Positions 1 through 64,000 of a DNA stretch of 64,000 nucleotides are shown here, one piece after another. The stretch covers positions 31,419,230 to 31,483,229 of the forward strand of contig OY979716.1 in the NCBI GenBank assembly GCA_963855995.1, written 5' to 3'. This DNA comes from Muricea muricata. Taxonomy: Eukaryota; Cnidaria; Anthozoa; Malacalcyonacea; Plexauridae. The notes under the pieces are model-generated. The model saw only the letters and a list, made by a program, of their open reading frames with translations, did not search any database and was not told the DNA's origin. Every line of letters starts with the position of its first letter. Within the stretch, counting starts at the first letter, position 1. The translations under genes were made by a program, and so were the position numbers.

Positions 1-75
1 ATGGAATTTCTCAAAAAGTAAACGCTGTAGTTTTATAATGTCTGGTAGATATTGCAATGCGCGGAGATGGTGTTC
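1..75 (-). CDS. RNF213: RNF213-like exon e40 (cut by window edge)
   Basis: Encodes EHHLRALQYLPDIIKLQRLL and FEKFH, matching human 'EAELRLVKFLPEILALQRDLVKQF'. The acceptor TTGTAG lies just upstream. The exon runs to base 1 and may continue beyond it; the C-terminal end of the protein is outside. Confidence 0.92.
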
Positions 76-3000
76 CTACAAAATTATAGAAATAGAAAAG
101 GAATTAGCTACTGCTGGGAAGATTCTATACAAATAAAGTGATAAAATTGTACCTACTCACTCTATTATACAAATTTATTATAGCTCAGAACTATTTTCGA
201 TATTGTATGATTATTACTAAAATAACTAATATACGGGATAGAAAAGATCGTGGTCTCCCAATCTGTTCATCATTTTGCAACTTGTTGTCTTATCTTTACC
301 GTGATGGTGGCCAAGGGTCACAGCCAACTATTGTGGTCTCGTGATTAACCGACATATTAATTTTACATCCCAATATTTTGTGCTAATAGCTACCTTTTTT
401 AAGAATTCAGCCAGAACTTCACATTTATTTTGTTGGTCGCATCCTTGAGAATATTCTTGAAACTTGGAAGATAAGTGTTCAATCGTGATTTTCTTACGAT
501 ATCGCCACAATGCAGGACACATTGGATCACATTCGTTCATGGTTTCGTAGTCTGGCACATCAAGTTCATGTACCAATTTCATTAAACGATTATTACCTGT
601 GAATTGATTAGTTTAAACATTACTACCAACTGTTGGTATGCAAGTCTATGTTCAGTTTTGAAGAGTGCTTGCTAATTGTTCATGCACCTTCAAATCAGTC
701 TTAAAATAATGCTACATTATATACTGTTTGTATAAAATATGCATGACACCTTGTTTGTGGTGAGAAATCATCTTTATGATTTCTCGCAACAAATGTTTAT
801 TGCATATCGAGGTGAACAAAACCTTGAGAAATTCATTGTAACAAAGGCCTTTCTATTTTAATGTACATATCACTGCTTAAATTAACTTGCATAGCTCCCT
901 AAAATAAATTCAGTGTGGCAGTTGATCTAGTTACCAATACTTATTACAGAATATCAAGAAAAAACATGGAAATTGAGCACAAGAGAGAGGATCTACGAAA
1001 ACTTTCTCTGATGATGCAGCACACCAGACGCAGCTCAGCATTTTTTCGTTGGAGAGAGATTTACTAACCGCATGTGTGATGTGTCACCTCTACTTTCTTT
1101 GGTCACGAATAAAGATATGTTATAAACTGTTTTAATTTTTTAACTTACCAAGTCTTTCGTCTTGGGCCATGCGCCCCAAACTGTCTTGGAGCAAGCGAGA
1201 AATATCCTATATAACAATATAAATTGCAACAATTAAGAGAGCCGCTAAAACGGTGAACCGGGGTTTTTAACTCTAGTAGAATATTGCTTCTTTTAAAGTT
1301 TCGACGATATGTTTTGGAACAAAGAGAACCAGAGACACCAGCTATCCGCCTTCTTGGCTATTTAAAAAATCTATGACGTAACACGAAAGGTGAATGACTT
1401 CAAAAAAACAAATTGGCAAATACATTGAATGAAAAATGCAACTTAATCTATATGTATATTAGCTACTTCGTGAGGTGTTCAGAAAACTTTTTGATATTTA
1501 AGCCATTGACAGTGCAGTGTATCTGCTGGTGGCGTCAATAAAATAAGACAAGATGCCAGGGGGGTTGGGGGGGGAGTGAGCCGTGATCTTTTCGTGTGAA
1601 ATGCTTGATTTTGATGCCATGAAATGCGATTTGTTTTGCGCCTATGATTTCGAGAATCGTGAAGCTGTTTTTTTAGGACATATTAATTCTGTAACTGCTT
1701 TTTTTTTTCGCTCTGAAATGTGATGATCCGCAACGCCCCTTTACCACCTTCTGGTCAGTGTGAGTGCAGTATTTCAGAAACTAAGCATGTTACTCAAATT
1801 TACAACGGATATTACAATTCATTGAAAGGTTCTTAAAAAATATATATTGCCATATCACCTTAAAACTTGAACTTTTTTGTTCTTGGCTCAAATTTCGAGC
1901 AGACTTGTGAGAAAAATTGCAAAAAACTGACCCCCTAGGACCGGCAGAAAATGACCAGCGTGATTAGGAACCTTTTATAGTTGGAAAAACAAACAGATTT
2001 ATCACGTAGATTAAAACGTTGCAGCAAATGATATCTCATTTTAAAAATATGATGTAGAGACTTACAGAAAGAACAGGGTTTAAATAGGTCGCCACAAATG
2101 TATCTTCCCAAATTGTTCTTGAACCTTTTGTGCCAAGATTGCCACCAACATTCTGGTTCCCTACAAAACAATTTTTGTGATTCATATACCCCCGAGAGAG
2201 GGGTAGAGATTGTTTCTATTCTTGGGCAAAAAATGGCAACAACTTCCGCACACAAATGTATACGTAATTTGCAATTTTTGCAAAATATTGCAATTGTCAC
2301 AAAAAATTGTAATTTTAATAATTTTACATAGCTACATTAAAATTTAGTAGAACCTGCAAACTATCCACTGTCACAAATCAACATTAAACGTACCTCGCTG
2401 TTGGCCCATATTGTTTACAATACCAACAAGCACTAGATGAATTACTTGCACTGCTTCATCTTCGTTGTTACCAGTAGTTCGTGCTATGCATCTTATATCA
2501 TGGTGTATATGATCTTTTAAGAACTGAACAACATCTTGAACTGATGGTTTTATTGTTGCAGCAACACCCTGTGTTAAAATATAAATTTGATTATCTAATT
2601 AAATGCATTGTTTATATATAATATTGTGAAATTTCTAGAACAGGGTGCTGTTTCTACGTAAATACTACACATAATTTGATTTGCTTATATAGATTATCTG
2701 TTATGATTATTGATTGATTACATAATCAATTTCACTACTGTAAAATGAAATTTGAATTTTTTATGTGTTTAGTCCCATATAGAAGGCATGGTCAGTTAGG
2801 CAATCCGTGCCCTTAGCACATCATATTGTGGTGACCCTGTCCTTGTGGCGAAGCTAAATAAAATACAACTAAATATATTCGATAGTGACAGGTCTTAAGC
2901 CGAAATATAATTTGTCATAACAAACGTGAGATTTAGGTTTAGACCAAATGTGTACCTGTATATTCTGATCTGTTCCCAATAGCATAGCTGCATGCGTCAG

Positions 3001-6000
3001 ACAACGTAAAACACTGCAAGACAAAGGATTGAAATTCCGTTCTGATGTCGCGTTCGGTGGTAGTGACTGAGCGCGTCCAAGAATATGACCAGTACTACTG
3101 CGATCTTGCCTAAACGAACAAATGAATATAAACAAAGCATACTAAACTATTATTATCTGGGATTCACTGAGACAACATGGGATTCGGTCTACAATCTAAG
3201 ATTTCCGCTATTCTGGTCCCTGTTTTCTTTAGATTCTTTAGCATGCAGTTTCAAAACCGAGATTATTGCATTAGATATTGTAGCGATGTTTTAAACCAAG
3301 CATGTGTTCAAATGCACGGCATGTAAGCTATATATAAAGCCCGGCGCACACTAGAACTGTAAGCTGAGCTGAGCGTCAAGCTAAAGTTACACGTGCGGTT
3401 TTTTGCATGCACCGGCAACGCAACGGGTCGAATTTCATTTCATTGCTGGCGCGAGAGATAAAGTGTGTCATGTTCTGCGCGGCAACGCAATTGTAATTTA
3501 ATCTTTTCGGCAACGTTGCTAAAAGTTGCATTTTAACTTTCGACAACGATTGAAGAAAATATCTTATTCCATATGTGTGATGAAAGCGGGCTTCTGATTG
3601 GTTCTCAGCAGGTTAGTTTTTTTTGCGAACTAACCTGCTTTTTCCGAACTTACCCGCTTTTCTCTTTTATCGATAAAACCGGCTTTCTGATTGGTTACAA
3701 AAACCCGAACTGACCTGTTTGTTGTTTACGCTGCCGTCCGCCTCAAACTGCTCAACAACAATGGCGAACAAAATTTAGCTGATTATTAAACCTACACTTT
3801 AAAGAACATTTTTGGGCAAAAAACGTCACAGAAACCAAGCAAAAAGAAACGGAAAATTGTAAACTAAAGACAATAGAGACCCTGATAAGATAACCTGATA
3901 AGACCCTGATAAGATAAGAGACCAATAAGTTTAAGAGAAAATGTTGACAAAATACATCGGCGAGCCTCGGAAAACAACACAAGAAGATAAGTTTAGTATG
4001 GGATAAAAACCCAACTTACTTGCAGGTTCGGTTGGTTCGGGATTAACGCACCTCGGGGTCTGACCCTCTCTCGCTTCGCTCGGTAGGCTCGAACAGCTGT
4101 CAGACCCCTCGGTGCGTTAATCCCGAACCAACCTCCCTGCAAGTAAGTTTGTTATAATATTACACGTGTTACTTGCTCAAACCATCAGCCAATGAAATTC
4201 GAGTACTCAAATACAGTAGTGCAGCTTAAAAGCTGTTCTTCGGGACGGGCGTCGCAACATTAGTTAAGACATCACAAACAGTGCTGGCAGTCTCTAAGAA
4301 AATAATGCCCGAAGACTTGATTTTTTAATCTCCTTCTACCAAAAGAATCCTGTGTTGAGAATCAACCTACAGAAACCATGTATTTAAAAAACAAAGCAAG
4401 GGAAAACTCGCAATAAAGGCATTTGGCCAGAAATATAAAATCTAGATTATCGCGAAGAAATTTCACAGCCTCAGAACGTCAATGCGTCGATAGGTTAAAT
4501 GAGGCTTGAAAATAGACGGCAGTGCTAATAAAAAAGATGACTAAGGACTAGTCTGATTAATATGCACTCGAAAAAATCCATTGCACGTGTTGCAATTTCA
4601 GTCGCGCAGGCAATGCGATAAAATTGGATCCGTTATCTTTAACTTATCCATCAGGACTGGTATTTATATAGATGAGTGGAAATTAGCTAGGGTTATACCA
4701 ATTTATAAATCTGAGGATAAGCGTAAATGTGAAAATTATAGACCAATCTCAGTCCTCCCTGTTGTTAGTAAAATATTTGAAGGTGAGGTCTTTAGTCAAA
4801 TATATGGCTTTTTAAATAGACATGCGGCACTTTCAAAATTCCAATCTGGGTTCCGGCCAAAACACGGAACCTTGGCCGCTCTTATACAAATGTGTGATCA
4901 ATGGCTAATGGACATGGATGATGGCAAAATAAACGGAGTTGTTTTTCTTGATATATGTAAAGCATTTGACTCGGTGAACCATCAGATATTATTAGAAAAG
5001 CTTGAAACCCAATTTGGTATTCATGATACTGAACTAAAATGGTTTCAATCATACTTAAAGGATAGGAAACAAGTGTGTTTTGTTAATGAACAAACTTCTT
5101 CTGCAAGGAAAATAATATGTGGAATTCCACAGGGATCAATACTTGGTCCGCTATTGTTCTTGCTATATATCAATGATATGCCTGACATCTTAGAGAAGAC
5201 AACTCCAGGCCTATATGCCGATGACACTCAAATATTCTCCTCCTCACATGATTATGACACACTTGTTGAGAATTTGAATATGGACCTTGCCAATATTCAA
5301 AAATGGCTTGCTAAAAACAAACTGAAGTCTCATGCAAAAAAAACAAAAGTTATGTTTATTGGATCATTGCATAATTTAAATAACAAAGTTGGGAATAGAA
5401 CTGTTGAGATGAACAAAATTCCAGTCCCGCAGACTAGTACATTTAAGTGCTTAGGGGTAGATTTAGATCAAAAATTGAATTGGGAGAAACACATTGATTC
5501 CGTATGTCATAAGATTAGTGCTGGAATAGGGGCAATGAAAAGGATAAAACCTTATGTCCCACACAAAACTTTACAAGATGTTTACAAAACATTGATACAA
5601 CCTCATTTCGATTACTGTTCTCCGCTATGGGATAATTGTGGTTTGGGACTTCAAGACAAATTGCAAAAATTTCAAAATCGTGCAGCAAGGGTGATCACCG
5701 GAGCTGACTACGATGTAAGATCTTCTGAAGTGCTAAACACCTTAGGGTGGGAAAAACTGGCTAATAGACGAGCACTAAATAAATTAGTGTTCATTTATAA
5801 AGTACTCGCAAACCACACTGCACCAAACCTTAAAGATCTATTTTCTCGAAGAAATGTATCACAGAATAGCTATGAATTGCGTAATAGCGAAACTGATCTT
5901 TCGATTAAAAAACCGAAAACTGAATTTCTAAAGAAAACATTTGGGTATAGTGGAGCAGTTTTATGGAATAGTCTTCCGCAAGATGTCAAGATGGCAGAGT

Positions 6001-9000
6001 CCCTAATTTCCTTTAAAACAAAGGTGAAATTGCATCTAAGCTAATTTCATGTCCAGAATGAAGAGGATAATTGGGTAAATGCAGATTAGGAAGAAGGGGG
6101 AGGGGGAAGCCTGGCAATATTAATTGTTAAGGGAAGGGTTTGGTTAAATTTATTTTAGTAATTAAAAGTTTAATTAATGTGTGTTTCGTAACATATCTTA
6201 GATTTAATGTACATAGTACGCCCTTCGTGGAAACCAACTGATGTAAATAGTTGACGAAGATAGCGTGTTGAAATAAAGTTTTACATACATAAAGTTTTAC
6301 ATCCGTTGCGTTGTCAGCGCGAGACAAAAATCGCACGTGTAACCGTAGCTTCAGTCGTGACTGTTGGCGTAAGCTGTTCCCTCAAGTGTGCGGCGTGAAA
6401 GCCAAGACTTTACCCACGTCTTACGATTACCCGCTCTTAAGCGTCTTCGCCTTCTTCGCAGCAACAAAAGGTAAAGCAGAATTTCTTCATCTTCTGACGA
6501 GCTACACAATGAAATAAGTGACGTGAAAAAAGCATGTGCACTGGCATCGATTACTGAGTTGTCAGCTCAGAGCGCGCGCACACTGTGAGGAAATGTTCGT
6601 TCGTGCACGAAATTATTCAACATGTTGAATATCAGAGGCGATGGCAAGCTTGGGGAAAATCACGGAATATGACACCGCACACTTGAGGAAACAGCTTACG
6701 CCAACAGCCACGACTGACGCTTAGCCAGGCTGCATGATAGCTCTAATGTGCGTCAGGCTTGCACAGGATTGCTAAATGTGAACCTATAGTTGATAACTAA
6801 CAAAGTCGATCTGCGCCCTCGAATATAAACGTTCCTGTCTTCTTGTTATTAAATGTTATGTTCCTGATGCCCAAGATACAGATGAGGTTCGTGTTGTAAC
6901 GAATAGCATTAGCCCAGATTTCCTATCTATCACGGAAACTTGGCTTCATGAACATGTTATTCTAATGTCGTAGAATTAAATGGTTATGACCTCGTACGGA
7001 GAGACAGGCAGAGTGGCATACACGGAGGTATCTGTATGTACCCTAAAAATAATATTCAGTATTCAGCACTAGAATCTTTGCCAGACCCCTCATTTGAGGC
7101 TCTGTGGATTAGAATGCGTCCGACCCATTTAACGAGATGTGTCAACTCCCTTATCGTAGGAACTGTGTATCATCCACCGAAAGCAGATGATTCCGAAATG
7201 TTCAACTATTTAATCCAGTCTATGTCATTCATCGAGGCGAATTATTTTGTGGCTTCATCATCTTGGGTAACTTCAATCGTCTAAACATTAGCAGACTTAT
7301 CACTAATTTTAAGTTAAAACAAATCATTAACTTTTCTACTCGTGGACAAAACATGCTTGATCTCGTGCTGACTAACTTAGAAAAGTATTATGAGAAACCT
7401 ATTAAGTTTTCTGCTTTTGGACTGTCCGATCATGTTACTATTGCGGTAAAAACCAAAGCTAAGATGCACGTACAGTCATGCGAAGAGAAAACGTCTATGT
7501 TGGAAGAGATTATAAAGATTGGCCTATACGCAATTATGCCTCTGGAATCAAAAACCGTTATTTCCAACGAGCCTGTATAGATCACTTTTTCCTTGAAAGT
7601 TCTTATAAGAAAACGACAGAAGGCAAGAGTTTAAACAGCTTAGAAATCGTGTAAACAGGGAGAGAAAAATTGTCGGTCTAGATATTACGAAGCAAAGGTC
7701 AAACACCTGAAATGTTGTAAACCATCTGATTGGTGGAATGAAGTTAAAAAGTTGAGTGGTATGAAGTCAGTTTATAGCTCCGAAGACGAAGTTTATAAGT
7801 CATTGGAAAGAACTAACTAAGCAGCTAACGTCAACAACAGTCAACTTGCTATTATTAATAATGAAGCCTTCCTCTCGTCCATGTCGGACTTCGCTCCACT
7901 GCCAAATGACGTTTTCACTTAGCACAAATCTTGACAGTAACGAAGCCGATTTTTCGGTTACCAAACATGACGTTTAGTGAAGCTGACAAAACTCAATCCG
8001 ACTAAGGCAAATGGTCCAGACGGTATTCCTAGTAGGCGATTAAAGGAGAATGTCGAGTTGTTGTCAGATCCAGTGAAGGAGATTTTGAATTCCTCATTCA
8101 GAGATGGTTGCCTCTCAACATCATGGAAAAATGCGGATGTCGTCCCGCTCCCTAAGTAGTAGTAGTATAACTTTATTTATACACGCTGACCCCGTCAACC
8201 GAAGCTGATTTCCACGAGGGGCGTGTTCCAAAAAATAACTTTACATTATAAGTAGAATAGTGGAAAAAGAATTAGAGAGTAACGAAATAATGAACTATTT
8301 ACAGGTAATTTATTTACAGATAATAGTTTTTACGCACCGATATGAGCAGCGATTTTATTTCGAAAGGAAGAAAGTGATTTGCTTTCCCTAATTTCTTTTG
8401 GAATAGAGTTCCAAAGCTGTGCTCCGTCGTACATGAAACTATTCTTGATATTATTTGTGCGTGGTTTTCGTAAGCAAAGAGCACTACAAATGTCCCGAAG
8501 GTGATAATTTGTTTTCTCACTCTTATACGAAAATAGATTTGTGAGTGATTTAGGACCCATTTTGCTTAACAACTTGTGCATAATTTTTGCTTTGGCTTTT
8601 TTCCTTTCCATTTGAAGTGGCTCCCAGCCCAAAGCATGCAGAGCAATGTTATGTTCTACGTCATTGCTTACATTCAAAATAATTCTAGCTGCTCTATTTT
8701 GCAGTTTTTGCAGTCGTTTTGATTGAGCTGCACCAAATACATCCCATACTTCAGAGCAGTAGTCGAAGTACGGACGAGCAATAGCGTTATATATCAAAAT
8801 AGGTGTATCTTGAGCAACAATCGGTCTAATTCGACGAATAGCAGAGATTCCTGCTGTTACCTTTTTACAGATCTCATCAGTATTACCTTTCCAAGACAAA
8901 TGCTGGTCAATTTTTACCCCGAGAGTTTTACACTCATAAACTTGTTTAATTTGTTTATTTTCAATGAAAACATTCGGATGTGAATTAGAAATATTTTTTA

Positions 9001-12000
9001 TCATGGATTTCGAGCCAATTAATACAAACTCAGTCTTAGCCACATTGAGGCTAAGCTTATTAGATATTAACCATTTTCTAAGGTTTTCCAAATCAGAATT
9101 TACTGCAGCCTCGAGGTCAGTCATACCTCGAAAGTCTCGAGATCAGTCTCGAAAGTCTCGAGCCAGCCTCGAGGTCAGTCATACCCCTAAGCAGAAACCC
9201 GTGAAAGATATAAATAAGCACCTACGTCCTATAACGCTAACCTCGGTCGTATCGAAAGTAGCAGAGGATTTTATCGTCGAAAGTATCATTAGTATCTAGA
9301 GAAAATCGACAAAAATCAATTTAGAGCGATCCCCAGGTCTTCGACAACACATGCATTAGTCAGTACGATAGATAACTGGAATAAATTGACGAACGGTAAT
9401 GGCTGACCTGTACGGGTTTTTCTGTTCGACTTCAAAAAAGCTTTCGACTTGATCGACCAGGCAATTTTAATCAGAAAGCTTAGCAGTTTTGATATACCGC
9501 ATAAAATAGTTGGCTGGATTATTACTTTCCTGCAGAATCGTGAAAAACGTGTTAAGTTAAGCCAAGAGCGTTTTTCAGAATGGGGTATGGTGCCAGCAGG
9601 TGTACCTCAAGGAACTAAATTGGGGCCTTGGCTCTTTATCATCGTGATAAACGATCTTGGCGTTACGGGTACTGATTTATGAAAGTATGTAGATGATACC
9701 ACAATCTTCGAGACAGTCCCTAGGCATGAAATTAGTAGGATTCAAACATCAGTATATGAGCTGACAAGAAATTCAACCGCAGACAAATTTCAGCTGAACC
9801 AAGCGAAATGCAAAGAACTCCGAATTACGTTCGCAAAAACTTTTCGTTGTTTTGCACCTGTGTATGTAAATAGTTACCTATTGAAGTTGTTCCTAGTGCA
9901 AAGATATTGGGATTGCGTATCACGAAAGATTTGAAATGGAATGCCCACATTTCGTACATCGTAAAAAAGATTTCTACAAGATTGTATTTCCTTTGCCAAT
10001 TAAAACGAGCTAGAATCCATCCAAGCGATTTATTAACATTTTACAAGACCTGTGTGCGTCCTGTGATGGAATACGCATGTCCTGTTTACCCGTTTACTTA
10101 CGCGAAGAGTTAGACAAGTTGCAGAGGCAAGCCTTTCGCAGAGTTGCAAAAAAGCCACGGGTATGCGGGTATTACCCGTGAGGAACGTCTGCAAAATGGG
10201 CAGTCAGTGAGGAAGGTTTCATGTCAACACACTATATAATTTATCCTAAACACTAACATAACAAAAAATTAATAGATGATGATCTTTTCCAGAAATCATG
10301 CCTTCTTTCTTAAAGAATAGTGATTAAGCTTCATCCTCATCTTCAGTTTGGAAAGCCCAACTTTACAACATTTTGAGGAAGGTTTGTGCACACTTTGAAA
10401 ATTGTGCCCGGAGGAAGATTGAATGCTTTTTGCAACTCTGGCCTTTCGTATCATTTATCCAACATTATCGTATAGGGAAGCTCTTGTTGAAGCGGACGTT
10501 GTGAGCCTCTTCGATAGAAGACAAGATCTGATCAGTAATTTTTTTAATAATATTGTGAACGAATGAAAGCTATAAACCCTAGGGCTTCTTACCGCGTAGG
10601 AACTTTTTAAACTATAACCTCCAGAAAGAGGGATTTTTCAAAGGTTTTAATAGTAGGGCAAATAGGTATAGAAACAGTTTTATTCCGTATAATTCTTCGA
10701 TGATATAATAGATAAATTGTACAATTTTGTAAAGTTTGACGTAATTCAACCCAATGGGTTTAAACTTATTACACTGTCCGTCCGTCCGTCCGTCTAATCA
10801 ATGTATTATGTACTATAGCACATCTCATACAACTAAATACTCACCTTGATGATTCTCTATTGTTTGCAGCCAAATTGTAAGCGACGCCGCCAATAGGAAG
10901 ACGACATGTCGGGCAATTGTACGCTTGATTTGGCCTTCCACACTAATAAATGACAATCTGTTGTATTACTTTTTTCTTCTCTTTTTACTCAGGAATTCAA
11001 TTTCAAATTAGGTATAACGTACTGTAGTAACCGGAAAGCTCTTATTGTTTTGAAGTAATGCTTATGTAAGAACACAAGCTCTTGGACTCATGGAAGAAAA
11101 CTGTGTGGAAGAACTCGTAAGTTGTGTTTTCATTTTCGCAAATTAATTTGACGTGGGATTAGGGCTGTAAACAACTACAATAGGTTGTAGTTAATTTGAA
11201 TTTGAGAGTTTAATCTAGATTTTTTAAACATCATGCATAGACCTTACTATTGTATCTTCGAAAAACCTGTATGTCTTGTAATCCTCAACAAACAGTGTTT
11301 TTAAATCAAAATAAAGCATGTTGTTTTAGGAGGGATCATTGACCGAAATTGCAAAATCTCTGATACTTTACGAGGCACGTTACCTACATAATCTGACTAG
11401 AATTTCCTTTAGACTTTTAGCCCTCGTTTCCTTATCAAATACAAACAGAACGAGTATCGTTTTTTATGCTTGACTGTACACATAATTCAAATGAAAGCTA
11501 TAGTTAAAAGTCGATCCAGTGAGATATTTCACTAGGTAGGCTATTGGGGAGGGAGAACAATTCGCACTAAGTATAATTAATTGTTTTCAAATGTATTGTT
11601 TTGTTACAACACTGACGAGAGGTGTAGTACAGGAAGTATACATTCTGAAACTTTTCACATATGTTTATAATGCGTCTATCGCGTATGTACGCTCAAGTTG
11701 TACTTACATTTGTAATAACGTAGCGATGTCCATTTGGGCATTCTAAAACACATTAAATATTTTCCTATTATTACGTAATGCATTACGTAATGCGTCATTA
11801 CATTACGTAATGCAAAAAAGTGTGCATGGTAACCACATAAGTTACTCATGCCAAGCACAATTTTTAACGCCTAGGAAGCAATTTGATATATAAAAACTAT
11901 TTAATTGATTTGTAAATTTCATGAGCCCTCCGCGAGAGTAACTAATTCCATCCGGCTATTTTCCCCAAGGTTAATGTAAACATAGCTAAGTTAAAAAGGC

Positions 12001-15000
12001 CTATGTTTGTCACTGACCATCGAGCAAAAACGGTCACGTTAGTTATAAGCGTGCGCCAAAAAATAGTAACATTATATTTTTCAATATATTTTGAACTATT
12101 TTTTGGTTCCGAGCAAACTTTTGCAATGCTTTTGAACCAATAAATTACAAGTGGTACGAGTCACATCTAAAAACAACTTTAAAGAAAACCGCCAAGAGTA
12201 AACAGCAGAATAAACTGAACTGGTTGCTTATAAAAGAAAGGCAGACCGAAAGAGAGACAAAGTCTAAATCTCGCTACATGGTTGGTGGAAAACGACTTCA
12301 CATTAGCGTGATTTGCCTTACCGTACGGTTTACCATCTGGAACTGCAGCCAAAACTTCAGGACTATCATCCTGAGGCATTGTTGGGATGAACGCATTCTA
12401 TACAATAAAAAATAATGTACATACACGATAAATTAGAAAGTAATGTATATGCACGATAAATGAGCAGCATTTTTATAAACTCCCTAATAATTAATAAGGC
12501 GTACATGAGCGTGCTGTGATTTTAAGTCTAGATAAGTGAGGAGATGCGAAATTTAGATATTAAATGGAAGAAAAAATTATTTTTAAAAATTTTTCATTTA
12601 AGCAATCAAATACATACATATCGCAGATATTACTTTAAATTTCTATAGTTTACCTATATGTATAATTATATGTCAATTTATATACATCAAGTAGAAATAG
12701 CTTGAAAATATAGCCTTTCGTTGTGAGCAACACAATGCATGTATATATGGCAGTAGAATTGTTGCATATCGTTTTGTGTAACCGCTACTTGTTTTTGTTA
12801 AACTTTCGTAATTTGTGAAGATAAAGAGATTATAATCTGTAGTGTAACCAAAATTATATCAAACGTCAACATTTATACATTAACCTTTAGAGCCCACTTG
12901 CATGTCATTATATTGATTAGTTAGAAAAACAAGCAAACCATAATCGCATAGAATAAACGAACCCTAATCAGACTTCAAGAAAGCTCTCAATCATATGTTT
13001 TTAAATTTTAGGCATTTTCAATACATAGTGTACAATTTCTGTAGACACAGAAAATACATATGTTACTGACAATTCTTACCGTCATCGAAGCTGGATCAAA
13101 AGCAAGAGCCACAAGAGGTTGTAGCAAGGGATTAGGAGGTAAACATCTCATGATAACAAGAAAATGAACCAAAACTTCCACCAGACGTCTATCATTACCA
13201 GATTGACGAGGACGTACTTGTAGAAGATGGCCGTTAGCACCTTCAAAGTTTGTCACTAAATTTCTAGCTAGTCCCTTTAACTGAAAAAAGAGATCTAATC
13301 ATTATAAACCCGAAACACTGGAATAGAGAACAGACTTGCTTCATATGATATAGAACATGTTTCGGTTGGAAAACCGTGGGGCGAGGTTGCGCGTGAATAA
13401 AAATACAATATAAAGAGAGGCTCTAAATTCCACAACAAATGTGTACATAGAATCGAAATAAGGAATCTTTCACCTCCTAAATACTATTGAAAGGCCTCGA
13501 ATTTTCCTCACGCAAAATTTGCTCGTGTAATGACACTTGCTAGGAAGAAGCACTTGCTCTTGTCAAGAAGACACTTGCAGCGCACGAAGCATGCAATATA
13601 AACAAAACCAATGTTTACATAATATAATATTTATATTACTTATTTATAATAATTATTATTTATATTTATAATATTATTATTATTATTCATATTTATTATA
13701 TTTATCATTGAAGAAAGAGCCATATTTACGATATTGGGTTTTCTAGAAAACGAAGAAACATATTTATTTAATTGGGTTTTCTATTCTTTCTTTAATGTTC
13801 ATTTTTTGAACATTCATTGCCGAACACCAGTAGTTCCTGTTTGTCTACGTCTTTCCTTTTTTATAATTTGTGGCGTTTTACAGGTTTTTGTGCCAGTTTT
13901 ACACAAACTACAAGGCTAACTTCGCGCAAAGGCCAATTTCAAGGCAGAGGTTAAAAAAGGTAAATGGCTGTCAAGGGAGCGAGGACGACAAATGACGAAC
14001 TGTCACGCGAGCGACACTTTCCAGGAAGATGGCGACTCTGACACACTTACTTAATTTGTGGTTGGGGGTACTAGACTGAAATATCAAAGCGTCGGGCCGA
14101 CTGAATTGCGCGGCTATGTTGGTAGGCAGTCGCGCTGGCATTCCGGGGTCTTGCGTTTCACTACCAGCGCGGTCTGGCATGTTTTTAACTTACTCGGTGT
14201 AGATGTGGAGGTTGGAGTGGCATCACAGTATATAATACTGGATGCGTAAAAATCACGATTTTCCTAACCAGCTGAATACCCACTTTTGCCTTCCTGCATA
14301 CTGAATGCGAAATTTGAACAGCGAGAAATTTGAATTTAAATCGAGTTACCCATTACTTGAAGCAAAATAAAATAAATACTTCAATACCCCAATGCCCTGC
14401 GCGCAATAGCTAGATTGAACGGAGTTCCACTGACTTTAAAGATGTGGTACAGTCTGACTGACGTGCCTTGGTTCTACTTATAGCGAAAGGAAGCTTTTTC
14501 TAAATTGAAGCTCTGATTCAGCTATGTTAATTTCTAAACATAGGAAACCACAACATTCTTAGTATATTCAACTAGTATATGACAATTTACAAACCTTGAA
14601 GTTCAAAATGTAAACCACGCGATTGTTTACACAATGGACTGCACGTCACCTTTTAAAAATATACACAATATTAAAAATATTCTTACTTCGTTTGATAGAC
14701 ACTGTATCCCTGCAACAAACTCTTTTAACGTTTTCAAAGTCTAAATTAAAATCATCGAATAAATAAGAATAAACTTTTAAGCTAGTTTTGCCAAACGTAC
14801 AATATGCTCAAAATTTTCATACAGAAGATGTCATAGAGGATGCGAGATTTTACAGATTAATACAAAGAAGCTTACCCCCTGATGAATTTGGTCTTCTCTC
14901 TTCAGACTTGAAAAGCTTGTTGTTATTTCACGGAACAAAGCCAGCAAGATATAACAAGGACATGCGGTTGATTGTGCCTGTAAACCCTAAAACATATACA

Positions 15001-18000
15001 AAATATCTCACTGCAATAAAGCACTACAAAAAAATAACAGACTTTGCTGTCAAGTGCTAGCCACTTTTTTTTGACTAAATACTCATCTTTGAACGGTGGA
15101 CATCACTTATATAGTACAACACTTACATAGTTGATAGAAATATGGACATGGTTAGGAAGGCCGGGTTATGTGACAAATTATGTTATTGTTCAGATTTATG
15201 GCCTGTGGGGTACGTCACAGCGAAGGTGTACGAATGATTCCTTGTTTACTTGAAACAATACGGAGACGGTGTCAAGACATTTTTGTTGATTTGGATGCCG
15301 CTCGCTTATGCCAAGCGCTAAGTGCAGCATTTTCGGTGCAATATAAGTCGTTAAAACAGTGGTATAAGTATTTTTGCTGTTCCAAAAGGGAAGACGATTT
15401 ATCGAAAAAAGTTGAGAGGAGTGGGTGAGGCAAATAACGAGAAATCGCGTTGTTTAACCAAGACTTTTTAGGCGACAAATTGAAGCGCGCACATTTCACG
15501 TTTTTAAAAGACATCTCGAAGAAAGATAAATTGAAAAACGTGATTTTTGTTAACATTATGAATACGTTGACATCATATCGGTTAAACTTTGTATCAATTA
15601 GTGCGTGAGTAAAGTATGTATATGTTAGCATATAAGTGAACTTATTTTACTTGTATTTGGTTAACTTGCAGATGCAACTCGTCAGAAATTAAGCCCAGAA
15701 TCTGCACCAACATTAAATTTACCGAACAAATTTTTTGAGTCGGAAAAACAGCCAAGGAGGATAACCCAAAGGCGGGTAACGGATGAGAGTAGCGAAACAC
15801 AGGCAAAGCCATTTAGAGTATGTAAGCACCTTCATGATTTCAAAAAAATCCATTGCACAAGTGAAATTGGGTGGTCAAGGAAAGAAACGGAGTACTTTGA
15901 TTTGGAACATGCAATTCCAGTGTATTCCGTACGAGTGGAGTCTGGACTTTGGTTTTCAGTAGCTGTTTTTGGTTGGTTTTAACCTGACACGCATCAGTTT
16001 CTGAAGAGCCCCTTTCGAAAAGAAAGCAAACTAAACAAAAGAAACTGTAATAAAATGAAAGTATCAGTATCTTAATGTAATATCTTAATCTCTCAACAAC
16101 CATCTAAGTAGTAAAAGAACAAGCCATTACTCGCTGCATGCCTAAATATAAAACAAAATTCAACATGACTAAGTCCTTCACTCTAAATGTGAATTTTGCT
16201 TCATTGGGGCAGTGACTTTTACTCCTTTTTGCTATGAGCACGATCTCTTCTCCATATTTAAGGCTATGCCTTAATTGTCAAAAAAGCTTGATTCCTAGCA
16301 TAAATCTAAGGCCTAATGTTACTGATCCCTACCAAAGTGTGACCTGCCTCCCTCTAGAATGGCACTCACTTATAAAGCTTTGACTTTATTCAATGGTTAT
16401 ATGGTGAACACTAATTATTAAGTTATGCCTATACCTTGATTTGAGATGGTTTGACAGTGAGGAGATGGTCTTACGATGAAGAGATCATGTTGTCACTATA
16501 AACTCCCTCTCCTCAAAAATAATAAATAAATTTTCTGAAAGCTTAAGCGTTAATAATCCCTTTGCACGGCGCATAATAGAGAAATGGAACCTAATGGAAT
16601 ATATTAGATATCCATGGTATCAGCATATAGTATTAGCGACCGTAGGTATTAGCGACCGTATGTATTGTGACACGTTTTGTTTCTTGATAAAACAGTAGGT
16701 AAAACCATTTATTATATAGTTGACAGTAAGATACTGAAAATACACCGTAAGACATTTTCCATATCTTCACTAGTGAAGATATCGATCACGTGATCATTTC
16801 CCGCCAATAGATAGATAGATAGATAGATAGATAGATCGTTTTATTAGAATTACATTGCAGCCACAATAAGCTGAATTGCGTAACTTTACATAAACATAAA
16901 TAGTACAATAGTAAGAATGTTAGTTAGAAATTACAGTAGGAATAGAAAGATATTAAATATAAAATTGAGTACAATTATAACAATTTTTTTAGAACTTAAA
17001 GTAGCTATGCTAAGCCTTTAAAAGCACATATATACAATAGAATTCTCTAAGAATTATTTAGAAGTTGGAACAGCGTTATTGTCGTTATATGCCCTACAAC
17101 CAGATACTATAAAGGAGTTAAGGAAGCGATCAGTTTTTGCTCGTGGTACATTCAGTGGTCTTTGTTTCCTTAAAATGGGTCTGGGGGTTCATTAACTTTT
17201 GGGATAAGATGATTCAATTTATTGTTATGGTTCTCTAAAATTTCTTTGAAGAGTTTCGCGGTGAGGTAACAATGTCGCTCATTTTAGGGAATTGATGTTT
17301 GCTTCGACCAGTGCAGCAGAGTATGGCAGGTGCGGGAAAATACAACGCATTGCTCTCTTTTGGATGCCTTCCAGGTCTGCACGCAAATATTTTGGTAGCG
17401 CGTGATGGAACACTTGGCAAGCATAGTCTAAGGAGGATCTAATACATGTACAATAATATGCCACCATATCCGCAGTGGACACTTTGGCTCGTTTTAATTG
17501 TACGAGAAAATATAGTTTCCGAGATGCTTTTCCCACTAGATTTGCAATGTGGTCATTCCACGAGAGTTTGGAATTTATTGTTACACCCAGTAACTTGGCA
17601 CTGGTTACTGTTCTTATCGGGTTTCCTTCAACATGTATAGGTGGTAGATTGGCTTCCTGATGCGAATGAGTAAAAGTAATAGTGAGTTCTTTAGTTTTGT
17701 CACAGTTAAGTTGGAACTTATTCTCTTTTGACCAGTCATGAATTTGGTCGGCCGCCAATTGGACTTCACTTGGGTTGCCCTTAATAACAGTTTCGGATAC
17801 AGTCGAATCATCAACGTATTTCCAGAGGCTGAATGGGTTTGAGATTGACAAGTCATTTATCATAATCAGGAAGAGCCAAGGGCCAATTTTAGTTCCCCGA
17901 GGCACACCCGAGGGGACTGCTCCCCATTCAGAGAAGCAATCGTATCCCAGTTTAACCTTTTGAAGCCTACATGTCAAGAAGCTTATAACCCAGTTTATTA

Positions 18001-21000
18001 CACTATTAGGAATATCAAGCTGTTTTATCTTGTTGACGAGTAGGCAATGATCAATCAAATCGAACGCTTTGCTGTAGTCGCATAATAATACTCGTGTTAT
18101 GATTCTTCCTTTTATTTCTACTACGCGAGGTAGGAGATCTTTACAGCTTATTAATTCTACAGTTCAATAGGTCGTCTTCTTCTTCTGCGCTTGTTGGTCT
18201 GTCTTGTCTTGTTTTGTCTTGTCTTCTCGAGTAGAGTTTTCGCTTCTTTCGCTACTCTTCAGCTACAACTCGGGATTCAGCTGGGACGGTCTTTTATACT
18301 AACGGTCGTAGGCGTTTTTATGCAGGTGACCAGAATGATGGGCTGATATGGGCTCAGCCAATCAGGTCTAGGTTTTGGATTGCTGAACTCTCGCACCAGC
18401 TCTTTTCCTTTATTTATTTAAGGCGTTGTCGCACTGTCTTAGTCGGTCGTATGCTCCGCCAACATTATTTAAAAAAAATGTTCAAACTTAACTTATTTCG
18501 TTGATTTCCTTAGTAAAACTTAATACCTCTATATATATGAACTCAACTTCAATGTTTCACTTTTTGCTTATCTACAATTCCACAATACTACATTTTATGA
18601 CGTAACACTTTTTATTTCCTGACCGCGCGAAATACCCGTACAAATGATTGACGGCAAAGCCCCAAAAGTTTTTGTATCGTTAATTATACTGCAGTGACGC
18701 TAAACTGAAAACGATTACTGACATGTTTGCGCAAGGTACCAAATTAACTTTTCAAACATTGACAGTTTAAGTATCATTAATTACATTGCGACGCCAACGG
18801 AAGAAATAACTGACATGTTTGCGCAAGACACCAATTTATAATTTCTTTTATGTACTTGCAAAATCAAACATGCCAATCATCTCTCCCGCTGATGTATGTA
18901 GTGTTTACCTTGCCTGGGCAAATATAATTTGGCTGTTTTTATGCTATAATATATTTTTATGCTATAATATATTTTTATGCTATAATATATTTTTATGCTT
19001 TTTATGCTGTACTGCTTCGTAACACTCGAATAGTGGATCCTGTTCCATCTGTGTCATCCAGCCACTTGTGAAACATACTAATCCGGGCCTTAACTGTAGA
19101 GGAGCCAGGTACTGTTCCAAATTGGCGGGGATCAATTATTTTCAGGATTAGTAACTATATATAGCCTCACTTGTAAGAGCAGCGAACCAATTTTCACCTT
19201 TGTTTAAAGAAAAAAACTACATGTTTTTGCCGAAAAATGGAAATAATACAAGAAAACACTAAAATGATGAACAGGTATTTTTTTAGTTTAAATAATATTC
19301 TATATAGCAATTTTGTTTAGCATTATTAATCGAAAATTAATATTACTGACTTGGGACTTAAATTGTTTACAACTATATAATAAATGTGATGAAAACAATA
19401 TTTTACTCACACGCTGCGCTCGTTCGTAAAATATTGTTTTAACCACTCGAAGATAAAATTCATATCTTCGCACCGCCGTGTAATATCCTTTATATATTAC
19501 TCACTTTCTATAGATTTGCATTTCTTTTGGGGACCATAAATAATAATGTAAATCACTGAAGGGTATGTAGGACAATTATTATGATGTATAGGCAAGGTAC
19601 AGTGATGTTGTGGCAATGTAAATAATTCACTTATATTCACTAACGGGTATAATGTACAGTCATGACAGGGAATTATAACACAATCTTGACAATTATGATA
19701 TTTAATAAAAAAATATGTACAGTAATGGTATTTATGCAGGTTTTTACCTATATAGGTGAGGTAATTTAAGGTTTTGCGAGTTGTTTTGGGAGGTAGCTCC
19801 CTCCAAATTTCTCACGATTTTTTACTGCTTTTATTTATGGTAGCCCATGGTTACTCGGTTACATAGTTTTACGAACCCATTACACTACCTCTGACAAATC
19901 TCAATAGGTTAATTAGGTATTTGGAATATCACCTAGGATTGGGTAAAATTGATAGTCTATACTTATAGTATCATAATGACAAAATTATCATATACAATGA
20001 ACATATCCCTTTGACGAGTAAAATCGTCTGGGGCCAGTGGTTGAAAGCCGGCTTACCCTTACCAAAAAACACATGGAAATCACATGTGTTTCGAAAATAG
20101 ACATCTTGTATTCCTGATATTCAAGAACGAACAAGAAAAGAATACAAGATGTCTATTTTCGGAATTTGTTCTATTTTGTATCACATGCGTTTTACATGGT
20201 AATCACATGTCTCAATCTCATTCGTGATTGAATTTAACCAATCTTTGTTGGTCACAAACAGTAAATTGGTTACCTATTTAACCAATTATAAACTGGTAAA
20301 TATTAATTTATCTTAAGATGTCTTCCATAAATTATATCATGCATGCACAGATATAGACGTATATTGAATAGATGAAGATATGGTCAGCGGACCATAGTGA
20401 CCATAATATTCATTTGTGTTATGATGTCTACTATTCGCTTTATAGTAATATTGTCGGGATAAGAAATTATATTTATAGAATAAGTACATGTCAATAGGTT
20501 AATCAGGTATTTTGGAATATCACCTAGGAATGGGTAAAATTGATAGTCTATACTTATAGTATCATAATGACAAAATTATCATATACACTAAAAAATATCC
20601 CTGTTCCTCATCGAAATCACCCGTCTTTCCCTTACCACTACCAAAGAAAATAAAAATTTATAATAAACTTCCATAAGTAGTAGGTTGTCACACTGCAAGG
20701 AGAATCTATTTTCACTCAACACAAAATCAACTATTGCTTTTTATTACAGTGAATGTAATGAACATAAAGTTATAAACCATCAGGCATTGTCATTATATGT
20801 AATTACAAAGTTACATAAAGTAGAATTAAAAGCTAAGAATGCAGCTATGGTTGGCTTTGTAACATAAGCTAACTAAACTGCAATTTCTAAACAACACACA
20901 CACCCCAGTTTGCCCCACAAACAAACAAGGTTGCCCTTTTACAGCATATCTAGCTGACTGCTGAGGTTGTAAAAGGTTTGTTTACAAGTCTAAAACGCTT

Positions 21001-24000
21001 TGTTTACAAGTCTAAAACGCTTAATAGCATTATAGCAGACTACAAAAATATTTTATACCAACGCTATCAACTACTTTAATATATAAAATGCATGTTAGTC
21101 TTTATTCTCCACAGTAACAATATCGTCTTCAATGGAACTATTTTCATCCATGATATTTGAAAAAAATAACAAAAAACATCTTTCGCTTTTAAAATCTGAC
21201 TCCTGTGTTTGTTTTCGCATGCATGCACCTTCGTGGGTCACGTGACGCATCTTTCAACATCACAGCGGAAGCCCTTTGAACTTTGCCGGCCTTCCTAACC
21301 ACGTCTATATTTCTATTGACTATTGCTTTGATAGCAAGTCGACCGAACCAGGGTTTTTGTTTTACTGGTTGTATTGATGAGAAGTGTTAAGAAGTTTAAT
21401 GGTACTTTTTTCCATTTCGACACTTGCCGATATGACTGTCGAGGACAAATTTCAATATACTTTCTGATAATTATGACTACATATTTTCACATAACTCCAA
21501 GTACTTACAGTAATTATATCATTTACGTCATCGGTGCTGGATGTAAGTATTGCTTTCCCCAATGCCTCTCTCACAGTATGGTAATTTTGATTGTGAACTA
21601 TAAACGTATCTGGAGTCTTATCTTGTTCCTAAAAATAAAGCGAAATATAATCAGCTAACCTCTGTAGCCCAGCAGTCAGAGCAATGGCGTTGGTTCGATT
21701 CCTGTACTAATAGTTGATGAAATTTTCTCAACTGATACTGGCTTGAAGTGCATGACTTCTAGTCGAGCTTTAATAAGACAAACTTGAAATGCATGGAAAA
21801 TGTTTAAAATTATACTTTATCTAGTGCTTGAAAACAAAAGTATATGACATTGTGAAGTTTCAAGACCTACTACCTCCAACATTGGTGGCAGGATCCAGTC
21901 GAGTTCCTTTCTCTTACACCTTTCTTTGACAGTATCAATTCCACTGTGGCGAACTAATTGTTTTAATAAAAAGAACTGAATGACAGATCGATTTGAATTA
22001 CAGCACATATGTTTCGCTGTTTCCAGGCATTTCGAAAGATCACTGAATTTTCCAAGATTTTCAGCAAAATTTTCATCTAAATAGTGGGAAAGCACATCCA
22101 ATGCAGCTCTTATTGCCGCGATATCTTTGAGACAGTCGATAGTCAGAGAATTTGGTGAAGCTGTGATTGAAATTGTTCGCAACGTTCTCGCCAAGATTTT
22201 GCTAGCCAACACGATTTGTACATTTGCACCACCTTCCTTTCCTTTCAAAAGTTTCATTGTCTCCACATCCTTGGTAAAGAAATAAAAATTACCAGTTGGT
22301 TACAGGCCAACAAAAAACCCTGCTAAAATTTTTGTTTTTATAAACAAATCATTTGGTTTTTGTCAGCTTACATTTTTAATACATAATTCGTAATTCGTTT
22401 GTTACATGCACGAGAAGATACTATGTTGAAAGAAGGAACAACGTTACTAATTTATCAATTGCGCTTTTTCGAACCAAAACATGCATTCAATGTCGAATAC
22501 CTCCGATAATTTTAGAATTTAATCCGTTTTCTTAGAAGAAAAAAACAGCACAGAATTTTAAGCGAAAGATGTCGCTTGAAGGTAATTCAAAATACACTCC
22601 TTCTGGCAAAAGTATTTCAACTGATGGAAATTTACCATTTAAAAAACCCCAAAATTTGTCTTCAACAATTAATGGAATTTTTAAACCTTCCTCCAACAAA
22701 GGGGGATACGTAAGCATGTACGATGACATTCTTTTCAATTTCATAAACACAAACAAAAAATCGGATTGTAAATGATAAAGAGGTATGCAGATTGTAATAT
22801 AATTCACAATGTGTGTGATAAACAACTCCAAATTGGTTATATATTGAAAATGTTCGATTTGCATACATAATTTTAGAACTTGTATCATCTGATCAGCATT
22901 GAGTAATTCTTTAGTGCAAGTAAAATTTTTAAAATTTATTTTGGTACCTCCATACACTGTACACACAACACACAAACTTCGATCAAATGTTCTTTCGGTT
23001 GAGCTAAACCACTGGCACGATGAATGTAATCTTCAAGATGTCCACATACTTCTTTCTCTCTGAAAAAAATGCGCAAAATTTAAAACGATAAATTACAAGC
23101 CTTGCATCCAAATAATTTTTATTCCATATTAAGTAATCACTGCACATTCATTCACCCTTACATATCACTACTTAAATTTGTATAGGTAACCATGCGATGG
23201 CAAGTGCTGTTTCGTTTGTTGAAATAGGTATAGTATCCGCCAATTTGTTTGTTTTAGGAAAATATTACTTGTACTGCAGCATAGTACAATTAATAATGAC
23301 AATATAACAAACAGGAGTGCAACTAATGCCAAAACTTCGTCAAAAAATCCCTCCTCCCCCCTCTTCCCCTCTAAACAATGTTAAATATTTTGAAAACTAG
23401 TTGTTGGCAATGTCAACAAAAATTACATTGAGAACAACATTGAGAAGGGGGGAGTTATCAAAGTGGAGATCAGCGCCAGGCAGATGTGACGCTACCTTTA
23501 GAAAGCTTACTGTCCACATAATTTTGGCCAGGATTGTAGCTTTGGCAAAGCTACAACGTGATTCATTTGGTGTATTTTAAGGAATATACGAGGTATTCTT
23601 AATATATGTTTATACTACGCATACTTTACATGAGTTGATTTTTCTTTCAAGGGGAAAATTATTTTTTATGCATAGTAAAAGAATTGAAATATAATTGAAG
23701 TGAAACTTGATTGAAATATCTTGTAATGCAGGTTAAAATGGTGTTTTTAACCATAGAAATACACTCTTGTTTGCATCCCACTCCTACAGATCGACACAAG
23801 GTTGACATATATGACACGAGGACTATAATCGGCCGTACGCAATATACACGTCCTTAGTTGAATAATCGAAATTCCGGGGGTGTTTGACAACAATGTTTAT
23901 ATAAATATGCAATACAACTATTCGTATCATTAGATGCCATAGTTCTTATTTACTTCTTTCATAAATACGAACAACAGTATATAAAAGTGTGAAACTAAAT

Positions 24001-27000
24001 TTTGGTAAATTCTAGCAGTTTTGATCTTAATTGTGATCAAAACATTTTAATGATGACATTCATGCAACGTGTTGGAAAGTTGCACAACCCCTCGGAGTGA
24101 CGTTGTGTCGCAATGTTGTTTAAAAAATAATTTATTCGACACCTATGAAAAAGCGCAACTCTTCAAATAGCTCAGCAAAAATCCAAAAACAGTACTGCTT
24201 CATATATCGCTCACCTAACTGTTTTTAATTTGTCACCGAAAACACGGAGTATAATGTCATATAGGCGACAACTCATGGAACAAGTTTAAATTGATACAAG
24301 CCTATAAAATCTTTACAGTAATTATTAAACTATTCTCACATAAAAAATATCTTAATAACTGACCTCTCTTTTATTTGCAGAAGTTGTTGTAAAATAAAAG
24401 ATCTTATAACAGGTGTGACGTCAATTGCTTGTCCATCAAATGGCGTGAGATCTTCAGTTCTATTTTCGTCTTTGATCACATAGTTGATAAATTTTCGAAC
24501 CAGGTCTGGATTTGGCAAATCCTCTCCAAAGCAATACAGCGAGACAAGCTCCATAAAAAATGACTTGCAGCGATTCCGGAAGCTGTTATACTGGTCAAGA
24601 GCATTCCTTTAAAAGAAAAGACAATGTTTATGAACATCGTAAGAATGCTAGAAACATCACAGAATAGACTTGCAGGATAGCACTAGTATGTATTTGTAAT
24701 AAAGTACTATATTACTAGCTCCTGCCCCCCCCCGAAAAAAAAAACAACTTACGGTGTTTGACTGAACGTCACGAGGAAAGTACAAAAGCTATTATACTGA
24801 AATATTAGATTTATTATTTATTTTATCATCTTAATGTATTACAATAAGATTTTGATGAAATATTAAGCGAGATATCGATTTTTCAAATCCAACAACCGTC
24901 TTTAAGCATGCTAAAAATTTGCATAAAATGGCCTATCAAACTAATTTCAATACAATTGGCGTTCCCGTGTGATTCTTGCATGCTACGTGTATAAGTTAAC
25001 TAAAATTTCAGAGTATTTTCGATTAAATTTTAAATATTTTGATGGTTGATATTTCTAAACCAGAAGCTTCGAAGATGCGTATAACAAGCGCAAAAAAAGA
25101 TGCCAAATCGCAAGGCTTTTGTTTAACGCCCAAGCCAAGCAATATGGCCGGTAAACCATATTAATTAATTACACAGTTTTTCCTGCAATAAACACAAAAA
25201 GGTTCATAATGTCATCACAAATTGCATCTTGTCTCTCGCAGATACGCCGAATAAGAAGCTTTTTAATATTTTACAACATTAAAAATATAATATGATATAA
25301 TATCAAATTTTAATAAGCCATTGCTACGTTGGTGATATATCCAATTAAATAAGACCACGTATACAGGTTTAAGATAATAAATCTAGTCCGTGTAATCCAG
25401 CGAGACAAATCAAGCGAGAGAAAAACTGGAAAACGTTCTGTCTAATGGATTAAATCCTAGCCTGTACCTGTATTTTCTACTGACTTTGGGTCTGAAATTG
25501 GCACCAACGTCTTCTCTACATAAGGGACATGCGGTATGGTTTGCAAACCAGCCATTTGCACACGTCATACAACATACATGCTCACATGGCATTTCAACAG
25601 GTTTTTGCATGGGGCTTTTACAAATCTCACACTGACTGATGTCAAACCTAAAAAAATGACATAAAACTATTAAACACGTTACCAATAGTTTTTTTCGTAG
25701 AAATCCCATACACCGTTCCGCTTCGTGTAAGAATTATTATAATTCCTATTCGAAGCAGGAAACATCATGAAATTTCTATGAGAACATTCTTTACATGGTA
25801 GAAAGTGAAAAATAGAGCATATCCTGCAGCTTTGTAGTAAGAAGTACCTGTTCTATTTTGTTTTGGAGAGGTTGCATAGCCTTAAATACTTAATACTTAC
25901 TTAAATAGGCGTTTGTTCATTTTATCACAGCAACTGTTTAGGAATCTTTCAATGACCGTTACAGTATGAACAGAGGAAAAGTCTGGATTCTCTCCCAAAG
26001 CCTGCAAACATTAATAAAAATTCATGGTTATTTTTATGGGCTGAAGTGGCTTACTCTTGTTCAAAAATCATGTGATTTGAAATGAGTTAATTAATAACAT
26101 GTAACCTGGAGAGGCCTATCCATACTTTTACTAGATTGTTATTAAATATTGTTATGGAGACCATGTGTTACCTTCCACAGTTCAAAGGCGTTCCCTCCGT
26201 CAGCTGGTTGAATTGATTGTCCTGGCGGACATGTATGTTCAATGAACATGCGCACAACATCCAGACGAATCCACATGGCGCTAGAAAAATATCACGTATC
26301 AATGCACGTCGTATAGTTTGTAACAAAAATGACTGGTAGCTATATTTTTGCACTATGGTAGGAAATGTTTGGTTTGTCAACGGCAATGGGAACGACACGT
26401 TTGAATTTTAGCGTTTGAAGTTAGTATTTTCTGTTGTATAAATAGAAAAATTGCGAGCAGGTCGAACCACTTGAAGTGGTAGTCCCGTCTAGTTAAAACT
26501 GAGATCGGGGACCCGAATGCCATCATTCTATCGCAACTGAAAATTTCGCCAAAAAAAATAATCACAATGCAAAATTTCGTCTTCGAAAAAATAAAGGGAA
26601 AATGTGCCAAAAAACATGCTTGCTATTTTAGCTTAATTTTTCCCAGTTCTTCGCTATATATTGGGCTCATATTTTCAGCGCAGTTTAAATAATGGAATCC
26701 TTAATTCGCCTAGCAAGACGCAAGTGTATGAATAAAAGCTCTTGACTAGTTACGCGCGTGAAAGAAACTCTTGACAATTTACAACACGATGATCGTCAGT
26801 TGAAGTAACTTTTAAGAATTTTCATCATTTCCTGTGCATGAGTACTTTTTATAACCTGATCTAAATTCAGATTTCTTAACTTTGGAGGCATTTTGCATAA
26901 AAAACTTCTAACTTTTATAAAAATAACTTTCTGAAAAAAGGAATTTGTTCGCCACAGTGAATGATTAAACACACCTGCAGTTTTGTAAAATATGAGCAGA

Positions 27001-30000
27001 TCTCTTTGTGGAAAGTTGACCATTAAACTCATTTTCGCCATGCAGTTCCTGTTGTTTTAACGGTGTCAAAATCAAACTTTTCGTAACTTGTATGATGGGA
27101 CGGATCGACTGAACTCGGTTGCACCAAGTAATTCTGTTATTAGCATTTTTCAGATCATCAGGTTTCGGTTCCAAATTTTGCAAGCAGTACTCAAGTGCTA
27201 CCACATCAAGAATCTAAAGTAAACGTAACGTTTAATCTTTTACCTAATCTTATTCATGGGTCATTTGTTTTGGAATTAAGTTATTCTTGAACATTACATC
27301 CCATCAACTTTCATCATGTTAGGTTTGTGAAATCACTGATCAAACCTCGCCTGCGCGCCAATGCACTGTAATTGTAGATAAATGCGCATGCGCACGTCTG
27401 TCATGAACGTGGCGATACAAGGAAGTTCCGATCCTTATCAATAATTTGTAGTGTTTTGGCTGCTTTAACTATAAATTAAAAGGAATACAACAGGACGAGG
27501 TGGTCAAGTGATTCTAACCCAGAATGGATCACACCTATGTAGACTCTTGAGGTAAGACTCTCAACAAAAATTAAGCGTTTAAAAACTGTATGTTTTCCTA
27601 CATGATTCAAAATACTTCTTACCATTTCTCCAACATTTAAACGATCACGCAGTTTCAGCATTTCCTTGACTACATCTGGGAAAGCGTGAACAAAATTCGA
27701 AAAATTCACCAGCCGATTTTGAATTAAGGAATAAGCATAATGAATGAAAGGAATATCAAATTGAAACTCTTCGTCTTCATACAGCAACTGATGTACTTCT
27801 CTTGCAGCTGCTAACATGGCATCATAAATCAACTAAAAGAAAAATTATCATTGAGATTACACAATTACAAGAAGCACTTGAAAAAATGTCAATCCTTGTA
27901 TAGATCTTTGTTGAAGCAGAATGGATTTGGATTTTTCATAATTGTATCTTTTCATACTACAGAAAAAACCGAGCAAAAACATTGATTCTCAGAAATTCTT
28001 GATAAGGAGGGAGCTATTACTCACATATTCGTATTCGGTACAATTAACTTCTTTTGAATCGACTGATTTATTGTGTGTGAACACGAATATATGAATAATA
28101 CCCCCCCCCCCCTTTCACCCAATTATCGAGCTCGCTACAACCATGGAAAAACAAAATCCACACTGTTGAATTCAGCATGTTGATAAAATGAATTTTCAAC
28201 TTCTTCCAGCAAGAAACGTAGCTTTCAAACAACGTTGTACGCTTGTTACACCAAAAATCAAATTTTATATTCAGTGCACATCGCTCACGCACACACGGTA
28301 TGCAAAATTTTCCAATAGTAAATTGAATTTTCTAAATTCCTACGTAAAAAAATGCAAATCATCGATGGTATAAGGTCGTTTCTTATAAAAAAGGGACGCA
28401 GCAGCACAATTTGTGGCAAGGATACCTGCATTTCACCTTCCACAGATGGTTTGTACATCATATGCAGGAAATCATTTGCGTAGTTCACTGACGCTTCTTC
28501 TTTGATACTTCTGTCTTCAAATACATGTTTTAATAAAGCTCCAAGTGGTGATGAGTAAAAAACACCTCTTAATGACATCAATGTTTGGGAAGGATCAGCT
28601 ACAAGAAAAAATAACTAAAAAGTCACAGCTAAAAAGGTTGTCCTACGAAATCTTAACGTTGAAAAGAGTGTACAAGGGAAGTCAATCAGTTATTTATTTA
28701 AAAGGCTATTTCCACTTCGGCCCAGTTGTCGGTACGAGGAGACCGGCCATTTTAATCGAAATTTCTAAATATAATTAATTTGAACAACATATTTCAGTTC
28801 AGCTGCAAGATCAGACTCTAGGTGTCCACGATACCTAAAAATTTCGCGTAATAATTCTTAACAGCAAGGTCGTAGTCAGCCTAGTCCTTAGGCCTCTTAG
28901 TACGCCTTATTATGGAGTCAATCAATATGCGGATAAATTTTCCTCACTGTCTGTGGCTATAGACACAAAGGAGATATATACAGAGAGTTCACTCAGGGGT
29001 ACAAAGTGTGCCAAAATGTCAGCCGACTTCCGGTTTGGCCGCCATGTTGAAAGCAACCAAAACATCAGAAATTAATATGTCGGAATACGAAAGAGACCCA
29101 TTAAAAGCGCCCTAACTTTTTCTTTTTTAACGCCAAACTCATGATATTTTGAAATCTTATAAAGAAACGGCTGTTCTATGATACAACTGTCAAAAAGAGG
29201 AGGAGAAGTTAATTTATTCGTGGAATTTGTTGTTATTTCTTATTGTTATACATCGCAAGATCAATTTGACCTCGGTTCTCGGCGAATAACGTTCTCGTTC
29301 TCCAACTAGAAGTTAAATAAATAGACATGTGTTGTGTCCTGTCGACCTGAAAGATAAAGTAAAGAATTTCTTGACTTTTGTAATTGGCCCAAGTCGCGCG
29401 CTGTAGTTTGATATAAAAAGTAGTGCGATAAATTGCTGGAATATGACTGCTGTCTTACTTTGTTTGCATATATTTGGAGGATAATATATCTTTACTTGAA
29501 CCTTAAAGTCCTTTGGCTATGGCTTTACGAACTTGGTGCCACAAGGCTTCCAGTGACCTTACCATGACCGTTCATTGATATTGGAAAATGCAATAAGATC
29601 GACCAAGGAACCTTATTTGCAGAACTGACAATAAGACTTTGATCCATCAGAGTCACTTCGAGTCGTACGAAAATTCTAGTAGAAACTCGTAATCGTTAGT
29701 TTTTGCGATTTTGTTAACTGTTTACTCTACAATAAAGGGAAAATAATCTAAAGATAAAAACTTTTCTGTTACTCAAGTTAATGTACTATTTAGCATGGTC
29801 AAGTGTATTATTGTTGCTATCTTAGTTGTTAAAACATGTCAGTAATACATCAGGCATTAAACCTGTTACAATTGCAACAAAATGTGGCTTTGACTAATGC
29901 AAGTTTTGTACAAAGGAACTAACTAAATGAAATTGGAGTATAATCTATCCTGGACTGGATACAAAAGATGCAGAGGCCCCGTGGAAAACCCCCCACATTA

Positions 30001-33000
30001 ATTTGAACAATAGTGCTTGATCTTATTTTACAGGCTTATATGAATTTTTTCTTTATATTCAATTTTTTGTGGAACATCTGTTTATTATTAGTTGCCTTAG
30101 AATATGGCAGTTAACTTTTTGGTTGTTTCAAAATGCTGCGCAGGCTTGTTTACTATTTTGATAAAATCAAATACAATTAGAAACTCCCAACCCTCAAGAC
30201 TTTTATTTCTTTATTTTAGTTCTGTCATCCCTAGAGGAAAACTGGTCTTATATCTTTAGAAACTCTTATCCACAAAAATTCGGTATAACAATAACAAAAG
30301 TACAACAAAAGACAAAAATAAAATTGAAAGTATTATTTACAAAAATCATATTCCAAAAAATATGACAACACAATGGTATTTTGAATTCTTTATTCTGTGT
30401 CTGGACACGCCCTGTCGAGGAAAGTAATTTTGAGAAGAGGTAAACATATCTTTCATACATGTGCAGGTGTTAAATTCAGTGGTAAAATTCATTCATAAAT
30501 AAATGGCTAGTTCAAAGTCTTTAGAGTATCAGAAACTAATATGGCTGAACTCATATCTCATGTTGTGTTCTCATGGTTCTGAAATTACAATGCTTTACGA
30601 CATTTAAATGTGTAAACAAATTACCAGTACTGAAATGTCTTCCTGTTACAGTGGAACTCTGTATGGGTTCTCGGTATAGCATCTCGGGATGCTATTATGT
30701 CAATTAAATGAGTTTGTGTAAAAAAATTACTGGTCATATAACCAGACAATCAAATATGACTTTCAGACACCTAAATGTAAAATTACAGCTGGGAAAAAGT
30801 TCTTTAACTATTGCCCAGTATCAATTTGGAATTCACTCTGCATTTCTGTCCAACTGAAAAACAATCATCATCTAGTGCCTAGATTGCATTGTAATATATT
30901 TCTTTCGAACATTGAGCATTGCATGTATAGCATAACAATATAATCCTTGTATATAAATCACTTGTAAATGCGTTATGAAAAGCTGATGTTGATACAACCA
31001 AAATGTCTGTACATATTGCAGACTGCCTAGTATAAGTCAATAATTATATAAATTTAGGCTAAGTTTTAGTTACCAGTTATATAAAGTTTAGTAGACAAAT
31101 TTCCGCCTGAATTTTTCAATGACCAACTTTTGTTCAAGCTCAGTCGTATCACACTTGCAATTCAAAGTACATTTAGCAAATAACATATTATACCTATCGA
31201 GTGACCTACGGATTTTTCGGGTCTCAAAACAGCAAATAGACAATGGGTTTAAATAAAAATTTTAGCGTCATTAACAACGCTTGTATTGTAATAAAATGAA
31301 TAATCTACCTTTCTTTAGCACGTCCGGAAAATTTCAATGGCATGCAATGTAAAATACCGACGATATACTCATTTAAAGTCATGAGATATAAGTTCAGCCA
31401 TATTAGTTTCTGATGTTTTGGTTGCTTTCAACATGGCGGCCAAGACACCGGGAGTTAAATGTGCGGCACAAAAACTTCAAAGGTTCCGACGTAAGTGAAC
31501 TCTCTGTATAGATCTCCTTTGTGGCTATAGAGACCAGTGCCTATAATATACTGTCAGAATGGCGGAAGCTCATGTGAGCGAAAATATTTCTCGTGAAAGT
31601 TTTATTTGTTTTAACGAAATTAAAAGGCCGCAGATTCATTCTAAAGTCATGTACCGGGCTAAATTAAAGTGATATTTTCGGTGTTGTTTAGTTACTGATT
31701 TGATCTTTAAAATCAGTTTAGATATATTTTACAACGCGGCTTTTTTTTATACAATGCAGCTTTAGTGACAGAACCGCCAATAAAGTTTTCATGCTGTTAC
31801 GTCTTCGAAAATACTTGTATTGCTTTGTGAATATATATCATATTCTTCCTCATAATCCTGCCATATTGTTTTTACCTTTTGTGCTAGCCCTCTGGCACGC
31901 ATTTCAATTAAGACGATGCCAAGGACTATTTAAGGACTAGAACATATGAGTATCATTCTTATTCGAGCAACGATGGCTTTGCAAATAAACATAAACTATT
32001 GCTTTTAGAAATACACTGACCTGACGCTTGTAGAAGAAGAACGTTGACCATATCTTTAACAATCCATGAAAATGGAAATTTTCCTTTAAAATGATGTCCA
32101 GCACCAGTACTTATGACACGAGCTCTTTCTCTTAGTCTACGAGATACTGGAGAAATGAAAGAGTCATAACTCAAAGGTGTAATTATTTCCTCGTTTAGCA
32201 TTTGAATCCACAATCTTAACTTCCATTCCTTTTCCTGGAGCACATTGAGGTTGTGATTTTGATCACAATATGCTATCAGTTCAGAAAATATCGGAGAAAC
32301 AATGGAGGAAAGTTTCTGCCATAACGCTTTCCTGAATGTCCCAGTCTCTTGAAGATGTCCTTGGCATAATGCTTCATGTTGTAGCCATAATCTCTGATCT
32401 CCAAAACATTTCTCATCCCGTTCAAGAAGTAATTTGTGAATGCGAGCGACAAGAGTTTGGGAAAGCTCTGAAAAAAGCAATGTACTTGTTACAAAATTCT
32501 GTTTAGGCTGACAAACCCTTCAAAACTAAGATATAGGACTCAAAGTAAATCTATATTTACTCTACTCGATGCTCAGTATGTAGGGTAAATGCACGTGTCT
32601 TAATCTCGGCGAGAGGGCGGACTATTACTCGATGCGGTTGCACTGCTCTAACCACTAAACAAGGGGGAAAACAGGGAAAAAAAACAAGGATAATAAAAAA
32701 TCTTGAATAAATAACAAAGTTTATTGTTAAAATCTTTTCGAATAAATAGTGAATAAGTAGTTGCATAAGTTTCAAAAGAGAAGAAAAGTACTATAATTAA
32801 TATAAAATGTACATTTAGTTAAACTGTTTGACATTTCTTTGCAATACAACACATACAAATTTCGAAAGGGTTCAGTAAATAAATTACTACCATATTACCT
32901 GTTTCTTGTGAATCATCATCGGGCAGCAATTGCAGTAATATTTCGATACGTTTCGTAGCTCTGACGACATCTGCTGACTCATCATAAATTCTTGCTGCTG

Positions 33001-36000
33001 CAGCTTGTAGACAGTTTCTTAATAAAAATGTCGGTTTTATTGTCTCTTGAGTTATTTGCTGATCGTTGTCGCTTTCCTAAAAGATAAAGAAAAATACATA
33101 TTCACAAATATAAGCTGGCGGATTTAAATCACATACACACGTTCCTTTCGTTAAATTCAGGGCAACAGGTGATTAACCAAACATCAAAAAAGATGGTAGG
33201 CCCAAACTACTGAATCTCTGCTCAACGTTTCTCATCTTCTCCAGCATCTCGATGATATTCTCAATGTTATTTTTAATTTTGAAAAACATATAAATTAACA
33301 AAAAACACATAAGTTAATCAAAGATTAACTGTACAGGAACACAAAATTTAAACATATGGGGGACATACCCGTCGTATTTGGGTCAGGGTTGCTGGTATTC
33401 ATAAATAATTAGGCGAAACTATTATTAGTTTCCTCAAGAAAACAAATAAAACTAAATGCTAATAAAATTAAAAACAAAGAGCATTGTTACGAATTTTGGC
33501 CTGAATTCATGAATACTAACAAACCTGTTCGCATCAATAGTTTAAGAGCAGTAATAATTGTCAGAGCATGTGCAAATCAGCTATAAATAATTCTTCGCTT
33601 TCATTTGAAGCACTGTAGCTTTTTACACAAAATTGCCAGATTTGTGCTGTTACACAATTGTCTTACCCTTAACATTTCCACACGAGATTCTGAACTGTCG
33701 TCGATACCAACCTCCATGTCTTCAATGTCATCACCTCTTGCTATGTTTTCAATTGAAATTTCAATTTCCGGTTGAAAAAGATCACTTACAGAACGATTTA
33801 TAAGCTTTTCAATCTGAGGAAACTGCTCGTTTGATTCAAGAAGTTCGTCAATATGCGCTGCCTGCCACTTTCCACCTTGAAATCCGACAAAATGTTGACA
33901 CCCCCCAGCAATCTTTGGTAATTGAATAATGAAGACGATGTGGATCGGCTTCACAGACTCTTGAATAATGTCTTCTATTGTACGATGACGTGTTTCTTCA
34001 GCAAGATAACGACAGCACGCAATCAAGTTGAAGTTCGCCTCACCATTGTCGCATTGAACAAGCAGCAGACCTTCAGCACCACCAAGTTGAACAAAGAAAT
34101 CCCTACATAAGTATTAAGTAAGTATTAAGAGAAACATCTACTGGATACACGTAGAAATTAGACTACGTATTGTTTCTGATCGAATGAAGTCAAAAGAAAA
34201 GTACTTTCAGCTACTTAAATTGAGGGAGGAGTTCACTAAATATACTGTTGTATTTCATTATTACTTATCGAATGGTAAAAGTGAGGCAGCGAATGGACTA
34301 TGTTAAAAGTGGATACCAAAAAAATTATTTTCCTCCAACATTAATCGTTGCCGTTAAAGATATCTTCCCGAAGATTCTTCAACTCATTAATCTTACGCAA
34401 CAAACGGTTTACAAGTAAGAGAATTTTAACAGCTTTATTGCCGTTATTTTTAGGGCTTTCAAACTCCCAAAAACCTATTAAGTGTTCTGAAAAAAATGAA
34501 ATAATAGATAATAAAGATAATAAAAAATCAGGATCATTTTTGGCAGAAGATATGTTGTTTTCACTTTCGGATTTCCAAAATTCTTTGAGCATTGAATACT
34601 CCACTGCTCATATATATGCAGCATCAATACTTACTCTAACGCCTTGACGAATTGCTGCTCTGTATGAAATTCTTGAAGACTAATACAACGAGACTGAGAA
34701 CCACTAAACCCTGCTGCTGATGCTATGGCTCGAGAATTTGCTTGTGATAGAAGTCGAGAGTGTGTTGTTATCTAAAAAAAATATCAGCAATTATATTATT
34801 GTTAGAATTGAAACGTGATGATTTAAGTGACGATTACAAAAAAATTAATAACGGTAATTGCACTGAGTTGAGTGTACGTTGGTATGAAATCAAACGCGTT
34901 TTTTCTTAAAATTTGATCTCAGACCAAAATTGCACGACACGAAGTACAATTTCCACTTTATTATACTCATTTTGAAATCTACAAGTGGCAAAATTAGTTA
35001 TTTGTTCTGAGTAGATTCAAGCAATTGATGAAGAAAAAAAAGGCAAAGGCACAAGAAGCAAGTTTAGACATATATTTTTTGTGTACTTTCATAGAGCATT
35101 TTAGATGCGATAAATGTGCATTTAAATCACCGAATTTCGCATCGTTGTAATTGTTGCTATCAAGTTTATTATTTGTTAATGACAAATATATGTTGAATTG
35201 TAGAATTTTTCCTAACTATGTGTTAATTCTTTTAGTATTTTGTTTAGATTCTTCAGTATTTTCTTGTCTCTTATTTCATTTTTAAAAAATATTTAGTGTG
35301 TATTTTAAACAAATTTCATGGCAATCAATCAGGGTTATATTTGGGTTATAGTTTGGCTAGCTAGTAATTAATCTGATTGGTTGACTTTGTTGAGCGCTCA
35401 AATAGATGAAAAATGATGCGAATAATGATCCAAAATGGTGCGAATTTGGAATTAATCGCACTGTTTTAACCAATTAGATTGCAGGAAACACCATTGATTT
35501 CAAATTGAATGCAATAACTTGTGAAAATAATTATTAATTCGCGAAGAAGACACAAAAAAATTTAACATATTTAATCACTGTAAATCGGTTAGAGATTTTC
35601 CCCTGATTTAAATAAATCATAATATTGATTTTCTAATCAAATATGTTTCATTTCTTAGCGATTTCTAGTCAGAAATTTTAAAAACGTGCCTGGACAAGAG
35701 AACCATGGTTTTCGGTATTGTCAACGTCTCTTAAACAATGAACTACGTAGTCTTTCAAACTGCCATGTTTCTGATTGATGAAATATTCTCTCCAATATTT
35801 TTCGGCATCATCTTTAAGTTTTGTTGCTGGCAGTCTAGCAATAGCATCAGGTGATGCACATTGCAACAATGTGTTTTGTGATTGCAAGAGAATCTAGGAA
35901 GTTAAATAGTTAAGTCACTTGTTAGAAAGAAATTATATGAACAGGAGAGAAGTATTTTGTTTACAATAAGATTTTTCATTCAACTTTAGGTACCCAGTGT

Positions 36001-39000
36001 TCACAAATATGCAAAAAGTCGAAAAACGACCAACCAATACGTAGTCAATCAGTAAAAATGAGTTTTCAATAAGGTGAGTAATGCATGGGCAAAACAAAGG
36101 GCTCAAGGAGTAATCAATAAGTTGGCAAGCAACTGCGGGTCCTTCTGCTTGCTATAATTCCCAGTTAAATATATTTATATCCTATATGTTCCCGTTAATA
36201 TTGATATACAATTTATTGTTATTTTCTGCCAGTCTCTAGATGTGACAAGCAATGGAGCATTTTCAAGCATCTAAGGTACTATCTATTTGCATTTACAATA
36301 TATGCACTTTAAAGCCAGAATAACGTAAAATGCATGTTCTGGCTACTATAAAATCGTACTATGTACATCAAGTACCTGCTCATCATTCTTAAGGTCCGAA
36401 TTTTTCATCACCACTGCAGCAATAGTATCGCTATGGTAACCAACAAAGCAATCACCAGGCTTGAATTGTGTCTCCGAGCTAGAATGTTGTTAGACTGTTA
36501 GTGCGTTAAGACCAGTGCATAATCGTGACAAATTGTGTAGCAAAAAATCTGGGGTGCGGGTAACCGTATGCAGCATCGCGGTTCATTGAAGAACAAAAAA
36601 AGAGCAAACATGAATGTTGAAATTAATAGACAATTTGGCCCACTTTTTGTCCCAGGTAAAAACGTTCACGGAAAGAATATGTAATAAGTAAAATTCCAAA
36701 TGCGAAAAGAAACAATATAGTGTGGAAAAATTTGCAGAATTTGTACACAATTGTATTACGCACGTAATACAAATCTTGTATGTATAGGTAATAGCATAGT
36801 TCTGTGTGCAATTTGGAAATAATATGCAAGAGTGAGTTTTTCAATGACGCCAAAATCGCATGAGTCGACAGGAAAAGTAAAACAAATTGTGGTTTTCTAT
36901 AGAGTAAAATACGCTAAATGCAAACCCGAAAAGTTCCCGCGGTTTAATCCTGTAATTTTTATGTAATTTGCGATCAAAATCGCTCAAATACCTTAAATTA
37001 CATAACCCAAAAGGAAAAAACTAGGAACCAGTCTCCTTTGATTACTGAGCGTTTGTTAACTTACCTCCACTTTCAGCTAATTGTGAAGCATGTGAATTCA
37101 GAATGAGATAAACAATGGATGTAGTTAAATTTCACGATATTTATTCGAAATTGGGGAATGTAATATAATTGTTTTTTTAAAAATATGTGTAAATGATCAG
37201 AACAGAAGGTAAGGTTTGAAAATTGACCATTTTCTAGCGACTTGCTGACTCTTGTTGGATTATTTATACCATTGCCTGTAAAACAGAACTAAAAGTAAAG
37301 TTATACATTTGTTATATTATTCCTCTGCCTTTTTCTTCCGTTTAATGTTATTCCTCTGTATATAAGCGACATTAATAGGAATGTGTGTAGTGTACAGTAT
37401 GTGGGTTCAGCATTAAAGTATATATGCAGAGCAAGGATATCTACATACTGTACAAAAGTATTTAGTGATGATGACCAATGTTCAATTTATAAGAGGGTCT
37501 TCTCATCAAACCCACTGTGAGAGGGGATAAGTAAACATTCTGGCAAAATGAGATATATATTTTTAGTAAAGGTTTCTTATCCTTTTTTCAGCAGAAATCA
37601 GCCATGCATCACTTTAGGAAATCACCTAAACATCACTTCAAGAGAGGTATTAAACTATTAAAAATGCTAGATGCGCGACCAGGATTCATAATAAGTTTCT
37701 GAAAATGTTCTCTGATAGTAAAATTTATTATAACACGAGCTTTCGACTGCCAGTCTGCAATCTTCGACCAGTAAAGTGATACTAAATATAAAGCTATTCT
37801 AAGGATATAGCTACTAGGACAGTGGTTTACAATTACAATGACATGCAATAAATAGTTCCGCCTACGTAATCTCAAGCAAAATTAGTGGTCTTATGAATAT
37901 AAACTATGATCATTTCTCTTTTAATAAAAATCTATATTGTTCTGGTAAATGTTGTGCATTGTTATTAGAATTTAATGGGGTGATAACACTGCGCAACATT
38001 TACCAGAACAATATAGATTTTTATTAAAAAAGAAATGATTATAGTTTTATATTCATAAGAACACTCGTTTTACTAGAGATTACGTAGGCGGAACTATTTA
38101 TTGCATGTCATTGCAATTGTAAACCACTTTCTTCGTAGCTATATCTTTTATATTTAGTATCACTTTACTTGTCGAAGACTGCAGACTGGCAGTCGAAAGC
38201 TCGTGTTATAATAAATTTTAAGATCAGAGAACGTTTTCAGAAACTTAAAGGTATTAAACTAATCTCAGCCAATACAAAGAAGTTAGATATTCCTTTTTCA
38301 TTTACGTATAGTATTTGGGATAACATTTGGGAACAAAGGAAGGTTTCACAGCTTATACCGGTACAAGCAAATATTTAAAATAGTTCAAATGTAGTATATA
38401 GGGGTACATAAATACTATGCTGTTTGCATACAATGTCATAGTCCTACAAGAGTGAGATCTTCAGTCAAGATTTTATCAATGACAACTACAAAGACGCTTA
38501 AATGTTTAACACGGTAATGTCGGCTTTCATAGCATTATAATGAAATGGGCAATTTTAGTAAATTTTTAGACCTTAACTCCTGTTCTGATGATTTTAACAT
38601 ATATTTTAAAATTCACATACCTCACAAAGAGCCGAAAGTGGAGTTTTGCGTAATAAACGCTAGTAATTAAAGGAGACTGGTTCTGAGATTTCGCCTTTTG
38701 GGTTATGTAATTTAACACATTTTAGCAATTTTGATCGCAAATTACATAAAAACTTCAAGATTAAACCGTAGGGAACTTTAATTTCGGATTTGAATTCAGC
38801 GTATTTTATTCGAGAGAAAACCACAATATGGTATTAGTTTAGTGAGGTGTGCTACCGAATTAATTTTCTAGGGCATTTTTCGCGAATAGACGGCGGCCTA
38901 AAACGCGTTTGATACAACCGCGCCCCTGCACAACACAATTAATAACCCACACAAACAAGATTGTTATATAGCTAGTGTCAAAGTTCAATTTTTCTGTCTC

Positions 39001-42000
39001 CTGATTGGACAAAAGCGCATCACGAGCCGGTCGGCAAAACGTCATGTTTAATCAATTGCTATGGCGACAGGGCAACCGGTCAACATTAAAACATTTTTTG
39101 ACCGGTCAAAATTAAAATGAGTGAAGAGCGCATGCTCAAGAATGTTTTTAAATTAATAAACATTTAACTGTTCAGTGATGTTTTCTTATTTTTTAAAGGC
39201 AGCCCATTTATCTAGTTTTGTTTTCAAAGCTGACTCCAATAACCGGTGTATTATTTACACTTTAACACATGTACTATATAACAAAATACTTATTGACTGA
39301 GACCTCGGGAAAGCAGTATGTTTTGTGGACCCTCGACTGTCGATGTTTCCCTCGGCTTCGCCTCGGGAACATCGGCAGTCTCGGGTCCACAAAACATACT
39401 GTTTCCCTCGGTCTCAGTCAATAAGTGTTAATAGTATCACCATGCATTTGAACTTAACAGAAGAATATTTGCTACCTCTCGTCAAATGAAGATACATGCT
39501 TTGCTTCAGAGAAAAGATTGACCCAGTCTTCCAGTTCTTTAACTAAGCGAGCTTGATGGGGTGTCAAACCAGTTGACGTCACAAGTAAATGTTTTTCCAG
39601 TCGATTGATAAGAGGAATTGGAAAACGTTTGTAAACAACGTCTTTTTCAGCGACAACAATCAATCTGCAGAAAATAAAGACGGCTTTAATACACATGGAA
39701 TAACTGCGGAATAAACGTAATTAGTACTTTTACACAAGTGAATATAAGAAAACCGACGTTGTGATTGGTTAAATTTGACACAACATTCCTTATATTCATC
39801 TACAACAAATATAACAGTAAAAACAAGTTTACAAAATGACAACTAGCCGCTAGCCACCAGCAAAAATAATAAAATTTTTATAAAAAGTCAATATTATCAA
39901 TACGAGTGTTTGCGATTCATCTTGAGTTATGGAGCTTTTTTAACAACAGTTTCAATATGAAGGCCGTTTTAAATACGTTAGGATCACTTATGACTTTTTC
40001 ATTCTTTTAAAAATTTGGAACAAACAGTCTTCGATTTTTGCCAATCTTACCCAAAATTTTGTTCAATTTATACTAAAATGGTAAAGCTAATCTGCTCGGT
40101 TTTGGTATGACTAAATTCATTTTAATACACACGAAATAATTTCTTAGACAGAACTTACTTAAACTTGTCTGCCACTCGACATTTCACTCTATGGTTTCCC
40201 AGACCAAGATCTACATACTTTTGTTTATCAAGATACACATAATACTAAAGGAAAGGAGAGATTAGTTTAAATTTTATAATGTTGCAATTCTTATTGCGTA
40301 AAGTGAATGCTTCGTTAAAGACTCTGATATCAAATAATATGGCGGACTATCACGAACAGCGAGATGTGATTGGCTAAATTTACATTTGAATGACTAATGA
40401 CGAAAGTCAGTTAAATACCGATGATGACAAATTTGTATTTTGCACTGTTTATTGCAAAGTATTTTTTAAAGTGCTAATGAAACGAAATTTTCTCTCACAA
40501 TTTATTGATTGCATTGTGAATATCAGCAGCATTGGGAATAAACGTTCCCTACACAAATATTTAGTTAAAATTGAAGTTTAAACAACCTGAAATAGCATAA
40601 CCTAATTATACGTAATATTTATAAACAAATCGTGTAAATCTATCAATAGTTTTTGCAGTTTTGCCAAAAAAAATTAACGTGTTGCCATTGTTACAACCTT
40701 TTTGTATTCCACTGAGCTCAATATAATGGCTGTAACAATAATTCAATGATGTAGGTACATTCATTTTCATCATTTTAAAACAACGACGAAACGAATAAAG
40801 TAATTTTTGTACTAATTTAATTATTAATCAGGATTATATTAATGTTATACTAAAATGTATTAAAACGGTACCACCGGGCTTTTTGACTTCAAAATGCGAG
40901 GAGTAATTGCATGCAATGTATTTCTAATAATTTGAATAAATAGTATGGTTTAAGATAAACAATGCACGATTACGAAAAAAATTGCGGCATGTACAAATAT
41001 TTTTCCATTTTCACCTTGCAAACGTCAACAGGACATTACTGAATAATGACGAGAAATTTCAGCACAATAAACAAATCTCCTGTCTTACTTCTTCTATCTT
41101 TCTTCTATCTTTCCATAGTGCGACATGGAAATGGTACTACGTTTTATCGTACTAGGTGCAGTGTTATCAATATTCGATAGTCATGCAATATATATGGGCT
41201 TTACGTTCATTAGATCTACTAGAAATACATGCATACAGCAACCCCTCGCCATTAACTAAGGGCATGCAACTATATTTTCGCAATTACATGAAGTACTTGT
41301 ATAGGTTGTTGTCATAGCAACACGGCAATTGTTATTCTTTCTGTATATTTTTTCAAAATGACAAAATATTGAGTTGTTTTATTGACAATTTTTTAAAATG
41401 GCACACCATTTGTCATCGGTATGTTATTACGCCTAATGTAAGCTTAAATTTGATATAAAATACGACCTATTAATTACATATATTAGACGTTTTGAAATAA
41501 ATTGTATTTATTTATTTATTTATGTATTTACATTATTGACACTCCCCTGAAGGGGCTTTTCAGTGACAAATTGACATTATAAATCATATTACAGTATCTT
41601 TACGAATATTATTATAACATTAACAAAACAATCTTAAACATAAAAAAACAGATAACGTACATACAATAACAATAACAACAACAACAATAACGACAATAAT
41701 AACAATAACATTAACCATAACAATAACAATAACAGCGACTATGACTGTGACAATGACAATGGAAATGACAGTGACAATGACAATGACAATAACAATGACA
41801 ATGGCAATGACAATAACAATCATGACCACAACATCAATAACAGTGACACGTTTTTCCATTTAGTTATCGAGATATTGTTGAAGTAGTTTATGTTTTAGTT
41901 TTACTTTAAAGCTTAGGAAAGAGTTGCCCAGTTTTAGAGCAGGATCAATGTTATTCCAGAGAGTGATGGTTTTGTAGAGAAACGTTTTTTGTCCAGTAGC

Positions 42001-45000
42001 AGTTTTGAATAAAGGAACATCTAATTTATGGTCATTTCTTGTTTCCCGACAACTCACTTCACGTCTAGTTCTGAACTGCGATGACAAATAGTCAGGTGCA
42101 CAGTTGTTCATACATTTGAATGCCAACAGAGCATCACGAGAGTAAAGATGTGATTTCACAGGAATCCAGCGTAAATCTTTTAGGACTGGTGTGATTTGAT
42201 CGAATTTCCTGGAATTGCTCACAACTCGTGCTGCAAAATTCTGAACTCCTTGGAGTCGCCCTTTGTTGATACAGGAGGTGGATGACCAGAGCGTAGAGCA
42301 ATAATGCAGCTTGCTAAGCACTAAGCAATTTATCACAGTTATGAGTAGACTTTTGCTGAACGCATGCTTAGCCCGATTTATTTGACAGAGGGTTGAATTG
42401 CAGGATGATACTGTAGACAGGATGTGGTCGTCAAAGGAGAGCACTGGACCAAACGTGACTCCTAGATCTTTAACTGATTTGGACGTAGTAAGATCTTTAC
42501 CCAGTAATGAGATTCTAAATTCAGGTAGCTTTGCGAGCATTTGGCGGCTTCCGTAGATCATTAATTTTGTCTTCTCTGGGTTGAGTAGAAAATTATCAAA
42601 GCACCAATTACGTATTCGAATCAGATCACCATTAACATCAACCACTGCAGTACTTGAGTTATTGATATAAAAGGATAAAAGTAATTTAGTGTCATCAACG
42701 TATGACTCTGAGGAACACTTCTTGATGCTAGACGACAGATCGTTAACATAAATACTAAAAAGCAACGGACCAAGTATTGACTACCTTGAGGCACACCACT
42801 AACGACAGGTAATTTATCTGATAAGGTCGAATTAATACGTACTGTTTGATATCTCTCACTAAGATAGCTTTTATAAACCAACTAAGGCATGAAGACGACA
42901 CACCAACATGCTTCAGTTTAGCAAGTAGGATTTCATGGTTAATGCTGTCAAAAGCTTTGCTCATATCTAAGAGAATAACTGCTGTTACTTTCTTCTGGTC
43001 AATTGCTTTCAGGATGGAGTCAGTAGAGTTAATGAGAGAGGTTTCGGTTGAGTGCCAAGCTTTGTTACCGCTCTGATGTGCGGAGACGACGATTTACTGT
43101 CAAGTAAGATGTTAGTTGATAAAGTGCAATCCGCTCGCATATTTTGGGAAGCACTGGTAACAGGGAAATAGGTCTGTTGTTATTAGGTTGCTCATGATCA
43201 CCGTCTTTATGAATAAGAATAACTTCGGCGATTTTCCAAGCAGTTGGAAAATTATTGTTCGCAAACGAATTGTTGATGATAGAAGTAATCCATGGTGCGA
43301 TGACGGGCAGACAATCCTTGATAACACGGATTGTTATTTTATCTATTCCTGGTGCTTTATAATCTGGCATAGATCTCACTAAATATCCAACTAGGGAGGA
43401 CTCCACAGGTTCAAAGGAAAACTGTTCAGATTCAGGATAACTGTCTGGGACGAACTTTGATGGATGGTAGTTGTTTTCTTTAGCAAGTGATTGGACTTTC
43501 TTAACTGTATTTGAACCAACTGATGTGCAGAATTCATTAAAGTTATTCGCCACAGATTTTTCATCAGCGCTGAAGCATTTATTTCCATTGAATATCTTAG
43601 GAATACATGTGTGAATTATTTTCCACATATTGCTGGAGTTATTAGAGTCTTTCTTTATCTCCTGCTCAACATACGATTTCTGTGCTAAACGTAATAGTCG
43701 TTTAACCTCACGTTTACAGTTCCAATAAAAATATTTCTGAAACTAAATTTTTATCTACATAAACTTTGAGTTTGAAATAAAACCGTTTCAAGCCAATTTT
43801 GTATCTTCGCTCATATTCTTTTACATGTAAAGTCCGTCAATATTTTGAAATAAAGTAATAAGAAGACAGTCTTGCATTTACAAAACATAAACTTACTCTG
43901 GAATTTAAACAGTGAATAGACTGGAGGAGTACGGCTACGCCGGCCTTTATAAATCATTAAAACACAAGTATAAATACGCATTATCAACAAACGTGCCTTG
44001 TGTTTCACGCCGTAGTCAATTCTTGGCGCTTCTCTGTATTTTCCCAGAATTAATCTCTCTTCAAGAGTCTTGTCACAGTCGTTTTCGTCTCAGTTCTCGA
44101 TCGCCTTTTTGGATGCCTTAAGTGTTTGCTACTCCTGATATTCCGCCATATTCTTGAGATGATAAATGACCACCCTTCGTTGGTTGTGAAAGTTGCCAAA
44201 TCTTTTTTGCAAAAATACAAAATATTGTAGAGCAAAAAGCAAATTTAGATATTTGCTTGCTGTATGTATGTATGTAAAACTTTATTTCAACACGCTATCT
44301 TCGTCAACTATTTACATCAGTTGGTTTCCACGAAGGGCGTACTATGTACATTAAATCTAAGATATGTTACAAAACACACATTAATTAAACTTTTAATAAC
44401 TAGTATAAATTTAACCAAACCCTTCCCTTAACCATTAATATTGCCAGGCTTCCCGCCCCCCCTTGAATTCGTGATTAATCAATCAACAATAGATTTTAAA
44501 TCTGGCCAATCAGTGTTAGCCATTCATGATAGTCCGCCATATTGTTGAGATCAGTGAGGATGACGTCATGACATACCACTTTTACTACCTACCTATCACG
44601 AGCAACGACTTTGAACTCCGCTAATACGAAATTAGTAACCCTCGCTTCGCGCCGTTGGCTCGGGGATTGCAAAGATCAGTCAAAATGACAACATTATTTC
44701 TTTGGTAGAATTTTTGTAACACCTTCCTTGTCGAGATATTCAACTTTATTGGATATGCAAATAACACAATCACCGGCGTCACACTGTAAGGGTGCATGCT
44801 ATGATTACAATCCAGGCCTGGCAATTTATGTGCAATATTTTAGCTAATTCTTGAAAAAATGAAACTTTCTGAAAATTCATTATGTAGAATGACGGCGGCA
44901 AGTGGTTGTTTTATTTTTGTATCAAATAAGATTGAAAATCTCGAAAAGTTATGGTGTGATTTTTACTGACTGCACAGAAGAGAAAATTTCGTTTCATAAA

Positions 45001-48000
45001 CAATTTAAGAGCTCCGTAATAAATATATACACATGAATAAGTTATCAACATCCGACAAGTTTAAAACACACCTGATTCAATGCATCGTATAGACTTTCAT
45101 AAAGACTTTCTAAGTTCAGCAAGATTACCATCGTTCCTGTCTCCATGCACACTTTGATTCGATTGATGTTTCGACAAATCTAAAATACAGTAAATATTAT
45201 TTACACTTTCTTCGGGCAATAATTTTAATATGATGTGATAGTAAGGATAAACTATTATTATACGGCTTTGAAGAATCCTGCATTCTGATTGGTCGACGTG
45301 CGGTCCGTAAAAACCCGTATTCGGAGCGTGGTCCGTAAATTTCATTGGGACCGGGCTTTTTCCCAGTGTTTTCAATCGCACTTTTTACTGCTTGCAATAC
45401 ACTTATTAATGAAATTGATGTTTTACTGATATGCTTAAAGGGGCACTTCGATGAAACTTTGGGGGCCGATTTTTTTCTATTTTCTGAAACTGCGTTTCTT
45501 GAAATACATACCAGTTAAATATCAGCACAAAATATTGAGTAAAAAGCTTTCAAAGCTCCGATCGAAAATTCGTATTTTACGGCCGCCATTGATTTGAGCC
45601 TGTTTTTAAATTGTGAACAGCGGTCTGTTGTGACGTCATTTTCTCACTTTTTTCTGCTTTTGCTGCTTGTCCTGATATTTTACTGGTATACATTTCAATA
45701 AACGCAGTTTCAGAAAATAAAAAAAAATCGCCCCCCAAAGTTTCATCGAAGTGCCCCTTTAAAAGCTTAATGTGTAAAAAATAATGTTTTGTCATGTTTA
45801 AACTTTTATGTATTCTAATTAACGAAACCACGATCGACGTCATTTAAATACAAAATGTCATACTAACTCTGAAAACGACTGCGAGCCATATGATAAACAG
45901 TTTATTGACATCGCTTGTTCGGTCTGTACCGTGAAATATTGGACTTCGGTTTTTTAGTACGGACCTCGCTCGCACGGTCCGTACTAAAAAACCTTAGTCC
46001 GATATTTCACGGTACAGCCCTCACGCTGGGTCAATAATCCTTTATTATTGCATGAGTTTGGACACGATATTGAAGCATATTTGCCTCCTATACCAATGGC
46101 TGCACTTCCAGAATTGTTTAATATCCAAGCCACACAAATCGAAGCGGTAGGTCACGTCTACGTACAGTTTGTTCACTTCGTAATTTACTTCATGTTCTCA
46201 CTCAATTTTACTGTTTGCCAGTGTTCCGCTTTTGCATATGACAGGACAAAATTGTGGGTCAGTGTACCTGTACGGCGGTGACTGAATGCATGGATCAATT
46301 ACTGATATTCTTATACAGCTAATTCAAAAAAGGTTGTCCATTCAAACCTTAAACTCTAAGCACGCAAAGCATGAAGGGAGCACAATTTAAGCTGCCTAGA
46401 AAGCATATATGGAGCCCATTTTTCTAGAGACATGGTAACTATCCCCCAAGAAAACATTCCACTCACAAATAGCTCCAATATGCAAATCTAAAGCTTAAAA
46501 TTTGTCCCTCATCATCCTTTGTGTGCTTAGAGTTTAAGGTTTGAAAGGACAACCTTTTTTGAATTAGCTGTATACATCTGGACAGCTTGCCTGGCTTCAA
46601 AACGCGTTATTCAAGATAGCCAAAATTGCTCAAGGCGACTACTTCATTTCCACGTGCTGAAGTGGATATATACCCATTATACAAGGTGCATGAAAAGTAG
46701 ACTATTTTCAAACGGCTCTCAACATTAATTAGGAAGCGGCTTAAGTTTTTTTTATTAATATAGATTGCTTTGGGTACTTGTGACGTGGAGTAAACGAAAA
46801 TAGTCTGAAATTCAAATGTTTAAAAACCCAGGGGGGGGGGGGGGGCATTTTCGAACGCATTAAAATTGGCTTGCTCCCAAAATTTGAATGCATAACACTA
46901 ATTTTAACTTGGTACGTAGAAAATATGCTAGTTGTTTTATTGCTGTTGAAAATTCAGGGACGCCAGAAAGGGGGGGCGCAGGGGAGGCCTCGCCCCCCTT
47001 GCCCTTTCTCAAGGGGGGCAGGGGGGCAAAAGAGCCCTTTTATAAAGTATACTTTATAAATGTATATATGTGGACGGAATCGTATCATCTGAGCATTGTA
47101 AACCATTTATTGTCAACTATTTGTAGCGAAATTGTTACTACTGCATATAGATTTTTGATTTCCGCATTATAAGAATTTCTTGGTTTACTGATTTGCGGGT
47201 TTACGTCGACCACTTTATAAATATAATTCATAACACCAAAGTTGCCCTTGCCGTCTGCATTGCCCCCCTTTGCCCTACCTTCGTTCCGGCGTCCCTGTGA
47301 AAATTCCAAAAAATTTGAGTTACTATAAGCCCTTCAAAACGTCGTTAGGACTTACATTTTTCTTAATACGGATCTTTTTCTAAATAAATCATTTTTCTTT
47401 TTGGTTAAGGAAAAACGATTGTGTGTGTTGCTTCGTTCTATGAGGCCAACCAGCCAGTATTTTAACTCTCATAAAACTCTCATCCAGTATTGGTGGCTCG
47501 GATTATACTCTCATATTCGTCAGCCTTTCAATCGACAACGCAATCATACAAACAGGCAGTCAAAATGACCACTTCTACTCTTTTTACACATATATTATTT
47601 AATTCATTAATTTAAAGGCACAATGCACCACCCCACGTGACCTAAAACACCGCTGTTGATTAATGGATAGAACTAATGGCTCAGGTTTCGCGCAATGCTA
47701 ATACACTATGCAAATATGGCGGAATACGAAGAGTTGCCAGATTTTAGCTCTGCTTCACAAAGCGAAATCGCGATGGATTCATCTCCTGAAGAAGAAAATT
47801 CTGAATCAGAACATTCTAGCGAGGTATAAGAAGACGATTATTTATCCACTCCTCATAACATATAAATTATTTGGCATGAAATTCCGAACCTTGGACCAAT
47901 GGTCACCAATTTACAATTTATATTGTCAAATATTATAAACAGTCAAATGGAGACCTCTTAGCAGGGATTCACATCCTCAGATTGCTAATTTCTAAAATTA

Positions 48001-51000
48001 TGCGCTTTTACAATGATAGTACTCACTTTGTATGCTGTTCATGTCATATAAGTTGCTTTCGACTTATCTCAATATTATCCGCATGCTTTATAAACATTTG
48101 TATTTCAATATTTTTTGAAGGACCTTTTGAATATGTGTTTATCTAATAAATATAACTTTCTGCACATTATAGTCAACGGATGCACCGCCAGTGAGTTGTT
48201 CTTGCAAGTCAAAGTGTTTGCGCAAGCTACAAACATCGAAAAACGGGAAAGTAACTGGTTGTGCATGTAGAGGAAATGGTGTGATGTGTGGAGAAATGTG
48301 CTCTTGTGGTACTAAGTGTAAAAATAAGGTACATAAGAGATAAAATATTGCAACTTTATGATATTCTTATGCACACAAACAGTGTTTATGATAGAATATA
48401 CTTTAATTATAGCCACCAATAGAAGGTCAAACGATGACAGCTACAGCTGTGCTGCAAAGTGACATAAGTGAGCAGAGTGAAGTTTCAGTAGAGGTAAATG
48501 GTTCATATTGTATTTGATGATATACGTTAGCCAGCAAAGTTGACATGACAGATGATATGAGCTGTCCTGCCTTGTTCTGCATGTATATTTGTAAAAAAAC
48601 TTAAGACAATGAATTACATATACTATTTTGGTGTTCATGTTGCATAGGAAATAATTGATGGTTTGGACAACGAGACCCTGGTCAAAGTGGCAAAAGAGGG
48701 TTTCAAGTCTAGGCCGTTAGTTTTGAAAGATTTGGTGCAACAAATGAAAGACAGTGCAGAGACAGAACAACAGGCAAGTCGTACCTCTGAAGTACCAGTA
48801 CCATTTTGTGTTTGTGGATATTGTCGGGAGATGCCATCTGACAAAGAGAGAGTTTGCTGCAAACAAAGGCGGCTGTGCCGCAGTAGAACATTAGCATTCC
48901 AAAACATTTGCTTAGATTCAGACAATTTGGCCACTGTTATAAGGAGTCTAGCAGATACCTATGTCTTCACTCCAACATATGACAACAGAGCAATGAGGCA
49001 TGCAGCATACAGGCAATACGTCATGTGGATACATGGTCATTTAGGTAAAGGCCATCGAAAAGTCATTCCATCATGCTGTGTGTGGGAAATAAGAAAGCAC
49101 TATCCATCACCCAATGGTGGATACACTGGATTTAAAGACAGATAGGAAATATTTAAATTTATAATGTTGACATTGGCTGCAAGGAAGAAACATTTTGTAT
49201 ATAATAATTTAGTCACTGCAACACAAAATATCATCACTTTAATACATGTACTTCCTTTTATACACCAAAATATACATTCATTTACTGTATATGCATAACT
49301 ATATTAATATTCAAAGTTGTTTCAAAAAGTGTCAACAAAACAAAGTCACAAATTTTTTTTCAGGAAGCCAAGTATTTCATTTTGTGAGTTATTTGTTGTT
49401 AAAAGATTTGTTTTACCACATTGTCTTCAATTTGTACCCTTGCTAGTGTGACTATAATCTCCAGGGTGAAATGGGTCACCCATCCAAGTACTAAACCTAA
49501 CTAGGGTGAGAGACAGTGTATTCACCTTCAATTCCTAGTCTCTCATTTAAGTCCTAATCTCTTGTAACCCCTTCCCATATGCAGCAGAGTCTGATAACAT
49601 CATATAGCTCATTAACAACTTTCCAGATATCAGTTTCATGTTCACCTTTTTTATTATTTACTATGTAGAACTCAACCAAATTTAACGCAAAAAAAGCTAT
49701 GACATGATGTCAAGTTTTGTTACAAGCACCTCAATTATTAAAGATGCTGTCCAGTCCATATTGTAAAGAAACACTTTGTTCACATTGTGAACTGCCCCAT
49801 TTGTAAAATATGATTTACCTACTGAATATCTGGCACTGTTCTGGTTTGCTATCAGTCGTAAATGAGGAAAACCATAGTTTCAATTCAAAAAAAGTTTGAG
49901 TCAAACTTTTTTGAATTGAAACTATGGTTTTCCACATTTATTACTGATAGCAAACCAAAACAGTGCCAGATATTCAGTAGGTAAATCTTGTCAGATGTGA
50001 AATTTTGACAATATGAATGGAACGGACTGGACCCAGCTTATTGGTTTTTCAAGTATTGGTTTTGTGATCAATTACCCAAACTTGTTAATTACCCATACTT
50101 GAAATAATATATACATCTTGGAGTCATCAACATGGTTCTTTAAACATTGATTTGTACAATAATTTTAAAGTTAAAACCTTGAAGTATGCTCTTTGACAAG
50201 TTCGGACGTTTTTGGGGCATGGATTGCTGCAATGGTAGGAGCAATTTTCTTTGGATTTTGCTCAGAAGTGACAGGCTTTACATTCTTCATGAATTCTTTG
50301 CTGGCATTTTTAAGCACACCTGCACACATTATTGGAAGATAGCTGTAGTTCTTCTTCTCTTTCACAATAACCACTTTCCATCTTTTTGCACGCTTGCTCC
50401 AACGCCGTGAAAATACCAACTGCCCCTTCGCATCACGTGCTTGACTTCTATGGAGATGGTGATTATGGTCGATTGCAGCCAGATGGCTACGAGCTAGCAA
50501 ACATTCATATCTGTAAATAAACGTAAAGTTCTACTGCAATTAATTGTTTATACACCTATTTTTTGCACATAATTTATAATATACCCTAGAATATAAGATA
50601 TGTTGAACACTTACGAAAATCCAAATCGTTTGGGAGCATACATGAGTCTGTGACTGTGGTAGGCCTCTAGCTTTCCAGTGTGACTACAAATAAAAGTAAA
50701 CAAAAACATAAGAAATATTAGTAAAATACAACTTAAAAAAATTCTAAAATTACAAGCACACTGCAGATATTTTGTATGCTCTTAACAAATAATAACATAA
50801 ACTAATAGTTATAATCACCGGAAATTTGTGTAAAATGGAAGTGATTTCAAGAACTTCTTGTCCAAGACAACATCACGCAAAGCTTGCATGGCTGGCGAAT
50901 CCTTATCAATCCACTCCCTTTCACTTCCATCATCCGTCAAAGGCCCATGGCTGCACTGACCATTGTACCAAGTGTGGACATTGGTAACATGTTTTAAAAG

Positions 51001-54000
51001 GTTGATCCAATTAGTCTAACAATAAAATCAACACAATATAAAATTGTTTTGGTCAGAATGTTTTGTTCATGAAAACGTTTAGGGCAAAGTGCATAGTGCA
51101 ATAGATAAAACATTGATAGTACCAACTACATTCACATAACTGTATCCTATATTAATTTTTTTAAAAAAATGTATACCTTAAGTTTTTTTAGGTCACCTCC
51201 ACATGTTTTAACACAGTGCCAGAAGTGATTCCTGATGGGGGCAATCCATGACTTCAATATGGCATTTTTTCGTTTTTTTCCAGCCTTCAAAAGATATATA
51301 TCATCTTAGCCATCAAGCAATATAACTATAACTCTTAAATATCCTGCAAACAAACCTCCAACAACTTTTTATCTAACTTGTTGCTTTTATGCCATACATC
51401 CAACTGGTGCAGGACTTTCTCATACCTCTTGTCTGTTGCTAAAGAAACAGAATAAAAAAACCTTGAGTTTAGCGTAAAGTATCATTAAAAGTTTGTTTAT
51501 ACCAACAATAAATATTTTACGATGACGTTCTTAATGATATGCGGGATTATCAAGTTCGAGGCAAAAGTTAGGGATGAAACTCTAACCAAGAAATTGATGA
51601 TAATTTTGATATGACTTTGGTAAGACTGAATGCAATTGGACCAGTAGACTCAAGATAGAATTGAAGATGAAAAGCTAAGCATACACATACAGTAGCTGAA
51701 ACTCAATTAACTGTTACCATATATATACTATAACTTTCAGCATACATATGCACTGGCAAAAACCATGTACAAGTACCATGTATAAGAAGCTGCTTAGCAA
51801 GCTGTGAACATTGTGTACCATTTTATCATTTTTTCGACTATGGTACTCGGCATATCACAGAACATAAAACTAGTTTAATAGTGTGTTATATACTCACCTA
51901 ACATTTTGATTAATTGTGATGAGGCATCAGTGACCAGCTCTTCAATTGATAGTTTTTTCATCACAAAATTCAAAGCCCTTTCACAACCAACTTTTTCCAT
52001 GACTGCACTTTTAAGCTGGGAATGCCGGACATCAACCAATTCCACATGCAGTACATAGTCCAGTTCTGCATGCATCAGTGTGTAAACACAGTTCTTGGCA
52101 GAGAACCCTGGTGAATCCATTTGGCCATCCCCAGCTAGAACAACTGGCTGGTTGACAAGAACAGAAAACATTCTTTCTTGCATATCTTTCCACCATGAAT
52201 TAACGAGGGGTATGAGGTACTTTCTTTGGTACTGGTGGAACGTTGATGGACTAAAAAAGGCTAAAGACATGCACTTTGAGAGCAATGATATCTTAGTGAA
52301 ATTGTTCCCAGAGAAAAGTAATGAAGCTGCTGTCAGTAAGTTGTTCACATATAACTTCCTGACCATTTTGCTTGATTGCCATTCACCACAATGACCAGCC
52401 TTGCATTTCCACCTAATTTCCAAAACACAGCCAACAAATCTTTCACTTGTCTCAATCAATGGCATTTTGCAGTCAATGTCCATGCAACAGGAAAACAGTT
52501 CTCGAATTTTGCTTATACTGCAGAGGAACTTATTTTCATTCACCATAAATACTTCATTCTCAAGACCAATGCCTTTTTCCTTTTCATACCCAACAGACAG
52601 AAGTCTCACTGAAGGGCTGTGTCCCTCCACCACATCAATATGCTCTGCAGGAACTATTGGCACATCACACTCAATTGAGCCCAGATCTTGTGTTGAGCTT
52701 ATCTCCATATTAACTGGACCAATCTGTGTTGAGTCAATAAAATCTTGTTTATGATCAAGGAAATCTGTATCATATCACATGTTCAAATTGTTGAAATCTG
52801 GGAATAGTTCACTAGGATGGTCATCATCACTTTCATTGTCAATAACATCTGATTCCCAACATACATCATCTCCACTTTCATCTGCACTGTCATCTTTATC
52901 AATTTCAGCATCACTTTCATCATCACTGTCCTTATCACGAGACTGAATAGCAATGGAAGTGTTTCTAATAACAGAGTCAATAAAAGTCTTCTCACAAGTT
53001 GGTATGGAGGCATGTTCGACCACAATTGAGGACTCTGGTACATCTACAATAGAAACATGACACATAAATGTATAGGGTATGTAGTAAACTGGTCCTAGTC
53101 ATACAGTATGTGAAGAATAAAGGCAGTAAGCCAGTACTGCATTAAAATAATAATTTGTCATGATCTTTTTTCTATATATAATGATGTTATGTACTCAGGT
53201 TAATATGATGTAAGTGTTGCTACTCTGAGTGTATATCCACACCGGGCAAGCTTGAAAAATATGCCTGGCCATGGTGGGATTCGAACCTACGACATCTGGA
53301 AAGGGGATTCCAGAGGTCGTAGGTTCGAATCCCACCCTGGCCAGGCATATTTTTCAAGCTTGCCCGGTGTGGATATACACTCAGAGTAGCAACACTTACA
53401 TAATAATTTGTCACTTTGGCAAATACCATTGTACTTTGGACTTGATGGGGGGGGGGGGGGGGGTTGGGTTAATAAAGATATAAATATAGTTCATTTCAGA
53501 AATCAGAATATGAAAAAAATTTGCATTTGATAGTCATCCAAATCGTGTATGTTGCAATTCTAAATTATATATAACAACCCAATAATTACCAGATTGGAAA
53601 AGTTGAGCTTTGGCCTTGGTCTTTCGTGGTGTTGACGATTTTGGAGGAGAGCCAATTTGACTAAACAATGGACTGTCAAACCTTTATAAAACGAAGGGAA
53701 TACTGTATAAGCTCAAACCTATTTGATACTATTATACGTTTAAATTCCACAATGAATAGCTTCACAATTAATAGAAAATACAAAACCATTTATCCCTACC
53801 TTTCAAGGCCAGCTGCCTGGGTTGATATATCCGAACGAAAGGTCATTTCCGCGTCAGTGGCCGCGTTTGCCGCACGTTTCAAGAGAAATTGAGCAAACGC
53901 GGAGTTTTCCTTGAAGTTGTGTGCTGTTCGCAAGGCCATCCATTCTTCGTAAACGTTCGCATGCAAGGAGATTGTCTTCCAAAGACTGCTGCGAACATTT

Positions 54001-57000
54001 TCATAGCCTTCTTCGTGTTTTCGTTTCCTTCCAGAACCGCGTCTTTTTCCTCCGCGTGACCTAACAGCTTCAGGCGCCCGAAAACTAGGGCCAGGTTCAC
54101 TAGGTCGTCGAAAGGTTTGTTCAGTATCCGTATCACTTTTTGAGCTTTCCATGGCAAATATCACAAAGAAAGCATGTCTTATTTGAAACACATTTCGAGA
54201 CAGATGACTGAACTCTGCGCCATGTGTGGCTACTTTGTCTGAACACACAGGTATCACGTTACACCTCACCATAATGCATGATAAAAATAAACGCAAACAC
54301 CGGAAGTAGTTTATTTCTTCTGATTTTGCACCAGAAAAAAATCCAACATTTTGTTACTTGGGTTAAAACTGCTACGCGCTCTTTCTGCGGGCGCCATTTT
54401 CGTTTTAGAAACTTTGATTTACAACATTAAGTTTTTCAAAATATCGAACACACTGCGCATGCGCGAGTTTAGAAGTTATACTGCCTTTAAGAAAATGGAT
54501 AGAAATTGTCAATATATACCTGAGTGTACTGTTGGTCTTTCGGGAAACTACTTCCAAAAATTACAACGGGGTCGCGATCGCGAAACTGGCCTTGCAAGAA
54601 TCTCAGTGCTGCATAGTTCTCAGTGAGAACAAGTAAATATCGACTTTCTCTAAACAAAAAAAGTTTATTTAATTTAATGTATCGATTAAGCTTTAAATCA
54701 CGAAGGAATGAAAAAAAAGGAAAACAAGACAAATGTTTTGCATGTGAAAAATGGGTCAGTGGGGGTGAAGTGCTTCGCTAATAAAAACAATAACAGCATT
54801 ATTGGGATCATAGACTCATAAACACGCAAAATTATGTAACCTAGCGCTCTGTTTAACGCCCGCAAGGAGACGGAAGGCGTCTGGAGATACAATTCTCATC
54901 AAGCAATGTTAAAGGGGTTACAATCCCCTCTAACATTAACCTGTTAAGGAGGTACAATCCTCCCTGGACAGTTCCTAGAATTTTCATCGATTATATTTCC
55001 AAAAAAAATTGCGAGTCTATGGCCAGAAAGTAATCATTAGGAGCACTTCAATTCCATGACTATGATTTTATTATTATAATAAACGCCAATTACAAAGACG
55101 CCAGTTGAAGTTCGACAATTTACAATAGCTCCACTCCTTGGTTTGTTCACATAAAATAACACTTTTGGACCACGGTCAAGATATTGTAAAAAGCCGTCCG
55201 CTCCTGTAGCCAATTAGATTGTAAGAAATCAAAAAATATTACTGGGCATGTACAGGCATAAGACATTTTTATCTGCTATCAGGTACACATGCTTGCATTG
55301 TGCGCAGAACGTGATCACTGATGCCCTATACTGACAAATCACAGCCATACAAGCTTTAACTTTGTAAATCTATCAATAGTTTTGGCAGTTTTGCAAAAAA
55401 AAACAAACAAAAATTAACGTGTTGCCATTGTTAAAACATTTTTGTATTCCACTAATAGTTGCTGTAACAATAATTCAGTAACAGTAATATTCCACATAGA
55501 ATGGCTGTGACAATAATTCAATCATGTAGGTACATTCATTTTCATCATTTTAAAACAACGACAAAACGAGCAAAGTAATTTTTGTACTAATTTAATTATT
55601 AATCAGGGGCTGGTTGTTCAAAAGCTGATTAGCTTAACCCTGGGTTAACTTGAAATTGAAAGGAAATTCCCTAATGTGTTGTTTATAACCCTGGGAAAAT
55701 TTCTTCAGAAATCTTATCTGTATCAATAATAGTTTTGGTTGCTAAAGTTTTGGAAGAAACGGAGGGGTAAAAATACAGAAACTAAACAGTGGGTTAAATT
55801 TTAACCCAGGGTTAGCACTAACCCAGCTTTGAACAACTGGCGCCAGGATAATATTAATGTTATATTAAAATGTATTAAAACGGTACCACCAGGCTTTTGA
55901 CCTCAAAATGCGAGGGGGTCATTGCATGCAATGTATTTCTAATAGTTTGAATAAATAGTATGATTTAAGATAAACAATGCAGGATTATGAAAAAAAATTG
56001 CGGCATGTACAAATATTTTTCCATTTTCACCTTGCAAACGTCAATCTGCTATCAGGTACACATGCTTGCATCGTGCGCACAGCGTGATCACTGATGCCCT
56101 ATACTGACAAATCACAGCCATACAAGCTCTAACTTTATATAATACAAGGAAATATCATTATATAATAACTACAGTGAAACACATAATCTGATTGGTCAAC
56201 AGAATAGGAGAGACAATCCTGCACGGGAAATTTTTGTTGTGAGAATTTTAGTTTTGATCAATTAATTTCAAAATTTTGTTCTTGTTGTTTCACTGTAGTC
56301 ATTTTATAAAACAATTACCTAATAGTTTTCCGTGCAGGTTGGCTTCATATCCATGCACTTGAGTTGTGGCTTGACTTTCGGAACGTTACTTCCGAAAGTC
56401 TTGCCACAACTCGCGTGCATGGATGACGCTATCCTGCACGGAAAACTATTCGGTATTCCTTTAATATTATTATTAAATCGTCACAGTATTAAACAACAAA
56501 GCCAAGCATAAAGACTATCATTATACTCGTACAGCTTACACAAATCGACTTGACAAGTAAGATATTAAATATTTAATATCTCAGAAATATCATAACAGCG
56601 TACCATGCCAGGACACTAAGTTCCGCAGTTAACAGAGTACGGACTACACTACAATATCCATATGCGATGAAATATTTCAATGCCAGATGAGTCCGCCCAC
56701 TAAGCGAACAATACTTTTGCAATAATTCTCTTGGTCAGTGCTCGCTCAGTCGATGTTTCCTGCTTAAAATAGTCACCGCTAATTTGAAATTTAGCGAACA
56801 AAGTACAAAAACTCTGACTGGCTACAAGCGAACAGCTAACAGTTACAGCTCGCGCACGACAACAATATATCATTTGCAGAAGCAAAAAGTCAACTTACCC
56901 TTCATTTTCAGTCCTACCAAGACTGTCTTCAATAAGAGACACTGGGTGGCATTCAGGCGAGGGATGCTTAAAAAAGATGACACTTTACTCACGTGTACAT

Positions 57001-60000
57001 GTAATAAAATACGAAAATAAGCATTTGTTTTTTGGAAAGGGGAGGAGGCTTGTGTGTGTAGTCGTTGCATTGATAGCTGCAAAAATATCATTTGGCGTAC
57101 AAGACAATAAATTTCACTATGGTATTGGTTACCTTTATACATCCTTTAAGTCTTTTATATTCCCTACTAAATATCTTCATTGGATCAAGATCATCGAGAC
57201 CACTGAAATTCCTTCTGATGCATTGTTCCAGTTCTATATCACTGACTAGGGCACCTGATTCTGCCTGCTCAGCAAAACCATATACCATCTTTACTAAACT
57301 ATAAACATTTATAAAGGGACGATTTAAAAATTATGTATTCTTCCTAATTGTTTATTCCTACAACAGAGCTCTTTAAGTGTCTAGTGACCAGCTTTACTGT
57401 TTATTTCAAAACGAGCACAACTTGTTAAACGTACATATAGTAAACATTATTTGTGAAACTCATTAATAATTCACGAGAAAACACAAAACCACATATTTAA
57501 TCAATATTTGTAAATCCGATACAGATTTCGTCATGATTTACATAAAATTAATGTTTGATTTTCTGACTAAACATTAATTTCTTTGTGATTACGAACGTTT
57601 TTATCCAGACGTTTCAGAAGTACGACACTGAAGGTATTCGTAACTGATTTACAACCGCTCGCCTTTGCCTCAGGGTTGTATATAAGTCAGATAAAGATTG
57701 GCTGTTGATGTTGTGGCTATTATTTAATACTGAATATTTATAAGTTTAGGTGTTATTAACCACGCAAACCTACAAATAATTTCCTACAAACCTACGAACC
57801 TACGAATACTCAGAAAACTCGAAAATTTCTGGCCCGCTCCCAGTTTTATGACAACTTCCGCCACTGAATAACTTTATTACCAGATTAAACACCAACCTGT
57901 AGAAGTCTCGAAGTCCAAAGAATTCGTCTTTTTGGGCACTTTTCAGGGTGTTCGACTTGCTCTGTTCTTTATAAAGGTCTAAATATCCCTTACACAACCT
58001 CCTTATATGTACAGTAAGAAGACTTTGAATATGTTCATCACCAGAACAAATTCCACTAACAAAGTAAAAAAATAGATAGGTATGCTAAGCATACATGTTT
58101 CTGCGAATGTGGTCATTTTGAATAATTGAATCATCAATGATTCTCAAATGTCTTAAATAACAGTATATGCCAGGAAACTAAAGTTAAAACTGTCCGCCAA
58201 ATATTGGCAAAGTATTATATTGTCTGAGTAAATAAAAAAATAAAGCAAGACATAGCATTAGAAAGATAACATGTAAAATAATATAACGGACGAATAAATA
58301 AAGTCCAAGGTGGAAACTACATGCATAAGAAAAGGTGTTTTAAAAAAAATATGTCAGGTGTTTTATTGCTGTCAAAAATTTCAAGACATCTGATTGGGTT
58401 TAAGCCATTCCATCTATAAAGTCAAAAATACTTTTAAGCATTTAAGTTTTGCGCGCAAGCCATATTTAACTTGTCGTACAAGACACAACTCCCCAGGTAT
58501 TGAAGTTTTAGGTTTCTTATTTTTTCGGTTTATTATCAACTTTATATATCTGCTTTGGAGATACAAAAACCAATGTTACTGGCGAACATAGACAAACTGA
58601 GTCTGCTTATCCTTCACCACACAATCCAGACGATTTTTTATTAGATTCAAATATTAAATATTATGGACTAATAATGCCTCAAACCTTGCGCTATCACACA
58701 GATCTTTCTCAGTTGGAACTCCTCTACTCAACATAATGCCCCGGTTCATTTTAGCAGGATCCAACGCCCAGTTTGACAAACCAATAAAACCAACACGATG
58801 ATAATCAGATCTGGCTCCTGATTCTTCAGCAGTTGCTGTACCATCTTCCAAGAGAGGATGAAGAGTTTTTAAAGGCATCAAAGGAGAATCTTCGGCCAAT
58901 CCAATTTCGTCTAGAACCACCACAGACACAAATTTATTCAAGTCTTTGTCTTTCTGAAGCTTTGCACACTGTCTGAACGTTGATACTATTCCTTCTGGAG
59001 TAGACAACGGACTGCACTGGTAAGATTGCATGTGGATCTAAAAAAACAACACAATTTGAAAAGAGTATTTAATGAAGTGATCGATAAAAAATCCAATCGA
59101 CAAAAAGTCGCATGTAGCTATTGCGCAGTTGTGCTATCACAGTGTGAAAAGAATCCTCGTTGACCGGTCAAGAAAAACCAGAAGCGAGACATGCGTTAGT
59201 TTATACGCGATTCTTGTTCAAAATATATGAATATATACTAAATAAAACAAACTTGGTGCTTTGTCTTATTCATTTGTCTTTATCATAAATTTCTTTCTCA
59301 TCAATTCTCGGTAAACCCTGATAAATTCTTGCATTCCTGCATTTAATTGTTGTGAGGAAATCAATCTTCAACGGAAATTATTTATTGTAAAACAAATTAT
59401 AGATCGTCTGCGTACCTGTTTTAAGTTCTTAAACAATTCACTTTGGGAGTTTCCAGCCTTCATGTTGGTAGATATAACATCTTTTGCTAAAGACTTGGAA
59501 CTGCCTGGTTTGCCAACAACAAACAACGGAATACGCAGCTCTGTACAGATTGCCATCATAAATACATTTTCACTGAGAGCAATATTTCTGGCGATATTTT
59601 GACCCAGTTGTATGTCCTCTAAAAACCCACGTTGACACCTGGAAACACACATAACAGTAACTTTTTAAAATAACTCTACATAACTTAGAAATAAATGTAT
59701 GGCCAAAGCCCTGAGAAAAGCGATTGCTTTACATTAACTTACCTGATAATTTCATCTTGCATTCTACCTACACCTCCAGGTAATGGACAAGAATTGTCAA
59801 AATATCTGCAAATTTCTCTGCAATATGCTTGTCTGTCATTTAATCTGGCGTAGTAACAAACACCAATGCCCAGGATTACAGCACGTGTAATTTTAGTTAG
59901 TGGCTATACGGAAAAATAGCAAAAGTGTAAAATTAGTTAATTACAATATACGAAGATGGTTCTTACTTTTACCTTTGAATATAAAATTAAAAATTTTGTG

Positions 60001-63000
60001 ACCGGACGTTTGATCGACAGACATTTGACCAACAAGACAATTGGGGGACAGGACATTTTGCCGACAGGACATTTGGACATTTCAATTATTTCAAACAGTA
60101 CATGGATTTAAGGACGTCGTTTACATATTCATTTGATTTCATAGAAGTTTCTGCAAGATTAGTGGATGTAAGCTCACTGATATATAACAAGTGAAGCTCT
60201 GTTAATCAGTAGTGCAGCCAGCCCAACGATTTATTCTGTCAGATTCAATCAAAAAATTAGTGAATAATGATAATTTAAAAACTTACGAAACAGAACTAAA
60301 TTTTCAAGCTGGCTAGGCCACTGATGGTGATAGTTTTCTCTGCTTACCTCGGTTTTCCTTAACCGGGAAAGTTATTACGGTGATTAGCAAAAAATCAGTA
60401 GTGCTTAATTTTTTTTTACTTTGGGCATAAAAGTAAAATGATCAATCTGATGAAAATTACTAGTTGAACTAACTTGTACTTCATCATAGCTATCTTCATC
60501 TTCATCACTTTCGTTTTCTTTATCACTTTCTTCTTCACTTGATTCTTCAGTGACACTAACTTTTGCCTTAATAACCCTGAGTATTAATTCGGAGTTGGAA
60601 TAAAACCATGTGATAACTTTCATGGCTCTCTCGACGTCACGCAAACTGACAAAGCTGCATTCATTCTGGAAGACAACCATTCATGATTTTATTACAACAA
60701 AAATATTTAGCTACCTTGAATTACTCATTATTTTCACAATGTACAAACATGGAACTATTTGAATGGTGAGACTAAATCGCCAGGCTAATTAGCCATAGTT
60801 CATATCTGTAAAAGATTAAAAAAAACTTGGAAAAATGAAACCAGTACAGTTCAGCATTGTTGTTGCTTTTGTTACTGTTGGTCAGACTTTTAACATTTTT
60901 AACATTCTCATCATACCATGATGAGGATAAATATTCATATCGGGTGAACACATATGGTATATCTGTCAAAGGCCATACGCTTTTCACACTAAAATTATTT
61001 TTTTCTAACATTCAACAATTACTGTACGAATGCCATACGTAACTAAATAACCACTAAAGTAGACGGCGTTTACCTCTTGCTGACGCATGTATTTCTGTGA
61101 AGCTGACAATACTTTGGCGATACAAGATGCTTGTCCATCAGTTCCATGAAAACCTTCAATGTCTTCTCTGGCAGGCTGTACCTTAATTTCGAACAAAAAA
61201 GATAACAATATGTATGAGTGTATACAAATATTGGTGTATATAAAGTAAACTGTTGCACATTGTATCGCCGCAAAAAAATGTGAAAACATTATCAAGTTAA
61301 ACTCTTTTGGCATATTTATCAATGCAAGCACCAAAATTCTTATTACAGAACTTAAATTTTTCTATAAAGCTTTGATAACATAATCTAGTTGGTTCATGGA
61401 AACTAGACGTAATAATGACGTTACGCCCACTATTCTGGGTATGTTCAAAGGAACACAAATCCCTATCAAATTGCATTCTTCCTTAGCTTTCTTGGTAATA
61501 TCTAACCTCCTCCGCAGGCAACTCTTGTGGCAACCTAATAGTATAATAACCTTAAATTTCTTACTAGAAATACGAAATAAATACGTAATCACCAGGAATA
61601 CGAGAATATAAGCGCCATTTTTAAAGTGCTTAGGGATATGTAAAAATAAGAGAGTGGGAGGGTAGGGAAACGAGAAAGGGAAATGAAAGAGAGTTGCCTG
61701 CTAAAAATCGACATGTTGGACGCTCGATGGACCTGACAATTCACCCCAAGTAGGGTGAGGACAATTTGCTCTTCATAGCAACGAACAACATGGCTGATGG
61801 TGATTCTGAATCCAATAAACCACGCTATGAGAACACAAGTCCCGTTGTCTAGTTTGGCATTTTAACATGTATTAAAAAGTGTCCGAAAAAAAGAAACTGA
61901 AATCGTAAAAATCCAAATAAAAAACCAAAGATTTGGCAGAGCGATTGACAGTTTAAGATATTGGATCATGGTCGAGTTGTGGTGGCGACGAGTTATTAAT
62001 TTTTAGAAAGCAATCAAGCATCCAAGATGCAAATAGCGAAAGGAAAGTCATTTTTCCCCAGAAGGGACTAAAATTAAAGGTGAGTTGCATTTACTCTGCT
62101 TTACATCAAAATTATTCCTACCACATATGTATTATGTACATGTACACGTGGTCATGTACCTGTAACTAAACTTTTTAAGTTATGGGTTAATTTTGTTGCT
62201 AGTATGGTTGTTATACTTAGGTTGCGACATGAGTTGCCTATGTGGGAGGCTAGGTAATATCATGCTAATCAATGGATTCGATTGTAATTACAGGAACATA
62301 ATATCCGGTGTTTATATCGTAAAACCTTATGGTAACAAATTAGAATGTACATAGGGACGTATTTGATGTGTGTACAATTATTTATTTCAGTTAGTGCCTG
62401 TTCTGCTATATTCGTATTGGTAAGAATTTTGTTTGTTTCTAAGTTTTCTGGTAGAAATGCACTAAAATTCAATGCAGGTAGTGATATTTTTGGCAGCACT
62501 GCTCGCAGATGACGTGCACAGCAATTTGCATCTTAATACAGACAGCACACTCTCCATGCAGCAATACTTACAATAGGCGTTATCGGTACCACGAATCTTC
62601 GAACAATTTGCCTGGTATAAAGCTCTTCTGTATGATGAGTAAGCTGACCAAAGTCCCATACTAATGGTCTCATGCTCTCTGGCAATGGGTGGACACGATA
62701 AACAAGTTGTCGTAGAGGAATTGACCCTGTAGAGAGAAGTATGACCATTACATTTTATTCCATGGATAATACGTTGTTATACATTTTATATATATATTTC
62801 ACTCATACAGTGCTCATTCATGCAATTTCTTTTCTTTTGGGCGGAGAGTCGTTCACTATTTTTGCTAGGCATGTATAATTTGCACGCGGTGAGGAGATTC
62901 CAGAGCGCGGTAACAAAAGAAACAGTTTGACCTCACAGCCCACGACCTATCATGCGCTACCTCAGAAAGTAGAAAACCGCACGTATATTACTATCACTAG

Positions 63001-63106
63001 CAGATCGTTGTTTACTATCATACCTAATTTGTCTTCTGTTTCATCTGCCGACACGTGATATCCCAACCCAGCAGATTCTAGTTTCTGAATCATCTCTTTC
63101 GTGTGC
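1..63106 (-). CDS. RNF213: RNF213 (mysterin)-like AAA+ ATPase / E3 ubiquitin ligase, partial, 40 exons
   Basis: Forty minus-strand exons, numbered e1 (63024-63106) to e40 (1-75) in transcript order, join into about 2,240 open codons with matching phases. The order matches vertebrate RNF213: AAA+ unit with GKPGSSKSLA Walker A and VVVLDEIGLAEDSP Walker B, a second AAA+ unit, the E3 shell, a C3HC4 RING, then the RZ zinc finger (CPNGH...CGRP...CPTC). RNF213 is a cytosolic, lipid-droplet and pathogen-associated ubiquitin ligase of more than 5,000 residues in human, so both ends (about 2,300 N-terminal and several hundred C-terminal residues) lie outside this window. No frameshift or stop was found in the exons, so the gene looks functional despite introns up to 9.3 kb filled with transposons. 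Family assignment is by recognised motifs and domain order; exact orthology among invertebrate RNF213 paralogues is not established. Confidence 0.95.
394..596 (-). CDS. RNF213: RNF213-like exon e39
   Basis: Encodes CPALWRYRKKITIEHLSSKF and CEVLAEFLKK, the counterpart of human 'SKIWSCRKRITVEYLQHI' and 'ILWHFLQK'. Acceptor TCACAG, donor GTAGCT, phase 0. Confidence 0.94.
597..2393. other. RNF213 intron 38/39, no gene seen
   Basis: AT-rich sequence with short T and G runs (1559-1575, 1697-1710). Overlapping small frames on both strands near 1935-2331 have no recognisable product. Nothing supportable. Confidence 0.7.
2394..2568 (-). CDS. RNF213: RNF213-like exon e38
   Basis: Encodes GVAATIKPSVQDVVQFLKDH and DEAVQVIHLVLVGIVNNMGQ, aligned with human 'IIKPPVRDPKGFLQQHI...VVHLVLRRLL'. 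Donor GTACGT, phase 1. Confidence 0.93.
2956..3109 (-). CDS. RNF213: RNF213-like exon e37
   Basis: Encodes QDRSSTGHILGRAQSLPPNA and VLRCLTHAAMLLGTDQNIQ, matching human 'DRTQTGHVLGNPQ...LLTHLALLLGASQ'. Separated from e36 by a 7.7 kb intron full of LINEs. Donor GTACAC, phase 0. Confidence 0.95.
4013..4150. repeat. Palindrome with GC-rich core
   Basis: Arms of about 55 bases (ACTTACTTGCAG...GATTAACGCAC and GTGCGTTAATCC...CTGCAAGTAAGT) around a core with CTCGCTTCGCTCGGTAGG. A MITE-like foldback in RNF213 intron 36/37. The 400 bases upstream contain several shorter repeats of CTGATTGGTT and AACTGACCTG. Confidence 0.85.
4581..6044 (+). CDS. Reverse transcriptase of LINE A
   Basis: A 487-codon frame. 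Visible RT blocks in order: NYRPISVLPVVSKIFE, FLDICKAFDSVNHQILLEKL, GIPQGSILGPLLFLLYINDM, the catalytic YADD at residues 212-215, then FKCLGVDLDQKLNW and the C-terminal ALNKLVFIYKVLANHTAP / AVLWNSLPQDVK region typical of CR1/Jockey LINEs. The frame is uninterrupted, unlike every other LINE here, which implies a young insertion. The first 20 or so codons are uncertain because the match only begins near IFNLSIRTG. Confidence 0.9.
   Translation: MHVLQFQSRRQCDKIGSVIFNLSIRTGIYIDEWKLARVIPIYKSEDKRKCENYRPISVLPVVSKIFEGEVFSQIYGFLNRHAALSKFQSGFRPKHGTLAALIQMCDQWLMDMDDGKINGVVFLDICKAFDSVNHQILLEKLETQFGIHDTELKWFQSYLKDRKQVCFVNEQTSSARKIICGIPQGSILGPLLFLLYINDMPDILEKTTPGLYADDTQIFSSSHDYDTLVENLNMDLANIQKWLAKNKLKSHAKKTKVMFIGSLHNLNNKVGNRTVEMNKIPVPQTSTFKCLGVDLDQKLNWEKHIDSVCHKISAGIGAMKRIKPYVPHKTLQDVYKTLIQPHFDYCSPLWDNCGLGLQDKLQKFQNRAARVITGADYDVRSSEVLNTLGWEKLANRRALNKLVFIYKVLANHTAPNLKDLFSRRNVSQNSYELRNSETDLSIKKPKTEFLKKTFGYSGAVLWNSLPQDVKMAESLISFKTKVKLHLS
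4581..6298 (+). mobile_element. LINE A (CR1/Jockey-like non-LTR retrotransposon), 5' truncated
   Basis: Holds one long reverse transcriptase reading frame and a 250-base 3' region ending in AATAAAGTTTTACATACATA. No endonuclease frame precedes it, so the copy is 5' truncated. It is antisense to RNF213 in intron 36/37. The same 3' end recurs at 44262-44464. Confidence 0.85.
6348..6722. repeat. Inverted repeat pair, MITE-like
   Basis: GCTTCAGTCGTGACTGTTGG...CCCTCAAGTGTGCGG at 6348-6395 recurs inverted at 6675-6722. Part of the same repeat (ACACGTGCGGTTTTTTGCAT...CGCAACG) is also inverted near 3370-3430, which suggests LINE A landed inside an older element. Confidence 0.65.
8159..9183 (-). mobile_element. 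LINE C, 5'-truncated LINE inserted into LINE B
   Basis: A minus-strand insertion that splits the LINE B RT frame between VVPLPK and QKPVKD. CCCTAAG is present on both sides (about 8152-8158 and 9184-9190), a target-site duplication. The 3' end carries a (TAC)n-type tail and the sequence GTCAGCGTGTATAAATAAAG. The last 60 bases at the 5' side are irregular CTCGAG-rich repeats. Confidence 0.87.
8330..9124 (-). CDS. C-terminal RT fragment of LINE C
   Basis: 264 codons containing NLRKWLISNKLSLNVAKTEF, ECKTLGVKIDQHLSWKG, ARPYFDYCSEVWDVFG and the terminal AQLWNSIPKEIRES block. This is the thumb and C-terminal region of a CR1/Jockey RT. The catalytic palm is absent, so the fragment cannot be active. 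Related to LINE A by both protein and 3' end. Confidence 0.88.
   Translation of the reverse strand: MTDLEAAVNSDLENLRKWLISNKLSLNVAKTEFVLIGSKSMIKNISNSHPNVFIENKQIKQVYECKTLGVKIDQHLSWKGNTDEICKKVTAGISAIRRIRPIVAQDTPILIYNAIARPYFDYCSEVWDVFGAAQSKRLQKLQNRAARIILNVSNDVEHNIALHALGWEPLQMERKKAKAKIMHKLLSKMGPKSLTNLFSYKSEKTNYHLRDICSALCLRKPRTNNIKNSFMYDGAQLWNSIPKEIRESKSLSSFRNKIAAHIGA
10845..10942 (-). CDS. RNF213: RNF213-like exon e36: RZ finger, second half
   Basis: Begins CGRPNQAYNCPTCRLPIGGV. Its very first codon is the Cys seven residues after the RZ His; in human this position (about C4516, recalled) has been reported as a transthiolation Cys. The CPTC pair supplies the remaining zinc ligands. Donor GTGAGT, phase 2. 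Confidence 0.96.
11708..11742 (-). CDS. RNF213: RNF213-like microexon e35 (35 nt): RZ finger, first half
   Basis: Encodes (E)CPNGHRYVITN, carrying the first Cys and the His of the RZ finger (C-x3-H). The human counterpart His is about residue 4509 (recalled), reported as needed for LPS ubiquitylation. Acceptor TTTTAG, donor GTAAGT; two bases in and phase 0 out fit both neighbours exactly. Far too short for ordinary ORF calling. Confidence 0.95.
12322..12397 (-). CDS. RNF213: RNF213-like exon e34
   Basis: Encodes NAFIPTMPQDDSPEVLAAVP and DGKPY, matching the 'AFLPTMPED' motif just before the RZ finger. Donor GTAAGG in phase 1, completing a Glu codon with the next microexon. Confidence 0.93.
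13080..13280 (-). CDS. RNF213: RNF213-like exon e33
   Basis: A 67-codon, phase-0 exon encoding LKGLARNLVTNFEGANGHLL and PLLQPLVALAFDPASMT, matching the human 'LLEPLKNLAFSPATM' motif. Donor GTAAGA. Confidence 0.94.
14687..14740 (-). CDS. RNF213: RNF213-like exon e32 (54 nt)
   Basis: A short phase-0 exon encoding TLKTLKEFVAGIQCLSNE, flanked by AATTTAG and GTAAGA. It aligns with the human 'QCEAVSKFIGECKILSPPD' helix and joins e33 in frame. Confidence 0.82.
14876..14986 (-). CDS. RNF213: RNF213-like exon e31
   Basis: A 37-codon, phase-0 exon encoding CYILLALFREITTSFSSLKR, a clear match to the RNF213 'YFLLTLFREVAILYRS' motif. Acceptor TTTTAG, donor GTAAGC. An open frame on the opposite strand over this exon is only its shadow. 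It is separated from e30 by a 6.5 kb intron. Confidence 0.94.
15190..15981 (+). pseudogene. Unassigned plus-strand open stretches, possible transposon remnant
   Basis: Two open frames, 15180-15428 (DLDAARLCQALSAAFSVQYK, QWYKYFCCSKREDDLSKK) and, after a TTGCAG acceptor, about 15671-15981 (LSPESAPTLNLPNKFFESEK, RRITQRRVTDESSE). I do not recognise either. TAGAAATATGGACATGGTTA-GGAAGGCCGG just upstream (15134-15163) recurs inverted at 21282-21315, so they may be the left part of a decayed element spanning 15.1-21.3 kb. Confidence 0.3.
16806..16837. repeat. (GATA)n microsatellite at LINE E 3' end
   Basis: About seven GATA units adjoin the LINE E 3' end; it is probably the LINE's own 3' tail. Confidence 0.85.
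16808..18160 (-). mobile_element. LINE E (CR1/Jockey-like), 5' truncated
   Basis: A minus-strand RT frame is followed by about 400 bases of 3' region and a tail of GATA/TATC tetranucleotides (16806-16837 on the plus strand). In intron 30/31 of RNF213, in the same sense as the host gene. The 5' part, including the endonuclease, is missing. Confidence 0.85.
17279..18058 (-). pseudogene. RT fragment of LINE E
   Basis: 259 codons: MIDHCLLVNKIKQLDIPNSV, VPSGVPRGTKIGPWLFLIMI, catalytic-type YVDD within LWKYVDDSTVSET, and LGVTINSKLSWNDHIANLVG. Upstream, in frame without a Met, LLCDYSKAFDL extends the match to about 18160. The frame breaks near 17288 and coding similarity continues in another frame (to about 17235), so the copy is inactive. 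Closest in style to LINE B. Confidence 0.85.
18676..18840. repeat. Degenerate tandem duplication
   Basis: Two units share GTATC(G/A)TTAATTA and ATTACTGACATGTTTGCGCAAG-like sequence about 90 bases apart. No protein. Confidence 0.6.
18936..19002. repeat. 18-bp tandem repeat
   Basis: TTTTATGCTATAATATAT is repeated three to four times head to tail. Confidence 0.9.
19901..20587. repeat. 98-bp direct repeat pair
   Basis: TCAATAGGTTAAT(T/C)AGGTAT...GATAGTCTATACTTATAGTA...AAAATTATCATATACA occurs at 19901-19998 and again at 20491-20587, over 90% identical. Between them is an inverted pair around AATACAAGATGTCTATTTTC (20090-20165). Intron 30/31. Confidence 0.85.
21509..21628 (-). CDS. RNF213: RNF213-like exon e30
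   Basis: A 40-codon, phase-0 exon encoding EQDKTPDTFIVHNQNYHTVR and EALGKAILTSSTDDVNDIIT, the counterpart of human 'DRYLVYGDEYKALRDAVAKAV'. Donor GTAAGT. Confidence 0.9.
21874..22269 (-). CDS. RNF213: RNF213-like exon e29
   Basis: A 132-codon, phase-0 exon. Encodes DVETMKLLKGKEGGANVQIV, LKDIAAIRAALDVLSHYLDE and SVIQFFLLKQLVRHSGIDTV, which align with the human 'LQEVARIRLCLDRAADFL' and 'HRVYLVRKLSSQRGMEFV' helices. Donor GTAGTA. Confidence 0.94.
22978..23059 (-). CDS. RNF213: RNF213-like exon e28
   Basis: Encodes EKEVCGHLEDYIHRASGLAQ and ends KEHLIE before a weak GTTTGT donor. Aligned by phase (1 in, 0 out) and by the 'LEDSI' motif position in the human protein. Confidence 0.8.
24364..24606 (-). 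CDS. RNF213: RNF213-like exon e27
   Basis: Encodes NALDQYNSFRNRCKSFFMEL and DVTPVIRSFILQQLLQIKE, matching the human 'FRQMCNSFFVDLVS' and 'KTPVIRSVILKLLL' motifs after the RING. Donor GTCAGT, phase 2. Confidence 0.96.
25468..25647 (-). CDS. RNF213: RNF213-like exon e26: RING finger (C3HC4)
   Basis: The complete RING is in this one exon. The ligands are CEIC, the Cys of EMPC, the His of EHVC, the Cys pair CCMTC and CPLC, a standard C3HC4 order. RING domains recruit ubiquitin-loaded E2. In vertebrate RNF213 the RING is thought to be dispensable for some activities that depend on the RZ finger. The exon ends SRKYR and continues straight into e27 (NALDQYNSF). Confidence 0.97.
25901..26001 (-). 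CDS. RNF213: RNF213-like exon e25
   Basis: Encodes ALGENPDFSSVHTVTVIERF and ends CCDKMNKRLFK, the helix leading directly into the RING. Donor GTAAGT, phase 2. Confidence 0.9.
26172..26280 (-). CDS. RNF213: RNF213-like exon e24
   Basis: Encodes AMWIRLDVVRMFIEHTCPPG and NAFELWK. It matches the human 'WSRIFSTALFVEHVL' helix by position and phase. Donor GTAACA, phase 0. Confidence 0.9.
26975..27213 (-). CDS. RNF213: RNF213-like exon e23
   Basis: Encodes ILDVVALEYCLQNLEPKPDD and a helical tail ending AHILQNC. Acceptor TTTAG; donor GTGTGT, phase 2. It aligns with the human 'AMACTEMLTRNTLKPSPQAW' segment ahead of the RING. Confidence 0.88.
27623..27832 (-). CDS. RNF213: RNF213-like exon e22
   Basis: A 70-codon, phase-0 exon encoding LIYDAMLAAAREVHQLLYED and IPFIHYAYSLIQNRLVNFSN, which match the family's 'WVHLAY-RFRSRLQNFSR'. 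Donor GTAAGA. Confidence 0.93.
28426..28598 (-). CDS. RNF213: RNF213-like exon e21
   Basis: Encodes DPSQTLMSLRGVFYSSPLGA and VNYANDFLHMMYKPSVEGEM, aligned with the human 'FQQTPLGRFL...YLKDFILLTMR' region. Acceptor TTGTAG, donor GTATCC, phases 2 in and 0 out. Confidence 0.92.
28956..31530. mobile_element. 2.6 kb element with long terminal inverted repeats
   Basis: Terminal sequences CACAAAGGAGAT(A/C)TATACAGAGAGTTCACT and GGCCGCCATGTTGAAAGCAACCAAAACATCAGAAA recur inverted at the two ends (28956-29080 and 31400-31530). The roughly 2.3 kb between has no recognisable protein. Fills most of RNF213 intron 20/21. Probably a non-autonomous DNA transposon; class unknown. Confidence 0.7.
32021..32467 (-). 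CDS. RNF213: RNF213-like exon e20
   Basis: The largest exon here. Encodes LSQTLVARIHKLLLERDEKC, HLQETGTFRKALWQKLSSIV (family 'QEAGTFR-TLW') and GKFPFSWIVKDMVNVLLLQA (family 'VPFSW-IKDYLE'). These mark the start of the E3 shell. Donor GTCAGT, phase 1. Confidence 0.96.
32899..33076 (-). CDS. RNF213: RNF213-like exon e19
   Basis: Encodes ESDNDQQITQETIKPTFLLR and RATKRIEILLQLLPDDDSQE, a helical part of the linker to the E3 shell that aligns with the human 'LLRSCVQSA...LLGLL' segment. Donor GTAATA, phase 1. Confidence 0.9.
33667..34102 (-). CDS. RNF213: RNF213-like exon e18
   Basis: Encodes DFFVQLGGAEGLLLVQCDNG, NLIACCRYLAEETRH and HFVGFQGGKWQAAHIDEL, matching RNF213's 'YVGFHGG-WQSVHIDDL'. The tail is acidic (DDIEDMEVGIDDSSESRVEM). 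Donor GTAAGA, phase 0. Confidence 0.95.
34635..34771 (-). CDS. RNF213: RNF213-like exon e17
   Basis: Encodes ITTHSRLLSQANSRAIASAA and LQEFHTEQQFVKALE. It matches the human segment running from 'EITTFSRLL' to 'LQQFDTEYSFL'. Donor GTAAGT, phase 2. Confidence 0.93.
35530..35662. repeat. Dispersed repeat, related copy at 57460-57600
   Basis: TTAATTCGCGAAGAAGACAC...ATATTTAATCA...TTGATTTTCTAATCAAA is matched, same direction, by 57460-57600 at moderate identity. Intronic; no coding. Confidence 0.65.
35690..35893 (-). CDS. RNF213: RNF213-like exon e16 (non-standard donor)
   Basis: Encodes ILLQSQNTLLQCASPDAIAR, matching the RNF213 'LL-CA-PDA--RL' motif, through KHGSLKDYVVHCLRDVDNTE. The next exon starts ITTHSRLLS. 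No ordinary donor sits at the expected end. Either a GC donor (CAG|GCACGT, chosen) or a GT six bases earlier (CTT|GTCCAG) keeps the frame. Confidence 0.9.
36376..36478 (-). CDS. RNF213: RNF213-like exon e15
   Basis: Encodes SETQFKPGDCFVGYHSDTIA, matching the family's 'FIGYHSD' motif. Ends KNDEQ at donor GTACTT, phase 0. The preceding 3 kb intron carries a compound inverted-repeat element. Confidence 0.95.
36886..38827. mobile_element. Compound inverted-repeat element
   Basis: The outer terminal repeats of about 200 bases (36886-37100 and 38610-38827) start ATTGTGGTTTTCT and contain TTTTGGGTTATGTAATTT. Inside lies a second long inverted repeat, 37692-38247, with arms of about 250 bases containing CTCGTGTTATAATAAATTTT and CATTTACCAGAACAATATAG. 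No coding capacity seen. Intron 14/15 of RNF213. Confidence 0.82.
39288..39426. repeat. Palindrome with GC-rich core
   Basis: Arms ACTTATTGACTGAGACC...GTATGTTTTGTGGACCC match inverted, around CTCGGCTTCGCCTCGGG. Same architecture as the palindromes at 4013, 45903 and 56318. Confidence 0.85.
39476..39664 (-). CDS. RNF213: RNF213-like exon e14
   Basis: Encodes LIVVAEKDVVYKRFPIPLIN then RLEKHLL, the conserved sensor-like motif of the second AAA+ unit. Ends SSFDE with two bases of a split codon; donor GTAGCA. Confidence 0.97.
40159..40244 (-). CDS. RNF213: RNF213-like exon e13
   Basis: Encodes YYVYLDKQKYVDLGLGNHRV and KCRVADKF, a near-invariant RNF213 stretch. Acceptor CTTTAG; donor GTAAGT, phase 2. 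Confidence 0.97.
40634..41029. repeat. Dispersed repeat copy 1
   Basis: About 400 bases, from GTAAATCTATCAATAG to TTTTCACCTTGCAAACGTCAA, near-identical to 55363-56044 apart from small indels and one 240-base insertion there. No protein recognised. Intron 12/13. Confidence 0.9.
41645..41850. repeat. AATAAC/AATGAC simple repeat in LINE D 3' region
   Basis: About 200 bases of imperfect six-base units (ACAATA, ACAATG). It opens a spurious minus-strand frame of Val and Ile only. Confidence 0.9.
41860..43628 (-). pseudogene. Reverse transcriptase of LINE D, broken frames
   Basis: In order: MPDYKAPGIDKITIRVIKDC and NNRPISLLPVLPKICERIAL (43065-43628), LDMSKAFDSINHEILLAKLK (near 42930), LPVVSGVPQGS (42800), then MLFSIYVNDL and ESYVDDTKLL (catalytic YVDD) in a 301-codon frame ending QQYLDN at 41860. 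At least three frame changes or stops separate the blocks near 43065, 42880 and 42770. Probably a fairly recent but dead copy. Confidence 0.88.
44262..44464 (-). mobile_element. LINE A family, 3'-end fragment
   Basis: On the minus strand this is nearly identical to the last 200 bases of LINE A (about 6100-6295), including GAAGATAGCGTGTTGAAATA and the TACA-repeat tail. A severely 5'-truncated insertion of the same family in RNF213 intron 12/13. Confidence 0.9.
45072..45179 (-). CDS. RNF213: RNF213-like exon e12: Walker B-like of second AAA+ unit
   Basis: Encodes ICRNINRIKVCMETGTMVIL followed by LNLESLYESLYDALNQ, which matches the RNF213 second-unit Walker B-like segment almost residue for residue. 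A 36-codon, phase-0 exon; donor GTGTGT. Confidence 0.96.
45439..45758. mobile_element. TTAA-flanked MITE (320 bp)
   Basis: Terminal inverted repeat AGGGGCACTTCGATGAAACT followed by TTGGGGG at both ends, each bordered by TTAA (45435-45438, 45759-45762). TTAA targeting and an AGG start fit Kolobok (or piggyBac) mobilisation. It lies 1.9 kb from the Kolobok-type element in the same intron. Confidence 0.88.
45903..46036. repeat. Palindrome with GC-rich core
   Basis: Arms TATTGACATCGC...GTACCGTGAAATAT...TTTTTTAGTACGGACC pair with GGTCCGTACTAAAAAA...CGCTGGGTCAATA across a CTCGCTCGCAC loop. In intron 11/12. Confidence 0.85.
46316..46570. mobile_element. MITE with TA/TATA target duplication (255 bp)
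   Basis: Terminal inverted repeats of about 55 bases, CAGCTAATTCAAAAAAGGTT then GTCC(A/T)TTCAAACC, bordered on both sides by TATA. Compatible with a Tc1/mariner-type TA target. No coding. Confidence 0.88.
46955..47298. mobile_element. hAT-type MITE (344 bp) with 8-bp target duplication
   Basis: Ends CAGGGACGCC and GGCGTCCCTG, flanked by perfect TGAAAATT copies (46947-46954 and 47299-47306). An 8-bp duplication and CAGGG-type ends are hallmarks of hAT elements. It is inserted within a dispersed repeat whose uninterrupted copy is near 63640. Confidence 0.9.
47716..49145 (+). CDS. CXC-like + P2X7 intracellular (ballast) domain protein, 280 aa, 4 exons
   Basis: Exons 47716-47823, 48173-48328, 48413-48493 and 48648-49145 splice in phase 0 at GT-AG sites. 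Residues 1-36 are acidic (MAEYEELPDFSS...). Residues 37-88 form a cysteine-rich block (CSCKSKC...GCACRGNGVMCGEMC..C) resembling CXC modules. Residues about 135-280 match the cytoplasmic tail of vertebrate P2X7: CVCGYCREMP, CCKQRRLC, then RHAAYRQYVMWIHGHLG, VIPSCCVWEIRKHYP and a GGYTGFKD end. That domain binds zinc and guanine nucleotide in P2X7. No P2X channel (transmembrane) part is present, as is usual for stand-alone invertebrate ballast proteins. It sits inside the transposon and converges on the transposase. Function unknown. Confidence 0.88.
49812..49987. repeat. Hairpin between the two convergent transposon genes
   Basis: Two arms of about 80-85 bases (from GATTTACCTACTGAATATC to its reverse complement) meet at a short GTTTGAGTC loop, with a few mismatches. 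It lies in the 1 kb between the stop of the P2X7-ballast gene (49145) and the stop of the transposase (50171). It could be a nested foldback MITE or a shared 3' end signal. Confidence 0.85.
52775..52777 (-). other. In-frame TGA in transposase exon 3
   Basis: Reading from the exon 3 acceptor the frame gives ...FNNLNM, TGA, YDTDFLDHKQDF... and continues open for 290 more codons. No usable intron removes it: the nearest GT-AG around it would be about 14 nt. Confidence 0.85.
53209..53401. repeat. tRNA-like long palindrome in transposase intron
   Basis: Near-perfect inverted repeat, arms about 90 bases. Each arm contains GGTTCGAATCCCAC, the T-arm / B-box of a tRNA gene, next to GTCGTAG and CCTGGCCA-like 3' sequence, so it reads as the 3' half of a tRNA in both directions. 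It lies in the intron between transposase exons 2 and 3. No complete cloverleaf or anticodon arm is visible. Confidence 0.8.
54520..54649 (-). CDS. RNF213: RNF213-like exon e11: start of second AAA+ unit
   Basis: Encodes ESRYLLVLTENYAALRFLQG and VVIFGSSFPKDQQYTQ. FGSSFPKDQ is the atypical P-loop of the second AAA+ unit. The donor GTATAT lies about 30 bases from the TTAA end of the Kolobok-type element, which occupies most of the following intron. The next exon, e12, is 9.3 kb downstream. Confidence 0.96.
55363..56044. repeat. Dispersed repeat copy 2, interrupted by a MITE
   Basis: Same family and orientation as 40634-41029. It is bracketed by a 94-base direct repeat (55271-55364 and 56044-56137, ATCTGCTATCAGGTACACAT...), as if the flank was duplicated when this segment arrived. 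Confidence 0.9.
55608..55843. mobile_element. MITE inserted in a dispersed repeat, empty site known
   Basis: Ends GGCTGGTTGTTCAAA and inverted GCGCCAGTTGTTCAAA, flanked by CAGG on both sides. The related repeat at 40634-41029 has the same flanks joined with a single CAGG (40829-40832), proving insertion. Confidence 0.87.
56318..56456. repeat. Palindrome with GC-rich core
   Basis: Arms AATAGTTTTCCGTGCAGG...ATCCATGCACTTGAGTTGTGG...GACTTTCGGAA pair with the right side around CGTTAC. In intron 10/11. Confidence 0.85.
56899..56966 (-). CDS. RNF213: RNF213-like exon e10
   Basis: A 68-nt exon encoding HPSPECHPVSLIEDSLGRTE. Placement rests on the phase fit (0 in, 2 out), the AAG acceptor, the GTAAGT donor and position in the family alignment between the NFSG helix and the ESRYLLVLT motif. 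Confidence 0.85.
57133..57298 (-). CDS. RNF213: RNF213-like exon e9
   Basis: Encodes LVKMVYGFAEQAESGA and RRNFSGLDDLDPMKIF, matching the family's 'LRNFSG' helix at the lid of the first AAA+ unit. Donor GTAACC, phase 0. Confidence 0.95.
57897..58055 (-). CDS. RNF213: RNF213-like exon e8
   Basis: Opens GICSGDEHIQSLL and ends KDEFFGLRDFY, the conserved 'FFGLRD-Y' motif after sensor 1. Donor GTTGGT, phase 2, completing a Ser codon with e9 (FYSLVKMV). Confidence 0.95.
58685..59037 (-). CDS. RNF213: RNF213-like exon e7: Walker B and sensor 1
   Basis: Begins IHMQSYQCSPLSTPEGI, then VVVLDEIGLAEDSPLMPLKT (Walker B with intact Asp-Glu) and GFIGLSNWALDPAKMNRGI (sensor 1 / arginine-bearing segment). 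All hallmark residues are intact. Donor GTTTGA, phase 2. Confidence 0.97.
59416..59638 (-). CDS. RNF213: RNF213-like exon e6: Walker A of active AAA+ unit
   Basis: Contains ENVFMMAICTELRIPLFVVG followed by KPGSSKSLAKD, the P-loop (GxPGSSKS) of the ATP-hydrolysing unit. In human the matching Lys is about residue 2387 (recalled). All P-loop residues are present, so ATP binding is expected. Donor GTACGC, phase 0. Confidence 0.97.
59743..59903 (-). CDS. RNF213: RNF213-like exon e5
   Basis: Encodes AVILGIGVCYYARLNDRQAY and ends MQDEIIR, the helical lead-in to the first active AAA+ unit. Donor GTAAGT, phase 2. Confidence 0.93.
60474..60665 (-). CDS. RNF213: RNF213-like exon e4, with acidic tract
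   Basis: Encodes NECSFVSLRDVERAMKV, a strongly conserved RNF213 motif, then an unusual run rich in Glu, Asp and Ser (about 26 residues) before the donor. Two in-phase donors are possible, GTTAGT at 60473 (chosen) or GTACAA six bases upstream; they differ by two codons. Confidence 0.88.
61074..61181 (-). CDS. RNF213: RNF213-like exon e3
   Basis: A 36-codon phase-0 exon encoding VQPAREDIEGFHGTDG and ending VLSASQKYMRQQE, which matches the family's conserved LSASQ-FMRQQ motif. Donor GTAAAC. Confidence 0.9.
62572..62726 (-). CDS. RNF213: RNF213-like exon e2
   Basis: Encodes VHPLPESMRPLVWDFGQL, a highly conserved RNF213 stretch just ahead of the AAA+ ring. Acceptor CTACAG; donor GTAAGT after Pro-Ile. 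It starts with two bases and ends in phase 0. Confidence 0.92.
63024..63106 (-). CDS. RNF213: RNF213-like exon e1 (first seen in window)
   Basis: Encodes HTKEMIQKLESAGLGY followed by an acidic stretch. The acceptor is at 63107-63108 and the donor GTATGA at 63023. It starts with one base of a split codon and ends with one, which fits e2. It belongs to the conserved region before the first AAA+ unit. Earlier exons lie beyond base 64000. Confidence 0.8.
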
Positions 63107-64000
63107 CTATGAATACAAATAAGAATCAAATAAGAAAAGGGAATTGCCTAACATTTTCTTGTTGAAAACACATGACATTCTCTTTACAAGAAACTCGCAC
63201 GATCATCGCAAAACGTTCTTCAGGGTCCGAAAAATGAAAAACATAAAGGGTGTATAAAAAATCTGAACAAATCTGAAATCGCTCTGTACTTGGCAAAACG
63301 AATAAAAGTACGATTTTTTATTGAAATAGATTGCTTGGGTGCTTACAATGTAGAGAGCGATCGAACCTGTTCGTAACATATTTACAGGGTGTATAAAAAA
63401 CTGAACAAATTTAAAATTGCTCTCAAAGTCCCGAAGCAGCTTGAAGTATAAAGTTTTTATTAATAGATATTACTTGGGTACTTATGTTGTAGAATAAATA
63501 AAAAAATAATTGAAATTTAAATGCTTACAAGCCAGGGTGGTGCGTATATTCGAACACATTAAAAATGGCTTGCGCACAAAATTGGAAGGCTTAAGCTGTC
63601 GGTAGGTATAAAACTTGTTATATAGGTGTTTCATTGCTGTTCAAAATTTCAGGAAATTAGCTCAAGTTTAAGCCCTTCAAAACGTCATGCGAACTTGTAT
63701 ATTTGTAAATAACAATTGTTTTTTTCTAACCAAAAGTTCTAATTTAAATCAAATGTCTCTTGGAAGTTGTATGCAAATTAGGTAAATACATAAATTAAGC
63801 ATGAACAAAGCTGATTTTGCTCAAGATATGGAGCTTTGCGTGACGTATTGAACGGCTTAAACTCAATTGATTGAAAGCATCAGTGACGAGATCGAAAGTT
63901 TTTTCAATAAATTCATTCATTCACCAAAACAATCTATTTCAATAAAAAGATTCGTACGTTGAGGCGTTTTGCGAAGTAGAGAGCGATTTTAAATTTGCTC
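63107..64000. other. Upstream intron at window edge
   Basis: Intron 5' of e1. Contains the dispersed repeat at 63430-63700 and duplicated GGGTGTATAAAAAA motifs. No further RNF213 exon recognised before base 64000. Confidence 0.65.
63430..63700. repeat. Dispersed repeat, related copy at 46735-47345
   Basis: TTATTAATAGATATTACTTG...CGAACACATTAAAAATGGCT...TTTAAGCCCTTCAAAACGTC parallels 46735-47345, which is split by the hAT MITE. A shorter relative (GTTTTATTGCTGTCAAAAAT) is at 58358-58415. Two nearby GGGTGTATAAAAAA-CTGAAC units (63247, 63388) form a local duplication. Confidence 0.7.

Follow-up and report, generated by a model that had tools for sequence, protein, structure and literature searches.

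The window (the whole 64,000-nucleotide stretch of octocoral DNA that was analysed) almost certainly carries a two-gene, TTAA-targeting Kolobok transposon of the Kol0 type, which encodes a KolX protein and lies in an intron of an RNF213-like gene. Inside this one element, KolX (forward strand, four exons) and a DDE transposase (reverse strand, eight exons) are convergent. The element is a new family in this host, of a kind that is already known. The part of Kojima & Bao 2022 (PMC9587614) available to us describes KolX of Kol0 Kolobok elements as resembling residues 476-595 of P2X7 and adopting the ballast fold, states that this likeness was previously unremarked, and derives P2X7 from a P2X4-like gene that fused with KolX. 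A sequence-only reading of the window, which knew of no description of such a pairing, was thus anticipated on both the pairing and the P2X7 conclusion; beyond that paper, we found no other description of a KolX or ballast gene paired with Kolobok in those parts of the open literature that were accessible. Our results add genome-scale evidence, unoccupied sites included, to the published view that ballast genes travel within Kolobok transposons.

The features of the element are as follows.

47616..54486, no strand: whole Kolobok-type transposon, 6871 bp; the same two ends occur at another locus (L009)
47612..47615, no strand: TTAA, left copy of the target-site duplication
54487..54490, no strand: TTAA, right copy of the target-site duplication
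47716..47823, plus strand: KolX exon 1, start codon and acidic stretch; matched in L009, L011 and L012 among others
48173..48328, plus strand: KolX exon 2, nine-cysteine, CXC-like; matched in 19 of the 20 fetched copies
48413..48493, plus strand: KolX exon 3; GT/AG borders, phase 0
48648..49145, plus strand: KolX exon 4, ballast domain (P2RX7_C) and stop codon; supported by Pfam and P2X7 structures
53800..54152, minus strand: transposase exon 1; no Pfam match to residues 1-118
53590..53681, minus strand: transposase exon 2
51898..53043, minus strand: transposase exon 3, with the two catalytic Asp and an acidic linker; a single TGA in frame at codon 238
51356..51438, minus strand: transposase exon 4, DVWH signature
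51177..51284, minus strand: transposase exon 5
50819..51015, minus strand: transposase exon 6, zinc-finger part with the conserved C615
50615..50683, minus strand: transposase exon 7, catalytic Glu (TGKLEAYH)
50171..50510, minus strand: transposase exon 8, stop codon

The sequence-only reading had placed the element at 47616..54486 and had given the ballast gene and a convergent Kolobok-like transposase a TTAA/AGGCA end each. These coordinates proved exact, as AGGCA...TGCCT lies just inside the two TTAA, and the gene models and end positions agree with the convergent arrangement. The two marks of the Kolobok superfamily at its ends are present, namely the TTAA target-site duplication, which is seen again as a single TTAA in the satellite units at the L014 site described below, and ends of the form 5'-RR / YY-3' (here AG...CT). 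Of the marks of KolobokP, long terminal direct repeats were absent (the longest direct repeat listed within 46500-55500 is 30 nt), and neither of the two gene models matches a nuclease family such as the His-Me nuclease. The 9-mer TTAAAGGCA is present in both short spacers before the start codons, 101 bp for KolX and 334 bp for the transposase; its expectation in both is about 1e-6, assuming independent bases of window composition.

In the window copy, the terminal identity is 9 bp with the TTAA and only 5 bp inside the element, and the ends diverge further in. Identity so short would suit two unrelated neighbours, a host ballast gene standing beside a transposon with TTAA ends arising by chance. 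We regard this as extremely improbable, and L009 refutes it: the same two ends enclose both genes there, the copy spans the element from TTAA to TTAA (98.96% over 47611-53160 and 96.95% over 53400-54490), and its flanks are different. Moreover, in L017-L020 the ends that enclose both genes agree with each other at 22-24 of the outermost 24 bases, and unoccupied sites exist. That the two genes form one mobile unit, as the sequence-only reading had supposed, is therefore borne out by L009, by the convergent pairing across the genome and by the unoccupied sites.

The genome was searched with the ballast exon, and of the 682 candidates 150 were scored, every one at E ≤ 0.001. The top 24 rows of this list, less the window and three short or distant rows, supplied 20 copies, which were fetched with their flanks. 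Both TTAA ends were found in 11 of the resulting 21 copies, the window included (window, L009, L013, L014, L015, L017, L018, L019, L020, L023 and L024), and one or both were missing in the other 10 by an exact end search. The ballast gene lies inside all 11 two-ended copies, so that no boundaries excluding it were seen. Transposase sequence beyond exons 1-2 is present in nine of the 11, in L018 as pieces only, while in L015 and L024 the transposase is reduced to exons 1-2; we found no published description, in the literature as far as it was accessible, of such short derivatives with KolX and without the transposase core. A transposase match at E ≤ 0.001 was obtained in all fetched loci but L021 and L025 (18 of 20), with just 25 residues in L022. 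A separate weak transposase match lies outside the element at L011. Read with the gene model of the window copy, KolX of L009 is open throughout while its transposase is shifted in frame, and none of the copies was seen to be whole in both genes.

After merging of fragments, the 150 ballast and 150 transposase matches became 145 and 146 loci, respectively. A transposase lies within 15 kb of 94 of the 145 ballast loci, and 89 of these pairs are convergent, 2 divergent and 3 on the same strand, as the sequence-only reading would have it for other copies in the genome. Random placement gave a mean of 3.3 pairs and a maximum of 11 in 200 placements. The figure of 94 is a lower bound because just 150 of the 715 transposase candidates were scored; decayed and shortened copies are among the 51 scored ballast loci that have no scored transposase nearby. 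No relatives were found in viral contigs.

Could the ballast gene be a host gene that a transposon family has recently captured as cargo? The domain is also found in P2X7, Nanor and the like, which are regarded as host genes (PMC7016195, in the part available), yet we consider recent capture very unlikely. The pairing is genome-wide and is shared by element families in which at least half of the residues differ, being kept in L026-L028 at 38-42% in KolX and 33-61% by stretch in the transposase; KolX is also present in the Kol0 elements of other animals (PMC9587614, accessible part). The word cargo, used in the sequence-only reading, is unsupported because KolX is a known accessory of Kol0 elements and its dN/dS is well below 1: KolX is the element's own accessory gene and not captured cargo.

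The selection estimates come from comparing copies. Between the window and L013, the KolX ballast exon has dN 0.139 and dS 1.72 (ratio 0.08), and transposase exon 3 has dN 0.228 and dS 1.85 (dN/dS 0.12); dS is near saturation in such informative pairs, and the close pairs scatter. Between the window and L009, dN/dS is 0.13 for KolX and 0.60 for the transposase, and between L017 and L019 it is 1.6 for KolX, each from few changes. Six of the 13 KolX pairs with the window gave no usable value (five no dS, one no ratio). KolX is apparently under purifying selection, and both genes look kept by selection.

The four KolX exons join at GT/AG borders with matching phases into a 280-aa protein; splicing of both genes was deduced from reading frame, intron phase and GT/AG borders. 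For the last exon, Pfam gives P2RX7_C (PF20478) at E 3.9e-28. Against solved sequences, the ballast part has four distinct matches at E ≤ 0.001, all four of them P2X7, with P2X7 at E 5.9e-15. Among 225 candidate proteins, 39 ballast proteins were found at E ≤ 0.001, and PF20478 is present in all 39. The cysteines of KolX align with those of P2X7, and C57, C60, C71 and C72 of the 166-aa ballast piece are invariant in 18 aligned sequences. A structure model built from 33 sequences has a mean pLDDT of 71.6 and falls below 50 at residues 41-75, which include five of the cysteines; its 14 best fold matches are P2X7 structures, two of them at E ≤ 0.001, with TM-scores of at most 0.48. For the ballast identity, the sequence evidence is decisive and the fold evidence supportive. 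The C-terminal ballast domain of P2X7 (PDB 6u9v, 9e3q and others) is thus homologous to the KolX domain, with the difference that P2X7 has a channel part and KolX has none. A candidate host fusion resembling P2X7, a ballast match in a 2543-aa open frame, was rejected as an artefact that a run of N had produced; the transposase adjoining it is the usual convergent one.

The nine-cysteine arrangement in KolX exon 2 presumably resembles CXC zinc clusters. This likeness is a lead only, because the Pfam TCR match is just E 0.61, far under the cut-off; solved structures gave a single match, at E 6.1, and so no named fold. Exon 2 is matched at E ≤ 1 in 19 of the 20 fetched copies, the exception being L027; the match is partial in L016 and L023 and very weak in L028 (E 0.005) and L026 (E 0.07). 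All nine cysteines are kept in 8 of 8 aligned copies (the window and 7 chosen of the 20), while L018 has lost one cysteine and L025 two. We found no mention of a nine-cysteine exon before the ballast domain in the available part of PMC9587614.

The eight transposase exons give a 795-aa frame with a single in-frame stop at codon 238. Since this region is open in two relatives (P0050 and P0052) and in the same exon of L009, L010, L013 and L014, the stop is a fault in the window copy. This premature stop in the transposase frame has probably cost the window copy its autonomy. A tRNA-like hairpin seen by eye in transposase intron 2 was rejected, as ARAGORN finds no tRNA gene there.

The full transposase frame has a Pfam match to the Mutator-like family PF20700 (E 3.3e-7, above the family cut-off) and carries D454, D521, DVWH at 544-547 and E666, so that the DDE triad with C/DxxH between the second D and E, as in Kolobok, is present. 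Among 7969 candidates, 34 transposase proteins were found at E ≤ 0.001. Among the named members are proteins from sea anemones, stony corals and a sea fan, from echinoderms, and from a nemertean, a limpet, a tick and a fish. In an alignment of the window with 18 of the 34 relatives (19 rows), D454, D521 and C615 are each conserved in 18 of 19 rows, D544 and H547 in 15 and E666 in 14, the missing residues being mostly gaps or truncated proteins. The zinc finger that all Kolobok lineages but Kolobok1 have between DxxH and the final E was recognised by eye (HCVKTC from 581, QCSH with C615). The CCHC pattern is absent from the protein, and with it the CCHC finger after the first D that is found in KolobokP/E/D and Kolobok5. 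Residues 1-118 have no Pfam match up to E 10, hence none to the N-terminal THAP domain of Xenopus-type Kolobok.

A TTAA target is also used by piggyBac, and, according to the part of PMC9587614 available, a few piggyBac families encode a KolX-like protein. That the element is of the piggyBac type nevertheless deserves next to no credence: its transposase matches the Mutator-like PF20700 and has the DxWH signature, its ends are RR..YY, and the P2X7-aligned cysteines, mostly absent from the piggyBac versions in that account, are kept here. We assigned this Kolobok element to the Kol0 lineage by its KolX with the ballast fold. With Kol0 elements carrying KolX, whose type element is Kolobok-1_XT, it shares the DDE transposase, the ballast-fold KolX, the TTAA duplication and the RR..YY ends; it differs from those in the accessible part of PMC9587614 by its octocoral host, the lack of an N-terminal THAP match, the nine-cysteine KolX exon and its eight- and four-exon genes. 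Xenopus Kolobok (XKol) likewise has a Kolobok transposase and AG adjoining TTAA at its ends, but it has a THAP domain; the words KolX and ballast are absent from the main text of that paper as available (PMC6004289).

COX1 of this assembly agrees with that of Coelogorgia palmosa at 97% along its full length, and the five best matches all belong to octocorals, which identifies the host as an octocoral. The host gene is RNF213-like and lies on the minus strand. Positions 58657-59037 match residues 2763-2876 of 7oik, an ORF near 39.5 kb matches residues 3109-3161 and positions 33604-34113 match residues 3332-3460. With 7oik matches on both sides, the element therefore sits between host exons. At 57.2 kb, a short stretch considered as a further host exon has no match among solved structures.

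The unoccupied sites that we describe are paralogous sites within the same genome, and the clear case is L014. This copy is inserted in a satellite of about 322 bp, and ten stretches of its locus align over the whole of its joined flanks (87.6-97.5%, about 403 columns). At the junction, 121 of 124 bases agree in the three satellite units shown, each of which has a single TTAA. L023 is inserted in a LINE-like ORF, and a relative at 8361-8591 of the window continues uninterrupted across the site (73.6%, 231 columns); the right flank in this comparison is just 27 bases, and the target in the relative reads TTAG. The joined flanks of the window copy align across the junction with a stretch of contig C66 (74.8%, 361 columns, E 5e-61), where the blocks on both sides are similar and rightly spaced, the alignment left of the junction is poor and the target reads TCAA. 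The C66 stretch is a diverged paralogue of the window site and not an allele. Three other places match only the right flank of the window copy. An unoccupied site is thus clear at the L014 satellite, while the window copy has a diverged paralogue only and the L023 site is diverged as well.

By analogy with the family, the transposase, with its DDE and DxWH residues, would excise the element at its AGGCA/TGCCT ends and insert it at a TTAA that becomes duplicated. KolX, with its nine-cysteine CXC-like exon and P2X7-type ballast, is most likely a cofactor of transposition and may act through nucleic-acid or nucleotide binding. We would tentatively go further, with rather less than even credence, and suggest that KolX unites a CXC-type DNA-binding cluster with a ballast and has been retained by selection across the Kolobok families of this octocoral because the transposase needs it. 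On that view, the ballast of P2X7 would be the relic of a transposition cofactor that originally served to bind nucleic acids or nucleotides. Our results support a transposon origin of the P2X7 tail and make the function of KolX testable in cells.

Invertebrate ballast genes that have been counted as host genes may in part be transposon genes. In the accessible part of their paper, Rump et al. 2020 (PMC7016195) list Nanor and nanor-like ballast genes as host genes. Like KolX, these proteins are short and have a C-terminal zinc-cysteine ballast domain, whereas KolX here lies inside a transposon. Their Aiptasia example is AIPGENE13307. AIPGENE13315 of Exaiptasia diaphana is among our transposase matches, which suggests that a ballast gene and a transposase gene are neighbours there.

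Two inverted repeats lie within the window copy of the transposon, one of them inside the transposase gene and the other between that gene and KolX, the convergent gene that ends in the ballast domain.

53161-53405 (approx.): hairpin in transposase intron 2, arms of 98 bp, 97% complementary
49812-49987: second inverted repeat, between the 3' ends of the KolX and transposase genes, arms of 81 bp

The intron 2 hairpin, which adjoins a repeated AATAATTTGTCA, looks like a nested insertion, since it is missing from L009, a fetched copy nearly identical to the window copy, and most of the same stretch is also missing from copy L010. ARAGORN found no tRNA gene in the hairpin. The second inverted repeat is also present in copies L009, L011, L012 and L016, and is skipped by the L010 alignment.

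Short derivatives of the transposon were found at two of the fetched loci.

L015, 1321-4348: 3.0-kb derivative
L024, 1372-4418: 3.0-kb derivative

The two are 92.9% identical end to end and share a single internal deletion. Both retain KolX and transposase exons 1-2 and have lost the transposase core, and their KolX frames are interrupted by stops or shifts.

In the relatives L017-L020 the inverted ends are longer than those of the window copy, and over the first 24 bases the two ends agree at 22 to 24 positions. Among the proteins found by searches, P0034 (309 aa, JGI source) combines a ballast domain with a weak FHA-like N-terminus that scored under its cut-off. The window also contains four open frames that, judged by eye, resemble LINE-type reverse transcriptases.

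4557-6044: reverse transcriptase-like open frame
8330-9142: reverse transcriptase-like open frame
17279-18163: reverse transcriptase-like open frame
41860-42780: reverse transcriptase-like open frame
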